Origin: an uncultured Pedosphaera sp.
GTDB taxonomy: Bacteria > Verrucomicrobiota > Verrucomicrobiia > Limisphaerales > Pedosphaeraceae
NCBI GenBank assembly: GCA_903918755.1
Contig: CAIXFN010000113.1
Location: forward strand, 1-64,000
Direction of reading: 5' to 3'
DNA: 64,000 bases
A program made the position numbers and the translations under genes. Below, in pieces: positions 1 through 64,000 of this stretch. Each line of letters begins with the position of its first letter. Position 1 is the stretch's first letter. The notes below the pieces were generated by a model, which saw only the letters and a program-made list of their open reading frames with translations, did not search any database and had not been told where the DNA came from.

Positions 1-20
1 CTGCGTCGCTCAGAAGCTGT

Positions 21-66
21 GCAGGGCAGGCAGGGGCGGTGGGGATTTATTCTGCTCGATCCGGTG
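21..66. repeat. Short direct repeat, copy 1 (partner at 790-836)
   Basis: The segment beginning GCAGGGCAGGCAGGGGCGG and ending CCGGTGG recurs at 790-836 with a few substitutions. It flanks the three-hairpin repeats and may be part of a larger degenerate repeat unit. No coding potential is seen. Confidence 0.6.
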
Positions 67-579
67 GTTTTGCCATCGGTCCATTTCCGGTAACCATGCA
101 GGTTTTCGGGTGCAGTAGGCGGAATCTCGTGGGTGGGTTGGCGAACGGATTAGGCCGCGCTTTCAGTGCTTGGTGAGTTTGAGGGACTGGATTCCTGGGG
201 CGGCGCGTGGGACGCTTTGCCCCAGGCTCAGGACTCCTGAGCCCGGAGCTTGAATTTTGGCGGGAGTGGATGATGGAAGGCACCTCCTCTCCCCGGCCCT
301 CTCCTCCATTCTGAATGGAAGAGAGGGGGAAGAGCGCTGGTTGGCCATCGTTGCGGGCCACGCAATTTCCATGGGCTCAGGAGTCCTGAGGCTGTTTTGG
401 GGCTGGAGAGTTGGGGAATTTGCGGGGAATCCGGGAGAGGGAATCGGTGCGGTAATGGACTTTTTGGTAGGTGCCGGTCGAGGAGACGCGGGGGCTCGGC
501 GGGAGCGGCGTTTGGAGAGTTGATGGGGCCGGTTTTGCCAGCATCAAATTAGATTATTTAGCAGATGGTAGTCGCGAGT

Positions 580-690
580 TTGGCACAACCCGCGGGGGGT
601 TGGGAGATTATTTTGATGTAAACCCAAGGTAGCTCGTGCCTCGCAACCTTGGGCTAGATGGCACAACACCGTTGGTGTTGGGGAATGGGG
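580..690. repeat. Three-hairpin intergenic repeat, copy 1
   Basis: The repeat has three consecutive inverted repeats. The first is CAACCC/GGGTTG around 586-602. The second is ACCCAAGGT pairing with ACCTTGGGC (622-630 with 646-654). The third is CAACACC-GTT-GGTGTTG at 664-680, a perfect 7-bp stem with a 3-base loop. The whole unit recurs at 850-960. I remember similar palindromic units scattered between genes in Bacteroidota and PVC genomes, but I cannot confirm that here. Confidence 0.75.
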
Positions 691-789
691 CGTCACGTCA
701 TCACGGGGGCCGCGAAATTGAGATCGGACGGGCAGATGGGTTCTCCGGAAGTTTCCGCCGCCGCCTCCCTGCTTTGCTGCTGCAGCTAC

Positions 790-836
790 GCAGGGCAGGT
801 CGGGGTGGTGGGGATTTATTCTGGCGGATCCGGTGG
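790..836. repeat. Short direct repeat, copy 2
   Basis: This is the partner of 21-66, sharing GTGGGGATTTATTCTG and the CCGGTGG end. It lies between the two three-hairpin copies. Confidence 0.6.
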
Positions 837-849
837 ATTATTCGAGAGA

Positions 850-960
850 TTGGCACAACCTGCTTCGGGTTGAGGGAACTTTTTGATGTAAACCCAAGGT
901 AGCTCGTGCCGAGCAACCCTGGGCTAGGTGGCGCAACACCGTTGGTGTTGGGGAATGGGG
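850..960. repeat. Three-hairpin intergenic repeat, copy 2
   Basis: This is a direct copy of 580-690, offset by exactly 270 bases. The third hairpin (934-950) is identical and the central stem is conserved. The first hairpin differs in its loop (TGCTTCG instead of GCGGG) but keeps a CAACC/GGTTG stem. Sequence drift with the stem kept suggests a structured element and not a fossil gene. Confidence 0.75.
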
Positions 961-1021
961 TGGCGGATTTTCTAGGGGATTTCTTTGGCCCTGGCGGGCC
1001 TGGCCGTGCTGGCCGTCCTGC

Positions 1022-1741
1022 TCAATAACCGATCATCTCGCGGACGACCCGCAGCATCGCGATCTGGGCAGAAAGATTCTTCATTTCGGCTTCGACGTTG
1101 AGGTAGGGAATGCCCAGGCGGGCGAAGTGGACGGAGAGGGAGCCGTCATCGGTCACACGTTGGTTGTCTTGCAAGACCACGTTCAGGTCGCGGCCTTTCA
1201 GGTATTCGAAGTGCACGGGTTCGGTCACGAAGATGAAATCGTATGGGTCGCACCGGGGACTGACGGCCACGGCGGCGGCGTCACTGCCAAGGTATGCTCC
1301 GGGCAGGAAACTGGCCACGGAGAAGGGTCCGGGGGTGGCATTGTGCAGGGCGATGATGAGGGGTTCGTTGTTGAGTTGGAAACGGGCCAGGTAATCCTGG
1401 GCGAAGGCGCGGATGACCGCCTGCGCTTCCGGCGAATGGCGGGAGTGGCGTTCCAGGGTGCCGGTGATGCCGGCCTCCGAGAAGATGCGATTGGGATCGA
1501 ATTGATAGAAGTGGCCGGCCAAATGGAAACTGACCAACCGCTCCCCGATATGAACGAGTTCGATGATGCGTCCGCCGAATTCCGCCAGATTGGCCAGTCC
1601 GGCGGTGACGGAGGTGTCTTCGTCGTCGTGGACGTTCAAGAACGTGGGACGGGAAGGATGGCGCTCATGCACCACGGCCCGGACGGTCGTATCCCCCAAT
1701 TGCCAGGCGGTCCCGTCGCTGGCCTTGATTTGGTTTTCCAT
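1022..1741 (-). CDS. M14/AstE-like metallohydrolase, putative
   Basis: The protein has 239 residues and no signal peptide, so it is probably cytoplasmic. I do not recognise a named family with certainty. Visible motifs fit the zinc carboxypeptidase/succinylglutamate desuccinylase superfamily: an H-x-x-E pair at H38/E41, an F-D-P-N-R stretch at 81-85 like the D-x-N-R substrate arginine motif, H133 in A-L-H-N as a third zinc ligand, and E217 in N-V-E-A-E as a candidate general base. The substrate is unknown. The start lies 3 bases after the stop of the upstream deacetylase-family gene, so the two are almost certainly co-transcribed. A joint role in removing amide-linked groups would fit both folds, but that is inference. 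Superfamily assignment is moderate; function is not assigned. Confidence 0.6.
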   Translation of the reverse strand: MENQIKASDGTAWQLGDTTVRAVVHERHPSRPTFLNVHDDEDTSVTAGLANLAEFGGRIIELVHIGERLVSFHLAGHFYQFDPNRIFSEAGITGTLERHSRHSPEAQAVIRAFAQDYLARFQLNNEPLIIALHNATPGPFSVASFLPGAYLGSDAAAVAVSPRCDPYDFIFVTEPVHFEYLKGRDLNVVLQDNQRVTDDGSLSVHFARLGIPYLNVEAEMKNLSAQIAMLRVVREMIGY

Positions 1742-1744
1742 GCT

Positions 1745-2608
1745 TCAAACCCCGGCCCAGCCGCGCAGGTAGGCCAGGATCAGTTCCGGCAGGTCGGGGC
1801 TGTAACCGCCTTCGAGCAGGGTGAAGGCGGGGACGCCCAATTCCCGGATGGATTCGCCGAGCCAGTGAAAATCCTCGGCTTCCAGCGTCTCCTGGGCCAA
1901 CGGATCGCGCGCGTAGGCGTCGAATCCCGCCGAAACCGCCACCAATTCGGGTTGGAATTCCCGCAATTTCGCCAGCGCCCGCTCCAGCACCTGCCGGTAT
2001 TCCGCCCGCGGCGTGGCGGGCGGAACGGGGAAATTGAAACAATTGTTGCCCACGTTCGCGGTCCCGGTGCCCGGATAGCAGGGGGATTGGTGAATCGAGA
2101 AGAAAGCCGCGCCGGGCCTGTCCTTCAGAATATCCTCGGTGCCGTTGCCATGGTGGACGTCGAAATCGAATACCGCCACGCGCTGAATGCCGGTCGCCAG
2201 GGCTTCCTCGACGGCAATGGCCACGGAATTGAGGTAGCAAAAGCCCATTTGGGTGTCCCGGGTGGCGTGGTGTCCCGGCGGACGCAAAAGGCTGAAGGCT
2301 TTTTCGCCCCGGCGCGCGGCGGCCAGGGCAGCCAGGGCGCCGCCCACGGAGCACCGGGCGTGCTCGGCAATGCCCGGATGGTTCGGGGTGTCCTCATCAA
2401 AATCCCCGGCCGAGGTCAGCCGCGCCAGCATCCGCGCCGAATGGGCGCGCCGGATCGCCTGGTCCTCCACGGGTAGCGGCTCCGCCCAGGTGATGGGCAA
2501 TTCCGTTTGGGTCCGCAGCCGTTCCAAGGTGCGGCTGATCCGCTGGGGGCGTTCGGGATGGCCGGATTTGGCATAATCCACGCAGCGTTCGTCGGTGATG
2601 ATAATCAT
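1745..2608 (-). CDS. Histone deacetylase family amidohydrolase
   Basis: This 287-residue zinc hydrolase belongs to the arginase/deacetylase fold family that includes AcuC, acetylpolyamine amidohydrolase and eukaryotic HDACs. The active site is complete: catalytic H113-H114 in R-P-P-G-H-H, zinc ligands D150 and H152 in F-D-F-D-V-H-H-G-N-G, D230 in S-A-G-F-D, and the transition-state tyrosine Y269 in E-G-G-Y. The length is near that of bacterial members. The substrate (acetyl-lysine, acetylpolyamine or another amide) cannot be read from sequence. It is the first gene of a two-gene minus-strand operon and is divergent from the S1/P1 nuclease, with 71 bases between the start codons that must hold both promoters. 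Confidence 0.93.
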   Translation of the reverse strand: MIIITDERCVDYAKSGHPERPQRISRTLERLRTQTELPITWAEPLPVEDQAIRRAHSARMLARLTSAGDFDEDTPNHPGIAEHARCSVGGALAALAAARRGEKAFSLLRPPGHHATRDTQMGFCYLNSVAIAVEEALATGIQRVAVFDFDVHHGNGTEDILKDRPGAAFFSIHQSPCYPGTGTANVGNNCFNFPVPPATPRAEYRQVLERALAKLREFQPELVAVSAGFDAYARDPLAQETLEAEDFHWLGESIRELGVPAFTLLEGGYSPDLPELILAYLRGWAGV

Positions 2609-2679
2609 TTTTCGGGGCGTTTTGGCTTGGGCCTGCGCGCCAAGGGATATTATGCTGCGGAAAGATTGAAATTCTTGCC

Positions 2680-3699
2680 ATGAAAAAAAATCTCGCCCTC
2701 CTCACCGGATGCCTGCTGTTCGCCGCGCTGGCCCCCCGCCCCTGTGCGGCCTGGGATTATGAAGGCCACCGCCTGGTCAACCAGGTCGCGCTGGCTTCCC
2801 TGCCCGCCAATTTTCCCGCCTTCGCCCTGACTCCGGAGGCCCGCGAACGGATCGCGTTTCTCAGCGGCGAGCCGGACCGCTGGCGCAACACCTCCGACCT
2901 CAACCATTTCAACGGTCCGGATCACTACCTGGACCTGGAGGAGTTGCAACAGTATGGACTCGAAATTCCGTCGCTGGATCATTTCCGCTACGATTTTGTG
3001 GGTCAAATGGCCCGCGCCCGCGCGGCCCACCCGGAGAATTTCAAACCCATTGATCCGGAGAAGGATCGTGATCACACCCGGCAATTGATCGGGTTTTTGC
3101 CCTGGGCCATTCAGGAGAATTTTGATCGGCTGAAGTCCGGATTCGCCTATTTGAAAGCCTTCCAAGACGGGGGAACGCCGGAAGAAATTGCGAATGCGCA
3201 AGCCAACATCGTTTACGTGATGGGGGTGATGGGCCACTACGTAGGCGATGGGGCCCAACCGCTGCACACCACCATGCACTTCAATGGCTGGGTGGGCGAA
3301 AATCCCCAGGGCTACACCACCCGGGCGATCCATAGCCTGATTGACGGCGGCTATTTTACCAAGATCGGCGGCGTGACCCTGAAGGAACTTGAACCCAGCG
3401 TCCATCCGGTGGAAGTCCTGCCCGCCGGTGATCTCTTCAAACAAATCATGGATTACCTCCAGGCCCAACAAAAGCTGGTGGAACCGCTTTACCAAATGGA
3501 AAAGGCGGGCAAATTTTCCGGCGAAGGCGAAAACGGGATGGCGGGCAAACCCTTCCTGACCAAACAATTGGTCGTCGGCGGGCAGATGCTGAGCACCCTT
3601 TGGTACACCGCCTACCAGCAGGCGGCCCCGGATAATTATCTGCGGAGCCAATTGGCCAAGCGCAAACTCAAGGCGGAGTCCGCGGCACCCAAGAATTGA
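2680..3699 (+). CDS. S1/P1-type nuclease
   Basis: This is a secreted zinc-dependent nuclease of 339 residues. It starts with a clear signal peptide (M-K-K-N-L-A-L-L-T-G, hydrophobic core, A-A-W). Cleavage before W-D-Y-E-G-H places a tryptophan at the mature N-terminus, where S1/P1 enzymes use it as a zinc ligand. Further expected metal-site motifs are N-H-F-N-G-P-D-H in the first third and H-Y-V-G-D-G-A-Q-P-L-H in the middle, matching the family H-x3-D-x5-H pattern. It is somewhat longer than fungal S1/P1. It probably degrades single-stranded DNA or RNA in the periplasm or outside the cell, possibly for phosphate or nucleoside salvage. A strong hairpin follows the stop codon. Confidence 0.92.
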   Translation: MKKNLALLTGCLLFAALAPRPCAAWDYEGHRLVNQVALASLPANFPAFALTPEARERIAFLSGEPDRWRNTSDLNHFNGPDHYLDLEELQQYGLEIPSLDHFRYDFVGQMARARAAHPENFKPIDPEKDRDHTRQLIGFLPWAIQENFDRLKSGFAYLKAFQDGGTPEEIANAQANIVYVMGVMGHYVGDGAQPLHTTMHFNGWVGENPQGYTTRAIHSLIDGGYFTKIGGVTLKELEPSVHPVEVLPAGDLFKQIMDYLQAQQKLVEPLYQMEKAGKFSGEGENGMAGKPFLTKQLVVGGQMLSTLWYTAYQQAAPDNYLRSQLAKRKLKAESAAPKN

Positions 3700-3713
3700 G
3701 TGGTCTTCGGTGG

Positions 3714-3749
3714 GATGCGGGGACTCGATAGAGTCCCCGCATCGGTTTT
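3714..3749 (+). terminator. Rho-independent terminator of the S1/P1 nuclease gene
   Basis: A perfect 13-bp stem, GATGCGGGGACTC with GAGTCCCCGCATC, closes a GATA tetraloop and is followed by GGTTTT. It lies 15 bases past the nuclease stop codon. Confidence 0.85.
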
Positions 3750-3785
3750 AAGGCAAGTCGGCGAAGTCGAGTCTCAAGACTCCTG

Positions 3786-3999
3786 AGCCCGCTTCAGCGT
3801 CCACCTGGCGAGAGCGCTGAAAAAGCCGGGCCCGCTTGGTTTTGTTGAGTTGAAGCGGCGTGAACGCCGCGCTCCACCGCTCGGCAACGGCGTAACCCGA
3901 TTGCAAGGGTCTCGATAAGAATGGCAGCGAGGGAGAAGAGGGCTGGGCGGTCGGCGTTGCGGGCCACGCAAGTTCGCTGGGCTGAGGGGTCCTGAGTCT
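3786..3999. repeat. 214-bp direct repeat, copy 1
   Basis: It is nearly identical to 4473-4686 and has the same length. It contains a palindrome GCGGCGT-GA-ACGCCGC at 3855-3870. Its last third (a segment ending GTTGCGGGCCACGCAA and a CTGAG tail) also occurs in diverged form near 325-390, so at least three partial copies exist in this window. Confidence 0.85.
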
Positions 4000-4004
4000 T
4001 TGGG

Positions 4005-4072
4005 CGCTTGATCCCACGACGGGAATTTTGGTGGGCGGGGAAGATTGCAGGCACCGCCTCTCCCCTGCCCTT
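4005..4072. repeat. Second repeat module, copy 1
   Basis: It runs from CGCTTGATCCCACGACGGG to a pyrimidine-rich CTCTCCCCTGCCCTT end. It recurs at 4357-4428, and a related form lies near 256-310. In copy 1 it follows the 214-bp repeat; in copy 2 it precedes it, so the modules have been shuffled. Confidence 0.75.
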
Positions 4073-4356
4073 CCAAGAAACTCAATTCACAACCTGTTTT
4101 AACAACCTTCCGGACAACCTCGGTCAGCAAGGTTTGCCTTTCCGCGGAACCCCATGCCGCCCCGCCGGGGCTTGGAGGTTCGTTTCGGAGCGATTGCTAT
4201 AAACATGTCGCGCCGCTGGCGCTGGGAAGCGGATGGGGCAGCGCATTGCGCCGGAGCCTCCCCGTTTCGCCAGGGCTTCCGCCGTCGCTGAGGCAGCTAT
4301 GGCGGACGGGACGCCGGACAGGATGCAGGGCAGGCCGGGTTTTTAAAGCCGCAGGA

Positions 4357-4428
4357 CGCTTGATCCCGCGACGGGAATTTGGGAGGGCGGGGAAGATTGC
4401 AGGCACCTCCTCTCCCCTGCCTTCTCCG
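4357..4428. repeat. Second repeat module, copy 2
   Basis: This is the partner of 4005-4072, differing by a few substitutions and an indel. It lies upstream of the 214-bp repeat copy 2. Confidence 0.75.
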
Positions 4429-4472
4429 CCATTACTCAGGCTTGTGCAATAGGGGGAAGGGGCGCGTGCTCC

Positions 4473-4686
4473 AGCCCGCTTCAGCGTCCACCTGGCGAGG
4501 GCGCTGAAAAAGCCGGGCCCGCTTGGTTTTGTTGAGTTGAAGCGGAGTGAACGCCGCGCTCCACCGCTCGGCAACGGTGCAACCCTATTGCACGGGTCTC
4601 AATAAGAATGGCAACGAGGGAGAAGAGGGCTGGGCGGTCGGCGTTGCGGGCCACGCAAGTTCCACGGGCTGAGGGGTCCTGAGTCT
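4473..4686. repeat. 214-bp direct repeat, copy 2
   Basis: This is the partner of 3786-3999 at an offset of 687 bases. The palindrome in this copy carries one mismatch (GCGGAGT with ACGCCGC). Confidence 0.85.
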
Positions 4687-4897
4687 CTTCGCAACGGTCC
4701 TTGCGGTCCGCCCGAGCAAGAATGGCCCGCTCCTTTTTCGCTACTCAAAAAGGCCAAGTGCTGTATGGTAATGGAAACTTAGCCAAAATTTCCCAGCAGT
4801 TATGGAATTGCCAAGGCATTACGCTAAAACGACGAAGCTTCCGCGCAGCGGCGGGGAAGCGGGCCACGCGGTGGTTGCGGACGATCCCTTCCCCCTG

Positions 4898-5728
4898 ATG
4901 GCGCGGTCCCAATTACCAGACCGAGTGACCGGGAAGTCTTCGAAATCGACCCGCCGGGCCTTCACGCTGGTTGATCTGTTGGCGATCCTGGCTCTTGGCG
5001 TATTCCTGGTCTTGGTGGCCGTGCCGGCGCTGGCCCACAGTCAGCGGGCTTCGGACAACGCCATCTGCGCCAACAACCTCCGCCAGTTAATGCAGGCCTG
5101 GCAGATGTACAGCGATGACAACGCCGGCGCCCTGATGGCCAATCCCCCGGCGGGAACATCGGGTTACCTGGGTTGGGTGAAAGGCGTCCTCGATTTCAAC
5201 GCGAACACACCGGACAATTTCAATGCCGCCTACCTCACGAATTCCGCCAATGCAGCCATGGGGTTTTACGTTCGTTCCGCTTCCCTGTTCCGCTGTCCGG
5301 CGGACCATACCTTCCTGCTGCGCAGCAGCGTCCCGACTTATCGCGTGCGCAGCTATTCGATGAATGCGTATCTCGGGCCGGGCGCCAGCGGTTGGAGCGC
5401 CGGGTACCAAATCATGGTCAACCAAAACCAGGTCAGCCAACCCGAGCGCACCTTCGTGCTGCTGGAGGAACATCCGGGCAGCATCAATGACGGATCGTTG
5501 ATTGTGGATGTGGCCGGAACGGGATCAGCAAATGTTTTGGTGGATGTGCCGGCGGCGTTTCACGCGGGCGCTGCCACCATCGCCTTCGGGGATGGTCACA
5601 CGGAATTATGGCAGTGGACCGATGCCCGCACCATGCCGCCGATCGGTGGCGTGTCGGTGGGAAATATTGCCTGTCCCAATAATGCCGACGTGACGCGGCT
5701 GCAAAAGGTCACGACGTATCATCCTTGA
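4898..5728 (+). CDS. Type IV pilin-like / pseudopilin protein with H-x-DG tail
   Basis: The protein has 276 residues. A basic 21-residue leader (M-A-R-S-Q through T-R-R-A) precedes F22-T-L-V-D and a long hydrophobic helix, the class III prepilin signal cleaved by PilD. The fifth mature residue is D instead of the usual E. The body resembles the pseudopilin-like proteins abundant in Verrucomicrobiota and Planctomycetota, with A-D-H and F-G-D-G-H near the C-terminus (the H-x9-DG type tail). It may be a minor pseudopilin or a surface protein exported through a type II-like system. An in-frame ATG at 4802 would give a 53-residue leader. I preferred 4898 because the shorter leader is typical, though neither start has a good ribosome binding site. 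A secreted propeller gene follows after 22 bases. Confidence 0.85.
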   Translation: MARSQLPDRVTGKSSKSTRRAFTLVDLLAILALGVFLVLVAVPALAHSQRASDNAICANNLRQLMQAWQMYSDDNAGALMANPPAGTSGYLGWVKGVLDFNANTPDNFNAAYLTNSANAAMGFYVRSASLFRCPADHTFLLRSSVPTYRVRSYSMNAYLGPGASGWSAGYQIMVNQNQVSQPERTFVLLEEHPGSINDGSLIVDVAGTGSANVLVDVPAAFHAGAATIAFGDGHTELWQWTDARTMPPIGGVSVGNIACPNNADVTRLQKVTTYHP

Positions 5729-5750
5729 GCTGCGGGGGAGCCACTGCGAC

Positions 5751-8700
5751 ATGAAACCTACTCTTTGCCACCGACTGCCGCTGGTTCTGGCTGCGCTCAT
5801 GCTTTCCCAGCCGGTCGAGGCTGCCTCGCTTTTGTCCAGTCCCGCCACCCCGATGATCCCCACCGCCGGGGCGGCGTCGGATTGTCACAACCCCGGCGTG
5901 AGCGCCGACGGCCGTTTCGTCGTCTTCGTCAGCGCGGCGGGGAATCTCGTCACGAATGACGCCAATGGCGTGTTCGATGTTTTCGTGCGCGATCGCCAAC
6001 TGTCCCAGACCATTCTGGTGAGCGTGAATTACGCCGGCACCGGGAGCGGCAACGGCCCTTCCCAATCCCCCACCATCAGCGCGAATGGTCGTTACGTGAC
6101 TTTTGAAAGTTCGGCGAGCGACCTGGTTACGAATGATGCCAACAACGCCGCGGATGTCTTTGTCCGGGATTTGGTCGCCAACACCACCACGCTGGTCAGC
6201 CAAACGGCGGGCGGTAGTTCCGGCAACCAGGCCTCCACCGCCCCCACCCTGACCCCGGATGGCCGCTTCGTCCTTTTCTGCAGCCAGGCGTCCGACCTGG
6301 TCTCCGGCGACAGCAACCTCTCCGCGGATTTGTTCGTGCGGGATATGGTCCTGGGGACGAATGTCATGGTGACCCGCAGTTACCTGAAAACCACGAGCCA
6401 CGCCGGCCTCTCGGTGACCTGGGACAGCAATCGCCTGATCAGCGATGACGGACGGTGGGTGGCCTTCCAAAGTACCGCCACCAATTTGATCCAGGGGGAC
6501 CCCAATGGAGTTGCGGACGTCTTTGTGCGCGACCGGCTTTATGACTCCAACGTTTTGGCCAGCGTCAACACGGCCGGCACCGGGTTTGGCAACGCGTCCG
6601 CGCAAAACGCCTCCCTGGATGCCAGCGGTCGGTATGTCGCCTTTCAAAGTGCTTCGACGAATCTGAACGCCAAGGATTTGAGCGCCAACCTGGATGTGTA
6701 CCGCCGCGATCTGGTGGCGCACACCACCGTCCTGGCCAGCGCCAACACCAACGGCACCAACAGCGCCTCGGGGAGTTCGGGCAATCCGGTGCTGAGTCGC
6801 TCCGGCAATGCTTTGTTGTTCCTGAGCACGGCCAATGATCTGGTGGCAGGTGATACCAATACTTCCGGGGCGGACCTTTTCCTCCGCGATTTTACCGCCG
6901 GCACCACGGTGCTGGTCGATTACCGGGTCGCCTCCTCGGTGGATACTCCCGGGCCGGCGCTGTCGGCCGATGGGCGCTTTGCGCTCTACCGGAACGGCGC
7001 CAACAATTTGATGCTCTATGATGCGGTCGCGCATTCCCGCACCGTGGTCGCCACCAATCCCGCCACCGCGGATGGGATTATGACGGATGATGCCCAGTTC
7101 ATCACCTATTTGGCCCAGGCGGATCTGGCTGGTGTGCAAAATATCTACCTGTTTAACCGCGCCGCCGGGACTACCGAACTAGTTTCCCGCCACCACCCCG
7201 CGCTGACCAATGCCACTGGCTCCGCCTCCAGCCGAATGGTTCCCGGGGCGCTGAGTGCGGACGGCCGGGTGGTGGCATTTGAAAGCTTTGCCGGCGACTT
7301 GACGACGGGCGATACCAATGGCACCCGCGATGTCTGGGTGGCCGACTACACGGCTTCGCCATCGACCTTGACCCGCCTGAGCAACCTCATTAGCGGATTC
7401 GCGCGCGGGCCGTCCCGGCGCCCGGTCGTGAGCGGGGATGGCCGATGGCTGGCTTTTGAAGCCATTCCGGATGGAACACCCAACACCGGGCTGGCCACCC
7501 GTTACAGTCTGTATGTTTTCGACCGCCAAGCCGGCACGAACGGCGTGGTCGCCGGGGTCGGCAGTGTGGTTGCCCCCGCCTTTGCGGTGTTCAGCCAGAG
7601 CGGCGGCAAACTGGCGTTTCAAAGTAGCGAAACGGGAGTCGCCGGTTATGCTTCCACGATAGCGCAAATCTATTATCGTGATCCCGTCCGGGGCACCAAC
7701 CGGTTGGTCTCGCACAATTACGCGGGCACGGCCCCGGCCACCACCGCATCCTCCAGCCCCGTGATCAGTCCGGACGGCCGTTACGTGGCGTATCTCAGTG
7801 CGGCGACGGATCTGGTCACCACCACAACCGCCGGCGTTAACGCCTACCTCTGGGACTCGACCACCGGCGTCAATTATTTGGCCAGCCGCATCGGCACTGG
7901 CACCGGCCTCAATCAGATCAGCCGGGTCAATTTCGGTGCCAACGGCACCCTCCTGACCTTTCAAAACCCCACGACGACGTATGTCTGGGATATCAGCACG
8001 CGGGCGGTCACGATCGGCTACAGCGATGCCGCGAATGCCACGCTCAGCGCCGATGGCCGGTTCCTGGCTTGTGAACGGACCAGCCCTTATTCCGTGATGG
8101 ATACCAACAGTGTCGCCGACGTCTACGTGATCGATCGCCCGGCCAGCTCGGTTGCTTTGGTCAGCGTCAATCTGGCGGGCAACGCCGCGGGAAAGGGCCG
8201 ATCATTCTCGCCGACCATCTCCCCGGATGCGCGCTATGTTCTCTTTCGGAGCAGCGCCACCAACCTGGTGGCCAATGATACCAATGGTTTCGTGGATATC
8301 TTTCTGCGCGACCGGCAGTTGAACCGCACCATCCTGGTGAGTCGCAACTTCGCGGGGACCGGCTCGGCCAACCGTTTTTCCATCAACCCCCAGTTTAGCG
8401 CCAACGGGAACTGCGTGTTGTTTGAGAGCTACGCGTCCGACCTAATGGCCGGAGACTTCAACCAGGCGCGCGATATCTTTCGCCTCCAAATCAATCACGG
8501 GGATAGCGATGGGGACGGCCTGCCGGACGATTGGGAACTGGCCTATTTCAATACGCTGGATCGCGATGGCACGGGGGATTTCGACAGGGACGGGATGACC
8601 GACCTGCAGGAGTACCTCGCCGGGACGGACCCGACCAATGCCGGCTCCGTCCTGCCGGTCCTTACCCTTTCCCAACCCGCCGGCGGACCCGTGCGCATTC

Positions 8701-8876
8701 TCTGGAGCGCCATCTCGGGAAAGACCTACCGCGTCCAATACAAAGCCGCGCTGGGCGACCCCGGTTGGACCGATTTGCCCGGGGATGTGCTGGCCACCGA
8801 TGTTACCGCTTTCAAGGACGACGCCGCTTCCCCCGCCTCAACCCAACGTTTCTACCGGGTGACCGTGATCCAGTAG
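5751..8876 (+). CDS. Secreted PD40/TolB-like propeller protein with calcium-binding and FYR C-terminal module
   Basis: This 1041-residue secreted protein starts with a signal peptide ending near V-E-A-A. About 16 repeats follow, each built around S-x-D-G-R-Y-V-A-F-x-S, a D-T-N or D-A-N, D-V-F-V-R-D and a T-x-L-V-S strand. These look like WD40-like PD40 propeller repeats, enough for two eight-bladed propellers. Residues about 918-963 carry D-S-D-G-D-G and D-F-D-R-D-G motifs typical of thrombospondin type 3 calcium loops. The last 70 residues form a strand-rich module (T-Y-R-V-Q-Y-K, ending F-Y-R-V-T-V-I-Q) shared with two other proteins in this window. No catalytic motif is visible, so a binding or scaffold role is likely. 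It sits 22 bases after the pilin-like gene and is probably co-expressed with it. Confidence 0.88.
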   Translation: MKPTLCHRLPLVLAALMLSQPVEAASLLSSPATPMIPTAGAASDCHNPGVSADGRFVVFVSAAGNLVTNDANGVFDVFVRDRQLSQTILVSVNYAGTGSGNGPSQSPTISANGRYVTFESSASDLVTNDANNAADVFVRDLVANTTTLVSQTAGGSSGNQASTAPTLTPDGRFVLFCSQASDLVSGDSNLSADLFVRDMVLGTNVMVTRSYLKTTSHAGLSVTWDSNRLISDDGRWVAFQSTATNLIQGDPNGVADVFVRDRLYDSNVLASVNTAGTGFGNASAQNASLDASGRYVAFQSASTNLNAKDLSANLDVYRRDLVAHTTVLASANTNGTNSASGSSGNPVLSRSGNALLFLSTANDLVAGDTNTSGADLFLRDFTAGTTVLVDYRVASSVDTPGPALSADGRFALYRNGANNLMLYDAVAHSRTVVATNPATADGIMTDDAQFITYLAQADLAGVQNIYLFNRAAGTTELVSRHHPALTNATGSASSRMVPGALSADGRVVAFESFAGDLTTGDTNGTRDVWVADYTASPSTLTRLSNLISGFARGPSRRPVVSGDGRWLAFEAIPDGTPNTGLATRYSLYVFDRQAGTNGVVAGVGSVVAPAFAVFSQSGGKLAFQSSETGVAGYASTIAQIYYRDPVRGTNRLVSHNYAGTAPATTASSSPVISPDGRYVAYLSAATDLVTTTTAGVNAYLWDSTTGVNYLASRIGTGTGLNQISRVNFGANGTLLTFQNPTTTYVWDISTRAVTIGYSDAANATLSADGRFLACERTSPYSVMDTNSVADVYVIDRPASSVALVSVNLAGNAAGKGRSFSPTISPDARYVLFRSSATNLVANDTNGFVDIFLRDRQLNRTILVSRNFAGTGSANRFSINPQFSANGNCVLFESYASDLMAGDFNQARDIFRLQINHGDSDGDGLPDDWELAYFNTLDRDGTGDFDRDGMTDLQEYLAGTDPTNAGSVLPVLTLSQPAGGPVRILWSAISGKTYRVQYKAALGDPGWTDLPGDVLATDVTAFKDDAASPASTQRFYRVTVIQ

Positions 8877-8924
8877 CGGTTTCCCCTTCCCTTCCGTGAG
8901 GGATTCCTTTTAATTGGCGAGACC

Positions 8925-10505
8925 ATGCACTCCCTCCGCCCTTTTCTCTGGCTGGCACTTTTTCTGGCGATTAGTGCCATCCCCGCCCGCTCCGCGGATG
9001 TCTTTGACCCACGGGTGCGTTTCAATATCACAATCGATCGCGGTTTGGGCACCAACCGCCTCTCCGGACGACTTCTGGTCCTGATGACCAACCGGCGCGA
9101 ACCGCAGGACGTCATCGTGCCCTCGCCACTCGAGATGCAAACCACCTGGATTTGCGCCCACGAAGTGGAGAATCTCAAACCAGGCGACACCCTGGAAATG
9201 GACCCGGATATTCTCGCCTTCCCTTCGGCGCTTTCCCGCGCTCCAGCAGGAAATTACCAAGCCATGGCCTTGCTGGACACCCAGCACACCCTGGGCTATT
9301 CCGGAGTGGGGCCGGGGGCGGTTTACGGGCCGGTGATGCGATTGGCGGATTTGCAACCGCGCCAGGGAGGAACCGTGGAATTGAAGTTGAACCGCCAGGT
9401 TCCGCCCAACCCGCCGCTGGCGGACACCGCCACCAAAAAGCTGGCCGTGCTGCGCAGTGAACTCCTGACCGGTTTCTGGGGTCGGGCCATGGAAGTGCGC
9501 GCGGCGGTGCTGCTGCCCCCCGGTTATGCCACCTCTCCTACCCGCCGGTATCCCACGGTCTATTTCATCCATGGCTTTGGCATGTCGTCCGCGGGCGCCT
9601 GGGAGGACGCCAACGGATGTTGCGGTCCCGCCCCCCAGGACCTCGAAGCCGGGATGAAGGCCGGCACCTGGCCGGAAATGGTGTACGTCTTCCTGGAAGC
9701 CAGTTGCCCGCTCGGAAACCACGCTTTCGCGGACTCGGTCAACACCGGGCCATGGGGACGGGCGTTGGTGGACGAATTCATCCCGTTCCTGGAAAAGACC
9801 TACCGGCTGGAAAGCCGACCGGCCAGCCGGCTTTTGACCGGCCATTCCACCGGCGGATGGTCCGCCCTTTGGCTGCAAATCACCCATCCCGACTTTTTCG
9901 GGGGCGCCTGGGCCACCGCGCCGGATGCGGTTGATCTGCGTAGTTGGAGTGGGACGGATTTGACCAAATCGCCCCCGGACAATTTTTACCGCAAAACGGG
10001 GACCCGCCCCCGGTGGCTGATCCGGGCGGATGACCGGGAAATGGTCACGGTGGAAGATTTTGGCAAGTGGGAGCGGGTGCTGGCGGAATATGGGGGGCAA
10101 CTTTCCTCTTTCGAGGCGGTTTTCAGTCCTCGCGCCGACACCGGTCGTCCGCTACCCCTCTTTAACCGGGAAACCGGCGTCATTGATCCCGAGGCCCAGG
10201 CTGCCTGGTCCCGGTTTGATATCTCGCGGGTATTACGCGCCAATTGGGAAAGGCTCGGACCGAAGCTGGCGGGAAAGATCCATATCACGGTCGGCACCAA
10301 GGACTCGATCCATTTGGAAGAATCCGTCCACCTGCTCCAAGACACCCTCCAACCCCTGGGTAGTGACGCTAACTTCACTTATCTGGAGGGGCGCAACCAC
10401 TTTGATCTCTACAACGACGGTCTGGCCCAAAAAATGGCCCTGGAAATGCATCAGGTTGCGCATCCGGCCAATCCAACGAACCCGCCCGCCGCCCGGCAGC
10501 CTTAA
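8925..10505 (+). CDS. Secreted esterase, alpha/beta hydrolase (enterochelin-esterase-like)
   Basis: This is a 526-residue secreted hydrolase with a signal peptide ending A-R-S-A-D. The N-terminal 170 residues form a strand-rich domain, and the C-terminal part is an alpha/beta hydrolase of the putative-esterase (PF00756) type. The nucleophile is S308 in G-H-S-T-G-G, the oxyanion region is F-I-H-G-F-G, and a late G-R-N-H-F-D supplies the catalytic histidine. Family members cleave feruloyl, enterobactin or other carboxylic esters; the substrate here is unknown. It lies 48 bases after the propeller protein gene. A small hairpin CCGGG-CTT-CCCGG with a T-run follows the stop and overlaps the end of the convergent gene. 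Confidence 0.88.
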   Translation: MHSLRPFLWLALFLAISAIPARSADVFDPRVRFNITIDRGLGTNRLSGRLLVLMTNRREPQDVIVPSPLEMQTTWICAHEVENLKPGDTLEMDPDILAFPSALSRAPAGNYQAMALLDTQHTLGYSGVGPGAVYGPVMRLADLQPRQGGTVELKLNRQVPPNPPLADTATKKLAVLRSELLTGFWGRAMEVRAAVLLPPGYATSPTRRYPTVYFIHGFGMSSAGAWEDANGCCGPAPQDLEAGMKAGTWPEMVYVFLEASCPLGNHAFADSVNTGPWGRALVDEFIPFLEKTYRLESRPASRLLTGHSTGGWSALWLQITHPDFFGGAWATAPDAVDLRSWSGTDLTKSPPDNFYRKTGTRPRWLIRADDREMVTVEDFGKWERVLAEYGGQLSSFEAVFSPRADTGRPLPLFNRETGVIDPEAQAAWSRFDISRVLRANWERLGPKLAGKIHITVGTKDSIHLEESVHLLQDTLQPLGSDANFTYLEGRNHFDLYNDGLAQKMALEMHQVAHPANPTNPPAARQP

Positions 10506-10512
10506 GCTGGCT

Positions 10513-10537
10513 CCGGGCTTCCCGGTTAGTTCTTTTT
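10513..10537 (+). terminator. Weak terminator after the esterase gene
   Basis: A 5-bp stem CCGGG with CCCGG around a CTT loop is followed by TTAGTTCTTTTT. It is short, but its position just after the esterase stop and before a convergent gene is right. Confidence 0.4.
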
Positions 10538-11200
10538 GGCCGGCAAACCGGTCTGGTTGGCCCCGGGTTGGTCGGCTTCGGCCACAAAATCCTGCAGGAT
10601 TTTGAGGTAGGTATCCAGCATGCCGCCAGCGTCCGGTCCGAGCTCGCTCTTGGCATCCTGGATATCCCGGATGGCGGACCGCGCCTGCGCTCGCACTCCG
10701 TCCACGGTGAGCGAACCGGTCAGCAGACTTGCCACCATGGAGTTGAACTTGGAGGTCGCTTCCGGTCCGGCCCGCCCCAGAATTTGCTCCTGCACCTGGC
10801 TGACGACTTTCGGATCAATCCCGGTTTTGGCCCGGGCAGTGCCGGCCGGGGCCGCCAACCGCGTCACTACTGCTTTGCCAACGACCGGGGAATTTGTGGT
10901 CGGGCTATCGGCTCTTAGCAAGCTGGACATCCGTGAAGCGGTGGTGTTCGTTCCCAACTTTGACGGGGACGATTCCTGAAAATTGATCCGGGCGACTTTG
11001 TCCCGCGGGATTTTTACCAATCCCTGGATCTCACTCCGAAACTCGAAAGTGGATGCGGTCAAGCCCACCAAGGTGCCGGAATAATGGTCCCCATTGATCA
11101 TTTCCAAGACATCCGCCCGAACCGGGGAAACGGCCCAGGCGGCAAGGAAACACCCGCCCAAAAAACGACGCAAAACAGCGGAAGGAGGGGAAACATTCAT
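10526..11200 (-). CDS. Secreted protein of unknown function with SH3-like N-terminal domain
   Basis: The protein has 224 residues. A signal peptide (hydrophobic F-L-G-G-C-F-L-A-A-W-A-V, cleavage after R-A) precedes a short strand-rich segment with M-I-N-G-D-H-Y-S-G-T-L and I-P-R-D-K-V-A-R-I. Such segments are seen at the mature N-terminus of many planctomycete and verrucomicrobial exported proteins and probably form a small SH3-like barrel. The rest is alanine/serine-rich and probably helical, with no recognisable motif. An in-frame ATG at 11227 would add nine residues; I chose 11200 because it gives a more compact signal peptide. It is divergent from rpoD. No function can be assigned. Confidence 0.75.
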   Translation of the reverse strand: MNVSPPSAVLRRFLGGCFLAAWAVSPVRADVLEMINGDHYSGTLVGLTASTFEFRSEIQGLVKIPRDKVARINFQESSPSKLGTNTTASRMSSLLRADSPTTNSPVVGKAVVTRLAAPAGTARAKTGIDPKVVSQVQEQILGRAGPEATSKFNSMVASLLTGSLTVDGVRAQARSAIRDIQDAKSELGPDAGGMLDTYLKILQDFVAEADQPGANQTGLPAKKN

Positions 11201-11350
11201 AAATAATCGCTTGGCGGACCGACTCATCTTGATTGGTTGGGACACTATTCCACGTTTTTGACAAAAAGCAAGCCAGCTTGAATATTGCCCCCCTGTGGGC
11301 GTCATAGGAATACGGGAACAAATTATTTGGCCAATGGGCACCGCATTTCG

Positions 11351-11379
11351 TTGACACCGGTTTGTAACAATGTTTAAAT
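11351..11379 (+). promoter_or_regulatory. Sigma-70-type promoter of rpoD
   Basis: A perfect -35 TTGACA (11351-11356) is separated by exactly 17 bases from TTAAAT (11374-11379). The start codon of rpoD follows 41 bases after the -10 element. A second TTGACA at 11258-11263, with AATATT 17 bases on, could be a weaker upstream promoter in the same direction. Confidence 0.8.
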
Positions 11380-11420
11380 AGGGGACTTTTTTTGGTAAAA
11401 TTGCGGACTGTGTTTTATTC

Positions 11421-13391
<1,971 letters not shown>

Positions 13392-13410
13392 GCGAAGGAA
13401 CCCAGCGGCG

Positions 13411-14115
13411 TCAGGGCAACTGGGTGAAGAAACGGTGCCAGCGCGGCAGGTAGTGATCTCCATAATCAAGGGACATCACGACGCTGCTGGCCCGGCCCAA
13501 AATCCGGCGACGCTCCACGCAACCGTAGTACCGGGAATCATAGCTGTTGTCCCGGTTATCCCCCATCATGAAATATTGCCCGGCGGGAACCTTGATGGGT
13601 CCAAAAGTCCGGGCGGCGCGCAGGGCCGGGGTGGTCATCACCGGATGGGTGCGGTCCGCGACCGTTTCAGTCGCAAATTCATGTTGGGGCTGTTCCGCGA
13701 TGGCAATTTCGCCGATCGTGGCCGCCTTCAGCGGTTCGTAAGTGGCCGCCTGACCATTGACAAATAATTTCTCGTTGACCAATTCCAAGGTGTCGCCGGG
13801 CACGCCCACAACCCGTTTGACCAAGCGCTTCTCATCCGCCGGCGAATAGAAGACCACGATTTCCCCCCGCTTCGGATCGCCCCATTCGGCAAGGTGCTTC
13901 GTGGTAAAGGGCACCTTCAGGTCATAAGCCAGCTTGTTCACCCAAACCCGGTCCCCCTCCATAATCGTCGGCTTCATCGACCCGGTGGGTACATCATTCC
14001 AGTCCGCCAGGGCCGAACGGATGGCAAACATCACCACTACCATGATCAACAACGGTTTGGCATCCTCGCGGATGAATTTCGCGCATTTTTGGCCGGCGGA
14101 TCCGATAATCTTCAT
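13411..14115 (-). CDS. lepB: Signal peptidase I
   Basis: This 234-residue membrane protease removes signal peptides from exported proteins. One N-terminal membrane segment (about 21-37) is followed by the catalytic box P-T-G-S-M-K-P-T with nucleophile S46, the box with the general base K100 in K-R-V-V-G-V-P-G-D, and the C-terminal G-D-N-R-D-N-S-Y-D-S-R. All S26A family hallmarks are present. Only 19 bases separate its stop from the rpoD stop on the other strand. The many secreted proteins in this window would be its substrates. Confidence 0.96.
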   Translation of the reverse strand: MKIIGSAGQKCAKFIREDAKPLLIMVVVMFAIRSALADWNDVPTGSMKPTIMEGDRVWVNKLAYDLKVPFTTKHLAEWGDPKRGEIVVFYSPADEKRLVKRVVGVPGDTLELVNEKLFVNGQAATYEPLKAATIGEIAIAEQPQHEFATETVADRTHPVMTTPALRAARTFGPIKVPAGQYFMMGDNRDNSYDSRYYGCVERRRILGRASSVVMSLDYGDHYLPRWHRFFTQLP

Positions 14116-14158
14116 GCTCCTTGGACGGCCCCGGGCGGGGACCGTTCAAAATCAGCGG

Positions 14159-14848
14159 CTAACGACGCAGGTGAAACTCCGCGCGCCCATAAGTTTGCGC
14201 CACCAATGCCGCCACTCTTGCCTGCCATTCGGCGGTGTCGGCAAATTCCGTCCATTGGATCCCCTCCGTTGCCCCACAAGCCACCATGGCGGCTTCCCAA
14301 TCGCCGCGCGCCAAGGGCACCGGGGGCGGCTGCACCGAACCCTGGATCAGCAGGCCCGCCCGGGTCCGACGCTGGGCGGCGCCTCCCACTTTCAGTCCCT
14401 GCCAAAGGACGTCCGACTTTTCGTAACCCACAAAGCATTGGCCGGGCCCCTCCACCCGGCAGCAGGGTGCCAACTCGGTGACCACGCCCAACCGCAAAAA
14501 CGCCCGGCGGACCCAGTCGTGGATGCGTTCGTAGCTCGCCACCGCAGTGAGCGAGTACCAATCGCCTCCCGGCGGTGCCGCGACGCTGTAGGTCCAATCC
14601 CCGGCATGCGGCACCAACCCGCCGCCGGTCGGCCGCCGGACCAACGGCCGGAGCAGCGTCAACCGCTCGATCTCGGCGTATTTTTGAAAGTAACCAAATG
14701 AGGCCGCCGGTTCGCGCCAGGAATAAAACCGCAGAATGGGACGCCCAAGCCCGGCCGTGGCTTCTAGGATGGCCTGATCGATGGCCATGTTCTCGGCCGC
14801 GCTGGCGGCACCCGAGCGCAGCAAAAGCCAGGGAGCGGATTTAGTCAT
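14159..14848 (-). CDS. Lipoate-protein ligase A family protein
   Basis: The protein has 229 residues and the biotin/lipoate transferase fold. Visible motifs are the A-E-N-M-A-I-D N-terminal helix, R-R-P-T-G-G-G substrate loop, and K-V-G-G-A-A-Q-R-R holding the conserved ligase lysine. It probably attaches lipoate or octanoate to the E2 and H proteins of oxo-acid dehydrogenase and glycine cleavage complexes; LplA versus LipM/LipL-type octanoyltransferase cannot be told apart. The start at 14848 is supported by a 4-base ATGA overlap with the stop of the upstream nth gene, indicating translational coupling. A longer frame upstream lies inside nth and is not used. Confidence 0.88.
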   Translation of the reverse strand: MTKSAPWLLLRSGAASAAENMAIDQAILEATAGLGRPILRFYSWREPAASFGYFQKYAEIERLTLLRPLVRRPTGGGLVPHAGDWTYSVAAPPGGDWYSLTAVASYERIHDWVRRAFLRLGVVTELAPCCRVEGPGQCFVGYEKSDVLWQGLKVGGAAQRRTRAGLLIQGSVQPPPVPLARGDWEAAMVACGATEGIQWTEFADTAEWQARVAALVAQTYGRAEFHLRR

Positions 14849-15519
14849 GGCTTTTGGCTGGGATGTTCCGATTTTTCCTTCCAGGGGCACAGCGCCCGAA
14901 CCTCGCAAGCCGCGCAATCCGGGTTCCGCGCCATGCATCTCCGACGCCCATGCCAGATCAACAAATGACTGAACCAAGTCCAATCCGATGCGGGCACCAA
15001 TCGCATCAGGTCCGCTTCGATTTTTTCCGGTGTTTTTGCCGACGACAATCCGAGGCGGCCGGCCAGACGGGCCACGTGGGTGTCCACGACCACCCCCACA
15101 TTCATGTCAAAAGCGTTGCCCAACACGACGTTGGCGGTCTTCCGCCCCACCCCATCCAGCGCCGTCAATTCCGCCATGGTCGTCGGCACTTTTCCGCCAT
15201 GATGGGCCACCAATTTCTGGCAGCACGCCCGGATGTTCCTGGCCTTGTTTCGGTAGAGGCCGATCCGCTTCACATCGTTCTCCAGGATCGCCGGATCAGC
15301 GTCGGCAAAAGCCTGTGTACTACGATATTTCTGGAACAAATCGGCGGTGACGATGTTCACCTGCTTGTCATTGGCCTGCGCGGACAAAATCGTGGCCACC
15401 AACAGTTCGAGCGGATTGGTGAAGTTCAGTTCGCAATGGGCGTCTGGATAAACCCGCCGCAATTCGGCGAGCAATTGCGTGGTGCGCGCCTGGCGGGTGG
15501 CGGTGGATTCGCGGGGCAT
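14845..15519 (-). CDS. nth: Endonuclease III (DNA glycosylase/AP lyase)
   Basis: This is a 224-residue base-excision repair enzyme that removes oxidised pyrimidines and cleaves at abasic sites. The helix-hairpin-helix L-D-G-V-G-R-K-T-A-N carries catalytic lysine K127, and D146 lies in V-V-V-D-T-H-V. The C-terminal iron-sulfur loop has exact C-x6-C-x2-C-x5-C spacing (C195, C202, C205, C211). The length matches E. coli Nth (211). I chose the ATG at 15519, preceded by AGGAAT; a longer frame to 15633 adds an Arg-rich tail with no homology. It is the first gene of the nth-lipoate ligase pair. Confidence 0.96.
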   Translation of the reverse strand: MPRESTATRQARTTQLLAELRRVYPDAHCELNFTNPLELLVATILSAQANDKQVNIVTADLFQKYRSTQAFADADPAILENDVKRIGLYRNKARNIRACCQKLVAHHGGKVPTTMAELTALDGVGRKTANVVLGNAFDMNVGVVVDTHVARLAGRLGLSSAKTPEKIEADLMRLVPASDWTWFSHLLIWHGRRRCMARNPDCAACEVRALCPWKEKSEHPSQKP

Positions 15520-15655
15520 CGGTGGTAAATTCCTGCGCCCTGAAACTAATCGACGCCGCCGCGCCTCCGCAACCCCGAAATTGTGATTACTTGGTGCCCG
15601 GGACGGGATTCCGCGCTTGACGGTCCAACTCATCCCGCCGACCCTGATTTACGTG

Positions 15656-16369
15656 ATGCCGGATGCAAAGCAAGGCGTTTTTGCCACCACACATTGGAGT
15701 GTCATCCTGACCGCCGCGCCGAATGATGATCCCGCAGCGGAAGCGGCCTGGGAAAAGCTGGCGGCCACTTATTGGTATCCCGTGTACGCCCATGTGCGCT
15801 ACCGCACCACCTGCCCCCACGAAGCCAAGGATCTCGTGCAGGAATTTTTCGCGACCCTGCTCCGTCGACGTTCGCTGATCAACGTGGCTCCCGAAAAGGG
15901 TAGGTTTCGCAGTTTCCTCCTAACCTCGTTGAAGTATTTTCTTTCAGACCAGTTCCGGCGGGCCAATGCCGAAAAGCGCGGCGGGGGTCGGATTCTGATC
16001 TCGTTCGATGCGCTCGAAGCCGAGGAAAGGCATCGGTTGGAACCGGTTTCTTATGACTCCCCGGACAAACTATTCGATCGTCGCTGGGCCACCGCCCTCG
16101 TTGAACGCGCTTTGGCCCGGCTCCACGACGAACAAGACCAGGCGGGACTTTCATCCGAATTCGCACGACTCAAGGAATTTCTCGCCCGCGAGGTCGAACC
16201 GGGCGAATACGACGCCTTGGCCGCCCAACTGGGCACGGGCACCAATACTGTCGCCGCCGCCGTCCGGCGCTTGCGCCTCCGTTTGCGTGAACTGGCCCGG
16301 GAGGAGGTCCGGCAAACCACCGCCACCTATTTGGATGGGGAGGCGGAATTGCGCAATCTTTTCGGTTGA
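15656..16369 (+). CDS. ECF-like sigma factor of PVC type, cassette 1
   Basis: This is a 237-residue sigma-70-family factor. It opens with the T-T-H-W-S-V-I-L signature shared with the second sigma factor in the window. Region 2 is seen in H-E-A-K-D-L-V-Q-E-F-F and F-R-S-F-L-L-T-S-L-K-Y-F-L, and region 4 in the C-terminal E-Y-D-A-L-A-A-Q-L-G with an Arg/Leu-rich recognition helix. A short extension (Y-L-D-G-E-A-E-L-R-N-L-F) ends the protein and also has a counterpart in cassette 2. No anti-sigma gene is adjacent. Instead a membrane Ser/Thr kinase gene begins 41 bases downstream, suggesting activation by phosphorylation, as described for some kinase-linked ECF groups. An earlier in-frame start at 15617 is possible. 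Confidence 0.88.
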   Translation: MPDAKQGVFATTHWSVILTAAPNDDPAAEAAWEKLAATYWYPVYAHVRYRTTCPHEAKDLVQEFFATLLRRRSLINVAPEKGRFRSFLLTSLKYFLSDQFRRANAEKRGGGRILISFDALEAEERHRLEPVSYDSPDKLFDRRWATALVERALARLHDEQDQAGLSSEFARLKEFLAREVEPGEYDALAAQLGTGTNTVAAAVRRLRLRLRELAREEVRQTTATYLDGEAELRNLFG

Positions 16370-16410
16370 AGCAAACCATGGCCTCGCTCCGAACCTGATG
16401 AAGACGGCAT

Positions 16411-19400
16411 ATGCCTGATCCGCACCCCTGCCCCCGTTGCGGCACACTTCCGCTTTCGCCTGGTCCAGGCGGACTCTGCCTGACCTGTGTGGGACGTATT
16501 TCCCTGCGGGGGATCGGAACGGATCCTGGCGAAGGCGACCACGGACGTCACCCGACCCATTTTGGCGAGTTTGCATTGCTGGCCGAGGCAGGTCGCGGAG
16601 CGATGGGAGTCGTCTACCGGGCGCGCCAAAATGGTCTGAACCGGTTGGTGGCGCTCAAGATGGTGTTGAACGGGCAGTTTGCCGGGGCCACCGCGCGTCG
16701 TCGATTTCAGACCGAGGCGGAGGCCGCCGCCCGGCTGGATCACCCGAACATCGTCCCCATTTATGAATTCGGCGAACACGAGGGACGCCAATATTACGTG
16801 ATGCGTTGGGTGGAAGGCGGCCCTTTGACGGGGCGACTCGACCCACGCGCCGCGGCCCACCTGTTGACCACCCTCGCGCGGGCGGTGCAGCATGCGCACC
16901 AAAATGGCGTGCTGCATCGCGACCTTAAACCAGGCAATATTTTGCTGGACGCCTCCCGCACCCCTTTCATCACTGATTTCGGCCTGGCCCGGCACTTGGA
17001 TGGTCCGACTACTCTTACCGCCACCGGTGAGTTGCTCGGCACCCCGGGGTTCATGGCACCCGAGCAGGCCGACGGGGTTCGGGCCATTACCACCGCCGCG
17101 GACATTTGGGGTTTGGGGGCGGTGCTCTATTTTTTGCTCACCGGGCATGCGCCGTTTGAGGGTTTCACCGTTCTGGAGGTGCTGGCGTCCGTGCGGGAAG
17201 GGATCGTCACGCCGCCAGGACGCCACCATCCAAATCTCGATCCAGACTTGGAAACCGTTTGCCTGAAATGCCTGTGTCCAGATCCAGCCGGGCGTTATCC
17301 TTCCGCCGGGGAATTGGCCGATGATCTTGACCGCTGGCTGCGCCACGAACCGGTTCGCGCCCGGCCGGTTTCCCCGGCGGGTCAGCTCACCCGATGGGCC
17401 AAACGCCGGCCGGTGATCGCCACCCTCGGTTTGCTCCTCCTCCTAGTGGGCATGACGGGAGTGGCGGGCATTATCTGGCAATGGCGGCGCGCCGAGCAGG
17501 CGGGCAACCTCGCCCGGCGACGGAGCGCGGAGTTGCTCGCCTTGGTGGATCGGCTGGACCAGGAACGCGCCGAAGACCTCTTTCAGCGCAATGACGGCCC
17601 GGGCGCGGCCGCCCAGTTGGCCCGGCTGCTGCGGCGCGATCCGACCGACCGGGCCGCCGCAGAACGTCTGCTTTCGGCCCTGGCCTTCCGGCCCTTCCTG
17701 GTGCCCGTGGCGGAAACCCCCGCGCTGCCCCGCGCGATCCTGGCGGTGCAAGGCGACCCGCCGAACCAGCGCCTCGTCACCGCCTACAACCAAAACCAAA
17801 TCCAACTCTTTGCCGCCGCCACCGGGCTGCCGGATAGCGCGGTTTTTTGGGGGACGCCACCGGACCCGTTACCCACCTTTTCGCCGGATGGTCGAACGGT
17901 GGCGGTGATCAATTCCAACGGCCTGCCGGAATTGCGGAATGCCACCACCGCGACGCTCCTCACCACCCTGGAGTTTCCGGAACTCAACGCGACCAACCGC
18001 GCCGCCTGGCTCCGCTTCAGCGGGGATGGCCGACGGCTGCTGGCCGCCGCCGCGAATGGCAATGGCGGGGTTTGGACGCTACCAACTGGTCCTTTCTCCA
18101 GTTTGCCCCCGGTAACGAATGGTTTGATGGATGCGGACCTCAACGCTGGGGGCGATTCGGCGAGTCTCGTCACCCGCCAGGGCGAGGTCCAGATTTGGAA
18201 TCTGATCAAAAACCAATTGCGTGCTCGCCTTGCCGCAAACCCGCCCGGTGCGCGTTTGGCTCGCCTTTCCCCCGACGGCCGCCATATCGCGGTGGTCCGC
18301 GGCGATCGCATCCTGGAATGGCGTGAGGCGGACTCGGGAGTGATCGTGCTATCCTGGACGGCTCCGGAGTCGCTGCTCGCCCTGGCTTGTGGTGGGGATA
18401 ACGACTCGGTGATGGCCCAGGGGGAAACCTCGGCGTTTCTTTGGTCGGCCCGCGCCGGCGGCCTGGCGGGCGGACCTTTTGCCCGGCGCGCCGCGGGTGG
18501 TCACCTCGAATTAACACCTTCGGCGGGAAACGCCTTCGCGGTCGCGGAAAATGGTCAGGTGCGCACCTATTTTCGTCGCCCGTTGGCCACCCCGGTCCTC
18601 CTGCGCCATGGCGCGGAAATGCAATCCCTCGCTTGGAACCGGGAAGGCTCGCAACTCCTCTCCGTCGGCAGCAATGGCATGGTCCGGTGCTGGGATCCAG
18701 CCACGGCCACCCTCACTGGCGAATTCCCGCTCCAGGGAACCGTGGCCGCCATAGGGCCGGACTTGCAATCACTGCTTGTCCTTTCAAACCATACCGCGCG
18801 GCTTTATCGCCTCCCTGATGGAGAAGTGCAGGCCAGTGTCAGCGAACCGCAGGCGCCGTTGACCGCTGGCGCCTTGCCTCCGGTCCCCGGCCGAGTCCTG
18901 CTGGGGTGCCTGAACGGATTCGCTGGCACGTGGGATTTGAGTTCCCCTCAATTGACGAACTTTCACCGCAGTCCCTACCAAATCCGGGGTATCTCCTGGG
19001 CGCCGGACAGTCGCCACCGTTTGGTGCGTTGGGGCGTGTATGTGTCTTTGTACGACGACGGCCGGTTCGGCTGGTGGACCAATCTCACCCATGACGGATT
19101 CGTGGCGGATGCGGTTTTCAGTGGGGACTCCAAGTTCCTGGCCACCGCTTCCAGCGATTACCGAGCCCGGCTCTGGGAGGTCGCCACGGGCCGGGAACTG
19201 GCCGCGCTGGGGCACGACGGGCCAGTCAGCCGGGTGCGCTTTAGTCCCGATGGCCGCTGGCTGGCCACCTTGTCCGCGGCAGGGGAGCGCCGGGCCCAAC
19301 TTTGGGATGCGACGAGGCATCATTTGGTGGCCCCGGCCCTTCCCCACCCAGGCAACGTGCTGGATCTTGACTTCAGCCCCGACAGTCTGCGGCTAGCGAC

Positions 19401-19761
19401 AGCCGGCGAAGATGGCACGGTCCGCCTCTGGGACTGTGCCACCGGACTGCCGATCAGTGAGCCATTGCCCCAGGGGTCGCCGGTTCGCCTGGTCCGCTTC
19501 CATCCCTCGGAAGGGGTGATTGCCGCGGCGGCGGCCGATGGCCGCATCCGCCTCTGGCCCTTTCCCCGGGTTTCGCGGGCAGTTTTGGGCCAGATTCCGG
19601 CGTTTGCCGAAGCCATCGGCGGAGTGCGTCTCGGCATTGGCAATAACTACGAAATCACCCCTTGGCCGGAAACTGCCGCGAACCTGCAAAGCGTTTACTC
19701 CGATCCGACCCCGGATTCCGCCACCCGTTGGTTGCAAATCCAAATCCCGCGGGCGAAATAA
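16411..19761 (+). CDS. Membrane Ser/Thr protein kinase with C-terminal WD40 propeller, cassette 1
   Basis: The protein has 1116 residues. It starts with a small zinc-ribbon-like C-P-R-C ... C-L-T-C (residues 7-26). A Hanks-type kinase domain follows (about 51-310): glycine loop G-R-G-A-M-G-V-V, V-A-L-K, catalytic H169-R-D-L-K-P-G-N, D-F-G and M-A-P-E are all intact. A single membrane segment lies at about 335-358, so the kinase is cytoplasmic and the C-terminal half is periplasmic or extracellular. That half (about 420-1116) consists of WD40-type repeats with S-P-D-G-R and L-W-D motifs. The sensor is presumably the propeller and the likely substrate is the sigma factor encoded just upstream; both are inference from gene order. 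Confidence 0.92.
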   Translation: MPDPHPCPRCGTLPLSPGPGGLCLTCVGRISLRGIGTDPGEGDHGRHPTHFGEFALLAEAGRGAMGVVYRARQNGLNRLVALKMVLNGQFAGATARRRFQTEAEAAARLDHPNIVPIYEFGEHEGRQYYVMRWVEGGPLTGRLDPRAAAHLLTTLARAVQHAHQNGVLHRDLKPGNILLDASRTPFITDFGLARHLDGPTTLTATGELLGTPGFMAPEQADGVRAITTAADIWGLGAVLYFLLTGHAPFEGFTVLEVLASVREGIVTPPGRHHPNLDPDLETVCLKCLCPDPAGRYPSAGELADDLDRWLRHEPVRARPVSPAGQLTRWAKRRPVIATLGLLLLLVGMTGVAGIIWQWRRAEQAGNLARRRSAELLALVDRLDQERAEDLFQRNDGPGAAAQLARLLRRDPTDRAAAERLLSALAFRPFLVPVAETPALPRAILAVQGDPPNQRLVTAYNQNQIQLFAAATGLPDSAVFWGTPPDPLPTFSPDGRTVAVINSNGLPELRNATTATLLTTLEFPELNATNRAAWLRFSGDGRRLLAAAANGNGGVWTLPTGPFSSLPPVTNGLMDADLNAGGDSASLVTRQGEVQIWNLIKNQLRARLAANPPGARLARLSPDGRHIAVVRGDRILEWREADSGVIVLSWTAPESLLALACGGDNDSVMAQGETSAFLWSARAGGLAGGPFARRAAGGHLELTPSAGNAFAVAENGQVRTYFRRPLATPVLLRHGAEMQSLAWNREGSQLLSVGSNGMVRCWDPATATLTGEFPLQGTVAAIGPDLQSLLVLSNHTARLYRLPDGEVQASVSEPQAPLTAGALPPVPGRVLLGCLNGFAGTWDLSSPQLTNFHRSPYQIRGISWAPDSRHRLVRWGVYVSLYDDGRFGWWTNLTHDGFVADAVFSGDSKFLATASSDYRARLWEVATGRELAALGHDGPVSRVRFSPDGRWLATLSAAGERRAQLWDATRHHLVAPALPHPGNVLDLDFSPDSLRLATAGEDGTVRLWDCATGLPISEPLPQGSPVRLVRFHPSEGVIAAAAADGRIRLWPFPRVSRAVLGQIPAFAEAIGGVRLGIGNNYEITPWPETAANLQSVYSDPTPDSATRWLQIQIPRAK

Positions 19762-19792
19762 TCCCGGCCAACCAATATTTAGCGAGTTTTCG

Positions 19793-19816
19793 CGTCATCG
19801 GCAGCCGCCGATGACG
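19793..19816 (+). promoter_or_regulatory. Perfect hairpin covering the first ATG of the Ig-NHL gene
   Basis: CGTCATCGGC (19793-19802) pairs perfectly with GCCGATGACG (19807-19816) around an AGCC loop. The ATG at 19811 is buried in the 3' arm, and a second in-frame ATG starts at 19817 immediately after the stem. There is no T-run, so it is a poor terminator for the kinase gene. It could instead mask translation or be a protein-binding inverted repeat. Confidence 0.5.
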
Positions 19817-20356
19817 ATGAATACATTAAATATGGCAAAATCGCTGAAAAATTTTCGAAATCTGGCAGTCAGAATCCCGGCGCGGCCGGTAAAGACCCTG
19901 CGGTTACCCAACCTGTTGCTGGTCCTGCTGTTGGGGTTGGTTTCTCCGGCCGGGGCCGTGGGCTATCGCTTTTATGCCACCACCTCCCTCCCAACATTAA
20001 GTATCAGATTCGGCAACCCGACGGACTACGCCTCCGCCACCCCCGCCCCGGTGTCGATCGACCTCGGCCCCAATGGCACCTACAATCCCACCGCTGGTGG
20101 CAGCGTCTCCTTGATCGAATCTTATCCCACGATCTTTGAAGACAACGGCACGCATTACGGCGGACCGGGCGATAGTTCCTCAAGCCTGGCCTTCTCGGCC
20201 GGTGTGGGTCCCATCACCTATAATTTCGCCTCGGAAATCAATAACCAGGATCAAGCCGTGGGTTACTTTACTTCCAGCAGCACCGGTGGGGGGGGCCTGC
20301 TCTGGTTTTTCGATCAGCCCGTCACGAATATTTATTTTCCGTGGACTGGACCTTGA
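19811..20356 (+). pseudogene. 5' fragment of a frameshifted secreted Ig-NHL protein
   Basis: This open frame encodes 181 residues: a basic start, a hydrophobic signal segment (L-L-L-V-L-L-L-G-L-V, cleavage near A-G-A-V-G), then a glycine/serine-rich extracellular segment with N-Q-D-Q-A-V-G-Y. It ends in Y-F-P-W-T-G-P and a stop. The continuation (T-L-T-Y-E-N-F-S-G-K-G) is found one frame back from about 20341, so one base appears to be missing near 20338-20341 in a gene that originally ran to 22374. Starts at 19817 or 19832 are also possible. It lies 49 bases after the kinase of cassette 1. A sequencing error cannot be excluded. Confidence 0.65.
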
Positions 20357-22374
20357 CCTATGAAAATTTCAGCGGGAAGGGCTTTGGGATCTTCAACGCC
20401 TCGATCAACGTGGAAGGCTTCGGGGATATTCCCATTTATCCCACGTCCGGCAGTGATGCCACAATTTATCAGGGCACCTACCACGGCAACGTTTCGGGCA
20501 TCGCCCACGACTCACGTCTTGCCATTGGCTATAGCACCTCTTTTTATCAGGGCCAGTCTGCGTTCGGCGACGGCAAGGTGAGTCTCGGCATCAGCATTGT
20601 GGCCGATGGCGTCCCGCTGCCCCAACCCCGGATCACCGCCCAGCCCGTCGGCGGGAACTTTCCCACCGGCGGCACGGCCCAACTGGGGGTGACGGTGAAC
20701 GGCGCTGCCCCCCTGAGCTATCAATGGTGGCAAAATGGCCAGCCGTTGATTGGGCAAACGGACACCAATCTGGTGCTGGGCAGTCTCTCGCTGGCCAATT
20801 CCGGGGACTACCAAGTCGTCATCACCAACCCTTCCGGCGCCATCACAAGCGCCGTCGCTCATGTCAGCATCGGTGATCCTCCGGTGATCACGTCCCTGCC
20901 CGCGCCGCCGGTCTATATAGCAGGCAGCAACGCGACGCTGAGCGTGCTCACCACCGGTGCCGGTCCCCTTACCTATCAATGGCTGTTCCATGGCACCAAC
21001 CTCCCCGTGGACCGCCTTACCACCTTCGCAGGAAATGGGAGCAGCGCGTATTCCGGGGACGGCGGGCCCGCCACCGCGGCGGCCCTCCGTAATCCCGCGA
21101 ACCTCGCGTTCAGCCGGGATGGGCGCCTGTTGATCGCTGACACAGGTAATCAGCGGGTCCGGGCCGTCGGATCGAACGGAAAAATTAACACCTTTGCCGG
21201 TACCGGAACCGCGGGTTATTCGGGCGATGGCGGTGCCGCTAGCGCCGCCAAACTCAATTCGCCGGGGGGAATTTCCTTCGATCTGAATGGAAACCTGCTG
21301 GTCGCAGACTCCGCCAATCATCGCGTGCGCCGGATTGGCACCAATAATCTCATCACCGTCCTGGCGGGCAATGGCACGGCCGATGGATTCTTTGGTCAAA
21401 TCGGGGACAATGGCGCGGCCACCAGCGCCAATATTAATACCCCCGCCGCCGCCGTGGCGGACGCGAACGGGAATGTGTTCATCGCCGACACCCTGCACCA
21501 TCGGATTCGCAAAGTGGCCACCAACGGGGTCATCACCACCATCGCCGGCAACGGCGCACCGGGATATTCCGGCGATCGACTGCGCGGTCCCTACGCCCAG
21601 TTGAACGCCCCCGCGGGACTGATCTTGGATCGCGCCGGCAATCTGTTGATTGCGGACAAGTCCAATAACTGCATTCGCGCCCTTTCTCCGGGCGGACTTA
21701 TCAGCACCCTGGCGGGGAATGGCACGCGGGGATTCGCCGGTGATGGCGGTGCGGCTACCAATGCCCAATTCAATCTCCCCGCCGGGGTCACCGTGGATGC
21801 CGCCGGCAATGTCTATATCGCCGACACCGGTAACCACCGCATCCGGCGGGTCAATCCGCAAGGAATTATCAGCACCCTGGCCGGGACCGGCGTGGCCGGC
21901 TTCTCTGGCGATGGCGGAGCCGGAAAGACCGCCCAGTTCAACGGCCCGGCCGATGTCACGGTGGATGACGCCGGCAATCTCTTTATCGCGGACAAAGCGA
22001 ACCACCGGATCCGACAGCTTTCGCCCATTACGACGTCACTTCGACTGGACAATCTGAACCCCGCCCAGTTGGGAGACTATCAGGTGATTGTCTCCAGTCC
22101 GTATGGCAGCGTGTCCAGCAGTATCGTCTCCTTGACCCTGCCCGTGACGATTCCGCCTCCCTTGCAAATCAGCAGCCTGGGCGGGTTCCCGCTCGTGTTC
22201 TGGTCAGACGATGGTGCCCCCCACAGCCTGCAATCCAGCACGAATCTGGGGTCCGGCATCTGGTCGCCCGTGCCGGCGTTGAACTTCACCAACTCCGGCG
22301 TCACCCCCGCCCAGTTGGGATTCCAAATCACCAACCCGGCCAGCGGTGCCGCAACCTTCTACCGTCTGCAATAA
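20341..22374 (+). CDS. 3' part of the frameshifted secreted protein: Ig-like domains with an inserted NHL propeller
   Basis: The frame has 677 codons from a GTG, but it lacks its own signal peptide and overlaps the 5' fragment by 16 bases, so it is best read as the remainder of one broken gene. In order it has a linker (1-95), an Ig-like domain (about 97-180, Y-Q-W-W-Q-N-G to S-G-D-Y-Q-V-V-I-T-N), and the first half of a second Ig domain (181-223, T-Y-Q-W-L-F-H-G). Then come six NHL repeats (about 227-560) built on A-G-N-G or A-G-T-G, G-D-G-G-A-A, G-N-L-x-I-A-D and N-H-R-I-R-x-V, and then the second half of that Ig domain (564-600, L-G-D-Y-Q-V-I-V-S-S-P-Y-G). The C-terminal module ends T-F-Y-R-L-Q. 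The role is probably extracellular binding. Confidence 0.8.
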   Translation: MDWTLTYENFSGKGFGIFNASINVEGFGDIPIYPTSGSDATIYQGTYHGNVSGIAHDSRLAIGYSTSFYQGQSAFGDGKVSLGISIVADGVPLPQPRITAQPVGGNFPTGGTAQLGVTVNGAAPLSYQWWQNGQPLIGQTDTNLVLGSLSLANSGDYQVVITNPSGAITSAVAHVSIGDPPVITSLPAPPVYIAGSNATLSVLTTGAGPLTYQWLFHGTNLPVDRLTTFAGNGSSAYSGDGGPATAAALRNPANLAFSRDGRLLIADTGNQRVRAVGSNGKINTFAGTGTAGYSGDGGAASAAKLNSPGGISFDLNGNLLVADSANHRVRRIGTNNLITVLAGNGTADGFFGQIGDNGAATSANINTPAAAVADANGNVFIADTLHHRIRKVATNGVITTIAGNGAPGYSGDRLRGPYAQLNAPAGLILDRAGNLLIADKSNNCIRALSPGGLISTLAGNGTRGFAGDGGAATNAQFNLPAGVTVDAAGNVYIADTGNHRIRRVNPQGIISTLAGTGVAGFSGDGGAGKTAQFNGPADVTVDDAGNLFIADKANHRIRQLSPITTSLRLDNLNPAQLGDYQVIVSSPYGSVSSSIVSLTLPVTIPPPLQISSLGGFPLVFWSDDGAPHSLQSSTNLGSGIWSPVPALNFTNSGVTPAQLGFQITNPASGAATFYRLQ

Positions 22375-22386
22375 TCGCCGGCGGGC

Positions 22387-25300
22387 TTATTTCAAGGTTT
22401 TAAGGAACGCCAGCAAATCCGTGACTTCGCCCGGTTTGAGGGCGTCCAGCAGCCCGTCGGGCATCATACTCTGCTTGGTATACCACGAGCGCTTTACGTT
22501 GCTCTTGGGCACCCGCAGATCGGCAGTGTTCGGGCGGCGCAGGATGAGCGCCTCGCCGTCCTCCGACATCAAACGCCCATCCAACACTTCGCCATCCTTC
22601 TGCTCGATTCGATACAGGCGGTAGCCCGGCTCCATTTGCGCGCTGGGCGTCAGGATATTCCGCAGCAGGGATTCCACCCCGTTAGCCCCGGCGCCGTTCA
22701 GCACCGGGCCGATCTGGCCACCCTGCCCCGCCACCGTATGGCAGACCTGGCAGACGGCGGTAAACACCGCGCGGCCGCGTTCCACGTCGCCGGGTTGCTC
22801 CGCCAGTCCGCGATATTTCGCGAACACTCCCGCCACCGCCTGGGCCTGGGCCGCGGTCAGGAGCGTGGGGAAATCCTGCGTCTTCTCCACCCGGGCGCCC
22901 CCCTGCGGCTTGCCCCAGTTGGTGCCGGAGAAATGATGCACCAACCCTGGCGCGGTTTCCCCGTCGTAACTGCGATCAAACTCCGCCCGAACCTCCGCGG
23001 CTGTCCGCACCCGGTCCCAGACCCGGAACTCACTCAACCAACCCGCCGTCCCCTTGGCCGGCGTGGTCCACGCGATCCGGCAATGCGCAAACTTTTCCGG
23101 TGCCGCCTGCGATTCCGCATTATCCAGTTCGCCGTTGATAAAAATCTGGAATTTGCCCGCGGCATCACGCGTCACGGCCAGGTGCGTCCAGACATCGGGA
23201 ACGATTTTCTTCTTCGCCACAATGGCATCCCGCGACCGCCCGGCGTCATAGACCCGGAAAGTGCTGTCGTAGAAATTCATATCCACCACCCCGGGAGCGC
23301 CCAGGATGCCGTCGTTGTTGTCGATGCCGGGATCCAGTTTCATCCAGGTTTCCACCGTAAACGCACCGTCCAGCGTAATGTCGGATTCGGTCCAGGCATT
23401 GTCCTCGCCGTTCAACCGCAGGCAGGGCCGGAACAGGGACGCCATGTCCCCCAGCAACTCCTTTAAATCCGCGGAATCGCCCAGGACAGTTTGCAATTTA
23501 TCCAACGCGGTCCCGTCCACCTCCGTCTTCGCAATCACTCCGGACTTCAGGGCCGCCACCACGCTCTGGGCGCCCGCCCGGGTGCCGGTAAGGCGGTCGA
23601 GCGCCAGCTTGCGTTGGGCACTCTTCAGATCAGGCCAGAAGTCGAGCAACATCCCCGGGCCCGCCTCATTCTTGCTCGCCGCGAGCGCCGCCAAAGCCTC
23701 ATTCCGCACGTTCTCCGCCGCGGCGAACCGGGCGATGTTCTGGAACAGCTCCACATAGGTGCCGTGTAATTCCCGCAACGCGCGCAACGCCGCCAAGCCT
23801 TGGGGCGAAAGCGCCCGCCCGCCGTCGCTGGTGCTGCCGGCAAAGTTCTGCAACCACGCCCGGCGCAACACGTCCGTCACCGGCCCTTCCAAATCCACCA
23901 GTTGAAACTCACTCGCCACGCGCAGGCCCAAATCCACCGCGGTGGAATCCACCCGCAGCAGGCCTCTCCCCGCCTCTACCAGCCAAGGCTTCAGCTTGGT
24001 GGCGTCGAACCGGCTCCGTACCTGGAGCAATCCTTCGATCAGGTTATTGCGGGCCGTGGCATTCTCCAGCGCGTCCTTGAAGGCGTCGCCCACCCCGGGC
24101 TCATCCATAAATTGCGCCAGACGCAGAATTTCCTCCTGCCCCGGGGGCCGACCGAGCTGCGGCACCAGTTGCGCCACCCGGCTCGCGCTCAGTTTCGGCT
24201 CCAGGGCCAGCGTGGCCACCAGGCGATTCTCCACCGGCAGCGCTTTTGCCGCATCACTATCCAGGAAAGCCGCCACGGCTGCCGGATGCTTCTCCATTTC
24301 CAACCGCGCCAAATACCGCTGAAACTCCCGCTCGTAAGCCACGCCCGCCTTGATGGTGCGCCCGTTCGCCGTGCTTTTCGTGGTGGGTTCCGGCAACGGT
24401 GCGCGCGCCGACCGCACCAGCAATTCCACGGCACTTCCAGCAATCGCCGAGGTGGCATTCGCCTCGGCGCCCTGCAGATACTGGCTGAGCAACGTCCCCG
24501 CAGTCCGGATCGTCTCGGATCGAACTTCCGGGTCGCCATCATAAATCAGGGGCGTGATGGCCGTCAGTGAGGCGGCCACCGGCAGGAAATCATCCCGGTG
24601 CGCGCGCAAGGCTTCGCGCCGGATGTTCCGATTCGGATCGGCCAACAACGGCTTGAGGAGTTCCAAGTCCACCGCGTGCAACCCCTCCAACGCCCACAGA
24701 CAGGCGATCCGTTTCGCCACGGTCTGGGCTTTGTCCCCCACCAGCTGTTTTAGTTTGGGCGTCAGTTCGCGCAGGCCCCGATCCGTAATCGCCTGCCAGG
24801 CCAGATGACTTTGCGGCAGCGAGGCGCCCCCCAACTTGGCGACCAATTCTTCGCCCGTCAGTTTCATGAAATCCGGCACCTCCAGCGGTTTCATGTCCTG
24901 GTGTCGTACGCGCCAGATGCGCCCGCGCTTCTTGTCCCGATCCGGATGATTCCGCGCCACCTCGTTGTGGGAAATAATCTTGTTGTACCAATCCACCACA
25001 TAGAGGCAGCCATCCGGCCCCAGGTGAATGGACACCGGCCGGAACCACTCATCGCTGGATTGAATGAAATCCGGCAGCTTTTGATAACGGAACCCCGTCC
25101 CATCGAGGGTAACGCGAATGGCCTGGATCATCCGGGTGATGGGATTGGCCAGGTAGAATATCCCCGCATACGCCTCGGGAAAGGCGGTGGTGTCGGACAG
25201 CGTCAAACCGCTCAGTCCCGTGCCGCCCATCTCAAAATCCGGCGCGGTGCCGGGAAATTCCGGCGCATAGCTTTTGAATTGCGCGTCGGAACAGCCGGGG

Positions 25301-26817
25301 TAGTTCGCGTATTCATGAAACGGCATCATGGGATACCCGTAATCATTCGCCTCCTGGATCCACGCCTGCCCGTTGCTGTCCAGCACCAAGCCCCAGATGT
25401 TGCAGGGGCCCTGGCTGGTGACGTCAAAGTCCGAGCCGTCATACCGGAACTTCGCCATTCGAGTCTGATCAAATTGTTGTTCCTGGCCCCGGGTGGTCTT
25501 CACCTTCCCGTAATTGAACGCCCCCTGTGCCATCCAGATCCAGTTGCCCGGTGCCCGCGTGAATTGATGCGGAAACAGGTGTGAATCCTGGACGCCGAAC
25601 CCGCTCAAAATCACCTCCCGCTTGTCCGCTTTGCCTTCGCCCTTGGTGTCGCTGGCGAAGACGATCTCCGTGCCATGCTGCACATAGACGCCATTCTTGT
25701 AGGGTAAAATCCCCTCCGGAATCGCCAACCCGTCCACAAACACCCGTGGCTTCGGCGAATAACCCGTCGGCGACTTCTCATCCCGGTCGAACACCACCAC
25801 CTTGTCCTTGCCCCGGCTGGCATACAGTTCCTTGGCGGCCGCTGGATTCTCATTCCCGTCCATCGGATATTCCAGGGCCGTCATGCTCCATAGATTCCCG
25901 TGCAAATCCCAGTCCACCGTCACAAATTTGCCGATCCCCTCGGATTCCTCCGCCACCAACTCGATCTGAAATCCCGGCGGCAACGTGAACCGACCGCGCT
26001 CTTCCGCCGCCGTCACCGGCAACGAGGTGCTCGCGGTCTGGACACTCGCCCGATCATTGCCGGTGTTGTCCGCCGCCTTTTTCGGTGCCGGCGCGCCGAT
26101 GAACTTCTTTCCCGGGGGCGTGGGCGGCAGTTCCTCAATGGTGATGCTTTTGACCTGGGCCAAGCCCATGCCGCCGCCGTGAATCTGGATGCCAAATTTG
26201 CCCCAGTCCGGGATGGCGGGATCCGCTTCCACATAATCCGTCCCCATCACCCCGTTGATCCAGGTCGTGATGTGCGGTCCGTCCGCCCGGATCACATAAT
26301 CATTCCATCCCTGGAGGTCCGGATTCATGGCCGGCCGGAGGGTTTTCATATCCGAAGGCGACACCACCCGGTTCCGGCGCGATTCGTCATAGAGGCAACC
26401 ATACCAGGCCGGCTCACCATAGTCCGCCTGGTACCCTGCCATCTCTGAATTATTCGGCACCCGTTGGGAACGAAGCTGAAACCCGGAATTGATAAACCCA
26501 TTGGTGCCCCGCAACCGGATCTGCAAGCGCACAATGAAATTGGTGTAATCCCGCGTGCTGGCAAGAAAATCATTCTCCTTCACCGTCTCCGTCAGCGATC
26601 CGCCAGAAATCAGTCCCTCCTCGACCCGCCACAACCTGGATCCCTCCCAACCCGTCAGCGTCTGGCCATCAAACAGCGACACCGTCTTCCCCACCGGAGG
26701 CACCGGCTCCGCCGCCGGACAGTTCCCGCCGATCCCCGCCAGGCAAACCACCGCCAATACGGACCAAATCCGCCGCCACTCCAGCCATTTTTCACACCAC
26801 ACGCCTCGGGTATTCAT
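22387..26817 (-). CDS. Secreted DUF1080 / PVC-type dehydrogenase-like / HEAT / LamG / cytochrome c fusion protein
   Basis: The protein has 1476 residues with a signal segment. In order: a DUF1080 (3-keto-disaccharide hydrolase) domain at about 46-240 beginning S-L-F-D-G-Q-T-L-T-G-W; a membrane-bound dehydrogenase-like propeller domain from about 279 (L-P-P-G-F-Q-I-E-L-V-A-E); a helical HEAT-like region (about 660-1000); a LamG/concanavalin-type domain (about 1126-1286); and a PVC-type cytochrome c with C-Q-V-C-H at about 1355 and a distal methionine-rich end. It probably oxidises or cleaves a carbohydrate in the periplasm and passes electrons through heme; this follows from the domains. I chose the ATG at 26817, which has GGGGG 3 bases upstream. 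It is divergent from the cytochrome gene at 27062 and converges with the Ig-NHL gene. Confidence 0.9.
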   Translation of the reverse strand: MNTRGVWCEKWLEWRRIWSVLAVVCLAGIGGNCPAAEPVPPVGKTVSLFDGQTLTGWEGSRLWRVEEGLISGGSLTETVKENDFLASTRDYTNFIVRLQIRLRGTNGFINSGFQLRSQRVPNNSEMAGYQADYGEPAWYGCLYDESRRNRVVSPSDMKTLRPAMNPDLQGWNDYVIRADGPHITTWINGVMGTDYVEADPAIPDWGKFGIQIHGGGMGLAQVKSITIEELPPTPPGKKFIGAPAPKKAADNTGNDRASVQTASTSLPVTAAEERGRFTLPPGFQIELVAEESEGIGKFVTVDWDLHGNLWSMTALEYPMDGNENPAAAKELYASRGKDKVVVFDRDEKSPTGYSPKPRVFVDGLAIPEGILPYKNGVYVQHGTEIVFASDTKGEGKADKREVILSGFGVQDSHLFPHQFTRAPGNWIWMAQGAFNYGKVKTTRGQEQQFDQTRMAKFRYDGSDFDVTSQGPCNIWGLVLDSNGQAWIQEANDYGYPMMPFHEYANYPGCSDAQFKSYAPEFPGTAPDFEMGGTGLSGLTLSDTTAFPEAYAGIFYLANPITRMIQAIRVTLDGTGFRYQKLPDFIQSSDEWFRPVSIHLGPDGCLYVVDWYNKIISHNEVARNHPDRDKKRGRIWRVRHQDMKPLEVPDFMKLTGEELVAKLGGASLPQSHLAWQAITDRGLRELTPKLKQLVGDKAQTVAKRIACLWALEGLHAVDLELLKPLLADPNRNIRREALRAHRDDFLPVAASLTAITPLIYDGDPEVRSETIRTAGTLLSQYLQGAEANATSAIAGSAVELLVRSARAPLPEPTTKSTANGRTIKAGVAYEREFQRYLARLEMEKHPAAVAAFLDSDAAKALPVENRLVATLALEPKLSASRVAQLVPQLGRPPGQEEILRLAQFMDEPGVGDAFKDALENATARNNLIEGLLQVRSRFDATKLKPWLVEAGRGLLRVDSTAVDLGLRVASEFQLVDLEGPVTDVLRRAWLQNFAGSTSDGGRALSPQGLAALRALRELHGTYVELFQNIARFAAAENVRNEALAALAASKNEAGPGMLLDFWPDLKSAQRKLALDRLTGTRAGAQSVVAALKSGVIAKTEVDGTALDKLQTVLGDSADLKELLGDMASLFRPCLRLNGEDNAWTESDITLDGAFTVETWMKLDPGIDNNDGILGAPGVVDMNFYDSTFRVYDAGRSRDAIVAKKKIVPDVWTHLAVTRDAAGKFQIFINGELDNAESQAAPEKFAHCRIAWTTPAKGTAGWLSEFRVWDRVRTAAEVRAEFDRSYDGETAPGLVHHFSGTNWGKPQGGARVEKTQDFPTLLTAAQAQAVAGVFAKYRGLAEQPGDVERGRAVFTAVCQVCHTVAGQGGQIGPVLNGAGANGVESLLRNILTPSAQMEPGYRLYRIEQKDGEVLDGRLMSEDGEALILRRPNTADLRVPKSNVKRSWYTKQSMMPDGLLDALKPGEVTDLLAFLKTLK

Positions 26818-27061
26818 GATCCCCCAATTTGACGAATCCTTTCCCCAAGTAAAGGAAGTTTGCAACCTGCCCCGCGCATAGCTCACTCCAATAATCGGAG
26901 CGGCCGAGATCAGGCGCTGAAATTCCGTTTCCCTCCCCGCCCCCGCCAGCCGACTCTCCAGCCAAAATTCGTTGTCCGGTCGGCAAGATTCTGCCAGCTT
27001 AGGTCATGGCACAATCCGATCACCGTGAGTTCGACTCCAACGGACCAGCACCCATTTAGCC

Positions 27062-30000
27062 GTGGCCTGCCTCTTTCATTTCTTCCGTCGTCCATCGCCC
27101 CAACCGGCCGCCCGCCCGCAGCCCCTGCCCTCGTCTCAAACGCCCCACGTCCGGTTTTCTTTTGCGGGTATACTGTTCCTTATTTTCCTGGCCGCGACGA
27201 CACGAGCCGCCGAGGACTCTCCGGCCCGCTTGAGCCAATCCTTCGACGCCAAGGTCCAGCCCTTTTTGCGTAACTACTGCCTTTCCTGCCATGGCGAAAC
27301 GAAAACCGAAGGGGAACTGGATCTGCGAACCTATTCCTCGCTCGCCGCGGTGGAAAAAGATGACCGCCGCTGGGCTTTGGTCGGAGAGCGCATCGCCAGC
27401 CATGAAATGCCGCCAAAAAAGGCCAAAGCACACCCGACGCCGGCGGAATGGCAGGCCGCGGCCGACTGGTTTTCGACGCTGCGGGACTACGAAATGCGGC
27501 GGCACGCGGGCGATCCCGGAGTGGTGCTGGCGCGCCGGCTCAGCAATGCTGAATATGACTACACCATCCGTGACCTCACCGGCTTCGACCTCCAGCCCAC
27601 CCGCGAATTCCCGCTGGATCCCGCCAATCCCGCCGGTTTTGACAATTCCGGCGAATCCCTGGTCATGTCCCCGGCCTTGCTGGACAAATATTTGCAAGCC
27701 GCCCGGGAAGTGGCCAACCACCTGGTCCTGAAACCCCGTGGCTTTGACTTTGCCCCCTATTCCATGCTGGCGGAGACGGACCGCGACAAATACTGCGTCA
27801 CCCGCATCATTGAATTTTATCACCGGCAAAACAGCAACTACCTCGATTACTTCCAAGCCGCCTGGCGGTTCAAACACCGGGCTGCGCTGGGCCAACCGCA
27901 CGTCACCCTGGCGGAAGTCGCTACGCAAAACCACGTCAGTACCAATTATTTGGCCACCGTGTGGTCCACGCTGGAAGAAACGCCGGCCGAAGTCGGTCCG
28001 CTGGTGAAACTCCAAACCCTCTGGCGCGAGTTACCCGCTCCCTCCCCCGTTGGCCCGGCCACGCCGCCGCCTGGTTGTGCCCAAATGCGGGATTACGTCG
28101 TCCAATTGCGCCGGAAGGTCGAACCGCGTTTCCTCAATATCGTCGCCGGCAAACTCGACGCCAGTTCGCAACCGTTCCTCATTTGGAAGAACGTCCAATA
28201 TGCCACCCACCGGATGGAATTTGATCCGGCCCAACTCCAGGTCGAAGACGAGCCCACGCCGGAACCCGATGATACCCCCGAACCCGGCACTGCCAATGAA
28301 TTCGGTCCCGGCCACACGCAGTTGATCAAGAACACCCCCGGCGATCCCGATCTGTTCGTGTCCGCCGGCCAACGCACCCGCTACGAGGCCGCCTTTGCCA
28401 GCTTTTGTCGCGTCTTCCCGGACCGGTTTTACATGGAGGAACGTGGGCGGAATTATTTCGACACGTCGAAGGATCGCGGTCGCTATTTGAACGCCGGCTT
28501 TCACAGTCTCATGGGCTATTTCCGGGATGACGCCCCCCTCTCCGCGCTTTTGCTGGATGATGCGGGACGTCAGGAACTTGATAATTTGTGGGCGGAACTG
28601 GAATTCATCGCCTCCGCCACCAGCCGCATGTATATCGAGTTTTATTCCTCCGGCCGCCGGGAGCGCCGGGGCCAGGCCGACACCGGAACCGCTGAACCGG
28701 CCGAACCGGATTCCCCAGCGCAGGAAATCACTTCCGAAGTGCTGATCAAACAATTGGAGGCCGATTTCCTGAGTCGGGCCGGGACGAGCAACGCCATTGC
28801 GCGCCAGGCCATTGAGGATTATTTCACGGGAATCAACCACGGCATCCGCACGGTCGAAAAGGCCCGCCAGGAGGCGGAGCCATTTCATCTGGCCGCGCTC
28901 CAACGATTCGCCGCCCGGGCTTATCGGCGTCCGTTGAGCCCGGCGGAGAAAGAGGAATTGACCGCGTTTTACCGGACCGCCCGGGACCGAGATGGACTGG
29001 ACCACGAAGCCGCCTTGCGCGAAGCCCTGGTCAGTATTTTGCTCTCGCCGGATCTGACCTATCGCATTGATCTCGTTGAAAACCGGCCCGGAATCCAACC
29101 CTTGTCCGACTATGACCTCGCCAGCCGGCTGAGTTATTTTCTGTGGTCCAGCCTGCCCGACGACGAATTGTTGTCGCACGCCGCCGCCGGCGATTTGCAC
29201 CAACCGGCGGTCATTGCCGCCCAGGCGCGCCGGATGCTGCGGGATCCGCGCATTCGGGCGCTCGCAGTCGAATTCGGCGGCAATTGGCTGGAATTTCGAC
29301 GCTTTCTGGATATCAACACGGTGGACCGTGAACGGTTCGGCGGCTTCACCCCCGAATTGCGCGCGGCCATGTTCGAGGAACCCGTCCGCCTGCTGCTGGA
29401 TGTCATCCAAAAGGATCGCCCAGTCCTGGATTTGTTGTACGCCCGGGACACATTTGTAAACGCCCCGCTGGCAAGGCATTATGGCATGTCGGCCGCGAAT
29501 AATCCCGCGGGGCAATGGTGGCAGGTGGTCAATGCCATTGACTTCGACCGCGGCGGACTGCTCCCGATGGCCGCTTTCCTCACCAAGAATGCTCCCGGCC
29601 TCCGCACCAGTCCCGTCAAACGCGGCAACTGGGTGGTCAAAAACATCCTGAGCGAACGCATTCCCCCGCCCCCGCCCACCGTCCCGGAATTGCCGAAGGA
29701 TGAGGCCAAGTTGGATTTGCCCCTGCGCGACCTCCTCGCCCAACATCGGGCCGATCCCAACTGCGCGGGCTGCCATGCACGGTTTGATTCGTTGGGCCTG
29801 GTCTTTGAAGGCTTTGGCCCCACCGGCGAACGCCGGGAAAAGGACCTGGCCGGCCATCCCGTGGATGCCTCGGCGACATTCCCAGGCGGCTTCGAAGGTC
29901 GGGGCGTGCCCGGCCTGCGTGATTACATCCACGCCCATCGGGAAACCGATTTTCTGGATAATCTCTGCGGTAAACTCCTCGCTTGCGGGCTGGGGCGCAG

Positions 30001-30148
30001 CCTCCTATTCTCGGATGAACTTACCATTCAGGAAATGCGCCGCCAATTGCAGGCGCACGACGGTCGCTTTGCCAGTCTGGTGGAGACTATTGTGACGAGT
30101 CCCCAGTTCCTGCAAAAACGGGGACAGCCGGAACTAGCGGAAAAATAA
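27062..30148 (+). CDS. Planctomycete-type cytochrome protein (DUF1587/DUF1595/DUF1592/DUF1588/DUF1585)
   Basis: This is a 1028-residue exported protein from a GTG start; no ATG offers a better signal peptide. A planctomycete cytochrome C domain at about 55-105 has C-L-S-C-H. DUF1587 follows (R-L-S-N-A-E-Y-D-Y-T-I-R-D-L-T-G), then DUF1595 (about 608-670), DUF1592 (about 680-810, L-S-Y-F-L-W-S-S-L-P-D-D-E-L), DUF1588 with a second heme motif C-A-G-C-H at about 899, and DUF1585 (about 963-1020). The family's biochemistry is unsettled; it is thought to act with DUF1552 proteins in oxidative attack on polysaccharides. A Glu/Pro/Asp-rich linker lies near 390-420. The DUF1552 gene follows after 2 bases. 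Confidence 0.92.
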   Translation: MACLFHFFRRPSPQPAARPQPLPSSQTPHVRFSFAGILFLIFLAATTRAAEDSPARLSQSFDAKVQPFLRNYCLSCHGETKTEGELDLRTYSSLAAVEKDDRRWALVGERIASHEMPPKKAKAHPTPAEWQAAADWFSTLRDYEMRRHAGDPGVVLARRLSNAEYDYTIRDLTGFDLQPTREFPLDPANPAGFDNSGESLVMSPALLDKYLQAAREVANHLVLKPRGFDFAPYSMLAETDRDKYCVTRIIEFYHRQNSNYLDYFQAAWRFKHRAALGQPHVTLAEVATQNHVSTNYLATVWSTLEETPAEVGPLVKLQTLWRELPAPSPVGPATPPPGCAQMRDYVVQLRRKVEPRFLNIVAGKLDASSQPFLIWKNVQYATHRMEFDPAQLQVEDEPTPEPDDTPEPGTANEFGPGHTQLIKNTPGDPDLFVSAGQRTRYEAAFASFCRVFPDRFYMEERGRNYFDTSKDRGRYLNAGFHSLMGYFRDDAPLSALLLDDAGRQELDNLWAELEFIASATSRMYIEFYSSGRRERRGQADTGTAEPAEPDSPAQEITSEVLIKQLEADFLSRAGTSNAIARQAIEDYFTGINHGIRTVEKARQEAEPFHLAALQRFAARAYRRPLSPAEKEELTAFYRTARDRDGLDHEAALREALVSILLSPDLTYRIDLVENRPGIQPLSDYDLASRLSYFLWSSLPDDELLSHAAAGDLHQPAVIAAQARRMLRDPRIRALAVEFGGNWLEFRRFLDINTVDRERFGGFTPELRAAMFEEPVRLLLDVIQKDRPVLDLLYARDTFVNAPLARHYGMSAANNPAGQWWQVVNAIDFDRGGLLPMAAFLTKNAPGLRTSPVKRGNWVVKNILSERIPPPPPTVPELPKDEAKLDLPLRDLLAQHRADPNCAGCHARFDSLGLVFEGFGPTGERREKDLAGHPVDASATFPGGFEGRGVPGLRDYIHAHRETDFLDNLCGKLLACGLGRSLLFSDELTIQEMRRQLQAHDGRFASLVETIVTSPQFLQKRGQPELAEK

Positions 30149-30150
30149 TT

Positions 30151-31512
30151 ATGAACCGACCGCCAAAACCTCCGGGATCCAAGGGACGCGATCCTATTCC
30201 GCGCCGGGCCTTTCTCCGGGGCGTCGGCGTGGCCATGGCCCTGCCGTGGCTGGAGTCCCTCCCCGGACTGGATCGGGCGATGGCCGCGGCCGAACCCGGC
30301 GAGCCTGCGCCATTCCCCAAACGTTTCGCCGTGTTCTTCATGGGCAATGGCATCAGCCCGGACCATTGGTGGGCCCGGGGTGAGGGCGCGGATATGGAAC
30401 TCGGCCGCACCCTCGAACCGCTGGCCCCGTTCAAGACCAAGCTGAATCTCATCCACGGGTTGTTCAACCATTCCGCCACCGGCCTGGGCATCCATCCGCC
30501 CATGACCGGCAACCTCCTGTCCGGGGTGCCGATCCAAAAAGGCGCCATCATCCACGGCGGCATCAGCATGGACCAGATGCTCGCCCGGCATCTGGGCCAG
30601 GACACTCCCCAATCCAGCCTTGTGCTCGCCTGCGAGCAACCCATGACCGGGTATCACGAGACGAATTTCTCGAACGCCTACGGCTCGCATATCTCCTGGC
30701 AAAGCGCCGATTCCCCGGTGCCCAACGAGATCTACCCCTCGCTCGCCTTCGACAGTCTGTTTGAAAACCGCGGCAGCCTGCGCAACCTGAGCGTGTTGGA
30801 CCGAGTCAAGGATCGCGCCGCGCAATTGAGCCGCCAGGTCAGCGCCACGGACAAGGTTAAGCTGGATGAATACCTCGCCAGTGTGCGCGAAGTGGAGAAG
30901 AAGATCGAACGCCTCCGCGTGGACAAATCCCGCGCTGGGGACCGCGCGCGCGACCAGGGCCGCCCCCTACTGAGCATGAAGCGGCCCGAAAACGGCCTCC
31001 CGGAGGATTTGCGCGAGCACGCGCGGCTCATGTGCGACATCATCGCCATGGCCTTCCAGACGGACAAGACCCGCATCGCCTCCCTGCTCCTGGCCCGCGA
31101 CCTTTCCGCCCTTTATTATCCCTTCCTGAACGTCCGCGACGCCCATCACGGTGCCTCGCACAACGACACCTCGGACGGCTACGAAAGCATCGCCCGCTTT
31201 CACCTGAGCCAACTCGCCTACCTCGCCGAAAAACTGGATGCCATGCCCGAGGGCACCGGCACCGTGTTGGACAACAGTTGCCTGATGTTCATTTCCAACA
31301 TGTGGTCCGGCACGAAGCACGACAACAAGAAAGTCCCCGTGGTGACCGTGGGCGGACTGGGTGGCACCCTGGCCACCGGCCGTTCCCTCAATTACCTCGA
31401 CGCCGGGGATGGCAATCGCAAATTGTGCAGCCTCTATCTCGGCATCATGGACCGCATGGGTGTCCACCTCGACCATTTCGGCGACGCCGATTCCCGGCTG
31501 GCCAACCTTTAA
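30151..31512 (+). CDS. DUF1552 family exported protein
   Basis: This 453-residue protein has an N-terminal twin-arginine-like signal (P-R-R-A-F-L-R-G, then a hydrophobic stretch). The body shows the DUF1552 pattern, including [13 protein letters not shown], the G-L-F-N-H loop and H-G-A-S-H-N near the C-terminal third. DUF1552 proteins are structurally related to the sulfatase-like DUF1501 group, and their enzymatic role is unproven. It sits 2 bases after the DUF1592-type cytochrome gene, the usual pairing in this phylum, so the two products probably form one system. Tat export would suggest folding with a cofactor or metal before export. Confidence 0.9.
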
Positions 31513-31528
31513 AACCCGCTTCCCGCCC

Positions 31529-32581
31529 ATGAAGAATTGCCTGCTCAGCCTCGCCCTTTTGCTGGGCTCAGCCACTCTGGTCGCAGCCCAGACTCCGCCG
31601 TCCGCCACGAACGCCCCGGTCACCACCAATACCAGCCCGGCGGGCCCGACCTTGGCTCCCGGTGGACGCGGTGGCCGCGGCCCGGCCAATTCCAATGACG
31701 TTTATTACCGCCTCGGCCCGGATTCCAAGCCCATGGACGGCGTCCCGCAGGGACACTTTGTCGGCCCCAAGGTCATCCCCAGCCAGGTGTTTCCCGGCAC
31801 CCAGCACACCTATTTTGTCTATGTGCCGGCGCAATATGATCCCAGCAAGCCCACGGCGCTGATGGTCTTCAACGACGGCCAGGCCATGATGGCCGAACCC
31901 GGCGATGTCCAAGGCCACCGCGTCCTCGACAACCTCATCTTCCGCCGGGAAATCCCGGTCATGCTGGGCATCTTCATCAACCCTGGTCGCCGCCCCGACC
32001 AACCCGAGCCCAATCCGCGCGACTGGGGCGACCGCACTTCCAATCGCGCCGAAGAATACAACCCGCCCACCGACAAATACGCCCGCGTAGTGGTAGAGGA
32101 GCTGCTGCCAGCCCTACGGCAAGAATACAACATCTCCCCGGATCCGGATTTGCACGGCATCATGGGCTCCAGTTCCGGGGGTTGCGCGGCCTTCGCCGTC
32201 GCCTGGTTCCGCCCCAATGACTTCCGCAAAGTGATCACCTTCGTGGGCAGTTTTACCAGCATTCGCGGCGAATACATCTACCCGGAATTGGTCGCCGAAA
32301 GCGATCGCAAGCCCCTCCGCATCTTCATGCAAGACGGCCGCAATGACAACCGCCGCCCGGGCAATCCGAATGGCGACTGGTTCTACCAAAACGTCCGCCT
32401 CATGAAAGCCCTCACCGCCAAAGGCTACGAGGTCAACTACACCTGGGGCATCGGCAACCACGGCCAGAAACAAGGCGGCGCCATCTTCCCCGAAATGATG
32501 CGCTGGCTCTGGCGCGACCAACCCGTGAACACCAACCCCGAGGACCGAAACGAACGTTCCTTTCGACAGCCGGCGGGTTGA
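31529..32581 (+). CDS. Secreted esterase, alpha/beta hydrolase
   Basis: The protein has 350 residues with a signal peptide ([11 protein letters not shown], cleavage after V-A-A). It is a putative-esterase (PF00756) member with nucleophile S215 in M-G-S-S-S-G-G and catalytic histidine in G-I-G-N-H-G-Q. A proline/glycine/asparagine-rich segment follows the signal. Related enzymes deacylate plant polysaccharides or hydrolyse siderophore esters; no substrate can be read here. It starts 16 bases after the DUF1552 gene and likely belongs to the same operon. An in-frame extension upstream to 31361 lies inside the DUF1552 gene and is rejected. Confidence 0.87.
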
Positions 32582-32676
32582 AGCCCCCTCGCCGTGGCTA
32601 ATTCGCGGCGTAGCAAGCACCCGTCTAGCGAAACAATCTTGTGTGGGTTCGGGTCGCCCGCTAACCTCGCGGCACT

Positions 32677-34005
32677 ATGAATTCCATTGTCAAAAGTATT
32701 GCCGTCGCCGGCCTCGCCACGGTGGCGCTCGGCTCCCGCCTATGGGCCGGGGATTTTCAAATTCATGACGGGGATCGCGTCGTCTTCCTCGGCGACAGCA
32801 TCACCGAACAGAAGCTCTACACCACTTACATCGAAGCTTACGCCACCACCCGGCATCCGGATTGGAAACTCTCGTTCCGGAATGTGGGTTGGGGCGGGGA
32901 CACCGCCTGGTTGCGTCAGCGCACCCACGCGGATGAGAAGACCCTCTTCGCTGCCAACCCCGAGGAACAGGCCAAGATTGTGACGGACGCCGTCGGCCGA
33001 GGTCTGGCCCGGGATGTGATGCCTTTGCGGCCCACGTTCGTGACCGTGAAGTTCGGAATGAACGATCACAGCTACCAACCGTTCCGGGAGGACATTTTTA
33101 ACGCTTACGTCCGCAGCCAGGCCGAGATCGCCAAAGACCTGAAAGCGGCGGGTGCCCGGGTAGCCTTCCTCACTCCGCAACCGATCGAGGAAAAACGCGC
33201 TGATCCCGATAAGGACGTGAAGAATCTGTCGCTGCGCAAGTTCTCGGATGGTTTGAAAGAAGTCGCGGGAAAGACGGAAACCTCGTTCGTGGATCAATTT
33301 GATCCCTACCTCGCGATCATGATGCGGGAAAGAACCGAAAACCCAAACATCACGATCGGTGGCGGTGACTCCGTCCATCCCGGCCCCAGCGGCCATACGG
33401 TCATGGCCTGGGCGGTGCTCAAGGGCCTCGGGGCCTCCGCCCTGGTGTCCCGCGCGGAAATCGATTTCACCAGCCAAAAGGTGCGCTCCGTCACCGGTGC
33501 CAAGGTCTCCAACCTCAAAGTGGAAGGCAGCACGGTTTCCTTCGACCGTCTCGACGATGCCCTGCCGATGCCGATAGATCCCCGGGCGGCCGCGGCCTTG
33601 AAGCTGGCGCCCATCCTGCAGGATTTGAACCAGTATGAATTGCGGGTGACGGGCCTGCCCCAGGGCGACTATGAGATTCTCATCGACGGCCAAGCCGTGC
33701 GCCAGGTGGGCAGCCAGGATTTGCTCAAGCTGGTGAACCTGGCAACCACGGCGGGTCCGATCACCAAACAGGCCGGAGAAGTCCTCGAACTGATTTTCAC
33801 GAAGAACAACCAGTTTCACAACCGCTGGCGCGACGTCCAACTCGCCTCCCTGCCTCGTTGGGCGCAAGGACCGGAGTTGGAAGTCAAGCGCGCGGCGGAA
33901 GAGGCGCGTCTGGACAAGGAAATTGCGGAAACCGAGGCCCGGATCGAAGTCGCCCGGAAACCCAAGTCCCATCATTTCGAGATCAAACCGGCGCCCGCCA
34001 AATAG
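32677..34005 (+). CDS. Secreted SGNH/GDSL-type hydrolase
   Basis: This 442-residue exported hydrolase has a signal peptide ending L-W-A-G. The SGNH blocks are all present: block I G-D-S-I-T with nucleophile S41, block II glycine in W-G-G-D-T, block III G-M-N-D with the oxyanion asparagine, and block [11 protein letters not shown] with the catalytic aspartate and histidine. It is longer than most members: about 180 residues follow the catalytic core, ending in a charged helix rich in Glu, Arg and Lys. The likely activity is ester removal from glycans. Its last 23 bases overlap the end of the convergent purN gene. Confidence 0.9.
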
Positions 34006-34618
34006 TCTGGCGACCGTCCACCCGCACCTCGCCGCGCGCCAACGCGGCGAGGACGGCGGGATAAAGCGTGCGCTCGGCCTCCTGTATGCGGGCGTGGAGG
34101 GTGGCCGGGGTGTCGCCCCCGAGCACGGGGACAGTCTGCTGCGCCAGGATCGGACCGGTATCGACTCCCTGATCCACGAAATGCACGGTCACCCCGGTGT
34201 ATTTCACCCCGTAATCAAGCGCCTGTTTCCAAGCCTCCAACCCGGGGAAGGAAGGAAGCAAGGAAGGATGGATATTCACGACCCGGTGCGCGAACTCCCG
34301 CAGGAACTCCCCCTTTAAGATGCGCATGAAGCCAGCCAGAACCACCAAATCCACCTCCGCCTCCCGCAACGCCTTGATATAGGCGGTTTCGGCCGCCTCA
34401 TCCAGCTTGGTGCGAAAGTTACCCGGGGCGATAAACCGGGCGGGCAAACCCCGTTCCCGGGCCCGCTCGAGCATGGGAGCGGTGGCCACGTCGCTGACCA
34501 CCACGGCAATCGTGGCGGGAAGGACCCCGGCCGCGCAAGCGTCCGCGATGGCCACGAAGTTGGAGCCTTTCCCGGAACCGAGGATGCCGAGGCGAAAGGG
34601 GCGTTGCGAATTATTCAC
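33983..34618 (-). CDS. purN: Phosphoribosylglycinamide formyltransferase
   Basis: This 211-residue enzyme of purine synthesis transfers a formyl group from 10-formyltetrahydrofolate to GAR. Diagnostic motifs are G-S-G-K-G-S-N-F near the N-terminus, the catalytic N-I-H-P-S-L-L-P region with asparagine and histidine, and the downstream D-x4-D-T-G-P loop. The length matches E. coli PurN (212) if the GTG at 34618 is used; an in-frame TTG at 34654 would add 12 residues with a proline run. No ATG is available. The 3' end overlaps the convergent SGNH hydrolase gene by 23 bases. Its promoter must lie in the 34619-35033 intergenic region, which also holds a structured element. Confidence 0.95.
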
Positions 34619-34745
34619 CAGCTTGTGATACCGCGCTACCGGCGGCGGCGGCAAGTCCCAACCATAAGCGGAAGAGCAAAGTCGAATACGTGACTAGATC
34701 AAAGTTGTTTTGAAGAGGGGGGGAAGGACAAACACCAGCAAGAAG

Positions 34746-34815
34746 ATTCGGGCAGCAGACGCCAAGGAGGTGGGGATGGGGAATCCCGCTGAGGAAACGT
34801 TCTGCCGCCCGAATC
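34746..34815. promoter_or_regulatory. Long stem-loop, possible leader RNA or operator
   Basis: GATTCGGGCAGCAGA (34746-34760) pairs with TCTGCCGCCCGAATC (34801-34815), 14 Watson-Crick pairs plus one G-U. The 40-base loop contains a smaller stem GGGAT/ATCCC. No T-run follows on either strand, so it is not a simple terminator. It could be in the 5' leader of purN if read leftward. It matches no riboswitch class that I recognise. Confidence 0.45.
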
Positions 34816-34881
34816 AAATCAAAAATTCTTAAGAACAACCCGTTTTAACCTTCCGACACCGTAACTAGAACGTAACACTCC

Positions 34882-34971
34882 AAAAAAAGGTTGCAAGTTT
34901 TTTGCAGTTTTTTTTGTGAATTTTACGATTTTTTCGTCACTGAAGAACGATTTGAGGAAAAATCCTATAAT
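34882..34971 (+). promoter_or_regulatory. Phased T-tracts and TATAAT box upstream of the porin gene
   Basis: An A7 tract (34882-34888) and T-tracts at 34898-34903, 34908-34915, 34921-34924 and 34929-34934 are spaced by about one helical turn, as in intrinsically curved DNA. A perfect -10 TATAAT lies at 34966-34971; the -35 position (34943-34948) is non-consensus. The porin start is 62 bases (35034) or 128 bases (35100) downstream. Confidence 0.6.
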
Positions 34972-35033
34972 CTTTTCAGGAGAATCACCATCCGTAGAGC
35001 AGGAAACCAAGTGGAGGTCACAAATTTAATTGA

Positions 35034-36491
35034 ATGGATCCGACTGATAAGCGTAAATCCGGAGGTGCCAGGGGTGGCAAAGCTCGCAACATCAATCCAA
35101 TGACGAATTGTGGCAAATCCGGATCGGTCCTCATTTTTCTACTGACGTTGGGGTCGGTGCCCCTGGCGATTCCGGCCTGGGCGGCGGACAATCCGGCTCC
35201 CCTGGCGAGCAACGCGACCAATTCCGCCAACACCCTGACGGGTTCGGCCGCGACCGAGCCGGCGTGGAACTGGCATGTGCAAAACACGGGAATCGGGACA
35301 TTCCATCCGGGTTTTAAGGCACCCTACGCCGGCCCCAACAGCTTGTACGAAGGCACGGATTGGCAGGAGACCGTGTCCCTGGATTTGCTGGTGGGAGTCC
35401 GGCTATGGCACGGTGCGGAATTCCATGTGGACGGAATGATGTGGCAAGGGTTCGGATTCAGCAAAACTGTTGGCATCGAAGGATTTCCGAATGCGGAAGC
35501 TTTCCGTGTGGGGACCCGGATTCCCAATGTGGACTTTACCCGTATGTTCATCCGCCAGTCCTTCGATCTTGGCGGAGAAACGGTCAAAATCGCGGATGAC
35601 GCCCTCCACCTGGCCCGTCAGCGAGACGCCTCCAATCTGACTCTGACGCTGGGAAAATTCAGCGCCAAGGACATCTTCGATAATAATGCTTACGCCAATG
35701 ATGCCCGCGGTCAGTTTATGAGCTGGAGCCTAGTGGCCAATGAAGCCTGGGATTATCCGGCGGACAGTCTTGGTTACACCACGGGCCTGGCGGCAGAATT
35801 AAACCAACCAGACTGGGCGGTGCGCTATGGTTTCTTCCAGGTGCCCCGCGTGTCGAACGGTTTGGCGGAAGACACCCGCTATCTGGATGCCTGGGGGATG
35901 GTGGCGGAATTCGAACGGCGCTACTCGCTTGCCAGCCATCCCGGGGCGGTGCGGTTGCTGGCCTTTTTGAACCGCAGCCACATGGGCGTTTACCAGGCCG
36001 TGATCGATAATCCGGGCCTGCCGGCAAATGATGCCCTCGCCCTCACCCGCGATTACCGGTTTAAATATGGTTTTGGCCTGAATCTGGAACAGGAACTGGC
36101 CCCGGATTTGGGCGCCTTCGCCCGCTTGGGCTGGAGTGATGGCAAGAGCGAGGCGTGGATGTTTGCGGACGTGGACCACGCGCTCGCGCTCGGAGTGAGC
36201 GCCAAGGGCAGCCGCTGGGGCCGACCAAACGACACTTTGGGATTGGCCGGCGCGGCCAACGGCATCACGCGGGTTCACCAGAATTTTCTCGCCGCGGGCG
36301 GAACCGGCATTCTGGCCGGGGATGGGCGCCTGACCTACGGCATCGAGGAACTCCTGGAATGCTACTACGATTTTCAGTTTCACGAAGGCATCCACTTTGC
36401 CCTGGACTATCAGTTTGTCACCAACCCGGCGTTCAACCGTGATCGTGGCCCCGTTTCCATCTTTTCAGCCCGGCTCCACTGGGAGTTTTGA
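35034..36491 (+). CDS. Outer-membrane porin, OprB-like (carbohydrate-selective)
   Basis: The protein has 485 residues. A signal peptide (V-L-I-F-L-L-T-L-G-S, cleavage after A-W-A) is followed by an Ala/Asn-rich linker and a beta-barrel-like body of alternating aromatic strands. The chain ends in L-H-W-E-F, the terminal phenylalanine needed for outer-membrane insertion. The pattern T-L-G-K-F-S-A-K-D-I-F-D-N-N-A-Y-A-N-D and the L-x-Y-x-x-G-L-x-A-E strands resemble OprB-family carbohydrate porins. It would let sugars or similar solutes through. An in-frame ATG at 35100 gives a more ordinary 28-residue signal peptide and may be the true start. A curved-DNA promoter lies upstream. Confidence 0.85.
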   Translation: MDPTDKRKSGGARGGKARNINPMTNCGKSGSVLIFLLTLGSVPLAIPAWAADNPAPLASNATNSANTLTGSAATEPAWNWHVQNTGIGTFHPGFKAPYAGPNSLYEGTDWQETVSLDLLVGVRLWHGAEFHVDGMMWQGFGFSKTVGIEGFPNAEAFRVGTRIPNVDFTRMFIRQSFDLGGETVKIADDALHLARQRDASNLTLTLGKFSAKDIFDNNAYANDARGQFMSWSLVANEAWDYPADSLGYTTGLAAELNQPDWAVRYGFFQVPRVSNGLAEDTRYLDAWGMVAEFERRYSLASHPGAVRLLAFLNRSHMGVYQAVIDNPGLPANDALALTRDYRFKYGFGLNLEQELAPDLGAFARLGWSDGKSEAWMFADVDHALALGVSAKGSRWGRPNDTLGLAGAANGITRVHQNFLAAGGTGILAGDGRLTYGIEELLECYYDFQFHEGIHFALDYQFVTNPAFNRDRGPVSIFSARLHWEF

Positions 36492-36508
36492 ATTTGACTC
36501 CCCCGTTT

Positions 36509-37609
36509 TCAAGGACGGGATTGGCCCAGCACCCGGAAGGGACGCCCCAAATGCTCGGGGTGGGTCAATGTCTGAAACTGGCGATTCTGGGCGCTCCCCC
36601 ACTCGCCGAAAGACTCGCGCGCGGCCAAAATCCGGCCAAGGATGGCGGTTAGAAATTGGGCCTGCGATACCCAGGTCGTGGTGCGCAAACCTGCCGCCTC
36701 ACCCGCTTCCCGCACGGCACTGAAATTGACCTGAGACGTCAGGTCCTGCCCGCCCGGGTCCGCCAGCAAGTCAGCCGTCACTTGGTGACGCCGGTAAGCC
36801 CGGGCGGTCCCCCGGCCGCGCTCGGGAGTGAAGAACTCCTCCCGGGTCAAACCATAGTCGAAAGTAAGCAACTGACCGGCGCACAAGGCCCCGGCGGCTT
36901 GCCGCCACCACGACCTCGCCGCCGGGCCGGCCTCAGTGGTGAAGCCATCCGGCAGGACGTCCAGCAAGGCCTCCGGCAAGATCGGAGCCAGGGGATGAGG
37001 TTCGCCATTGGCGGGCAGAGCCAAACCCGTCCATGTGAACCCATCCCCCGGCCCGGCCACGGTTACCCCCAGTTCCTCCCAAACCCGGCTGCGGGCATTC
37101 CAAGCCAGCCGATGAACCGGGAAGGCATCCAGCAATTCGTTGCCAAAAATCACTCCCCGGATACCGGACGACGGAACCGCACTCCAGGAATCAAACCACC
37201 GCACCCGGCCCCCAAATTCCGCCAGGAGTACTTCCTGCAATTGCCGGCGGCGGGGGGACGGCTCGAGCAGCCAGTATTCCACAGTGGCCCGCAAATCAGG
37301 GCGTTGCCGGTCCAGCCAGGTCAGGATGTCCCGGGCCAACCGGCCATCGTGCGCCCCGGCTTCGAGAATCTGACATTTGCCCCCCAGAGCGACTAGATCG
37401 GAGGCAAATTGAAAGGCCAGCATTTGGCCGAACAAAGGCCCGACGCTCACACTGGTGTAAAAATCCCCCTGGTTGCCGGGGGCGACCTCCGCAGGTCGTT
37501 CGTAATAACCCCACTGGGGATGGTAAAGGGCCAATTCCATGAAGCGGGCATACGAGAGGTCTCCCCCTTGTTTAATCTCGCGGCGGATGAGTTCGGCCAG
37601 TTCGTTCAT
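36509..37609 (-). CDS. Class I SAM-dependent methyltransferase, MidA/NDUFAF7 family
   Basis: This 366-residue protein is a likely protein arginine methyltransferase of the DUF185 family. Motif I reads L-E-A-G-A-H-D-G-R-L-A-R-D, and the family-specific G-N-E-L-L-D-A-F-P-V-H-R is clear. The N-terminus (I-R-R-E-I, then Y-H-P-Q-W-G-Y-Y) is typical, so I chose the ATG at 37609; the frame is open to 37753 but the extra residues look non-homologous. Mitochondrial NDUFAF7 methylates a complex I subunit; the bacterial substrate is unknown. It converges on the porin gene with 17 bases between stops and is divergent from the lipoprotein gene. Confidence 0.9.
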   Translation of the reverse strand: MNELAELIRREIKQGGDLSYARFMELALYHPQWGYYERPAEVAPGNQGDFYTSVSVGPLFGQMLAFQFASDLVALGGKCQILEAGAHDGRLARDILTWLDRQRPDLRATVEYWLLEPSPRRRQLQEVLLAEFGGRVRWFDSWSAVPSSGIRGVIFGNELLDAFPVHRLAWNARSRVWEELGVTVAGPGDGFTWTGLALPANGEPHPLAPILPEALLDVLPDGFTTEAGPAARSWWRQAAGALCAGQLLTFDYGLTREEFFTPERGRGTARAYRRHQVTADLLADPGGQDLTSQVNFSAVREAGEAAGLRTTTWVSQAQFLTAILGRILAARESFGEWGSAQNRQFQTLTHPEHLGRPFRVLGQSRP

Positions 37610-37762
37610 GAAAGCGGTCGCGCGACCACCGGGATTGGTATGACGAAAACACGCCCGGTCCGCAATCTTTCTCCGGCATTCCCCTTGCCGCCAACCATCG
37701 ACCGCAATATCTTTTCGCCCATCACTTAAGGCATATGGCTGGTCACCATTCATAATTCACCG

Positions 37763-38929
37763 ATGAAATCGCTCACTCTCCCAATCCCCTCCCGTGGCCG
37801 CTGGATGGCAGGGTGCCGCCCGGTAATCGCCCCAGTCCGCAAATTCCCGGCCCACCATTTCAAGGGACCAATTTTCGCCCCCGGCTTTATCCTGCTCGTG
37901 GGTCTGGCCTTGTCCGCCTGCCACCCGTCCGAGGGTGGTAACCGCGACGCAGCGACGGCACCACCGGGGATTTACGGCAGCCAGGGAGACGAGAAAGTCC
38001 TGGCCGCCGATCCAACTGTTCCCGACACGATGCTCCGCTGCCGCGCAATCGACACGTTTTACAAACTGTCCAACCTTCGTTTCGGCCAGAATCGCTTCGG
38101 CCAGCCCACCATCTTCGTCGATTATGAAAAGGTAAAATTGGGCGAACAGGATGGCGTGGCCTTGCAATTGCGGGCGGGTGACGGCCGACGCCAAACGGTA
38201 CTGATCCTGGAGCCAATGGGGCAAACCCAGGGCACATTGGAAGTGAAGTCGCCGTTTCACTCCTTCCCGCCGCAAGCCATTCCCAAAGACCTGGAGGCTT
38301 TCCTCACCCACCCCGACCAACGGTATGGCGGGCCGAACATGCCCGAGTTTAAAGTGTCAACCTCCGCCATCATGGGACATCCGGCCAAACTCACCCGGGC
38401 ACGGAATTGGACCGCGGAGGAGATCGCCCGGCTCAGCCAGCCGCCGCCGAATTATGCCAACCCCAACGCCCATCCGGGGGTCGGGGTTGAGACCACCTTG
38501 GCCGGAGACCATGACCCAGGAACCGTGAGCAAGCGGTTTGTGGAACCAAACGGTCACCTACTGGGCCTGGAATATCGCTTCAGCGAGTGGGCTCGGGAAA
38601 AATGCCTGGGGGCCGTCGTACCAATTTTCAACCGCGACCAACCGACAACTTTACCCGACCGCCTGCTCGCGCGGGAAGGCTATGCGGTCGCCGGAATCAA
38701 GGTGCAATCCCGACGATACGTGGACGCCGTGCAAATTGTTTTTCAGCGCCTCGGGCCAGATGGTCGGCTGCTGACGGCGGATTCATACACCAGCGATTGG
38801 ATCGGATTCACCGGCCAGGGACCGGAAAAATCGTTGGGTGGCGACGGTACCGCCGTGATTGGCATCCGTTGCCAGCAAGGGGCCATCCTCAATGGCATTG
38901 CTCTGGTTACCGCGCCACCGAAGCATTGA
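37763..38929 (+). CDS. Putative lipoprotein of unknown function
   Basis: The protein has 388 residues. A long basic N-terminus leads to a hydrophobic stretch (F-I-L-L-V-G-L-A-L-S-A) directly before a cysteine at a lipobox-like L-S-A-C, so it is probably lipid-anchored. Starts nearer the hydrophobic segment (the ATG at codon 15) would give a normal lipoprotein signal. The C-terminal 90 residues contain W-I-G-F-T, G-G-D-G-T-A-V-I-G-I and G-I-A-L-V, which recall a jacalin-like or galactose-binding beta-prism module. The middle part is unrecognised. No enzymatic motif is visible. It stands alone between a divergent methyltransferase gene and lpxI. Confidence 0.7.
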   Translation: MKSLTLPIPSRGRWMAGCRPVIAPVRKFPAHHFKGPIFAPGFILLVGLALSACHPSEGGNRDAATAPPGIYGSQGDEKVLAADPTVPDTMLRCRAIDTFYKLSNLRFGQNRFGQPTIFVDYEKVKLGEQDGVALQLRAGDGRRQTVLILEPMGQTQGTLEVKSPFHSFPPQAIPKDLEAFLTHPDQRYGGPNMPEFKVSTSAIMGHPAKLTRARNWTAEEIARLSQPPPNYANPNAHPGVGVETTLAGDHDPGTVSKRFVEPNGHLLGLEYRFSEWAREKCLGAVVPIFNRDQPTTLPDRLLAREGYAVAGIKVQSRRYVDAVQIVFQRLGPDGRLLTADSYTSDWIGFTGQGPEKSLGGDGTAVIGIRCQQGAILNGIALVTAPPKH

Positions 38930-39052
38930 GGGCCCCCAAAGCGAGTTGATTTGGTGGTTGGTTCGCGCGGGAGGAATTCGGACTGGCAGGGCGGTTGGGA
39001 GACGAGCGGAACGTGGGCTAGGCGATAGGCTGGGGCGAATCGAACACGCTGA

Positions 39053-39066
39053 CCGCCTAAAGGCGG
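39053..39066. repeat. Short palindrome in the gap before lpxI
   Basis: CCGCCT-AA-AGGCGG forms a 6-bp hairpin inside a GC-rich 227-base gap (38930-39156). The gap holds no gene. The palindrome and its flank (GGAACTCCGAAC) look like a dispersed intergenic element, but no second copy lies in this window. Confidence 0.4.
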
Positions 39067-39156
39067 AACTCCGAACCGGGAGGAGTCGCCGGCTGCACCC
39101 GTGATTTACACTGCGCCGGAGTTGAGGCTAAACTCGCGCGCAGAAAGACCTTGCAC

Positions 39157-39975
39157 ATGGCTGAACTGGAAACTTTGGGAATGATCGCCGGAAACCGCAC
39201 CTTACCGCTGGTCCTGGCGCGGCAGGCGCGCGCGGCCGGGATCAAACGGCTCATCGCGGTGGGATTTGAAGGGGAAACCGACCCCGCCCTCGCAGGGCTG
39301 GTGGACGAAATTGTCTGGACCCGCGTCGGGCAGCTTTCGAAACTCATCAATGCCTTCACGGAACGCGACGTCAAACGCTGTGTCATGGTGGGCCAGATTG
39401 CCCCCAAAAACCTGTTTGATTTGCGGCCCGACTTGCGCGCCATGGCGCTCCTGTTCAAACTCAAGGAACGGAACGCCCATACGGTTTTCGGGGCGATTGC
39501 CGACGAATTGCTGAAAGAGGGCGTGGAACTCGTTTCGGCCATCCCCTGGTTGCAACCCCTTATGCCGGCAGCGGGCTTCCAATTGGGCCGGAAATTATCG
39601 GCGAGCCAGGCGGAGGATGTGGCCTTTGGATTTCGGATCGCCAAGGAAGTTTCGCGGTTGGAGATTGGCCAGATCGTGGTCGTGAAAGAGGGGACAGTCC
39701 TGGCGGTGGAGGGGTTTGAAGGCACCGACCGCTGTCTGGCCCGGGGTGGTGAACTGGCCGGCCCCAAAGGCGGGGCGGTGGCGGTGAAGGTCGCCAAGGA
39801 AAAGCATGACTTGCGCTTCGATATTCCCTGTATCGGTCCGCAGACCCTGGAAACCTGCGTGGCGGCCAAAATCAGCGCCCTGGCACTGGAGGCGGGCCGC
39901 ACCCTGCTGTTGGAACCGGAGGTCTGCGCCGATCTGGCGCGCCGGCAGGGTTTATCGGTGGTTACTTTTGCGTGA
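39157..39975 (+). CDS. lpxI: UDP-2,3-diacylglucosamine diphosphatase LpxI (DUF1009)
   Basis: This is a 272-residue enzyme of lipid A synthesis that cleaves UDP-2,3-diacylglucosamine to lipid X and UMP, replacing LpxH in many bacteria. The N-terminal part starts L-G-M-I-A-G-N-R-T-L-P, typical of the family. The C-terminal catalytic part has V-V-V-K-E-G-T-V-L-A-V-E-G-F-E-G-T-D, where the aspartate is the key residue in characterised LpxI. The length is close to Caulobacter LpxI. I chose the ATG at 39157 over a TTG at 39151. Its presence implies a lipid A outer membrane. It is the first gene of a rightward run through folK. Confidence 0.93.
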   Translation: MAELETLGMIAGNRTLPLVLARQARAAGIKRLIAVGFEGETDPALAGLVDEIVWTRVGQLSKLINAFTERDVKRCVMVGQIAPKNLFDLRPDLRAMALLFKLKERNAHTVFGAIADELLKEGVELVSAIPWLQPLMPAAGFQLGRKLSASQAEDVAFGFRIAKEVSRLEIGQIVVVKEGTVLAVEGFEGTDRCLARGGELAGPKGGAVAVKVAKEKHDLRFDIPCIGPQTLETCVAAKISALALEAGRTLLLEPEVCADLARRQGLSVVTFA

Positions 39976-40035
39976 CGCGACGCTTGCAATTTTCCGCCAG
40001 ATGCCGCACTAAATGGGCTCATTCTAAACTGAATT

Positions 40036-40542
40036 ATGCTGACCGCTCACGAATTGCTCGGATTCATGTCGCCCTCGCTGGCGCTCGAAATTATTTCCTA
40101 TGTGCAGGAATCCGACAAACCGGTGTACCGCGCCACCCTGGCGGCCGTGGCGGAAGCCCGGCGGGTGCGCCCAGTGTTCCTGGAGCGCCAACCGCGCGTC
40201 GAACGGAACAAAACCCTGCTCGCCACCCTCACCCGCCCGGCCCTGGAGCCCGCTTCCGGCAACATGATCCGGTTGTGGTTGGTGAAGGGGCAGAAGGCCA
40301 TGCTGGGCGACTTTTTGGACACGCTGGAAATCCCCCACAGTGAAGGCGTGGTGGAAAACCTGCCCGACCACGTGGAGGATACCAAATTGAAAACCGCGGT
40401 CGATCTCCTCCTCAGCCGTTACCCGGCCGAAACCGTCGCGGTGTACCTGCAGGCCTTCAACGATATGAACGAGGCCAACTGGCCCAATTTAAAAGCGCTT
40501 TTGGAAGCCGAACCCCGGTTGCAATTGGGCGGCAGCAACTAA
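40036..40542 (+). CDS. Conserved-looking cytoplasmic protein of unknown function
   Basis: The protein has 168 residues, with no signal peptide or membrane segment. It is rich in Leu, Ala and Glu and probably mostly helical. I do not recognise the family. Notable stretches are L-T-A-H-E-L-L-G-F-M-S-P near the start and A-V-Y-L-Q-A-F-N-D-M-N near the end. It lies 60 bases after lpxI and 12 bases before gnd, so co-transcription with gnd is likely. The composition matches its neighbours, giving no sign of transfer. Confidence 0.75.
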   Translation: MLTAHELLGFMSPSLALEIISYVQESDKPVYRATLAAVAEARRVRPVFLERQPRVERNKTLLATLTRPALEPASGNMIRLWLVKGQKAMLGDFLDTLEIPHSEGVVENLPDHVEDTKLKTAVDLLLSRYPAETVAVYLQAFNDMNEANWPNLKALLEAEPRLQLGGSN

Positions 40543-40554
40543 AGGAATTACACC

Positions 40555-42009
40555 ATGGAACCCACAGCAGATATCGCATTGATCGGCCTCGCAGTGATGG
40601 GGCAAAACCTCATCCTCAACATGAACGACCACGGTTTTGTGGTGGTCGCCTATAACCGGACGGTGGCGAAGGTGGATGAATTTCTCGCTAAGGAAGCCAA
40701 GGGCACCAAGGTTATCGGCGCCCATTCCATCGAAGAAATGGTGGCGCTGCTGAAACGACCCCGCCGGGTGATGATGCTCGTCAAGGCCGGCTCGGCCGTG
40801 GATGATTTCATCGAGCAAATCCTACCGCACCTCGAACCGGGCGACATCATCATCGATGGCGGCAACTCGCTGTTCCAGGACACCATCCGTCGCACGAAAT
40901 ACGTGGAGTCAAAGGGCTTCCTGTATATCGGCACCGGCGTTTCCGGTGGCGAGGAAGGCGCCCGCCACGGTCCATCCATGATGCCCGGCGGTTCCCCCGC
41001 GGCCTGGCCCCATGTCAAAGAGATCTTCCAGAAGATCGCCGCCAAAGTCGAGGACGGGACCCCGTGCTGCGATTGGGTGGGTGAAAACGGCGCCGGCCAT
41101 TTCGTGAAAATGGTGCATAACGGCATCGAATACGGCGACATGCAGCTCATTGGCGAAGCCTACCAGTTGATGAAGGACGGCTTGGGTATGACGGCGGAGG
41201 AAATGTCCGCCGTGTTTGGGGAATGGAACAAGGGCGAACTGGATTCCTACCTCATCGAAATCACGACAAATATTCTGGCCTTCAAGGACACCGACGGCAG
41301 CGCGCTCGTGGACAAAATCCTGGACAAAGCGGGCCAGAAAGGCACCGGCAAGTGGACGGTAATTTCCTCCATGGACGTTGCCACCCCGGTTACCCTGATC
41401 GCCGAGGCCGTCTATTCCCGCTGCGTGTCCGCGCTGAAGGATGAACGGGTGGCGGCGGCCAAAAAGCTGAAGGGACCGCGCCCCAAAATTTCAACGGATC
41501 GCGCCAAATTCGTGGAGGACATCCGCCGGGCCCTTTATGCCTCCAAGATTGTCAGCTACACGCAGGGTTACATGCTCATGCGGGCGGCGGCGGAGCAGTA
41601 TAACTGGAAACTCAACTACGGTGGCATTGCCCTGATGTGGCGCGGCGGTTGCATCATTCGCAGCCGGTTCCTGGGCAAAATCAAGGAAGCTTTCGACAAC
41701 AAGCCCAAGCTGACCAATCTCCTGCTGGACAATTTCTTCCGCGCCGCCATCAAGGAAAGCCAGCGGTCCTGGCGGAATGTGATTGCCGTGGCGGCCAAGA
41801 AAGGCCTGCCCACGCCCGCCTTCTCCACCGCGCTGAACTTTTACGACGCCTACCGCTGCCCGCGGTTGCCGGCCAACCTGCTGCAGGCACAACGGGATTA
41901 TTTCGGCGCCCACACTTATGAGCGCGTGGATCAGCCCCGCGATCAGTTTTTCCACACCAATTGGACCGGGCACGGGGGCGATGTTTCCTCGAGCACTTAT
42001 AACGCTTAA
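40555..42009 (+). CDS. gnd: 6-phosphogluconate dehydrogenase, decarboxylating
   Basis: This 484-residue enzyme of the oxidative pentose phosphate pathway makes ribulose 5-phosphate, CO2 and NADPH. The N-terminal Rossmann motif is G-L-A-V-M-G-Q-N, followed by the NADP-type Y-N-R-T-V. The substrate loops I-I-D-G-G-N-S, G-V-S-G-G-E-E-G-A-R-H-G-P-S and K-M-V-H-N-G-I-E-Y-G-D carry the catalytic lysine and ligand residues. The C-terminal helical domain is full length, with the Y-F-G-A-H-T-Y-E-R end. AAAGGAATT precedes the ATG at a good distance for ribosome binding. Confidence 0.97.
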   Translation: MEPTADIALIGLAVMGQNLILNMNDHGFVVVAYNRTVAKVDEFLAKEAKGTKVIGAHSIEEMVALLKRPRRVMMLVKAGSAVDDFIEQILPHLEPGDIIIDGGNSLFQDTIRRTKYVESKGFLYIGTGVSGGEEGARHGPSMMPGGSPAAWPHVKEIFQKIAAKVEDGTPCCDWVGENGAGHFVKMVHNGIEYGDMQLIGEAYQLMKDGLGMTAEEMSAVFGEWNKGELDSYLIEITTNILAFKDTDGSALVDKILDKAGQKGTGKWTVISSMDVATPVTLIAEAVYSRCVSALKDERVAAAKKLKGPRPKISTDRAKFVEDIRRALYASKIVSYTQGYMLMRAAAEQYNWKLNYGGIALMWRGGCIIRSRFLGKIKEAFDNKPKLTNLLLDNFFRAAIKESQRSWRNVIAVAAKKGLPTPAFSTALNFYDAYRCPRLPANLLQAQRDYFGAHTYERVDQPRDQFFHTNWTGHGGDVSSSTYNA

Positions 42010-42054
42010 TCCGGCTGAGCCGCTCGAAATCCAGCATCCCCGATTATTGCCAAC

Positions 42055-42930
42055 ATGGACCCGGTAGCCCCCCTGCGCGCATTCCAACCCTCCCGTGAAT
42101 TCTTCATCGGGATTGATTCGGATGGTTGTGTTTTTGACAGCATGGAGATCAAGCACAAGGAGTGCTTCACCCCCATGTTCATCAAGCATTTCCAGCTTCA
42201 GGCAGTGAGCAAATACGCCCGGGAGACCTGGGATTTCGTCAACCTGTATTCCAAGACCCGCGGGGCGAATCGCTTTCCCGCGCTTTCGCGCGCTTTGAAT
42301 CTGCTCAGGGCACGCCCCGAGGTCCTGGCGCGCCAGGTCGCGGTGGCGGACACCGCGGCATTAGACGAATGGCTGGCGCGGGAAACCAAACTGGGTAACG
42401 CCACGCTGGCCGCCGAGGTCAAGCGGGGTAACGAAGCTCTGGGACCGGTCAAAGTCTGGTCGGACGCCGTCAATGCCAGCATTGAGGACATTGTGCATGG
42501 GGTCCCACCCTTCCCGCGCGTCCGCGCCAGTCTGGAAAAGCTGACGCAACGGGCCGATGCCATGGTGATTTCCCAGACCCCCACGCCGGCCCTGGAACGG
42601 GAATGGGCGGAGCACGGGATCGAAGGCTTCGTCAAGCTAATCGCCGGCCAGGAAATGGGGACCAAGACCGAGCATTTGAAGTACGCGGCGATCGGCAAGT
42701 ATGCTCCCGGGAAGATTCTCATGATCGGCGATGCCCCCGGTGACTTCAAAGCCGCGAAGGCCAATGGCGCGCTGTTCTTCCCCATCGATCCCGGTCGGGA
42801 GGAACTGTCCTGGGAACGATTCGAGACGGAGGCCTTGGACCGTTTCTTTGCCGGCACTTACGCCGGTGATTACGAAGCGGCGCTGATCCGCGAATTTGAC
42901 GCCCGGCTCCCGGAAAAACCGGGTTGGTGA
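42055..42930 (+). CDS. HAD-superfamily hydrolase
   Basis: This 291-residue cytoplasmic phosphatase-type protein shows the four HAD motifs: I, D-S-D-G-C-V-F-D (nucleophile aspartate plus +2 acid); II, V-I-S-Q-T; III, a lysine in K-T-E-H-L-K-Y; and IV, I-G-D-A-P-G-D. A helical cap lies between motifs I and II. The substrate is unknown; a phosphosugar would fit the neighbouring gnd. It begins 45 bases after gnd and is followed by dapA after a 94-base gap with no visible terminator. Confidence 0.85.
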   Translation: MDPVAPLRAFQPSREFFIGIDSDGCVFDSMEIKHKECFTPMFIKHFQLQAVSKYARETWDFVNLYSKTRGANRFPALSRALNLLRARPEVLARQVAVADTAALDEWLARETKLGNATLAAEVKRGNEALGPVKVWSDAVNASIEDIVHGVPPFPRVRASLEKLTQRADAMVISQTPTPALEREWAEHGIEGFVKLIAGQEMGTKTEHLKYAAIGKYAPGKILMIGDAPGDFKAAKANGALFFPIDPGREELSWERFETEALDRFFAGTYAGDYEAALIREFDARLPEKPGW

Positions 42931-43024
42931 CGCTGCGGCGCCGACCACCCGGCCCGTGGAGATAAAACAGGCTGGCCAAAACGCCTGATTTCAAGGATTT
43001 TAACCCCGCAATCATTGCAGCATC

Positions 43025-43903
43025 ATGTTTACAGGAACCTATACGGCGATTGTCACGCCATTTAAGAACGGAAAGATCGACGAAGCCGCCCTCGAACGAC
43101 TGGTGAATTTCCAGATCGATGGAGGCGTGGACGGCGTTGTCCCGGTCGGCACCACGGGCGAATCCCCCACCCTCGACTACGAGGAACACATCCAGGTCAT
43201 TGCCCAGACGGTGAAATTTGTCGCCGGCCGCGTCAAGGTGCTCGCCGGCACCGGGGGCAATTCCACGAGCGAAGCCATTTACCTGACACAAGAGGCGGAA
43301 AAGGCCGGGGCCGACGGCTCGCTCCAAGTCGCCCCGTATTACAACAAGCCGACACAAGAGGGCCTTTTCCAGCATTTTCATGCCATCGCGCGCGCGACCA
43401 GCCTGCCCCTGATGCTGTACAGCATCCCCGGGCGTTGCGGGATCGAAATCGCGGTGGATACGGTCGAACGGCTGGCGCATGACAGCGTGAACATCGTCGG
43501 CATCAAAGAGGCCGGCGGCGTCCCCGATCGCGTCACCCAGATCCGCCGGGCCCTGGGCTCGAACTACTCGATCATGTGCGGGGATGACGGCCTGACGCTG
43601 CCGTTCATGGCGCTGGGCGCGCAAGGGGTAATCAGCGTGGCTTCCAACATCATTCCGCGCGAAGTCTCCAACCTCGTCAAGGCCATGCAAATGGACAAGA
43701 CGGCGGTCGCCCTGAAGTTGCACGAGCGCTTCCATCAATTGTTCAAGGACTTGTTTATCGAGACCAATCCCATGCCCATCAAGGCCGCGCTGAACATGCT
43801 CGGCATGATGGACGAGGAGCTGCGCCTGCCGCTCGTGCCGATGTCCGTCGGGAACCGGGCCAAGCTCATGGAAACCCTCACCGCTTGTGGAGTGCTGAAA
43901 TGA
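43025..43903 (+). CDS. dapA: 4-hydroxy-tetrahydrodipicolinate synthase
   Basis: This 292-residue TIM-barrel aldolase condenses pyruvate with aspartate semialdehyde, the first committed step toward lysine and diaminopimelate. The Schiff-base lysine is K161 in G-I-K-E-A, the same number as in E. coli DapA. G-T-T-G-E-S near the N-terminus forms the pyruvate site, and Y-Y-N-K-P-T and Y-S-I-P-G-R supply the tyrosines. The length is normal. Its stop overlaps the dapB start as ATGA. Confidence 0.97.
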   Translation: MFTGTYTAIVTPFKNGKIDEAALERLVNFQIDGGVDGVVPVGTTGESPTLDYEEHIQVIAQTVKFVAGRVKVLAGTGGNSTSEAIYLTQEAEKAGADGSLQVAPYYNKPTQEGLFQHFHAIARATSLPLMLYSIPGRCGIEIAVDTVERLAHDSVNIVGIKEAGGVPDRVTQIRRALGSNYSIMCGDDGLTLPFMALGAQGVISVASNIIPREVSNLVKAMQMDKTAVALKLHERFHQLFKDLFIETNPMPIKAALNMLGMMDEELRLPLVPMSVGNRAKLMETLTACGVLK

Positions 43904-44634
43904 CCCGCGTCATCATCACCGGGGCCAAGGGGCGCATGGGTCAGGCTTTGATCGCCTGCGCGGCCCGCCATCCCGGCCTCCAAGTCACGGGACAGGTGGA
44001 TGTGGGCGATCGCATTGAGGATGTGCTCGACCAGGGGGACGTCGTCATTGACTTCAGTTCCCACAAATATACGGCCGGGTTGGCCGCGCTGTGTGCGGAC
44101 CGGCAGAAAGCCATCGTCATCGGCACGACCGGACATTCGGCGGCGGATCGCGCGGCCATTGAAGCTTTGCAATCCCGCATTCCCATCGTGCTGGCCACCA
44201 ATTTCTCGACCGGGGTCAACACGCTGTTCTGGCTGACGCGCAAGGCAGCGGAAATTCTCGGGCCGGATTTTGATTTGGAAGTCGTCGAAATGCATCATCG
44301 GCTCAAGAAGGACGCGCCCAGCGGCACCGCCACCACGCTGGTGGAAATCCTGGCCGAGGTCCGGGGCTGGCAGTTGCAGGAAGCCCTCCGTCACGGTCGG
44401 CAGGGAATTGTGGGCGAACGCACGACGACGGAAATCGGGATGCACTCCCTCCGGGGTGGCGATGTGGTGGGCGATCACACCGTCATTTTCGCCGCGAATG
44501 GGGAACGAGTGGAACTGACCCACAAAGCTTCGAGTCGCGAGACCTTCGCCAATGGGGCACTGCGGGCCGCGGCCTGGTTGGCCTCCCAACCGGCGGGTCT
44601 CTATAATATGCAGGACGTGCTCGGACTGAAATAG
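43900..44634 (+). CDS. dapB: 4-hydroxy-tetrahydrodipicolinate reductase
   Basis: This 244-residue NAD(P)H-dependent enzyme follows DapA in diaminopimelate synthesis. The nucleotide-binding motif is I-T-G-A-K-G-R-M-G-Q near the start. The substrate and catalytic region has E-M-H-H-R-L-K-K-D-A-P-S-G-T-A, with the conserved histidine and lysine. The start at 43900 is fixed by the 4-base overlap with dapA, a translational coupling arrangement; an upstream in-frame ATG at 43885 lies in dapA and is less likely. Confidence 0.97.
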   Translation: MTRVIITGAKGRMGQALIACAARHPGLQVTGQVDVGDRIEDVLDQGDVVIDFSSHKYTAGLAALCADRQKAIVIGTTGHSAADRAAIEALQSRIPIVLATNFSTGVNTLFWLTRKAAEILGPDFDLEVVEMHHRLKKDAPSGTATTLVEILAEVRGWQLQEALRHGRQGIVGERTTTEIGMHSLRGGDVVGDHTVIFAANGERVELTHKASSRETFANGALRAAAWLASQPAGLYNMQDVLGLK

Positions 44635-44684
44635 CGGGTCTGACCCTGCGTTCGGGGGCTTGGAATTCAGCGCGACACCCGGCC

Positions 44685-45206
44685 ATGAATGATACCTCCC
44701 AGGGCGAACTGGTCATCCTCTCCCTGGGTTCCAACGTCGGAGACAGCGCCTTAATCCTGTCCCAGGCCATCGACCGACTGCGGGAACTAGCCGTATCCCC
44801 GGTGCGGTTTTCCTCCGTCTGGGAAACCACTCCGGTAGATTGTCCACCCGGCTCGCCGCGCTTTCTAAATGCCGTGGCCACCTTTGCTTCGCGGACCGGG
44901 GAAACGCCGGAATCGCTGCTCCGGCAATTGCAAAGCATCGAAAGGGAGTTCGGCCGGCAGACCAAGGTAATCCTCAATGAACCCCGCCCCCTGGACTTGG
45001 ATTTGATTGCGTTTGGCCCCGCGCGCCGCGCGTCACCGGATCTGATCCTCCCGCACCCTCGCGCCACGATGCGGCAGTTCGTCCTCCAGCCTTTGCAGGA
45101 ACTACTGCCCGATTTGGTGCTTCCAGGTCAAACCCAAACCGTCACCGAACTGCTGGGGAATCTGGAGCCGGACCCCAATTTCCGGCGGCTATCCTCCCAA
45201 GGATAA
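44685..45206 (+). CDS. folK: 2-amino-4-hydroxy-6-hydroxymethyldihydropteridine diphosphokinase
   Basis: This 173-residue pyrophosphokinase of folate synthesis activates the pterin before coupling to p-aminobenzoate. Family motifs are L-S-L-G-S-N-V-G-D at the start, F-L-N-A-V-A in the middle, and the metal/ATP site R-P-L-D-L-D-L-I and L-P-H-P-R-A. The length is typical of FolK. It follows dapB by 50 bases and is the last gene of the rightward run; a long hairpin lies between it and the convergent transporter gene. Confidence 0.95.
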   Translation: MNDTSQGELVILSLGSNVGDSALILSQAIDRLRELAVSPVRFSSVWETTPVDCPPGSPRFLNAVATFASRTGETPESLLRQLQSIEREFGRQTKVILNEPRPLDLDLIAFGPARRASPDLILPHPRATMRQFVLQPLQELLPDLVLPGQTQTVTELLGNLEPDPNFRRLSSQG

Positions 45207-45233
45207 TGCCATCGCGCCGGAGGCGCTCCGATT

Positions 45234-45272
45234 TTCGGGGGAAGAGTTACGCCGCGTAACTCTCCTCCCGAA
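45234..45272. terminator. Long hairpin between convergent folK and transporter genes
   Basis: A 17-bp stem (45234-45250 with 45256-45272) has 15 Watson-Crick pairs, one G-U and one mismatch, with a GCCGC loop. It lies 27 bases after the folK stop and 12 bases before the end of the transporter gene, so it probably ends transcription from both sides. A T-run is lacking, which lowers confidence in intrinsic termination. Confidence 0.55.
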
Positions 45273-45284
45273 GAACCGCCCCCA

Positions 45285-46619
45285 TCAATGAGCGGGCGCG
45301 CTGCCACCCTTGCCCAACTCCGCCTTGGTCTGCGCGGGGGGATGGAAGAACAACGCCAATCCGATGGTGGCCACCAGCGCGGCGCCCAGCGGCACCAGGA
45401 ACAGGCCACGGAAATCGGTGATATCGCCATGAGCGAAGGTCACTTGGATTAATTTCGGACACACGGAGTTGGCCACCAGCGCGCCGACACCCAGGATCAT
45501 GACATTGAACAAACCTTGGGCGCTGGAACGCACATCCTTGGGAAAATAGGCATCCACGAAAATATAGACGGTCGCAAAGAAGAACGCATAGCAAACCCCG
45601 TGCAGCACCTGAATCAGAATGATGACCTCCCAATGTTGCGGGAAGAAGGCATAGACCGCAAAACGGGCCGCGTGACCCAGAATACCGACGATCATCGTGG
45701 TCCGCCAGCCGAGGCGCTTCAGGGTCGCGCCCAGCACGAGCATGGTAAGCAATTCGGCAATCTGGCCGACGCTCATGGCCGGCATGATCCAATTCCCCGG
45801 AATGCCCACGCCGCCGGCCGCGGTGGAAGCCCCCAGGAAAGAACCGGTCCAATTGAAGTAGCAATTATGGACAAAGGAATCCACGAGCGTCACCAGCCAA
45901 AGCACCAGCACGAAAGGTTTGCCCAACAGCTTGACCGCTTCCATCCAGGCGAAAGTCTCCGCGCCACTTTTATCGGCTTTCTTGGGCGGGGTATGCGGCA
46001 AAATCAAACTGAAAGCGGCCAGCAGCAGCGAAGCAATTCCGGCCACGATGAATGTCCACTTCGTCGCATCCTGCAACGCCTGGCCGCTCAGGCCGTTCTT
46101 CAAAACCGTACCCACCCATTCCACCGCCCCATGCGGGTTCGCCGCCGAGACTTTGGCCCAGTCCACCAAGATGAAAGTGAACGGCCAGGCCGCCAGGATC
46201 CAGCCGAACGTGCCGCCCATCCGCACGATGCCGAATTCCTTTTGCGCGTCCTTCATGTTCGCAAACGCAATGGAATTAGTGATCGAAATAGTTGGAACAT
46301 AAAGCAGGCAGTGGATGAACATCAAAACACAGAAAAGTTGGAAGTCGTGAGTGAACGCCAGTCCGAGCATCGCCAGTCCGCCGACAAAATGGCTGAAGGC
46401 CAGGAATTTTTCCGCGGCGAAATTGCGGTCGGCAAATTGATTGCTGAAAAACATGCCCACAATCGCCGCGATGGGAAAGGCATTCAAAATCAGGGATTGT
46501 TGCCATGGCATGAACTTCAAACTGGGCAGGTAGCCGAAAATCAGGGGTAGCCACGCGCCCCAGATGAAAAACTCCAGCACCATCATCAGGAAGAGTTTGA
46601 AGCGAATTGAAGAGTTCAT
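45285..46619 (-). CDS. MFS nucleoside permease (NHS family, NupG/XapB-like)
   Basis: This 444-residue inner-membrane transporter has 12 predicted membrane helices in two halves. The N-terminus (F-I-W-G-A-W-L-P-L-I-F-G-Y), the loop F-G-I-V-R-M-G-G-T-F-G-W-I and the late P-K-D-V-R-S-S-A-Q-G-L match the nucleoside:H+ symporter family. It is likely to import nucleosides by proton symport. An extended middle loop after helix 5 (W-A-K-V-S-A-A-N-P-H-G) is longer than in E. coli NupG. It stands alone and is divergent from the FG-GAP gene at 46781. Confidence 0.88.
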   Translation of the reverse strand: MNSSIRFKLFLMMVLEFFIWGAWLPLIFGYLPSLKFMPWQQSLILNAFPIAAIVGMFFSNQFADRNFAAEKFLAFSHFVGGLAMLGLAFTHDFQLFCVLMFIHCLLYVPTISITNSIAFANMKDAQKEFGIVRMGGTFGWILAAWPFTFILVDWAKVSAANPHGAVEWVGTVLKNGLSGQALQDATKWTFIVAGIASLLLAAFSLILPHTPPKKADKSGAETFAWMEAVKLLGKPFVLVLWLVTLVDSFVHNCYFNWTGSFLGASTAAGGVGIPGNWIMPAMSVGQIAELLTMLVLGATLKRLGWRTTMIVGILGHAARFAVYAFFPQHWEVIILIQVLHGVCYAFFFATVYIFVDAYFPKDVRSSAQGLFNVMILGVGALVANSVCPKLIQVTFAHGDITDFRGLFLVPLGAALVATIGLALFFHPPAQTKAELGKGGSAPAH

Positions 46620-46780
46620 ATGTTAGGTTAGGTTCGCGCAGATTAATGAGCCCGGCCGGGGTTGGCAAGCCTCGATGAATCGGCCGCCGGCAAAGCGCAA
46701 TTCGCGCGCGCCAAACCGCATCCGCCAAAAGTTTGCCTCGACAAACCCGGCCTCCATCTATAAGCCATTCGGGCTGAGTG

Positions 46781-48703
46781 ATGAACTGTTGCCTTAAACT
46801 CGGCCGGGCGGGATGGTGGTGTTGCCTCAGCATTTTCCTGGCGGGACCGGCGCAGGCCGAAGAGAGCGCCCTCACCACCCTCACCAAAAAAATCCTACTC
46901 CAGCGCGCGGATTATCAGCAGCGGAATTCCCGGGGCCTGACCGCCTTCCACGACTTTCAGTTTTCCAACGGGTATCCCCAAAGTGGGATCACTTTTACCA
47001 ACCGGGTGGTGGACGATGCCGGCCGCGATTGGATTCCCACGCATTACGATCATGGCAACGCACTGGCGGTGGCGGATGTGGATGGAGACGGACGCCTGGA
47101 TCTCTATTTCACCACCCAACTGGGTGAAAACCAACTTTGGCGCAACCTCGGCGGCGGCAAGTTCGAGAACATCACCAGCGGAAGTGGCGTGGGGCTCAAG
47201 GATGCCATCTGCACCGGCGCGTCGTTCGCGGATATCGACAACGACGGCCTGCCGGACCTGTTTGTAACGACCGTGCGCCACGGCAACCATCTTTTCAAAA
47301 ATTTGGGTGGAGGAAAATTTCGGGACATCACCGCGACGGCGGGCGTGGCCTATTCCGGGCACTCCTCCTCGGCGGTGTTTTTTGATTTTGATAACGACGG
47401 CCTGCTGGATTTGCTCGTCCTGAACGTGGGCGTTTTCACCACCGATCAATCCGGCCCGGGTGGCTTCTACCGGGCTTATACGAATGCGTTCGCCGGCCAT
47501 ACACTGCCGGAACGCACGGAACATAGCCTGCTTTACAAAAACCTGGGTGGCGGCCGCTTCCGGGAGGTCACCCGGGAAATGAATCTGAATTTTACCGCGT
47601 GGAGCGGCGCGGCCACCGTGGTGGATTTGAACGGGGATGGTTATCCGGACCTGTACATCACCAGCATGCAGGGCCACAACCACTACTTTGAAAATCAACA
47701 AGGGAAGGGTTTTCTCGACCGGACCGCCGCCTATTTTCCCAAAACTTCCTGGGGCGCCATGCACGCCAAGTTCTTTGATTTCAATAACGACGGCCGACCC
47801 GATCTTTACGTGGTGGATATGCACAGCGACATGAACGGCCGCCAGATTGAACTGGCCGCAAAAATGGATCCGCGCATTGAGAAATCCAAAAGTGAAGCCT
47901 GGTGCACCGCCCAGTACGACGAATCGTTCCTCCAAGGCGCTTCCAACAGCATTTTTGGCAATGCGTTTTATGTGAACGAGGGCGGGGGAAAAATGGCGGA
48001 ACGCTCGGACCCGCTGGGCCTGGAAACATACTGGCCCTGGGGCGTGAGTGTCGGCGATTTCAACGCCGATGGTTATGCCGATGTCTTTATAGCTGCGGGG
48101 ATGGGTTTCCCCTTCCGTTACGCCATCAATTCCCTGCTCCTCAACGAGGCCGGCCAAAGGTTCTACGACAGTGAATTCCTGCTCGGCCTGGAGCCACGGC
48201 CCTCCGGGGAGGTCGAAATCCCTTACTTCACGCTGGATTGTTCCGGGGCGGATCGTGCGCACCATCTTGCCCAAGGCAAGACCGGGATCGTCACCTTTCC
48301 CGGCACGGTGAGCACCCGGTCGTCGGCGGTCTTCGATATCGATGACGATGGCGACCTCGACATCATAACCCTGGAATGGAATTACCACCCGCAGGTTTTG
48401 CTCAGCAACCTCAGCGAGAAAAAAGCCCTCCATTACCTCAAAATCAAACTCGTCGGCGAAAAGAGCAATCGCGATGGCTTGGGTGCCGTCGTGAAAGTGC
48501 ATTCCGGTGGCAAGGTATTTACCCAGTATCACGACGGCAATTCCGGCTACTGGGCGCAAAGCCTCATCCCGCTCTATTTTGGAATGGGAGCGGAAACCAA
48601 CCTCGATAAAATTGAAGTGCGCTGGCCTTCGGGTCGCCACCAGACCGTGACCCGGGGACTGGATTTGAACCGTTTGCTAACCATCCGCGAAAGTGCCGAC
48701 TAA
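46781..48703 (+). CDS. Secreted FG-GAP/VCBS propeller protein with ASPIC/UnbV domain (CRTAC1-like)
   Basis: The protein has 640 residues and a signal peptide ending A-Q-A-E-E. Seven calcium-binding loops of the D-x-[D/N]-x-D-G-x-x-D type (D-V-D-G-D-G-R-L-D, D-I-D-N-D-G-L-P-D and five more) indicate a complete seven-bladed integrin-like propeller. The C-terminal 80 residues are an ASPIC/UnbV module with G-L-G-A-V-V-K-V, W-A-Q-S and V-R-W-P-S-G-R. The function is probably adhesion or ligand binding; no catalytic residue is seen. A GTG lies one codon upstream of the chosen ATG. The next FG-GAP gene follows after 51 bases, suggesting an operon. Confidence 0.88.
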   Translation: MNCCLKLGRAGWWCCLSIFLAGPAQAEESALTTLTKKILLQRADYQQRNSRGLTAFHDFQFSNGYPQSGITFTNRVVDDAGRDWIPTHYDHGNALAVADVDGDGRLDLYFTTQLGENQLWRNLGGGKFENITSGSGVGLKDAICTGASFADIDNDGLPDLFVTTVRHGNHLFKNLGGGKFRDITATAGVAYSGHSSSAVFFDFDNDGLLDLLVLNVGVFTTDQSGPGGFYRAYTNAFAGHTLPERTEHSLLYKNLGGGRFREVTREMNLNFTAWSGAATVVDLNGDGYPDLYITSMQGHNHYFENQQGKGFLDRTAAYFPKTSWGAMHAKFFDFNNDGRPDLYVVDMHSDMNGRQIELAAKMDPRIEKSKSEAWCTAQYDESFLQGASNSIFGNAFYVNEGGGKMAERSDPLGLETYWPWGVSVGDFNADGYADVFIAAGMGFPFRYAINSLLLNEAGQRFYDSEFLLGLEPRPSGEVEIPYFTLDCSGADRAHHLAQGKTGIVTFPGTVSTRSSAVFDIDDDGDLDIITLEWNYHPQVLLSNLSEKKALHYLKIKLVGEKSNRDGLGAVVKVHSGGKVFTQYHDGNSGYWAQSLIPLYFGMGAETNLDKIEVRWPSGRHQTVTRGLDLNRLLTIRESAD

Positions 48704-48754
48704 TTGGCACGCCCGGGAGCTGGCTTGGTGAATCATTTTCTCCCGATCAATCGA

Positions 48755-51700
48755 ATGGCTCCCACCTCACGGTTGGGATGGCCGCTCGCCTGGCGCGTGA
48801 TGGCCTGGGCACTCCCCCTGCTCCTCCATTCGGCAAGCGCCGCTGAGCTTGTCTGGCAACAGCACCCCGGTTACCGCCTGGCCCCGCTCAAGGTGGCACC
48901 TACCGGCCGGACCGGCTTCACCCGGTTGCCGGGTCCGCCGCAAGGGATTCCGTTCACCAACCAACTTTCTTTTGCCCATGCCAAACTCAACAATAACTTG
49001 ATGAACGGCGCGGGCGTTGCTGCCGGTGACTTTGACGGCGACGGTTGGTGTGATCTGTATTTCTGCAATCTCGACGGCACGAATGCCCTCTATCGCAATC
49101 TCGGGAACTGGCAATTCGAGGACGTCACCGCCGCCAGCGGCACGGCCTGCCCGGGCCAGGCCAGCACCGGCGCAGTCTTCGCGGATATTAACGGCGACGG
49201 TCGCCTGGATTTGATCGTGGGCTCTTGCGGCGGCCCCGTGACCTGCTTTCTCAATTTGGGGAACGGCCATTTCACCAATGTCACCAGTTCCAGCGGACTG
49301 ATTGGCGGTTTTGGCAGTTCCTCGATGACGCTCGCGGATGTCAACGGCGACGGCCACTTGGACTTGTACGTGGCCAATTACGCCAAACTTTCCCTGCTGC
49401 GGAGCGGCGGGGCGCTGGCCATGCGTTACGTCAACGGCCGGCAGGTACCCACCGGCCCAGGCGCGGAACGCCTCCGCATCGTGAATGGGCAATTGGTGGA
49501 ACTTGGGGAGCCGGACTTCCTCTATTTGAACGATGGCCAAGGCCATTTCACACCCGTGTCCTGGACCAATGGCGCCTTTCTGGATGAACAGGGTCTGCCC
49601 CTGAAGGAACCGCCCGCCGAATTGGGACTTTCCGCCATGTTCCGGGACATCAATGGCGACGGCGCGCCGGATCTCTATGTCTGCAATGATTTTGAGGGTC
49701 CGGATCGGATCTGGCTCAACAACGGGCACGGGCAGTTCCGCGCCCTGCCCCGCCTGGCGATGCGCAACAGCAGCCGTTTTTCCATGGCCGTGGATTTCGC
49801 GGACCTGAACCGCGATGGCCGGGATGATTTCATGGTGGCCGACATGCTGAGTCGGAGCCATCTGCTCCGCACCACCCAGATGGGCATCACCGACCCCGAC
49901 CGGCGATCACCGGGTCAATACGATGACCGTCCGCAAATCCGCCGCAACACCGTGTTTCTAAATCAAGGCGATGGCTCCTACGCCGAAATTGCGAATTTTG
50001 CCGGCCTGGCCGCTTCCGATTGGACTTGGGGCATGGCCTTTCTCGATGTGGATTTGGATGGTTACGAGGACCTGCTGACCGTCGGTGGTCACGCCTTTGA
50101 TATCCAGGATTTTGATGCCATGGAAGCCATCCAGCGCCTGGGCCGGCCGCGCTCTGCCGAGGCGGCCCGGGACCATCTCCGCCTCTTCCCCCCGTTGCAC
50201 CCTCCCCACCATGCGTTTCGGAATCAGGGCGACCTCACCTTTGCGGAGACGGGAGAAGCCTGGGGGTTCAATGCCACGGAAGTCGGCCAGGGAATGGTGC
50301 TCGCGGATTTGGATAACGATGGGGATTTGGATGTTGTCGTCAATTGCCTGAACGCCGGTCCCCTGCTCTATCGCAATGACACCGACCGCCCTCGCATCGC
50401 CGTCCAACTCCGCGGTCAGGCTGGCAATACGAAGGGAATCGGCGCCCGGATCGTGGTGACCGGATTTGGCCTTCCCCAAAGCCAGCAAATCCTGGCCGGC
50501 GGGCGTTACCTCTCCAGCGACGAACCACTCCGGACTTTTGCCGCGGGCAGCCTTACGAATGAACTGACAGTGACCGTCACCTGGCGTTCGGGTCGCCGCT
50601 CGGTGGTGGAACACGTTCCGGCCAACTCTTACCTCGAAGTGGATGAATCCGCCAGCGTGGTAGTTCCGCCGGTGGCCGCCAACCTCCCCGCCCCGCTGTT
50701 TACGGATGTGAGTTCCCGGCTGGGGCATCGGCATCATGAAAACGAGTTCGAGGAATTTGAGCGCCAGCCCTTGCTGCCCCGGATGTTCTCCCAACTCGGA
50801 CCGGGGATTGCCTGGTATGATCTGGATGGCGATGGCCATGATGATTTGCTGATCGGGAGCGGTGCGGGCGGCAATTTGGCGGCCTACCACAATGAAGGAG
50901 ATGGCACTTTCAAGCCCATGACCAATCAAGCATTCGCCTTCCCGGCGACGCGGGATCAGACCGCGATTCTCGGCTGGACTCCGGTCCCCGGCCAACGCGG
51001 CTTGCTGGCGGGCCTGGCCAATTATGAGGACGGCCAAACGAATGCCCCGGCGCTTCAGTCCTGGGCCTGGACTGCGGGTCAATCATCAAACCGCGCCGAA
51101 ATAGCCGGCCACGGCTCCAGCACCGGCCCGCTGGCGGTGGCCGATGTGGCTGGCGACGGAACCTTGGCGCTCTTTATCGGTGGCCGCATCCGGCCGGGAC
51201 GTTATCCGGAACCTGCTTCCTCGCAACTGCTGCGCCGACGAGATGGCCAACTGGTGGAGGAACCCGCTGATCATCAGCTATTTTCCCAGGTGGGCCTGGT
51301 GAGCAGCGCCTTGTTCAGTGATTTGGATGGCGATGGTTTTCCAGAATTGTTACTCGCCTGTGAATGGGGCCCGATTCGAGTCTTCAAGAATGACCACGGC
51401 GTCTTTCATGAAATCATCCATGAAATGGGCCTGGACCAATACCTCGGCTGGTGGAATGGATTGGCGACGGGTGACCTGGACGGCGATGGCAAAATGGATC
51501 TGGTGGTCGCCAATTGGGGGCTGAATAGTCCTTACCAGGCCTCCCTGGAAGCCCCCGTGCAACTCTTCTATGGCAATTTCCGAGTCACCGGTTTGAACGA
51601 CTACCTGGAGGCGGAATACGAGGGTTCCCGGGTGTATCCGCGCCGGGATCTGTTTGTATTGGGAGCGGTGTTTCCCGCGCTACGCGGCGCGTTTCCCACC

Positions 51701-52429
51701 CACCATGCCTTCGGTGAAGCGACGCTCCCACAGGTTTTGTCGGCCATGCACTGGACGGCCCAAAAGATTTCGGCCACCACGCTAAGCACGCTGGTGTTTC
51801 TGAACCGCGGATCCAACTTTCAAGCGGCCGCGCCCCTGCCGGCGGAAGCCCAATTCGCTCCCGCTTTCTGCCCCTGCATCGCCGACTTTGACGGGGATGG
51901 CCATCAAGATCTCTTTCTCAGCCAGAATTTTTTCGACCTGGCCCCGGACCAACCCCGCCTGGACGGCGCTCGCGGTTTGCTGCTGCGTGGCAATGGTCAG
52001 GGGGCGTTTACCGCCATGGCTGCCACCGAATCCGGCCTGGCAATCTACGGCGAGCAACGGGGTGCCGCATGGAGCGATTTTGACGAAGATGGCCGACTCG
52101 ACCTGGTCGTCACGCAGAACGGGGCGGAAACCCGCCTTTTTCACAACGACCTGGCCATCCCCGGACTCCGCGTCCGTTTGCTGGGCCCGCCGGGAAACCC
52201 CACCGGCATTGGTGCCCAACTCTGGCTGCGCACAGGAGACCAGCGCAGTCCCACCATTGAAATCCAGGCCGGCTCCGGCTACTGGTCGCAAAATAGTGCC
52301 GTCGCCATCCTCCCCCATCCCAATTCCCCGGCGGTGGTCGAGGTGCGCTGGCCCGGCGGGCGGCTGACCCGCACGCCGCTGGCGCCCGGAACGAACTCGG
52401 TAACCTGCTCCTTTGCCTCCCACGAATAA
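48755..52429 (+). CDS. Secreted protein with two tandem FG-GAP propeller plus ASPIC/UnbV units
   Basis: The protein has 1224 residues and a signal peptide ending A-S-A-A-E. The first half carries seven D-x-[D/N]-x-D-G loops and an ASPIC/UnbV module with G-I-G-A-R-I-V-V and V-T-W-R-S-G-R. The second half repeats the plan with about six further loops (one degenerate, D-V-A-G-D-G-T-L-A-L) and a second module with G-I-G-A-Q-L-W-L and V-R-W-P-G-G-R. It therefore looks like an internal duplication of the architecture of the upstream gene. The frame is open back to a TTG at 48704, but the ATG at 48755 gives a better signal peptide. Calcium-dependent surface binding is the likely role. Confidence 0.88.
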   Translation: MAPTSRLGWPLAWRVMAWALPLLLHSASAAELVWQQHPGYRLAPLKVAPTGRTGFTRLPGPPQGIPFTNQLSFAHAKLNNNLMNGAGVAAGDFDGDGWCDLYFCNLDGTNALYRNLGNWQFEDVTAASGTACPGQASTGAVFADINGDGRLDLIVGSCGGPVTCFLNLGNGHFTNVTSSSGLIGGFGSSSMTLADVNGDGHLDLYVANYAKLSLLRSGGALAMRYVNGRQVPTGPGAERLRIVNGQLVELGEPDFLYLNDGQGHFTPVSWTNGAFLDEQGLPLKEPPAELGLSAMFRDINGDGAPDLYVCNDFEGPDRIWLNNGHGQFRALPRLAMRNSSRFSMAVDFADLNRDGRDDFMVADMLSRSHLLRTTQMGITDPDRRSPGQYDDRPQIRRNTVFLNQGDGSYAEIANFAGLAASDWTWGMAFLDVDLDGYEDLLTVGGHAFDIQDFDAMEAIQRLGRPRSAEAARDHLRLFPPLHPPHHAFRNQGDLTFAETGEAWGFNATEVGQGMVLADLDNDGDLDVVVNCLNAGPLLYRNDTDRPRIAVQLRGQAGNTKGIGARIVVTGFGLPQSQQILAGGRYLSSDEPLRTFAAGSLTNELTVTVTWRSGRRSVVEHVPANSYLEVDESASVVVPPVAANLPAPLFTDVSSRLGHRHHENEFEEFERQPLLPRMFSQLGPGIAWYDLDGDGHDDLLIGSGAGGNLAAYHNEGDGTFKPMTNQAFAFPATRDQTAILGWTPVPGQRGLLAGLANYEDGQTNAPALQSWAWTAGQSSNRAEIAGHGSSTGPLAVADVAGDGTLALFIGGRIRPGRYPEPASSQLLRRRDGQLVEEPADHQLFSQVGLVSSALFSDLDGDGFPELLLACEWGPIRVFKNDHGVFHEIIHEMGLDQYLGWWNGLATGDLDGDGKMDLVVANWGLNSPYQASLEAPVQLFYGNFRVTGLNDYLEAEYEGSRVYPRRDLFVLGAVFPALRGAFPTHHAFGEATLPQVLSAMHWTAQKISATTLSTLVFLNRGSNFQAAAPLPAEAQFAPAFCPCIADFDGDGHQDLFLSQNFFDLAPDQPRLDGARGLLLRGNGQGAFTAMAATESGLAIYGEQRGAAWSDFDEDGRLDLVVTQNGAETRLFHNDLAIPGLRVRLLGPPGNPTGIGAQLWLRTGDQRSPTIEIQAGSGYWSQNSAVAILPHPNSPAVVEVRWPGGRLTRTPLAPGTNSVTCSFASHE

Positions 52430-52554
52430 GGAATGGCGGTTTCTTGAAGATTTTTTGAAATCCCGCCCGGTGGTTGCTTCTTACTTCAGTGAACGCGACG
52501 GTGCGCCCCGAGACCAAGTGGTCCCAACACCGACGCCCAAGCTAAAACTGAACT

Positions 52555-55143
52555 ATGAAACTCAAGCATTCATCCTCCCTCTGGCTGGGAGTTCTCCTCC
52601 TGGCCGCCGCCGGATTCCCGCGGGCCTCCCACGGTCAGGCGACTAACCACCCCGTGGTCCTGAGCGGAAATGTCCATTTCAGTAACATCAACCCGGCTAT
52701 TCTCAGCCTCTTGAACCCGCCCGGCGACGAAGGCATGAGCAATATCGTCGTCGAGGCCACCAGCCTCCCCCCCGCCGACTATCGTGACTCGACCTCCGAC
52801 AGCCAGCCCGTCACCTCCCGCACCAGCACAGCGTATGAAATCACTGTCGATTCCGGCCCTCCGCCCGGCATTGCTTACAGCGTATCCCCGCGCGTGGTCT
52901 TGCAAGGGATTCGCCAGGTGTATTACTTCACCCCTGCGACCAACGCGCCGGTGATCACGGGCATCACCCCCACCCCGCTGGATTTCTCGGAGAGCGTCGG
53001 GGTGCTGACCGTTCGTTTCGTGGATCCGGCGGGCCTGCCGGTTTCGGTCACCGGGGGACATATTTATGCCACCGACCCCGTCACGGGCAATTATACCGGT
53101 CTCCTCGATCCCATCCCGGACGGCAGCACCGAACAACGCATCTACCTGCAGGGCGGTCAATCCCATAACCTCGCCATCACCATCCAGCGGGGCACAAACT
53201 ATTATACCGACCGGATCGACACCGCGCTGGCCACGAATGTGGTGGTGACCGCCGATGATTTCACGACCGTGGACATGTTGATCCCCGGCGCCCAAAACCT
53301 GGCGAAAATCACGGGCCAGATCAAAATGCTGCGGGAATTTGAATTGACGGTGGCGGGCGACACCAACCAGGCGGTGCAATACCCTGATTACACCACGGTG
53401 ATCGCGAACTACGGCCCCTTCAGCAGCCAACGCTGGGGCGCGCTCGGCGGCACCAACTTCACGGTACCATCCAGTGGTGCCTTTACCCTCTCGAATGTCG
53501 TACCTTCGACGCTGGACCCCGCTTCCGCCGGCTACCAAATGTCCGCCCAGATGGTATTCCGCACGAACCGTAACATTGAGATCTTTGTCACTCCGACGCT
53601 CAATACGGCCCTCAATCCCCCTTTGACAGTCACCGACGGAGCGACGCTGGATTTGAGCAATTTGTTCGTCATCGATCCCGGCTATCTCCGCGGGCGCATC
53701 CTCCTGCAGGGCCCCAACGAGATCGCCGGGCGTTCCTCCCTGTTCAGGGGAGTGCTCCATTCCGGCGACGATGACGCCAATCTGGACGGCATTCCCGACT
53801 CCCTCGGAACCTACGGCGTCTATTGGTCAACAATCGAAGCGGTGGGAGTGGATCGGTTGGCTACCGGCGCCACGCTCTCAGCGGGCAACGGGGTGGGCTA
53901 CGGCGATTTTCCCGGGGCCTTCAACCCCGTCACGAGCGCGTATGAGGGGAATTACGAGCTCGCGCTGGGCGGATTGCGCGGCGAGCGCAGCATTTGGAAA
54001 CGGCAATACCTCTCACTGACCCTCGACAGTGGGGCCGTGACCAACGACAACGATTATTTTTACAATGTGTTTTATCTGACCGACAACACCACCAACGACG
54101 TGGAGGTGGTGCCTGGACAGCCCGTCACCAACGATGTGAGCTATTGCTTCAGCGAAGTGATCATCAGCTTTAATTCCACGACCGGCACCTTCTACAACCC
54201 GAACGTCAAGGCCAGCTCCGGAGCTTTCGCCGGCACCAACTTTCTTGGCAATCCCGCCGATTACAATGTGAGTCTGCAGGCGATGTACGGCACCCCAAAC
54301 ACCGTGGCCGCCGCGACCAACACCGGCCAGGTGGTCATGTACCTGCCCGAGGGCACCTACACGCTCTATCCCAGCGTCACCCCCGCGAGCGGCACCTACG
54401 CGGTGACCGGCCTGGCTCCGATTACGCTGACGGTCGGCTGCGGGCAGTGCATCGCCGTGGAAACCTGCCTGCAACTCAACTTGAATGCCCCCGCCATGAG
54501 CAAGTCGCCCGTGGTGCCGGTCACCGGCTCCGTGAGCAGTTGCGGCAACGATGTGGCCAAGATCACCTACCGGTTGAATGGCGGCGCCGAGCAGGTCATC
54601 TGCGCGGGTTGTGGGGCGAATCCAAGTTTTGCTTTCAACCTCACCCTGGCTGGGGAATGCACCGACAATCAACTCACCGTCACCGCCACCGATGTGAGCG
54701 GCGGACTCAGTTCCATCACCACCAGCCTCCGTTACGACGCCACGCCACCCGTCATTCAAACTCCCGCGGATCTGGTGGTTCCGGGCTGCGGCACGAATGG
54801 AGGGGTTGCCACCTTTACCGTCACGGCCACCGATAACTGCACGGGTCCGGTCAAGGTCAGTTATACCCCCCCTTCCGGCTCGTCCTTCCCGGCGGGCACG
54901 AATACGGTGGTGTGTGTCGCCACGGATGCGGTCGGCAACACGAGCCAAAGCACGTTCAAAGTGATTGTGCTGGGCGGCTCGCAGTTGGCCATTCAATCGG
55001 CCGTGATCGTCACCTGGAGTTGCGGGGGCGTCCTCCAGGTGGCCGATGACCTCAATGGACCGTGGGCAGACGTTCCCGGAGCCACCAGTCCGTACGCCGC
55101 CGCCGTCGGTTCCGCCAACAAATTCTACCGGGTGCGGAACTAG
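52555..55143 (+). CDS. Secreted HYR-domain protein with FYR C-terminal module
   Basis: The protein has 862 residues and a signal peptide ending S-H-G-Q-A. Most of the chain (about 30-640) is strand-rich, with many Thr, Asn and Gly, and matches no domain I recognise. Residues about 640-720 contain paired cysteines (C-G-Q-C, C-A-G-C-G) in an Ig-like stretch. Residues about 727-805 form a HYR domain, with T-P-P-V-I, A-T-D-N-C, F-P-A-G-T-N-T-V and A-T-D-A-V-G-N. The end (W-S-C-G-G-V-L-Q-V-A-D-D, then K-F-Y-R-V-R-N) is a short form of the C-terminal module seen in two other proteins here. A strong terminator follows, before the sigma factor of cassette 2. Confidence 0.82.
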   Translation: MKLKHSSSLWLGVLLLAAAGFPRASHGQATNHPVVLSGNVHFSNINPAILSLLNPPGDEGMSNIVVEATSLPPADYRDSTSDSQPVTSRTSTAYEITVDSGPPPGIAYSVSPRVVLQGIRQVYYFTPATNAPVITGITPTPLDFSESVGVLTVRFVDPAGLPVSVTGGHIYATDPVTGNYTGLLDPIPDGSTEQRIYLQGGQSHNLAITIQRGTNYYTDRIDTALATNVVVTADDFTTVDMLIPGAQNLAKITGQIKMLREFELTVAGDTNQAVQYPDYTTVIANYGPFSSQRWGALGGTNFTVPSSGAFTLSNVVPSTLDPASAGYQMSAQMVFRTNRNIEIFVTPTLNTALNPPLTVTDGATLDLSNLFVIDPGYLRGRILLQGPNEIAGRSSLFRGVLHSGDDDANLDGIPDSLGTYGVYWSTIEAVGVDRLATGATLSAGNGVGYGDFPGAFNPVTSAYEGNYELALGGLRGERSIWKRQYLSLTLDSGAVTNDNDYFYNVFYLTDNTTNDVEVVPGQPVTNDVSYCFSEVIISFNSTTGTFYNPNVKASSGAFAGTNFLGNPADYNVSLQAMYGTPNTVAAATNTGQVVMYLPEGTYTLYPSVTPASGTYAVTGLAPITLTVGCGQCIAVETCLQLNLNAPAMSKSPVVPVTGSVSSCGNDVAKITYRLNGGAEQVICAGCGANPSFAFNLTLAGECTDNQLTVTATDVSGGLSSITTSLRYDATPPVIQTPADLVVPGCGTNGGVATFTVTATDNCTGPVKVSYTPPSGSSFPAGTNTVVCVATDAVGNTSQSTFKVIVLGGSQLAIQSAVIVTWSCGGVLQVADDLNGPWADVPGATSPYAAAVGSANKFYRVRN

Positions 55144-55154
55144 GGAGTGCGCAG

Positions 55155-55216
55155 GTCCCGAAACCTCCCCGCTCCGGTTGCGGGGCGGGGAGGCCGGGAC
55201 AATTTTGCTGTTTTTT
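55155..55216 (+). terminator. Strong two-step terminator after the HYR protein gene
   Basis: An outer stem GTCCCG/CGGGAC (55155-55160 with 55195-55200) encloses an inner 9-bp stem CCTCCCCGC/GCGGGGAGG. The structure is followed by AATTTTGCTGTTTTTT. It separates the HYR protein gene from the sigma-kinase cassette, so the latter must have its own promoter in the next 30 bases or overlap this structure. Confidence 0.85.
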
Positions 55217-55243
55217 CGGGAATGTTGACTAATATGAATCTGG

Positions 55244-55978
55244 TTGAACGACGAATCCGAAAAGACGGCCGCACAATTTGTCACCACGCATTGGAGCGTG
55301 GTTTTACAGGCCGGACAGGTCATGTCCCCGGCCCGCGCCGCGGCTCTGGAGAAGTTGTGCCGGGCCTATTGGATGCCCGTTTGTGTCTTCGCCCGCCGCA
55401 AAGGTTGGAATGAGGAGGACGCCAAGGACTTGACCCAGCAATTCTTCGCCCGGCTCCTGGCACGCAATGATTTCGGCGGCCTTGATCCCAAAAAAGGCAA
55501 ATTCCGCACCTTTTTGCTCACCGCCTTTACCCATTTTCTGGCCAATGAATATGACCGGAGCACGGCGCTCAAACGCGGCGGCGGTTTCGCCATCGTCTCG
55601 CTGGACCAACTCCCCCCGGATCAAATCGGCGACCTGGCCATCCCGACCGGCGCCCAACCCGGCGACCAATATGACCGGGGTTGGGCACAGGCCATTTTGC
55701 AAGCGGCGTTGCGGGAGTTGAAAGCGGAGATGACCACCGCCGGCAAAGGCCCCCAATTCGAGGAATTGAAGCAATTCCTGACGCTCAACGGGACGGCGGC
55801 CGATTATGCCGCCGCCGCCGATAAACTCGGGGTCGAAGCGGCCGGGGTGCCCGTCACCGTTCACCGACTGCGGCAGCGTTACCGGGCATTGGTGCGCGCG
55901 GAAGTGGCGCAAACGGTTTCCAGTCCCGTGGAATTGGAAGAAGAGATGCGCCACCTCTTCGCGGTTTTGAACCAATAG
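55244..55978 (+). CDS. ECF-like sigma factor of PVC type, cassette 2
   Basis: The protein has 244 residues. It is homologous along its length to the sigma factor of cassette 1: F-V-T-T-H-W-S-V-V-L at the start, region 2 in E-E-D-A-K-D-L-T-Q-Q-F-F and F-R-T-F-L-L-T-A-F, region 4 in the Y-A-A-A-A-D-K-L-G helix with an Arg-rich recognition helix, and a tail E-M-R-H-L-F. A TTG at 55244 appears to be the only usable start: the frame is closed by a stop at 55235 and no ATG or GTG precedes the T-T-H-W-S motif. The kinase gene begins 71 bases downstream and no anti-sigma gene is present. Confidence 0.87.
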   Translation: MNDESEKTAAQFVTTHWSVVLQAGQVMSPARAAALEKLCRAYWMPVCVFARRKGWNEEDAKDLTQQFFARLLARNDFGGLDPKKGKFRTFLLTAFTHFLANEYDRSTALKRGGGFAIVSLDQLPPDQIGDLAIPTGAQPGDQYDRGWAQAILQAALRELKAEMTTAGKGPQFEELKQFLTLNGTAADYAAAADKLGVEAAGVPVTVHRLRQRYRALVRAEVAQTVSSPVELEEEMRHLFAVLNQ

Positions 55979-56049
55979 TGCCCACCACACGCTTTTTTGG
56001 TAATCCGAGGCCGCCCTTGCTTCTCAAACAGGTGTAGGTTGCGTATTGC

Positions 56050-59000
56050 ATGAACCGGCAGAAGACGTGTCCGACGTGCGCCGCTGTCATCCCGGCTGAC
56101 GGTGCGGATGGTCTGTGCCTGAAATGCCTGGGTCGGTTGGGGTTTCTGACGGAGGAGGATGTCGCCGGCAATGGGCTGCTGCGGTTGGGGGATTATGAAG
56201 TGCTCAATGAGATCGGCCGCGGCGGCATGGGCGTGGTTTACCGCGCCCGACAACTCGGCCTGAACCGGATTGTGGCGTTGAAAGTCCTGCTGCACGGCCC
56301 TTTCGCCAGCGGGGAATTCCGGGAACGCTTCCGCAATGAAGCCCGCGTGGTCGCCACCTTGCGCCACCCGAACATCGTGGCAGTTTACGAGGTGGGCGAA
56401 CAAAGCGGGTCCCACTTCATCGCCTTGGAATTCATTGACGGGCCCAGCTTTGCCACGCTCGCCCGGGAACGTCCCCTCCCGGCCAAACGGGCGGCGAATT
56501 ACCTGAAAATCATTGCGGAGGCGGTTGACTACGCCCACCGCAATGGGGTGCTGCATCGGGACCTCACCCCCGCCAATATTCTCCTCGACCCGTTCGACCA
56601 ACCTCGCGTTTCCGACTTTGGCCTCGCGAAACTCCGGAGTGGCGACTCCGCCTTGACCGTCACTGGCCAGATCCTCGGTTCCCCGAGCTACATGCCGCCC
56701 GAGCAGGCCGCCGGCAAGTTTGCGAACAGCGAACCCACCGCGGATATCTACTCCCTGGGCGCGATTCTCTTTGAATTGCTCACCGGCCGGCCGCCCTTCC
56801 AGGGGGAAACCCTCCAATTCATCCTAGCCCAAGTCCAGACCGCGGAACCCGTAACCCCACGGAGGTTGAATCCGGCCATCCCGGAGGACCTGCAAACCAT
56901 CTGCCTGAAATGCCTGCAAAAAGAGCCGGCGCGCCGTTATGCGACTGCCCGGGAATTGGCCGACGATCTGGATCGCTTTCTCACCGGCCAGCCCATCCGG
57001 GCGCGTCCGGTTTCCTGGCCGGAACGGACGTGGCTTTTCTGCCGGCGCCGACCGCTTCTCGCCGCGCTCTCGGCGGGATTGGTTCTCGCCGTCACGCTGG
57101 GAGTTCTCGGTGTCCTCTGGGAATGGCGCCAGGCGGTCGCCCGGGCTGCTGAATTGCGTCTGAATCTTTATGCCGCCGACATCGCCGTGGCTTCGCAGGC
57201 CATCCAGCAGGGGGATTTCGGCCTGGCCCGGCGCACCTTGGACGCACTGCATCCGCGTCCGGGGGAAACAGATTTGCGCGGATTTGAATGGCGCTACCTG
57301 TGGGCCCGCCGGCGGCATGATCAGTTGGCGACCTTGACCGGCCACACGCTCGCGGTAACCAGCGTGGGGTTCGCCCCGGACGGCCGCCTGGTAGCGAGCG
57401 GCAGTCTGGATGCCACGGTACTGCTTTGGGACTCCGCCACGCAAAAACTGGTCACCAACCTCCCCAGCGCCCGGGGCCCGGCGTGGATTTCGGCCTTCAC
57501 CCCGGATGGCAAATTCCTCGTGACGGGCAGCGCCGGTGGGATTCAATTTTGGAACACGCAGAATTGGCGGCATCACACGAACTTTCCGGGCACCCTCGCC
57601 GCCCTCTCCCGGACAGGCGACTGGCTGGCGACGTCCACCGCGGAAAGCCCATTTTATTTTGAAGCGCCCGGCCGGATCAGCCTATGGAACTGGCGCACGG
57701 GAGTCATGGCGCGGCAATTTGACGAACCTGGCCGGGCCGTGGCCCTCTCCCCCGACGGCGCGCTCCTGGCCGCCTCGGTGACCAATGGCATCACGGTCTG
57801 GGACACGGCTTCCGGCAGGCAACGTTACCATTGGCCGACCACGAATTCCGTCTGGTCATTGGACTTCTCCCCGGATGGCCGCCATCTGGTAACCGCGGGA
57901 TGGGCGCGGGAAGTCGCCATTTGGTCGATCGAAAGCGAGGCACCTCCCCGGATCCTGGGAGGGCATTCCCTGAACGTGTGGTCCGCTGCATTTTCCCCCG
58001 ACGGCGCGGCCATCGGCACCGTGAGTTCCGATCAGACTTTTGGACTTTGGGACGCCCGGACCCTGGAGCGCCAGGCCACACTGTTTGGCCATGGGAGTGA
58101 AGTTTGGTGCCTGGCCTTCAGTCCTGATCGGAAGTTGATCGCCAGCGGCGGCAAAGATCAAAGCGTATTGCTCTGGCCGGCTGCTCCGGCTCCCGTTCCC
58201 CCGGAAATCCCCAATGACCGTGATTTCCATCCTTTTCTCTCCCCAGACGGAAAGTGGCTCTTAACCTTCCAACCGAAAACCGGGCGCGGCCAACTCTGGC
58301 AAACCTCGGATCAGGCGTTGATCAATGCGAATATTGGGGTCGGTGGACTGACAGTGGGATTTTCGCGCGACAGCCGGGAAGTGGCCATCTTCGATGAAGC
58401 CGGTGGTCGTCTGCAATTCGTTGCTCATACGAAGGACATTTCAACCCGAACGGTTCCCCTGGCCGGTTCGGCTCCTGCTGCCGGTCAATTTCTTTTCGCC
58501 GAGATGTCCCCGGAACAGACGGTCTTTTTTGCCGTTCACGAATCCGGTCAAATTCGCTTGTGGGACAGCGCCTCGGGTGGCGCCCGACAAACGATCACCG
58601 GTCCCCGCCTGGCGGCCGCCCAAGCCGACCATGATCGGTTTCACCGCGCCGCCCGGCAGACGTTTCGCACGGCCACTTTATCCGCGTACGGCCGTTATCT
58701 GGCGCTGAGCCTGGTCCCCGAGAATTTCGCCCGGCTCTATGATTGCGCCACCGGCCGGGAATTCCAACTGACGGGTCACCGGGATTTCGTGAGCGGCATG
58801 GCCTTCTCCCCGGATGGCACCCAACTGGCTACTGGGAGCATTGACGGCACCATCCGCTTGTGGCGGACGGCGGACGGCACACTTTTGCGAGAATTGCCAG
58901 GACACATGGAAGAAACCACAGATGTAGCCTTCTCGCCGGATGGCCTGACACTGGCCTCGGTGGGATTGCGGAATTCCCTTAAACTCTGGCATCTCCCCAC

Positions 59001-59130
59001 TGGACGGGAGGTGGTGACGGAGCATGATTTGGAGACCGGCAACTGGGTCCGCTTTCTGCCCGCCGGATCCACTCTCGCTGTGGGCACCGTCACCAACACC
59101 ATTCGGCTTCTCCCGGCCCCGGCGGAGTGA
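56050..59130 (+). CDS. Membrane Ser/Thr protein kinase with C-terminal WD40 propeller, cassette 2
   Basis: The protein has 1026 residues and the plan of cassette 1: a C-P-T-C ... C-L-K-C zinc-ribbon-like start, a kinase domain (about 48-310), one membrane helix (about 336-357), a helical linker and a WD40 propeller (about 423-1026) with L-A-T-G-S-I-D-G-T-I-R-L-W type repeats. The glycine loop, V-A-L-K and D-F-G are intact. The catalytic loop reads H169-R-D-L-T-P-A-N, with T173 where nearly all Ser/Thr kinases have lysine, and the usual A-P-E is P-P-E. Activity may therefore be altered. The propeller lies outside the cytoplasm, so the protein can couple an external signal to the adjacent sigma factor; that link is inferred from gene order. 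Confidence 0.91.
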   Translation: MNRQKTCPTCAAVIPADGADGLCLKCLGRLGFLTEEDVAGNGLLRLGDYEVLNEIGRGGMGVVYRARQLGLNRIVALKVLLHGPFASGEFRERFRNEARVVATLRHPNIVAVYEVGEQSGSHFIALEFIDGPSFATLARERPLPAKRAANYLKIIAEAVDYAHRNGVLHRDLTPANILLDPFDQPRVSDFGLAKLRSGDSALTVTGQILGSPSYMPPEQAAGKFANSEPTADIYSLGAILFELLTGRPPFQGETLQFILAQVQTAEPVTPRRLNPAIPEDLQTICLKCLQKEPARRYATARELADDLDRFLTGQPIRARPVSWPERTWLFCRRRPLLAALSAGLVLAVTLGVLGVLWEWRQAVARAAELRLNLYAADIAVASQAIQQGDFGLARRTLDALHPRPGETDLRGFEWRYLWARRRHDQLATLTGHTLAVTSVGFAPDGRLVASGSLDATVLLWDSATQKLVTNLPSARGPAWISAFTPDGKFLVTGSAGGIQFWNTQNWRHHTNFPGTLAALSRTGDWLATSTAESPFYFEAPGRISLWNWRTGVMARQFDEPGRAVALSPDGALLAASVTNGITVWDTASGRQRYHWPTTNSVWSLDFSPDGRHLVTAGWAREVAIWSIESEAPPRILGGHSLNVWSAAFSPDGAAIGTVSSDQTFGLWDARTLERQATLFGHGSEVWCLAFSPDRKLIASGGKDQSVLLWPAAPAPVPPEIPNDRDFHPFLSPDGKWLLTFQPKTGRGQLWQTSDQALINANIGVGGLTVGFSRDSREVAIFDEAGGRLQFVAHTKDISTRTVPLAGSAPAAGQFLFAEMSPEQTVFFAVHESGQIRLWDSASGGARQTITGPRLAAAQADHDRFHRAARQTFRTATLSAYGRYLALSLVPENFARLYDCATGREFQLTGHRDFVSGMAFSPDGTQLATGSIDGTIRLWRTADGTLLRELPGHMEETTDVAFSPDGLTLASVGLRNSLKLWHLPTGREVVTEHDLETGNWVRFLPAGSTLAVGTVTNTIRLLPAPAE

Positions 59131-59154
59131 TCCAGCAACTCCCTTGAAGCCCGC

Positions 59155-60606
59155 TCAAGCCAGGATGCCCGTGATAGTCTTGCCGGCAATTCCGGTCAGC
59201 CGGGCATCCAGTCCCTGGAATTTAACGGACAACTTCGTGTGCTCGATGCCGAGCACGCGCAGCATCGTGGCGTGCAGGTCATGCACGTCCACCGGGTTTT
59301 CCACAGCCGCGTAGCCCAACTCATCCGTCGCCCCGTAAACCATGCCGGGTTTGATGCCCCCGCCGGCCAGCCAGACCGTGAATCCGGCATTGTGATGGTC
59401 TCGGCCATCGCCGCCCTGGCTCATCGGCGTGCGCCCAAATTCGCCCGCCCAAACGATTAACGTTTCATCGAGCATACCGCGTTGTTTCAAATCGGTGATC
59501 AAGGCCATGCAGGCACGATCAATTTCCTGCGCCTTGAGGGCGATGCCTTCCTTGACGCCGCCATGGTGATCCCAGTCTTTGTGATAGAGTTGGATGAAGC
59601 GAACCCCGCGCTCCGCCAACCGGCGCGCCAGCAGGCAATTGGAAGCGAACGAGCCATCACCCGGCTGGCAGCCATACAAATCCAGCGTCGCGGTCCCCTC
59701 GCCCTTGATGTCCATCAACTCCGGCACACTGGTCTGCATCTTGAACGCCATTTCATATTGCACAATGCGCGTGGCAATCTCGGGATCATCCACAATCGTG
59801 TCATACTTGGCATTGATGGCATTGATCGCGTCCACCACGTCCTTTTGCTGCGCGTGCGTCACCCCGGCCGGGTTGCTGAGATACAATACCGGATCGCCCT
59901 TGCCACGCAAATGCACGCCTTGGAAGCGACTGGGCAGAAGCCCCGCCGCCCATTGCCGGGCGGCGATCGGCTGGTTTTGTCCGCCTCGTCCCAGCGAAGT
60001 GAGCACCACGAACCCCGGCAAGTCCTCGGCGTCGGAGCCCAAGCCATATGTGGCCCACGCACCCATGCTGGGGCGGCCGGCGATCTGGGAACCGGTGTTC
60101 ATGAACATGTGCGCCGGATCATGATTGATCGCTTCGGTGGTCATCGAGCGCACCAGGCAAATTTCATCCAGCACGGATCCGATCAGCGGGAATTTTTCAC
60201 AAATCTCGGTGCCGTTGCGGCCAAAACGTTTGAAACCATGCTGCGGACCATAGCAAACGAGTTTTTGCCCCTGCAATTGGGCGATCTGTTTGCCCTGGGT
60301 GAACGACTCCGGCATGGGCTGGCCGTGCATTTTGGCCAGCTTCGGCTTGGCATCGAAGGTTTCCAGATGCGACGGCCCGCCGGCCATGGTCAACCAAATG
60401 ACCCGCTTGGCCTTCGGCGGAAAATCAAAAGGCTTCACCACGCCAGTCCATTTGTCCCGGTTGGCCGCGGCCGCCACGGAGGCCAGTCCCGGATTAATTA
60501 GGGAGGCCAAGGCCAGTGCTCCCAAGCCTTGCGAAGTCCGCCCCAGAAAAGTGCGGCGGGTCTGGCGCTGCGCCAGGTATTGTTTCAATTCAGGATGCGG
60601 TTTCAT
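59155..60606 (-). CDS. DUF1501 family exported protein
   Basis: The protein has 483 residues and a twin-arginine signal (T-R-R-T-F-L-G, then a hydrophobic stretch ending A-A-A-N). DUF1501 proteins share the alkaline-phosphatase/sulfatase fold. Visible family motifs are T-M-A-G-G-P-S-H-L-E-T-F-D, the central W-D-H-H-G-G, and the C-terminal G-E-F-G-R-T-P and G-R-D-H-H, which would bind metal. They occur next to DUF1549/DUF1553 cytochromes in this phylum, as here, but the reaction is not established. It lies 39 bases downstream of its partner gene and converges with the kinase of cassette 2. Confidence 0.92.
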   Translation of the reverse strand: MKPHPELKQYLAQRQTRRTFLGRTSQGLGALALASLINPGLASVAAAANRDKWTGVVKPFDFPPKAKRVIWLTMAGGPSHLETFDAKPKLAKMHGQPMPESFTQGKQIAQLQGQKLVCYGPQHGFKRFGRNGTEICEKFPLIGSVLDEICLVRSMTTEAINHDPAHMFMNTGSQIAGRPSMGAWATYGLGSDAEDLPGFVVLTSLGRGGQNQPIAARQWAAGLLPSRFQGVHLRGKGDPVLYLSNPAGVTHAQQKDVVDAINAINAKYDTIVDDPEIATRIVQYEMAFKMQTSVPELMDIKGEGTATLDLYGCQPGDGSFASNCLLARRLAERGVRFIQLYHKDWDHHGGVKEGIALKAQEIDRACMALITDLKQRGMLDETLIVWAGEFGRTPMSQGGDGRDHHNAGFTVWLAGGGIKPGMVYGATDELGYAAVENPVDVHDLHATMLRVLGIEHTKLSVKFQGLDARLTGIAGKTITGILA

Positions 60607-60645
60607 ATGCAGGGCAAGGCTCCGGGCAGGTCGGGAAATTGGTAT

Positions 60646-63600
60646 TCAAGCGCGCGTGATGGTTTCGTGCAGGTTCAGGAGGACGCGGGCAATGTTCGTC
60701 CAAGCCGCTAGTTCGGCGTCGTCCAAACCGCCGGGCAGCGGCGTCTGGCCGGTCTTCAGCAGGCTTTGGGCGGCACCCGGATCGGCGTGGTATTCCGCCA
60801 ATTCCTTGGCGAGCAAGGCCCGGGTCGTGGCCAGTTCATCGGGCCGCGGCGCGCGGTTCAAGACCTGGCGCCAAGCCCAGGCAATCCGCCCACCGGCTTC
60901 TTCCCCGCCCTCTTTGATCATCCGCACGGCCAAAGCCCGGGCCGCTTCCACATAGGTGGGATCGTTCAGGAGGACCAAGGCTTGTTGCGGGATGTTGGAG
61001 CGATTGCGGTCCGCCGCGCACTCCTCCCGGGTCGGGGCGTCGAAGGCTACGAGGCTGGGGTGGAGGTAGGAACGCTGCCACCAGGTATATAATCCGCGCC
61101 GGTACTGGTCTTTGCCCGGACTCGCATCATAATTTCGGGTCGGAAAATTTAGATTCTCCCAGTATCCATCCGGCTGATAAGGCTTGGTACTGGGGCCGCC
61201 AATGCGTCCTTCCAGCAACCCGGCAACCGTCAGGGCATTGTCCCGGACCAATTCGGCTTCCAACCGCCAGCGCCCCTGGGCGGCCAGCTCGCGGTTCAGC
61301 GGATCATGAGCCCGGGTTTCCGGCGACGGCACGGAGCTTTGCTGGTACACCTCGCTATTGACGATCAAACGCACCATGTGCTTAACATCCCAACCGCTGT
61401 CCATGAATTCGCAAGCCAGCCAGTCGAGCAAAGCCTGGTTCGGCGGCAATTCGCCCTGTGCCCCCAAATCATCCACGACCCGCGACAAGCCCACCCCAAA
61501 AAACTGTTTCCATAACCGGTTCATCACCACACGGGCCGGGAGGGGATTCTCCCGCGCCACCAGCCAGTTGGCCAGGTCCAGGCGGTTCAAGCGTCGCCCG
61601 GGGGCGTTGGTTTCTTCGCCGGCCAGGAACTGGGGCAGCGCGGGTTGGACAATATCGCCGGTCTCAATCAGAAAATTGCCCCGCGGCAGCACCCGCACCG
61701 TGCGCGGTTGGGAATTCGTGGCCGAGACGAGGCAGTGGGGAATCGTGCCGACGAATTCATCGCGGGATTTGCGCGCCTCCGCGAGCGTCTTGCGCGCCGC
61801 GGCCGTTTCGGGGGCACCGTTCTTGAAGTAGTCAAACAATTTATCCCGCTGCGCGGCGTCGCGCTTGGCCACGGGTATCAGGAGCAAATCGGCGATTTCC
61901 TTGACCGGCGCGAAGCGCAACGGACCGGACGTCTCCGCCGGGTCGGTTGCCACCCCGATCCGAAAATGCCCCAGCGCCAATCCGGGTTCATTCTGCTTGA
62001 GTTCCAAGACCAGAGTTTCCCCCTCGTGCACCGTCAGCGGGGCACTCAAACTCAGTATCAATTGGTGCGGTTGCCCCGTCTGCGGGGCGATAGCCCAGCC
62101 AGTGGGTTCAACCTTCACCGGTCCCCCAATCACCGAGCGGGCGCCCGTAAGCGGGCGTGACTGCGCCGCCGGTACCGCAAGCTGCTCAAAATCCGCACGG
62201 GCCGAGACGAACTGCACCGTGCTGGGTGTCTGGCCGGGTCGCTGCACGGTTGCCACCACTTCGGTCAGGGCAAAATTACCACTCGCTCCCCGCCCTGGCC
62301 CTTTGCCTGGAAGCGAATCATGCGGCAGGGTCTCCAGCCGGAAAGCCACCGCGTCTTTCACCCCATTCGTGAATTGAATGGTGTAGGTTTCCGTAACGTT
62401 CGTTTTGCCACGGGCCAGCAATGAGTGATCCTTTTCCAACTTCAGTTCGGCCCCGCTGGCCGCCGAGACTGAGGCGGGCGATAACGCCGTCCAGCGGCTC
62501 TCCTGCATTGCCCCGTCGGTTTGCTCGGCCTCCCAGGTTCGATAAGCGGCGAGCCACTCCTCCTTCGGTGTGTCGTATTCTTTTTGCGCACGCGCCAGCA
62601 CTTCCTCGCGCCGCTGCAATTCGGCGGCCTGAGTGGCATCCGGCACCAGCATGCCCGGTTCGCGTCCCCCGATGATCGGTTCCTCAATGTCGGCAAAAAA
62701 CGCCCCCAAGGAGTAAAAATCCCGCTGCTTGATCGGATCAAATTTGTGATCGTGACATTGGGCGCAACCCACCGTCTGGCCCAACCAGACGGTGCTCACC
62801 GCCCGCACCCGGTCCGTCAGCATCCGGGCCTCATAATCCTTGGCCTGGGCGCCGCCCTCCTCAGTGGAAAGGATCAGCCGGTTGAAAGCGGACCCGACCT
62901 TTTGCTCCTGGGTAGCCCCCGGCAGCAGGTCGCCCGCCAGCTGTTCCCGCGTGAACTGGTCAAAGCGCTTGTTGTCGTTGAATGCCCGGATGACATAATC
63001 CCGATACGGCCAGACATTCCGCGGATTGTCCGAATGATAGCCGATCGTATCCGCATAACGGACCACATCCAGCCAACCGATCGCCATCCGCTCGCCGAAC
63101 TGGGGCGCCGCGAGCAGCTTCTCGCTCAGGCGGGAAACCGCATCCGGGGCCAGATCGACGCTGAAGGCGTCCACTTCCTCCGGTTTGGGTGGCAACCCGG
63201 CGAGGTCAAAATATAACCGCCGGGCCAGCGTCCGCCGGTCCGCCGCGGGTGCCGCGGTCAGTCCCAATTCCCGCTGCCGTTGATGCACCAAGGCGTCTAT
63301 CGGATTCCCCTCCGCGGTTATGGCCGGTTTGACGGGCGGCACGTACGCCCAATGCTTTTCATATTTGGCTCCCGCCGCAATCCAGCGGCTCAAAATCTCC
63401 TTTTGGGCGGCCGAAAGCGGTTTGTGCGACTCCGGCGGCGGCATGACTTCATCCGCCTCTTTGCTCAGAATCCGGGTGATGAGTTTGCTCTCCTCTGGTT
63501 TGCCGGGAACGATGGCGCCCTTTTTGACCGCATCCTCCGCCACATCGAGGCGGAATTTGCCCTTGCGGGTTTTCTGATCCGGGCCATGGCAATGGAAGCA

Positions 63601-63729
63601 GGTGTCCGAGAGAATCGGGCGGATGTCCCGATTGTAGCTGATGCTTTCCGCCCCGACCGCCGGCAGCGCCAGCCACAATCCCACCATTGCCGCGCCCCCC
63701 CGGGCGAGCCGAACCTTTAAATTTTGCAT
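60646..63729 (-). CDS. Planctomycete-type cytochrome protein (PSCyt1/DUF1549/DUF1553)
   Basis: This 1027-residue exported protein has a signal peptide ending A-V-G-A-E. A heme motif C44-F-H-C-H opens the planctomycete cytochrome C domain. DUF1549 follows (about 160-370), with a second motif C-A-Q-C-H-D-H-K-F-D-P at 322. A strand-rich region of about 220 residues (about 430-650), resembling a carbohydrate-binding module, separates it from DUF1553 (about 715-1000, N-R-L-W-K-Q-F-F-G-V-G-L and later L-N-D-P-T-Y-V-E-A-A-R). I chose the ATG at 63729; the frame is open to 63873, but the added residues do not look like a signal peptide. It forms an operon with the DUF1501 gene and probably a functional pair in the periplasm. 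Confidence 0.92.
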   Translation of the reverse strand: MQNLKVRLARGGAAMVGLWLALPAVGAESISYNRDIRPILSDTCFHCHGPDQKTRKGKFRLDVAEDAVKKGAIVPGKPEESKLITRILSKEADEVMPPPESHKPLSAAQKEILSRWIAAGAKYEKHWAYVPPVKPAITAEGNPIDALVHQRQRELGLTAAPAADRRTLARRLYFDLAGLPPKPEEVDAFSVDLAPDAVSRLSEKLLAAPQFGERMAIGWLDVVRYADTIGYHSDNPRNVWPYRDYVIRAFNDNKRFDQFTREQLAGDLLPGATQEQKVGSAFNRLILSTEEGGAQAKDYEARMLTDRVRAVSTVWLGQTVGCAQCHDHKFDPIKQRDFYSLGAFFADIEEPIIGGREPGMLVPDATQAAELQRREEVLARAQKEYDTPKEEWLAAYRTWEAEQTDGAMQESRWTALSPASVSAASGAELKLEKDHSLLARGKTNVTETYTIQFTNGVKDAVAFRLETLPHDSLPGKGPGRGASGNFALTEVVATVQRPGQTPSTVQFVSARADFEQLAVPAAQSRPLTGARSVIGGPVKVEPTGWAIAPQTGQPHQLILSLSAPLTVHEGETLVLELKQNEPGLALGHFRIGVATDPAETSGPLRFAPVKEIADLLLIPVAKRDAAQRDKLFDYFKNGAPETAAARKTLAEARKSRDEFVGTIPHCLVSATNSQPRTVRVLPRGNFLIETGDIVQPALPQFLAGEETNAPGRRLNRLDLANWLVARENPLPARVVMNRLWKQFFGVGLSRVVDDLGAQGELPPNQALLDWLACEFMDSGWDVKHMVRLIVNSEVYQQSSVPSPETRAHDPLNRELAAQGRWRLEAELVRDNALTVAGLLEGRIGGPSTKPYQPDGYWENLNFPTRNYDASPGKDQYRRGLYTWWQRSYLHPSLVAFDAPTREECAADRNRSNIPQQALVLLNDPTYVEAARALAVRMIKEGGEEAGGRIAWAWRQVLNRAPRPDELATTRALLAKELAEYHADPGAAQSLLKTGQTPLPGGLDDAELAAWTNIARVLLNLHETITRA

Positions 63730-64000
63730 GCGAAAATATTCGTGGCTTTTGATCTCTCCGATACCTATCCCAAACTGCCCCCATGCGCAATAGTGCGCGT
63801 GAGCTATTTGCGAAGCCAGCCATCTGGTTCGCCCACGCCGTCTTTCCCCAGAAGCCCCAGAATCCATTGACACTTCCTCCCGCTGGCGCGAAAATTACCC
63901 TCAACGATCACCAAGGCAATTCATGGGCTTCCCAAGAAGCGAAAATTGCGGCGGACCTATCGTCGCGGATTTCCGCCACGACCGGCGCAGCGGCTTTTGT
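63730..64000. other. Upstream region of the DUF1549/1553 gene, window end
   Basis: No gene is recognised in the last 271 bases. The promoter of the minus-strand operon should be here, but no convincing -35/-10 pair is visible in that direction. A TTGACA on the plus strand at 63867 lacks a good -10 partner. Confidence 0.5.

Follow-up and report, generated by a model that had tools for sequence, protein, structure and literature searches.

The window (the whole 64,000-nucleotide stretch of Pedosphaera sp. DNA analysed here) contains a 677-amino acid ORF, P0001 (20341..22374, from the ORF listing; all features of this gene are on the plus strand), that carries an Ig-like domain interrupted by a β-propeller. 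The evidence laid out below makes it very probable that this is a genuine nested domain, in which a closed six-bladed NHL propeller of ~334 aa occupies the C'-E loop of an I-set-like Ig domain of ~85 aa, within a multi-domain protein that is probably secreted or displayed at the surface.

An Ig domain split into two complementary halves

In a Pfam search, P0001 shows six stretches of NHL (E 6e-37) and matches I-set/Ig_3 in full at one place only, Ig1 (20623..20874). This uninterrupted I-set/Ig_3-type domain, which comprises strands A to G in the structural model (region residues 5-86), directly precedes the interrupted one and serves as an internal control. The second domain, Ig2, spans 20875-22143 overall; a first-pass annotation of the sequence had placed it at 20881-22140, right to within a few bases. 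Its first half (20875..21015, aa 179-225, DPPVITS...YQWLFHGTNLPVDR) holds strands A, B, C and C', and its second half (22027..22143, aa 563-601, ITTSLRLDNLNPAQLGDYQVIVSSPYGSVSSSIVSLTLP) holds strands E, F and G with the Tyr corner, both assigned from profile and model.

Taken alone, each half of Ig2 scores below the cut-off: the first aligns only to positions 1-41 of the Ig_3 profile and 1-43 of I-set, and the second only to I-set 55-86. Once the guest is removed, window Ig2 matches Ig_3 over 1-77 of 78 positions (35.3 bits, cut-off 30) and I-set over 1-86 of 90 (24.0 bits, cut-off 23.7). Ig1 follows the same pattern when cut at the equivalent place, with halves covering 1-41 and 56-86, and the whole domain covering 1-86 above the cut-off. 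Hence the first-pass proposal of an Ig domain interrupted by six NHL repeats and then resumed, with the preceding Ig as its control, is confirmed by the profiles. A chance tandem order of Ig, NHL and Ig can be ruled out: neither flank amounts to more than half a domain, and the two cover complementary parts of the profile. These data strongly support the view that the two flanks are complementary halves of one Ig domain.

Modules with the same split recur elsewhere, as described below, and in 35 of them the host could be compared with 68 intact Igs. Excised hosts matched both Ig models over most of the profile, passing at least one cut-off, in all 10 modules tested. Median host length after excision was 82 aa for the 35 nested hosts, versus 83 aa for the intact Igs. 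The strand-C Trp is kept in 35/35 nested hosts and 66/68 intact Igs, and the Tyr corner in 34/35 and 59/68, respectively. The insertion point is identical across all 35 modules; the guest usually starts 9-11 residues past the strand-C Trp and is followed, usually 15-18 residues past its end, by the Tyr corner. It could be argued that the Ig halves are merely decaying remnants on either side of a pasted-in propeller, forming a functionless broken domain, particularly as the window gene seems to be frame-shifted upstream of the ORF. However, nested hosts preserve the core residues of the Ig fold at least as well as intact Igs do, the length of the domain does not vary, and the nested arrangement persists in many families, all of which makes decay highly improbable.

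The ORF itself is probably less than the whole gene. It starts with GTG and lacks a signal peptide, and its frame is open upstream to about 20245. In another frame, an ATG at 19811 begins an upstream part of the gene (19811..20356) that remains open to 20356 and encodes a signal-peptide-like N-terminus followed by an N-terminal region. The product of 19811..20356 had no Pfam match, and within its own genome matched only itself well. The frame change is located between about 20245 and 20356, and a run of eight G (20288..20295) is one candidate site for it. With the signal-peptide part in a different frame, the window copy may be disrupted; the frame change may be genuine or may stem from an error in sequencing or assembly. 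In either case the nesting itself is unaffected, as the same genome contains copies of the module in uninterrupted frames.

Downstream of Ig2, P0001 ends in a domain (22144..22371, ending ...ATFYRLQ) without a Pfam match. A C-terminal domain of this kind, ~70 aa long, ending in '...FYR[VAL]x' and likewise lacking a Pfam match, is found at the end of many secreted-type proteins, among them at least three ORFs of the window and further ORFs in records L043-L051. It could be a putative sorting or attachment domain. An 862-aa ORF at 52555-55143 ends '...KFYRVRN' and has no Pfam match at E 1e-6. Elsewhere in the window, a sigma-70-like factor lies beside a Ser/Thr kinase-WD40 propeller fusion (15617-16369, 16411-19761), and a second kinase-WD40 fusion is found at 56050-59130. 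Planctomycete-type cytochrome genes occupy 22387-26886 (minus strand), 27062-30148 and 60646-63873 (minus strand), and include a 1499-aa fusion of 3-keto-disaccharide hydrolase, DUF7133, LamG and cytochrome c, along with PSD/PSCyt proteins.

The guest propeller and the predicted structure of the module

The guest (21016..22026, aa 226-562) was identified as a six-unit NHL β-propeller by Pfam NHL and TEN_NHL, by the structural model and by structural matches. Its units start at 21016, 21184, 21352, 21532, 21700 and 21868, and are 56, 56, 60, 56, 56 and 53 aa long. Both Pfam models register six stretches, with scores far above their gathering thresholds (NHL, PF01436, 124.2 bits versus 20; TEN_NHL, PF25021, 130.2 bits versus 27.1). 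Structural searches gave Z scores of 42-45 to the NHL propellers 7djm, 6g7w and 9ifo, and among the matches listed there were only propellers, teneurins and other propeller-bearing chains. The best match is 9ifo, a bacterial teneurin-like protein (sequence E 3e-80, structural Z 45). Its NHL domain, together with plant SUPPRESSOR OF QUENCHING 1, NHLRC2 and the teneurins, make up the nearest solved relatives of the guest.

Each unit opens with the outer d strand (LTTFAG...), continues with a and b, and closes with the third strand, c (RIRxV), and the model shows this d-abc order six times. Because the units begin with the outer strand, the N-terminal d strand of the guest would close the last blade, joining the C-terminal a, b and c strands in a 'Velcro' blade. 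Closure of this type would place the two ends of the guest side by side, as is needed for insertion into a loop.

To obtain a model of the module, we ran AlphaFold2 on residues 93-613 as a single chain, with an alignment of the window sequence and 13 related modules (14 sequences). Mean pLDDT was 89.4 and pTM 0.75. In Ig1, DSSP assigns strands A (region residues 5-8), A' (13-16), B (21-28), C (34-39), C' (42-43) and E (51-54), a short helix (59-61), and strands F (63-71) and G (74-86). In Ig2, it assigns A (90-93), an A' bridge (99), B (106-113), C (119-124) and C' (127-128), then the guest (132-470), and after it E (474-477), a short helix (482-484), F (486-494) and G (497-507, as 497-500 and 504-507). 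Thus, in the model, the strand order of Ig2, A-B-C-C'-[guest]-E-helix-F-G, equals the pattern of Ig1. In Ig domains strand E sits in the sheet of A and B, so the assignment of E as a strand in Ig2 would imply a partner in the first half.

We then repeated the prediction on a version truncated right before the second half of Ig2. For residues 101-110, 111-120 and 121-130, mean pLDDT dropped from 79, 81 and 88 to 69, 65 and 68, and strands 106-109 (part of B) and 119-124 (C) were gone. Neither Ig1 nor the propeller lost strands or confidence. Since the deletion removes strand C and part of B, the first half needs the second half in the prediction, the behaviour to be expected of a split Ig. The DSSP pattern and the deletion test together support the packing of the predicted Ig2 halves as one sandwich. 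Structure prediction had been suggested in the first-pass annotation as a check on the nesting, and its outcome is in agreement: the interrupted domain shows the strands of the intact one, and loss of the late half affects the early half only.

One could instead envisage that each half finds its complement in another chain or in a neighbouring module, through strand swapping that would yield a polymer. Some proteins do contain several modules in a row, whose halves could cross-pair, and AlphaFold2 was run on single chains only. Nevertheless, the single-chain model is confident, and in it the early half of Ig2 relies for its fold on the late half of that chain; many proteins, that of the window included, have just one module; and the topology of the closing blade brings the guest's ends together. 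For these reasons we regard strand swapping as improbable, and we favour pairing of the halves within the chain.

Recurrence and origin of the module

In its own genome the window module is one of five. Of the remaining four, two share a 1768-aa protein that carries a pro-kumamolisin (S53) activation domain, a third belongs to a further S53-like protein, and the fourth to an LRR protein of the BspA type. To assess the wider distribution, we surveyed 245 genomes of the window's own order at a cut-off of E ≤ 1e-85. Matches were found in 12/245 genomes and 10/115 genera, with up to five per genome, and most covered the full module including both Ig halves. In samples of the class (236 genomes) and of the phylum (241), matches came solely from genomes of the window's order. 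A scan of named genomes by C-terminal junction motif, which samples genomes rather than enumerating them, added modules from MAGs that carry the label Limisphaerales, Verrucomicrobiales or Verrucomicrobia; at least two of the proteins concerned have three modules each. Two further records were considered as carriers and rejected: in the proteobacterial record L096 no NHL-bearing frame was found, and the cyanobacterial record L102 has NHL units without Ig halves.

Altogether there are at least 35 distinct modules with the same split, all in one verrucomicrobial order and up to three per protein. A search for the same split in verrucomicrobial proteins had also been suggested at the outset, and across the 35 modules each half is always a half and never a full domain. 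The modules occur together with S53 peptidase, BspA LRR, IPT/TIG and InlB-like B-repeat domains and with other Igs. The nesting had been expected to be rare, and this holds in the sense that our survey finds it confined to one order; it does not hold within genomes and single proteins, where the arrangement recurs. Hence the nested module is heritable rather than a one-off.

Guest length ranges from 275 to 346 aa in these 35 modules, with a mode of 334 (equal to six units) and a single guest of 607 aa. Guests of 275-278 aa correspond to about five units. By record, the 607-aa guest is in L081, 275-aa guests are in L083 and L086, and a 278-aa guest is in L064; L017 and L085 have at least 10 NHL units. 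Judged from these sequences, hosts differ in how many NHL units they contain (about 5, 6 or 11); this would imply five-bladed or double propellers, or else repeats collapsed in MAGs. Some of the length outliers may be MAG assembly errors, as the repeats are alike.

To address the origin of the arrangement, we built a tree of the 35 excised hosts and 68 intact Igs from 73-83 columns. The nested label requires 4 changes on this tree, compared to a mean of 29 for shuffled labels, and 0/500 shuffles were as low. With junction columns left out, the label needs 8 changes, and a tree with the nested hosts as one clade is 23.7 lnL above the free search (p-AU 0.67). Support in the host tree is weak and the columns are few. 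Sequence motifs at the junctions also recur: linkers such as LLYAGYP and HFAGxP, the linker motif [LF]xAG[YFD]P and the SPYG turn are found in many modules, and PYG, PFG or PYY occurs in 17/35 nested hosts, compared to PYG or PFG in 2/68 intact Igs. A Mantel test for co-inheritance of host and guest showed no correlation (r 0.09, a value reached in 1411 of 5000 permutations). Either exchange between guests and hosts or saturated distances could account for this; exchange of guests is possible given the uncorrelated distances and the low resolution of the tree.

These results bear on whether NHL propellers were inserted independently, many times, into the same Ig loop. The poor resolution of the tree, the 8 label changes seen without junction columns, the variable unit number of the guests and the lack of correlation between host and guest distances would all fit such a history. 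Clustering of nested hosts far above expectation, the higher likelihood of the one-clade tree and the recurrent linker motifs argue against it, and we consider repeated insertion unlikely, if less so than decay or strand swapping. Most simply, the arrangement arose once and was then copied, a reading that is not rejected; there is strong support for the module having spread as a unit.

Precedents, possible function and significance

Domain insertions are common. Inserts are typically compact, 50-200 residues long with close termini, and average 133 residues in insert-consistent and 241 in host-consistent families (PMC13114784). The guest described here is ~4 times the size of its host (334 versus 85 aa). 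An NHL guest has a precedent in YenB/YenC2, where an NHL domain is inserted in a YD-repeat domain (PMC5851990), although the host there is a YD-repeat shell and not an Ig. In teneurins, the order is FN-plug, NHL and then YD shell (PMC13018210, PMC5851990). Teneurins and teneurin-like proteins (6fb3, 9ifo) share the six-bladed NHL type with the window protein, and in them too a β-sandwich domain precedes NHL; however, teneurin NHL lies between FN-plug and YD shell and is not reported to be nested in the FN domain, whereas NHL of the window is inside the Ig. The Pfam matches of the window protein include no YD/RHS families. Proteins with NHL and Ig in tandem (e.g. L050) occur in the same bacteria and combine these domain types in one chain, but with the propeller between complete Igs.

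Of designs with a domain nested in an Ig, the integrin hybrid/βA pair is the best known. In the integrin β subunit, the βA (vWFA) domain is inserted in the Ig-like hybrid domain (PMC3585415). Like the nested module, this places a large guest, which in integrin is a ligand-binding domain, in an Ig-like domain on a surface receptor, mounted through two linkers. The guests differ, that of integrin β being vWFA and that of the window NHL, and the window protein has no VWA Pfam match and lacks the integrin architecture. Our literature search, whose coverage is incomplete, found no description of NHL or other propellers inside Ig domains. Both component folds are known, and their combination appears to be undescribed.

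What might the nesting achieve? Fusions to S53-type peptidases, LRRs, TIG, InlB-like B repeats and Igs, together with the signal-peptide-like upstream frame, indicate that the module is likely outside the cytoplasm, and these sequence features would be consistent with surface display. We envisage that the two ends of a single Ig loop hold both ends of the propeller, which lie side by side. The Ig host would then act as a two-point mount, keeping the propeller rigidly on an Ig stalk, and the two covalent links could help the closing blade to stay shut. One face of the propeller would be left free for binding, and a putative binding or adhesive role can be envisaged for it. In its most complete form, our proposal is a mobile module of single origin that duplication and recombination have carried into secreted and surface proteins throughout one order, present in tandem copies and with differing numbers of blades, and in which Ig and propeller form one mechanical unit with a two-point mount like that of integrin hybrid/βA. 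Taken as a whole, we see about an even chance that this proposal is correct.

Annotation pipelines would report a propeller and one Ig too few in proteins of this kind, and such domains are therefore probably miscounted. The two-point mount could be of use to protein engineers. A large guest in a small host also allows a clear test of whether nesting is governed by end-to-end geometry and not by size. Within this verrucomicrobial order, the same host with guests of variable length offers a natural series for the folding of discontinuous domains.
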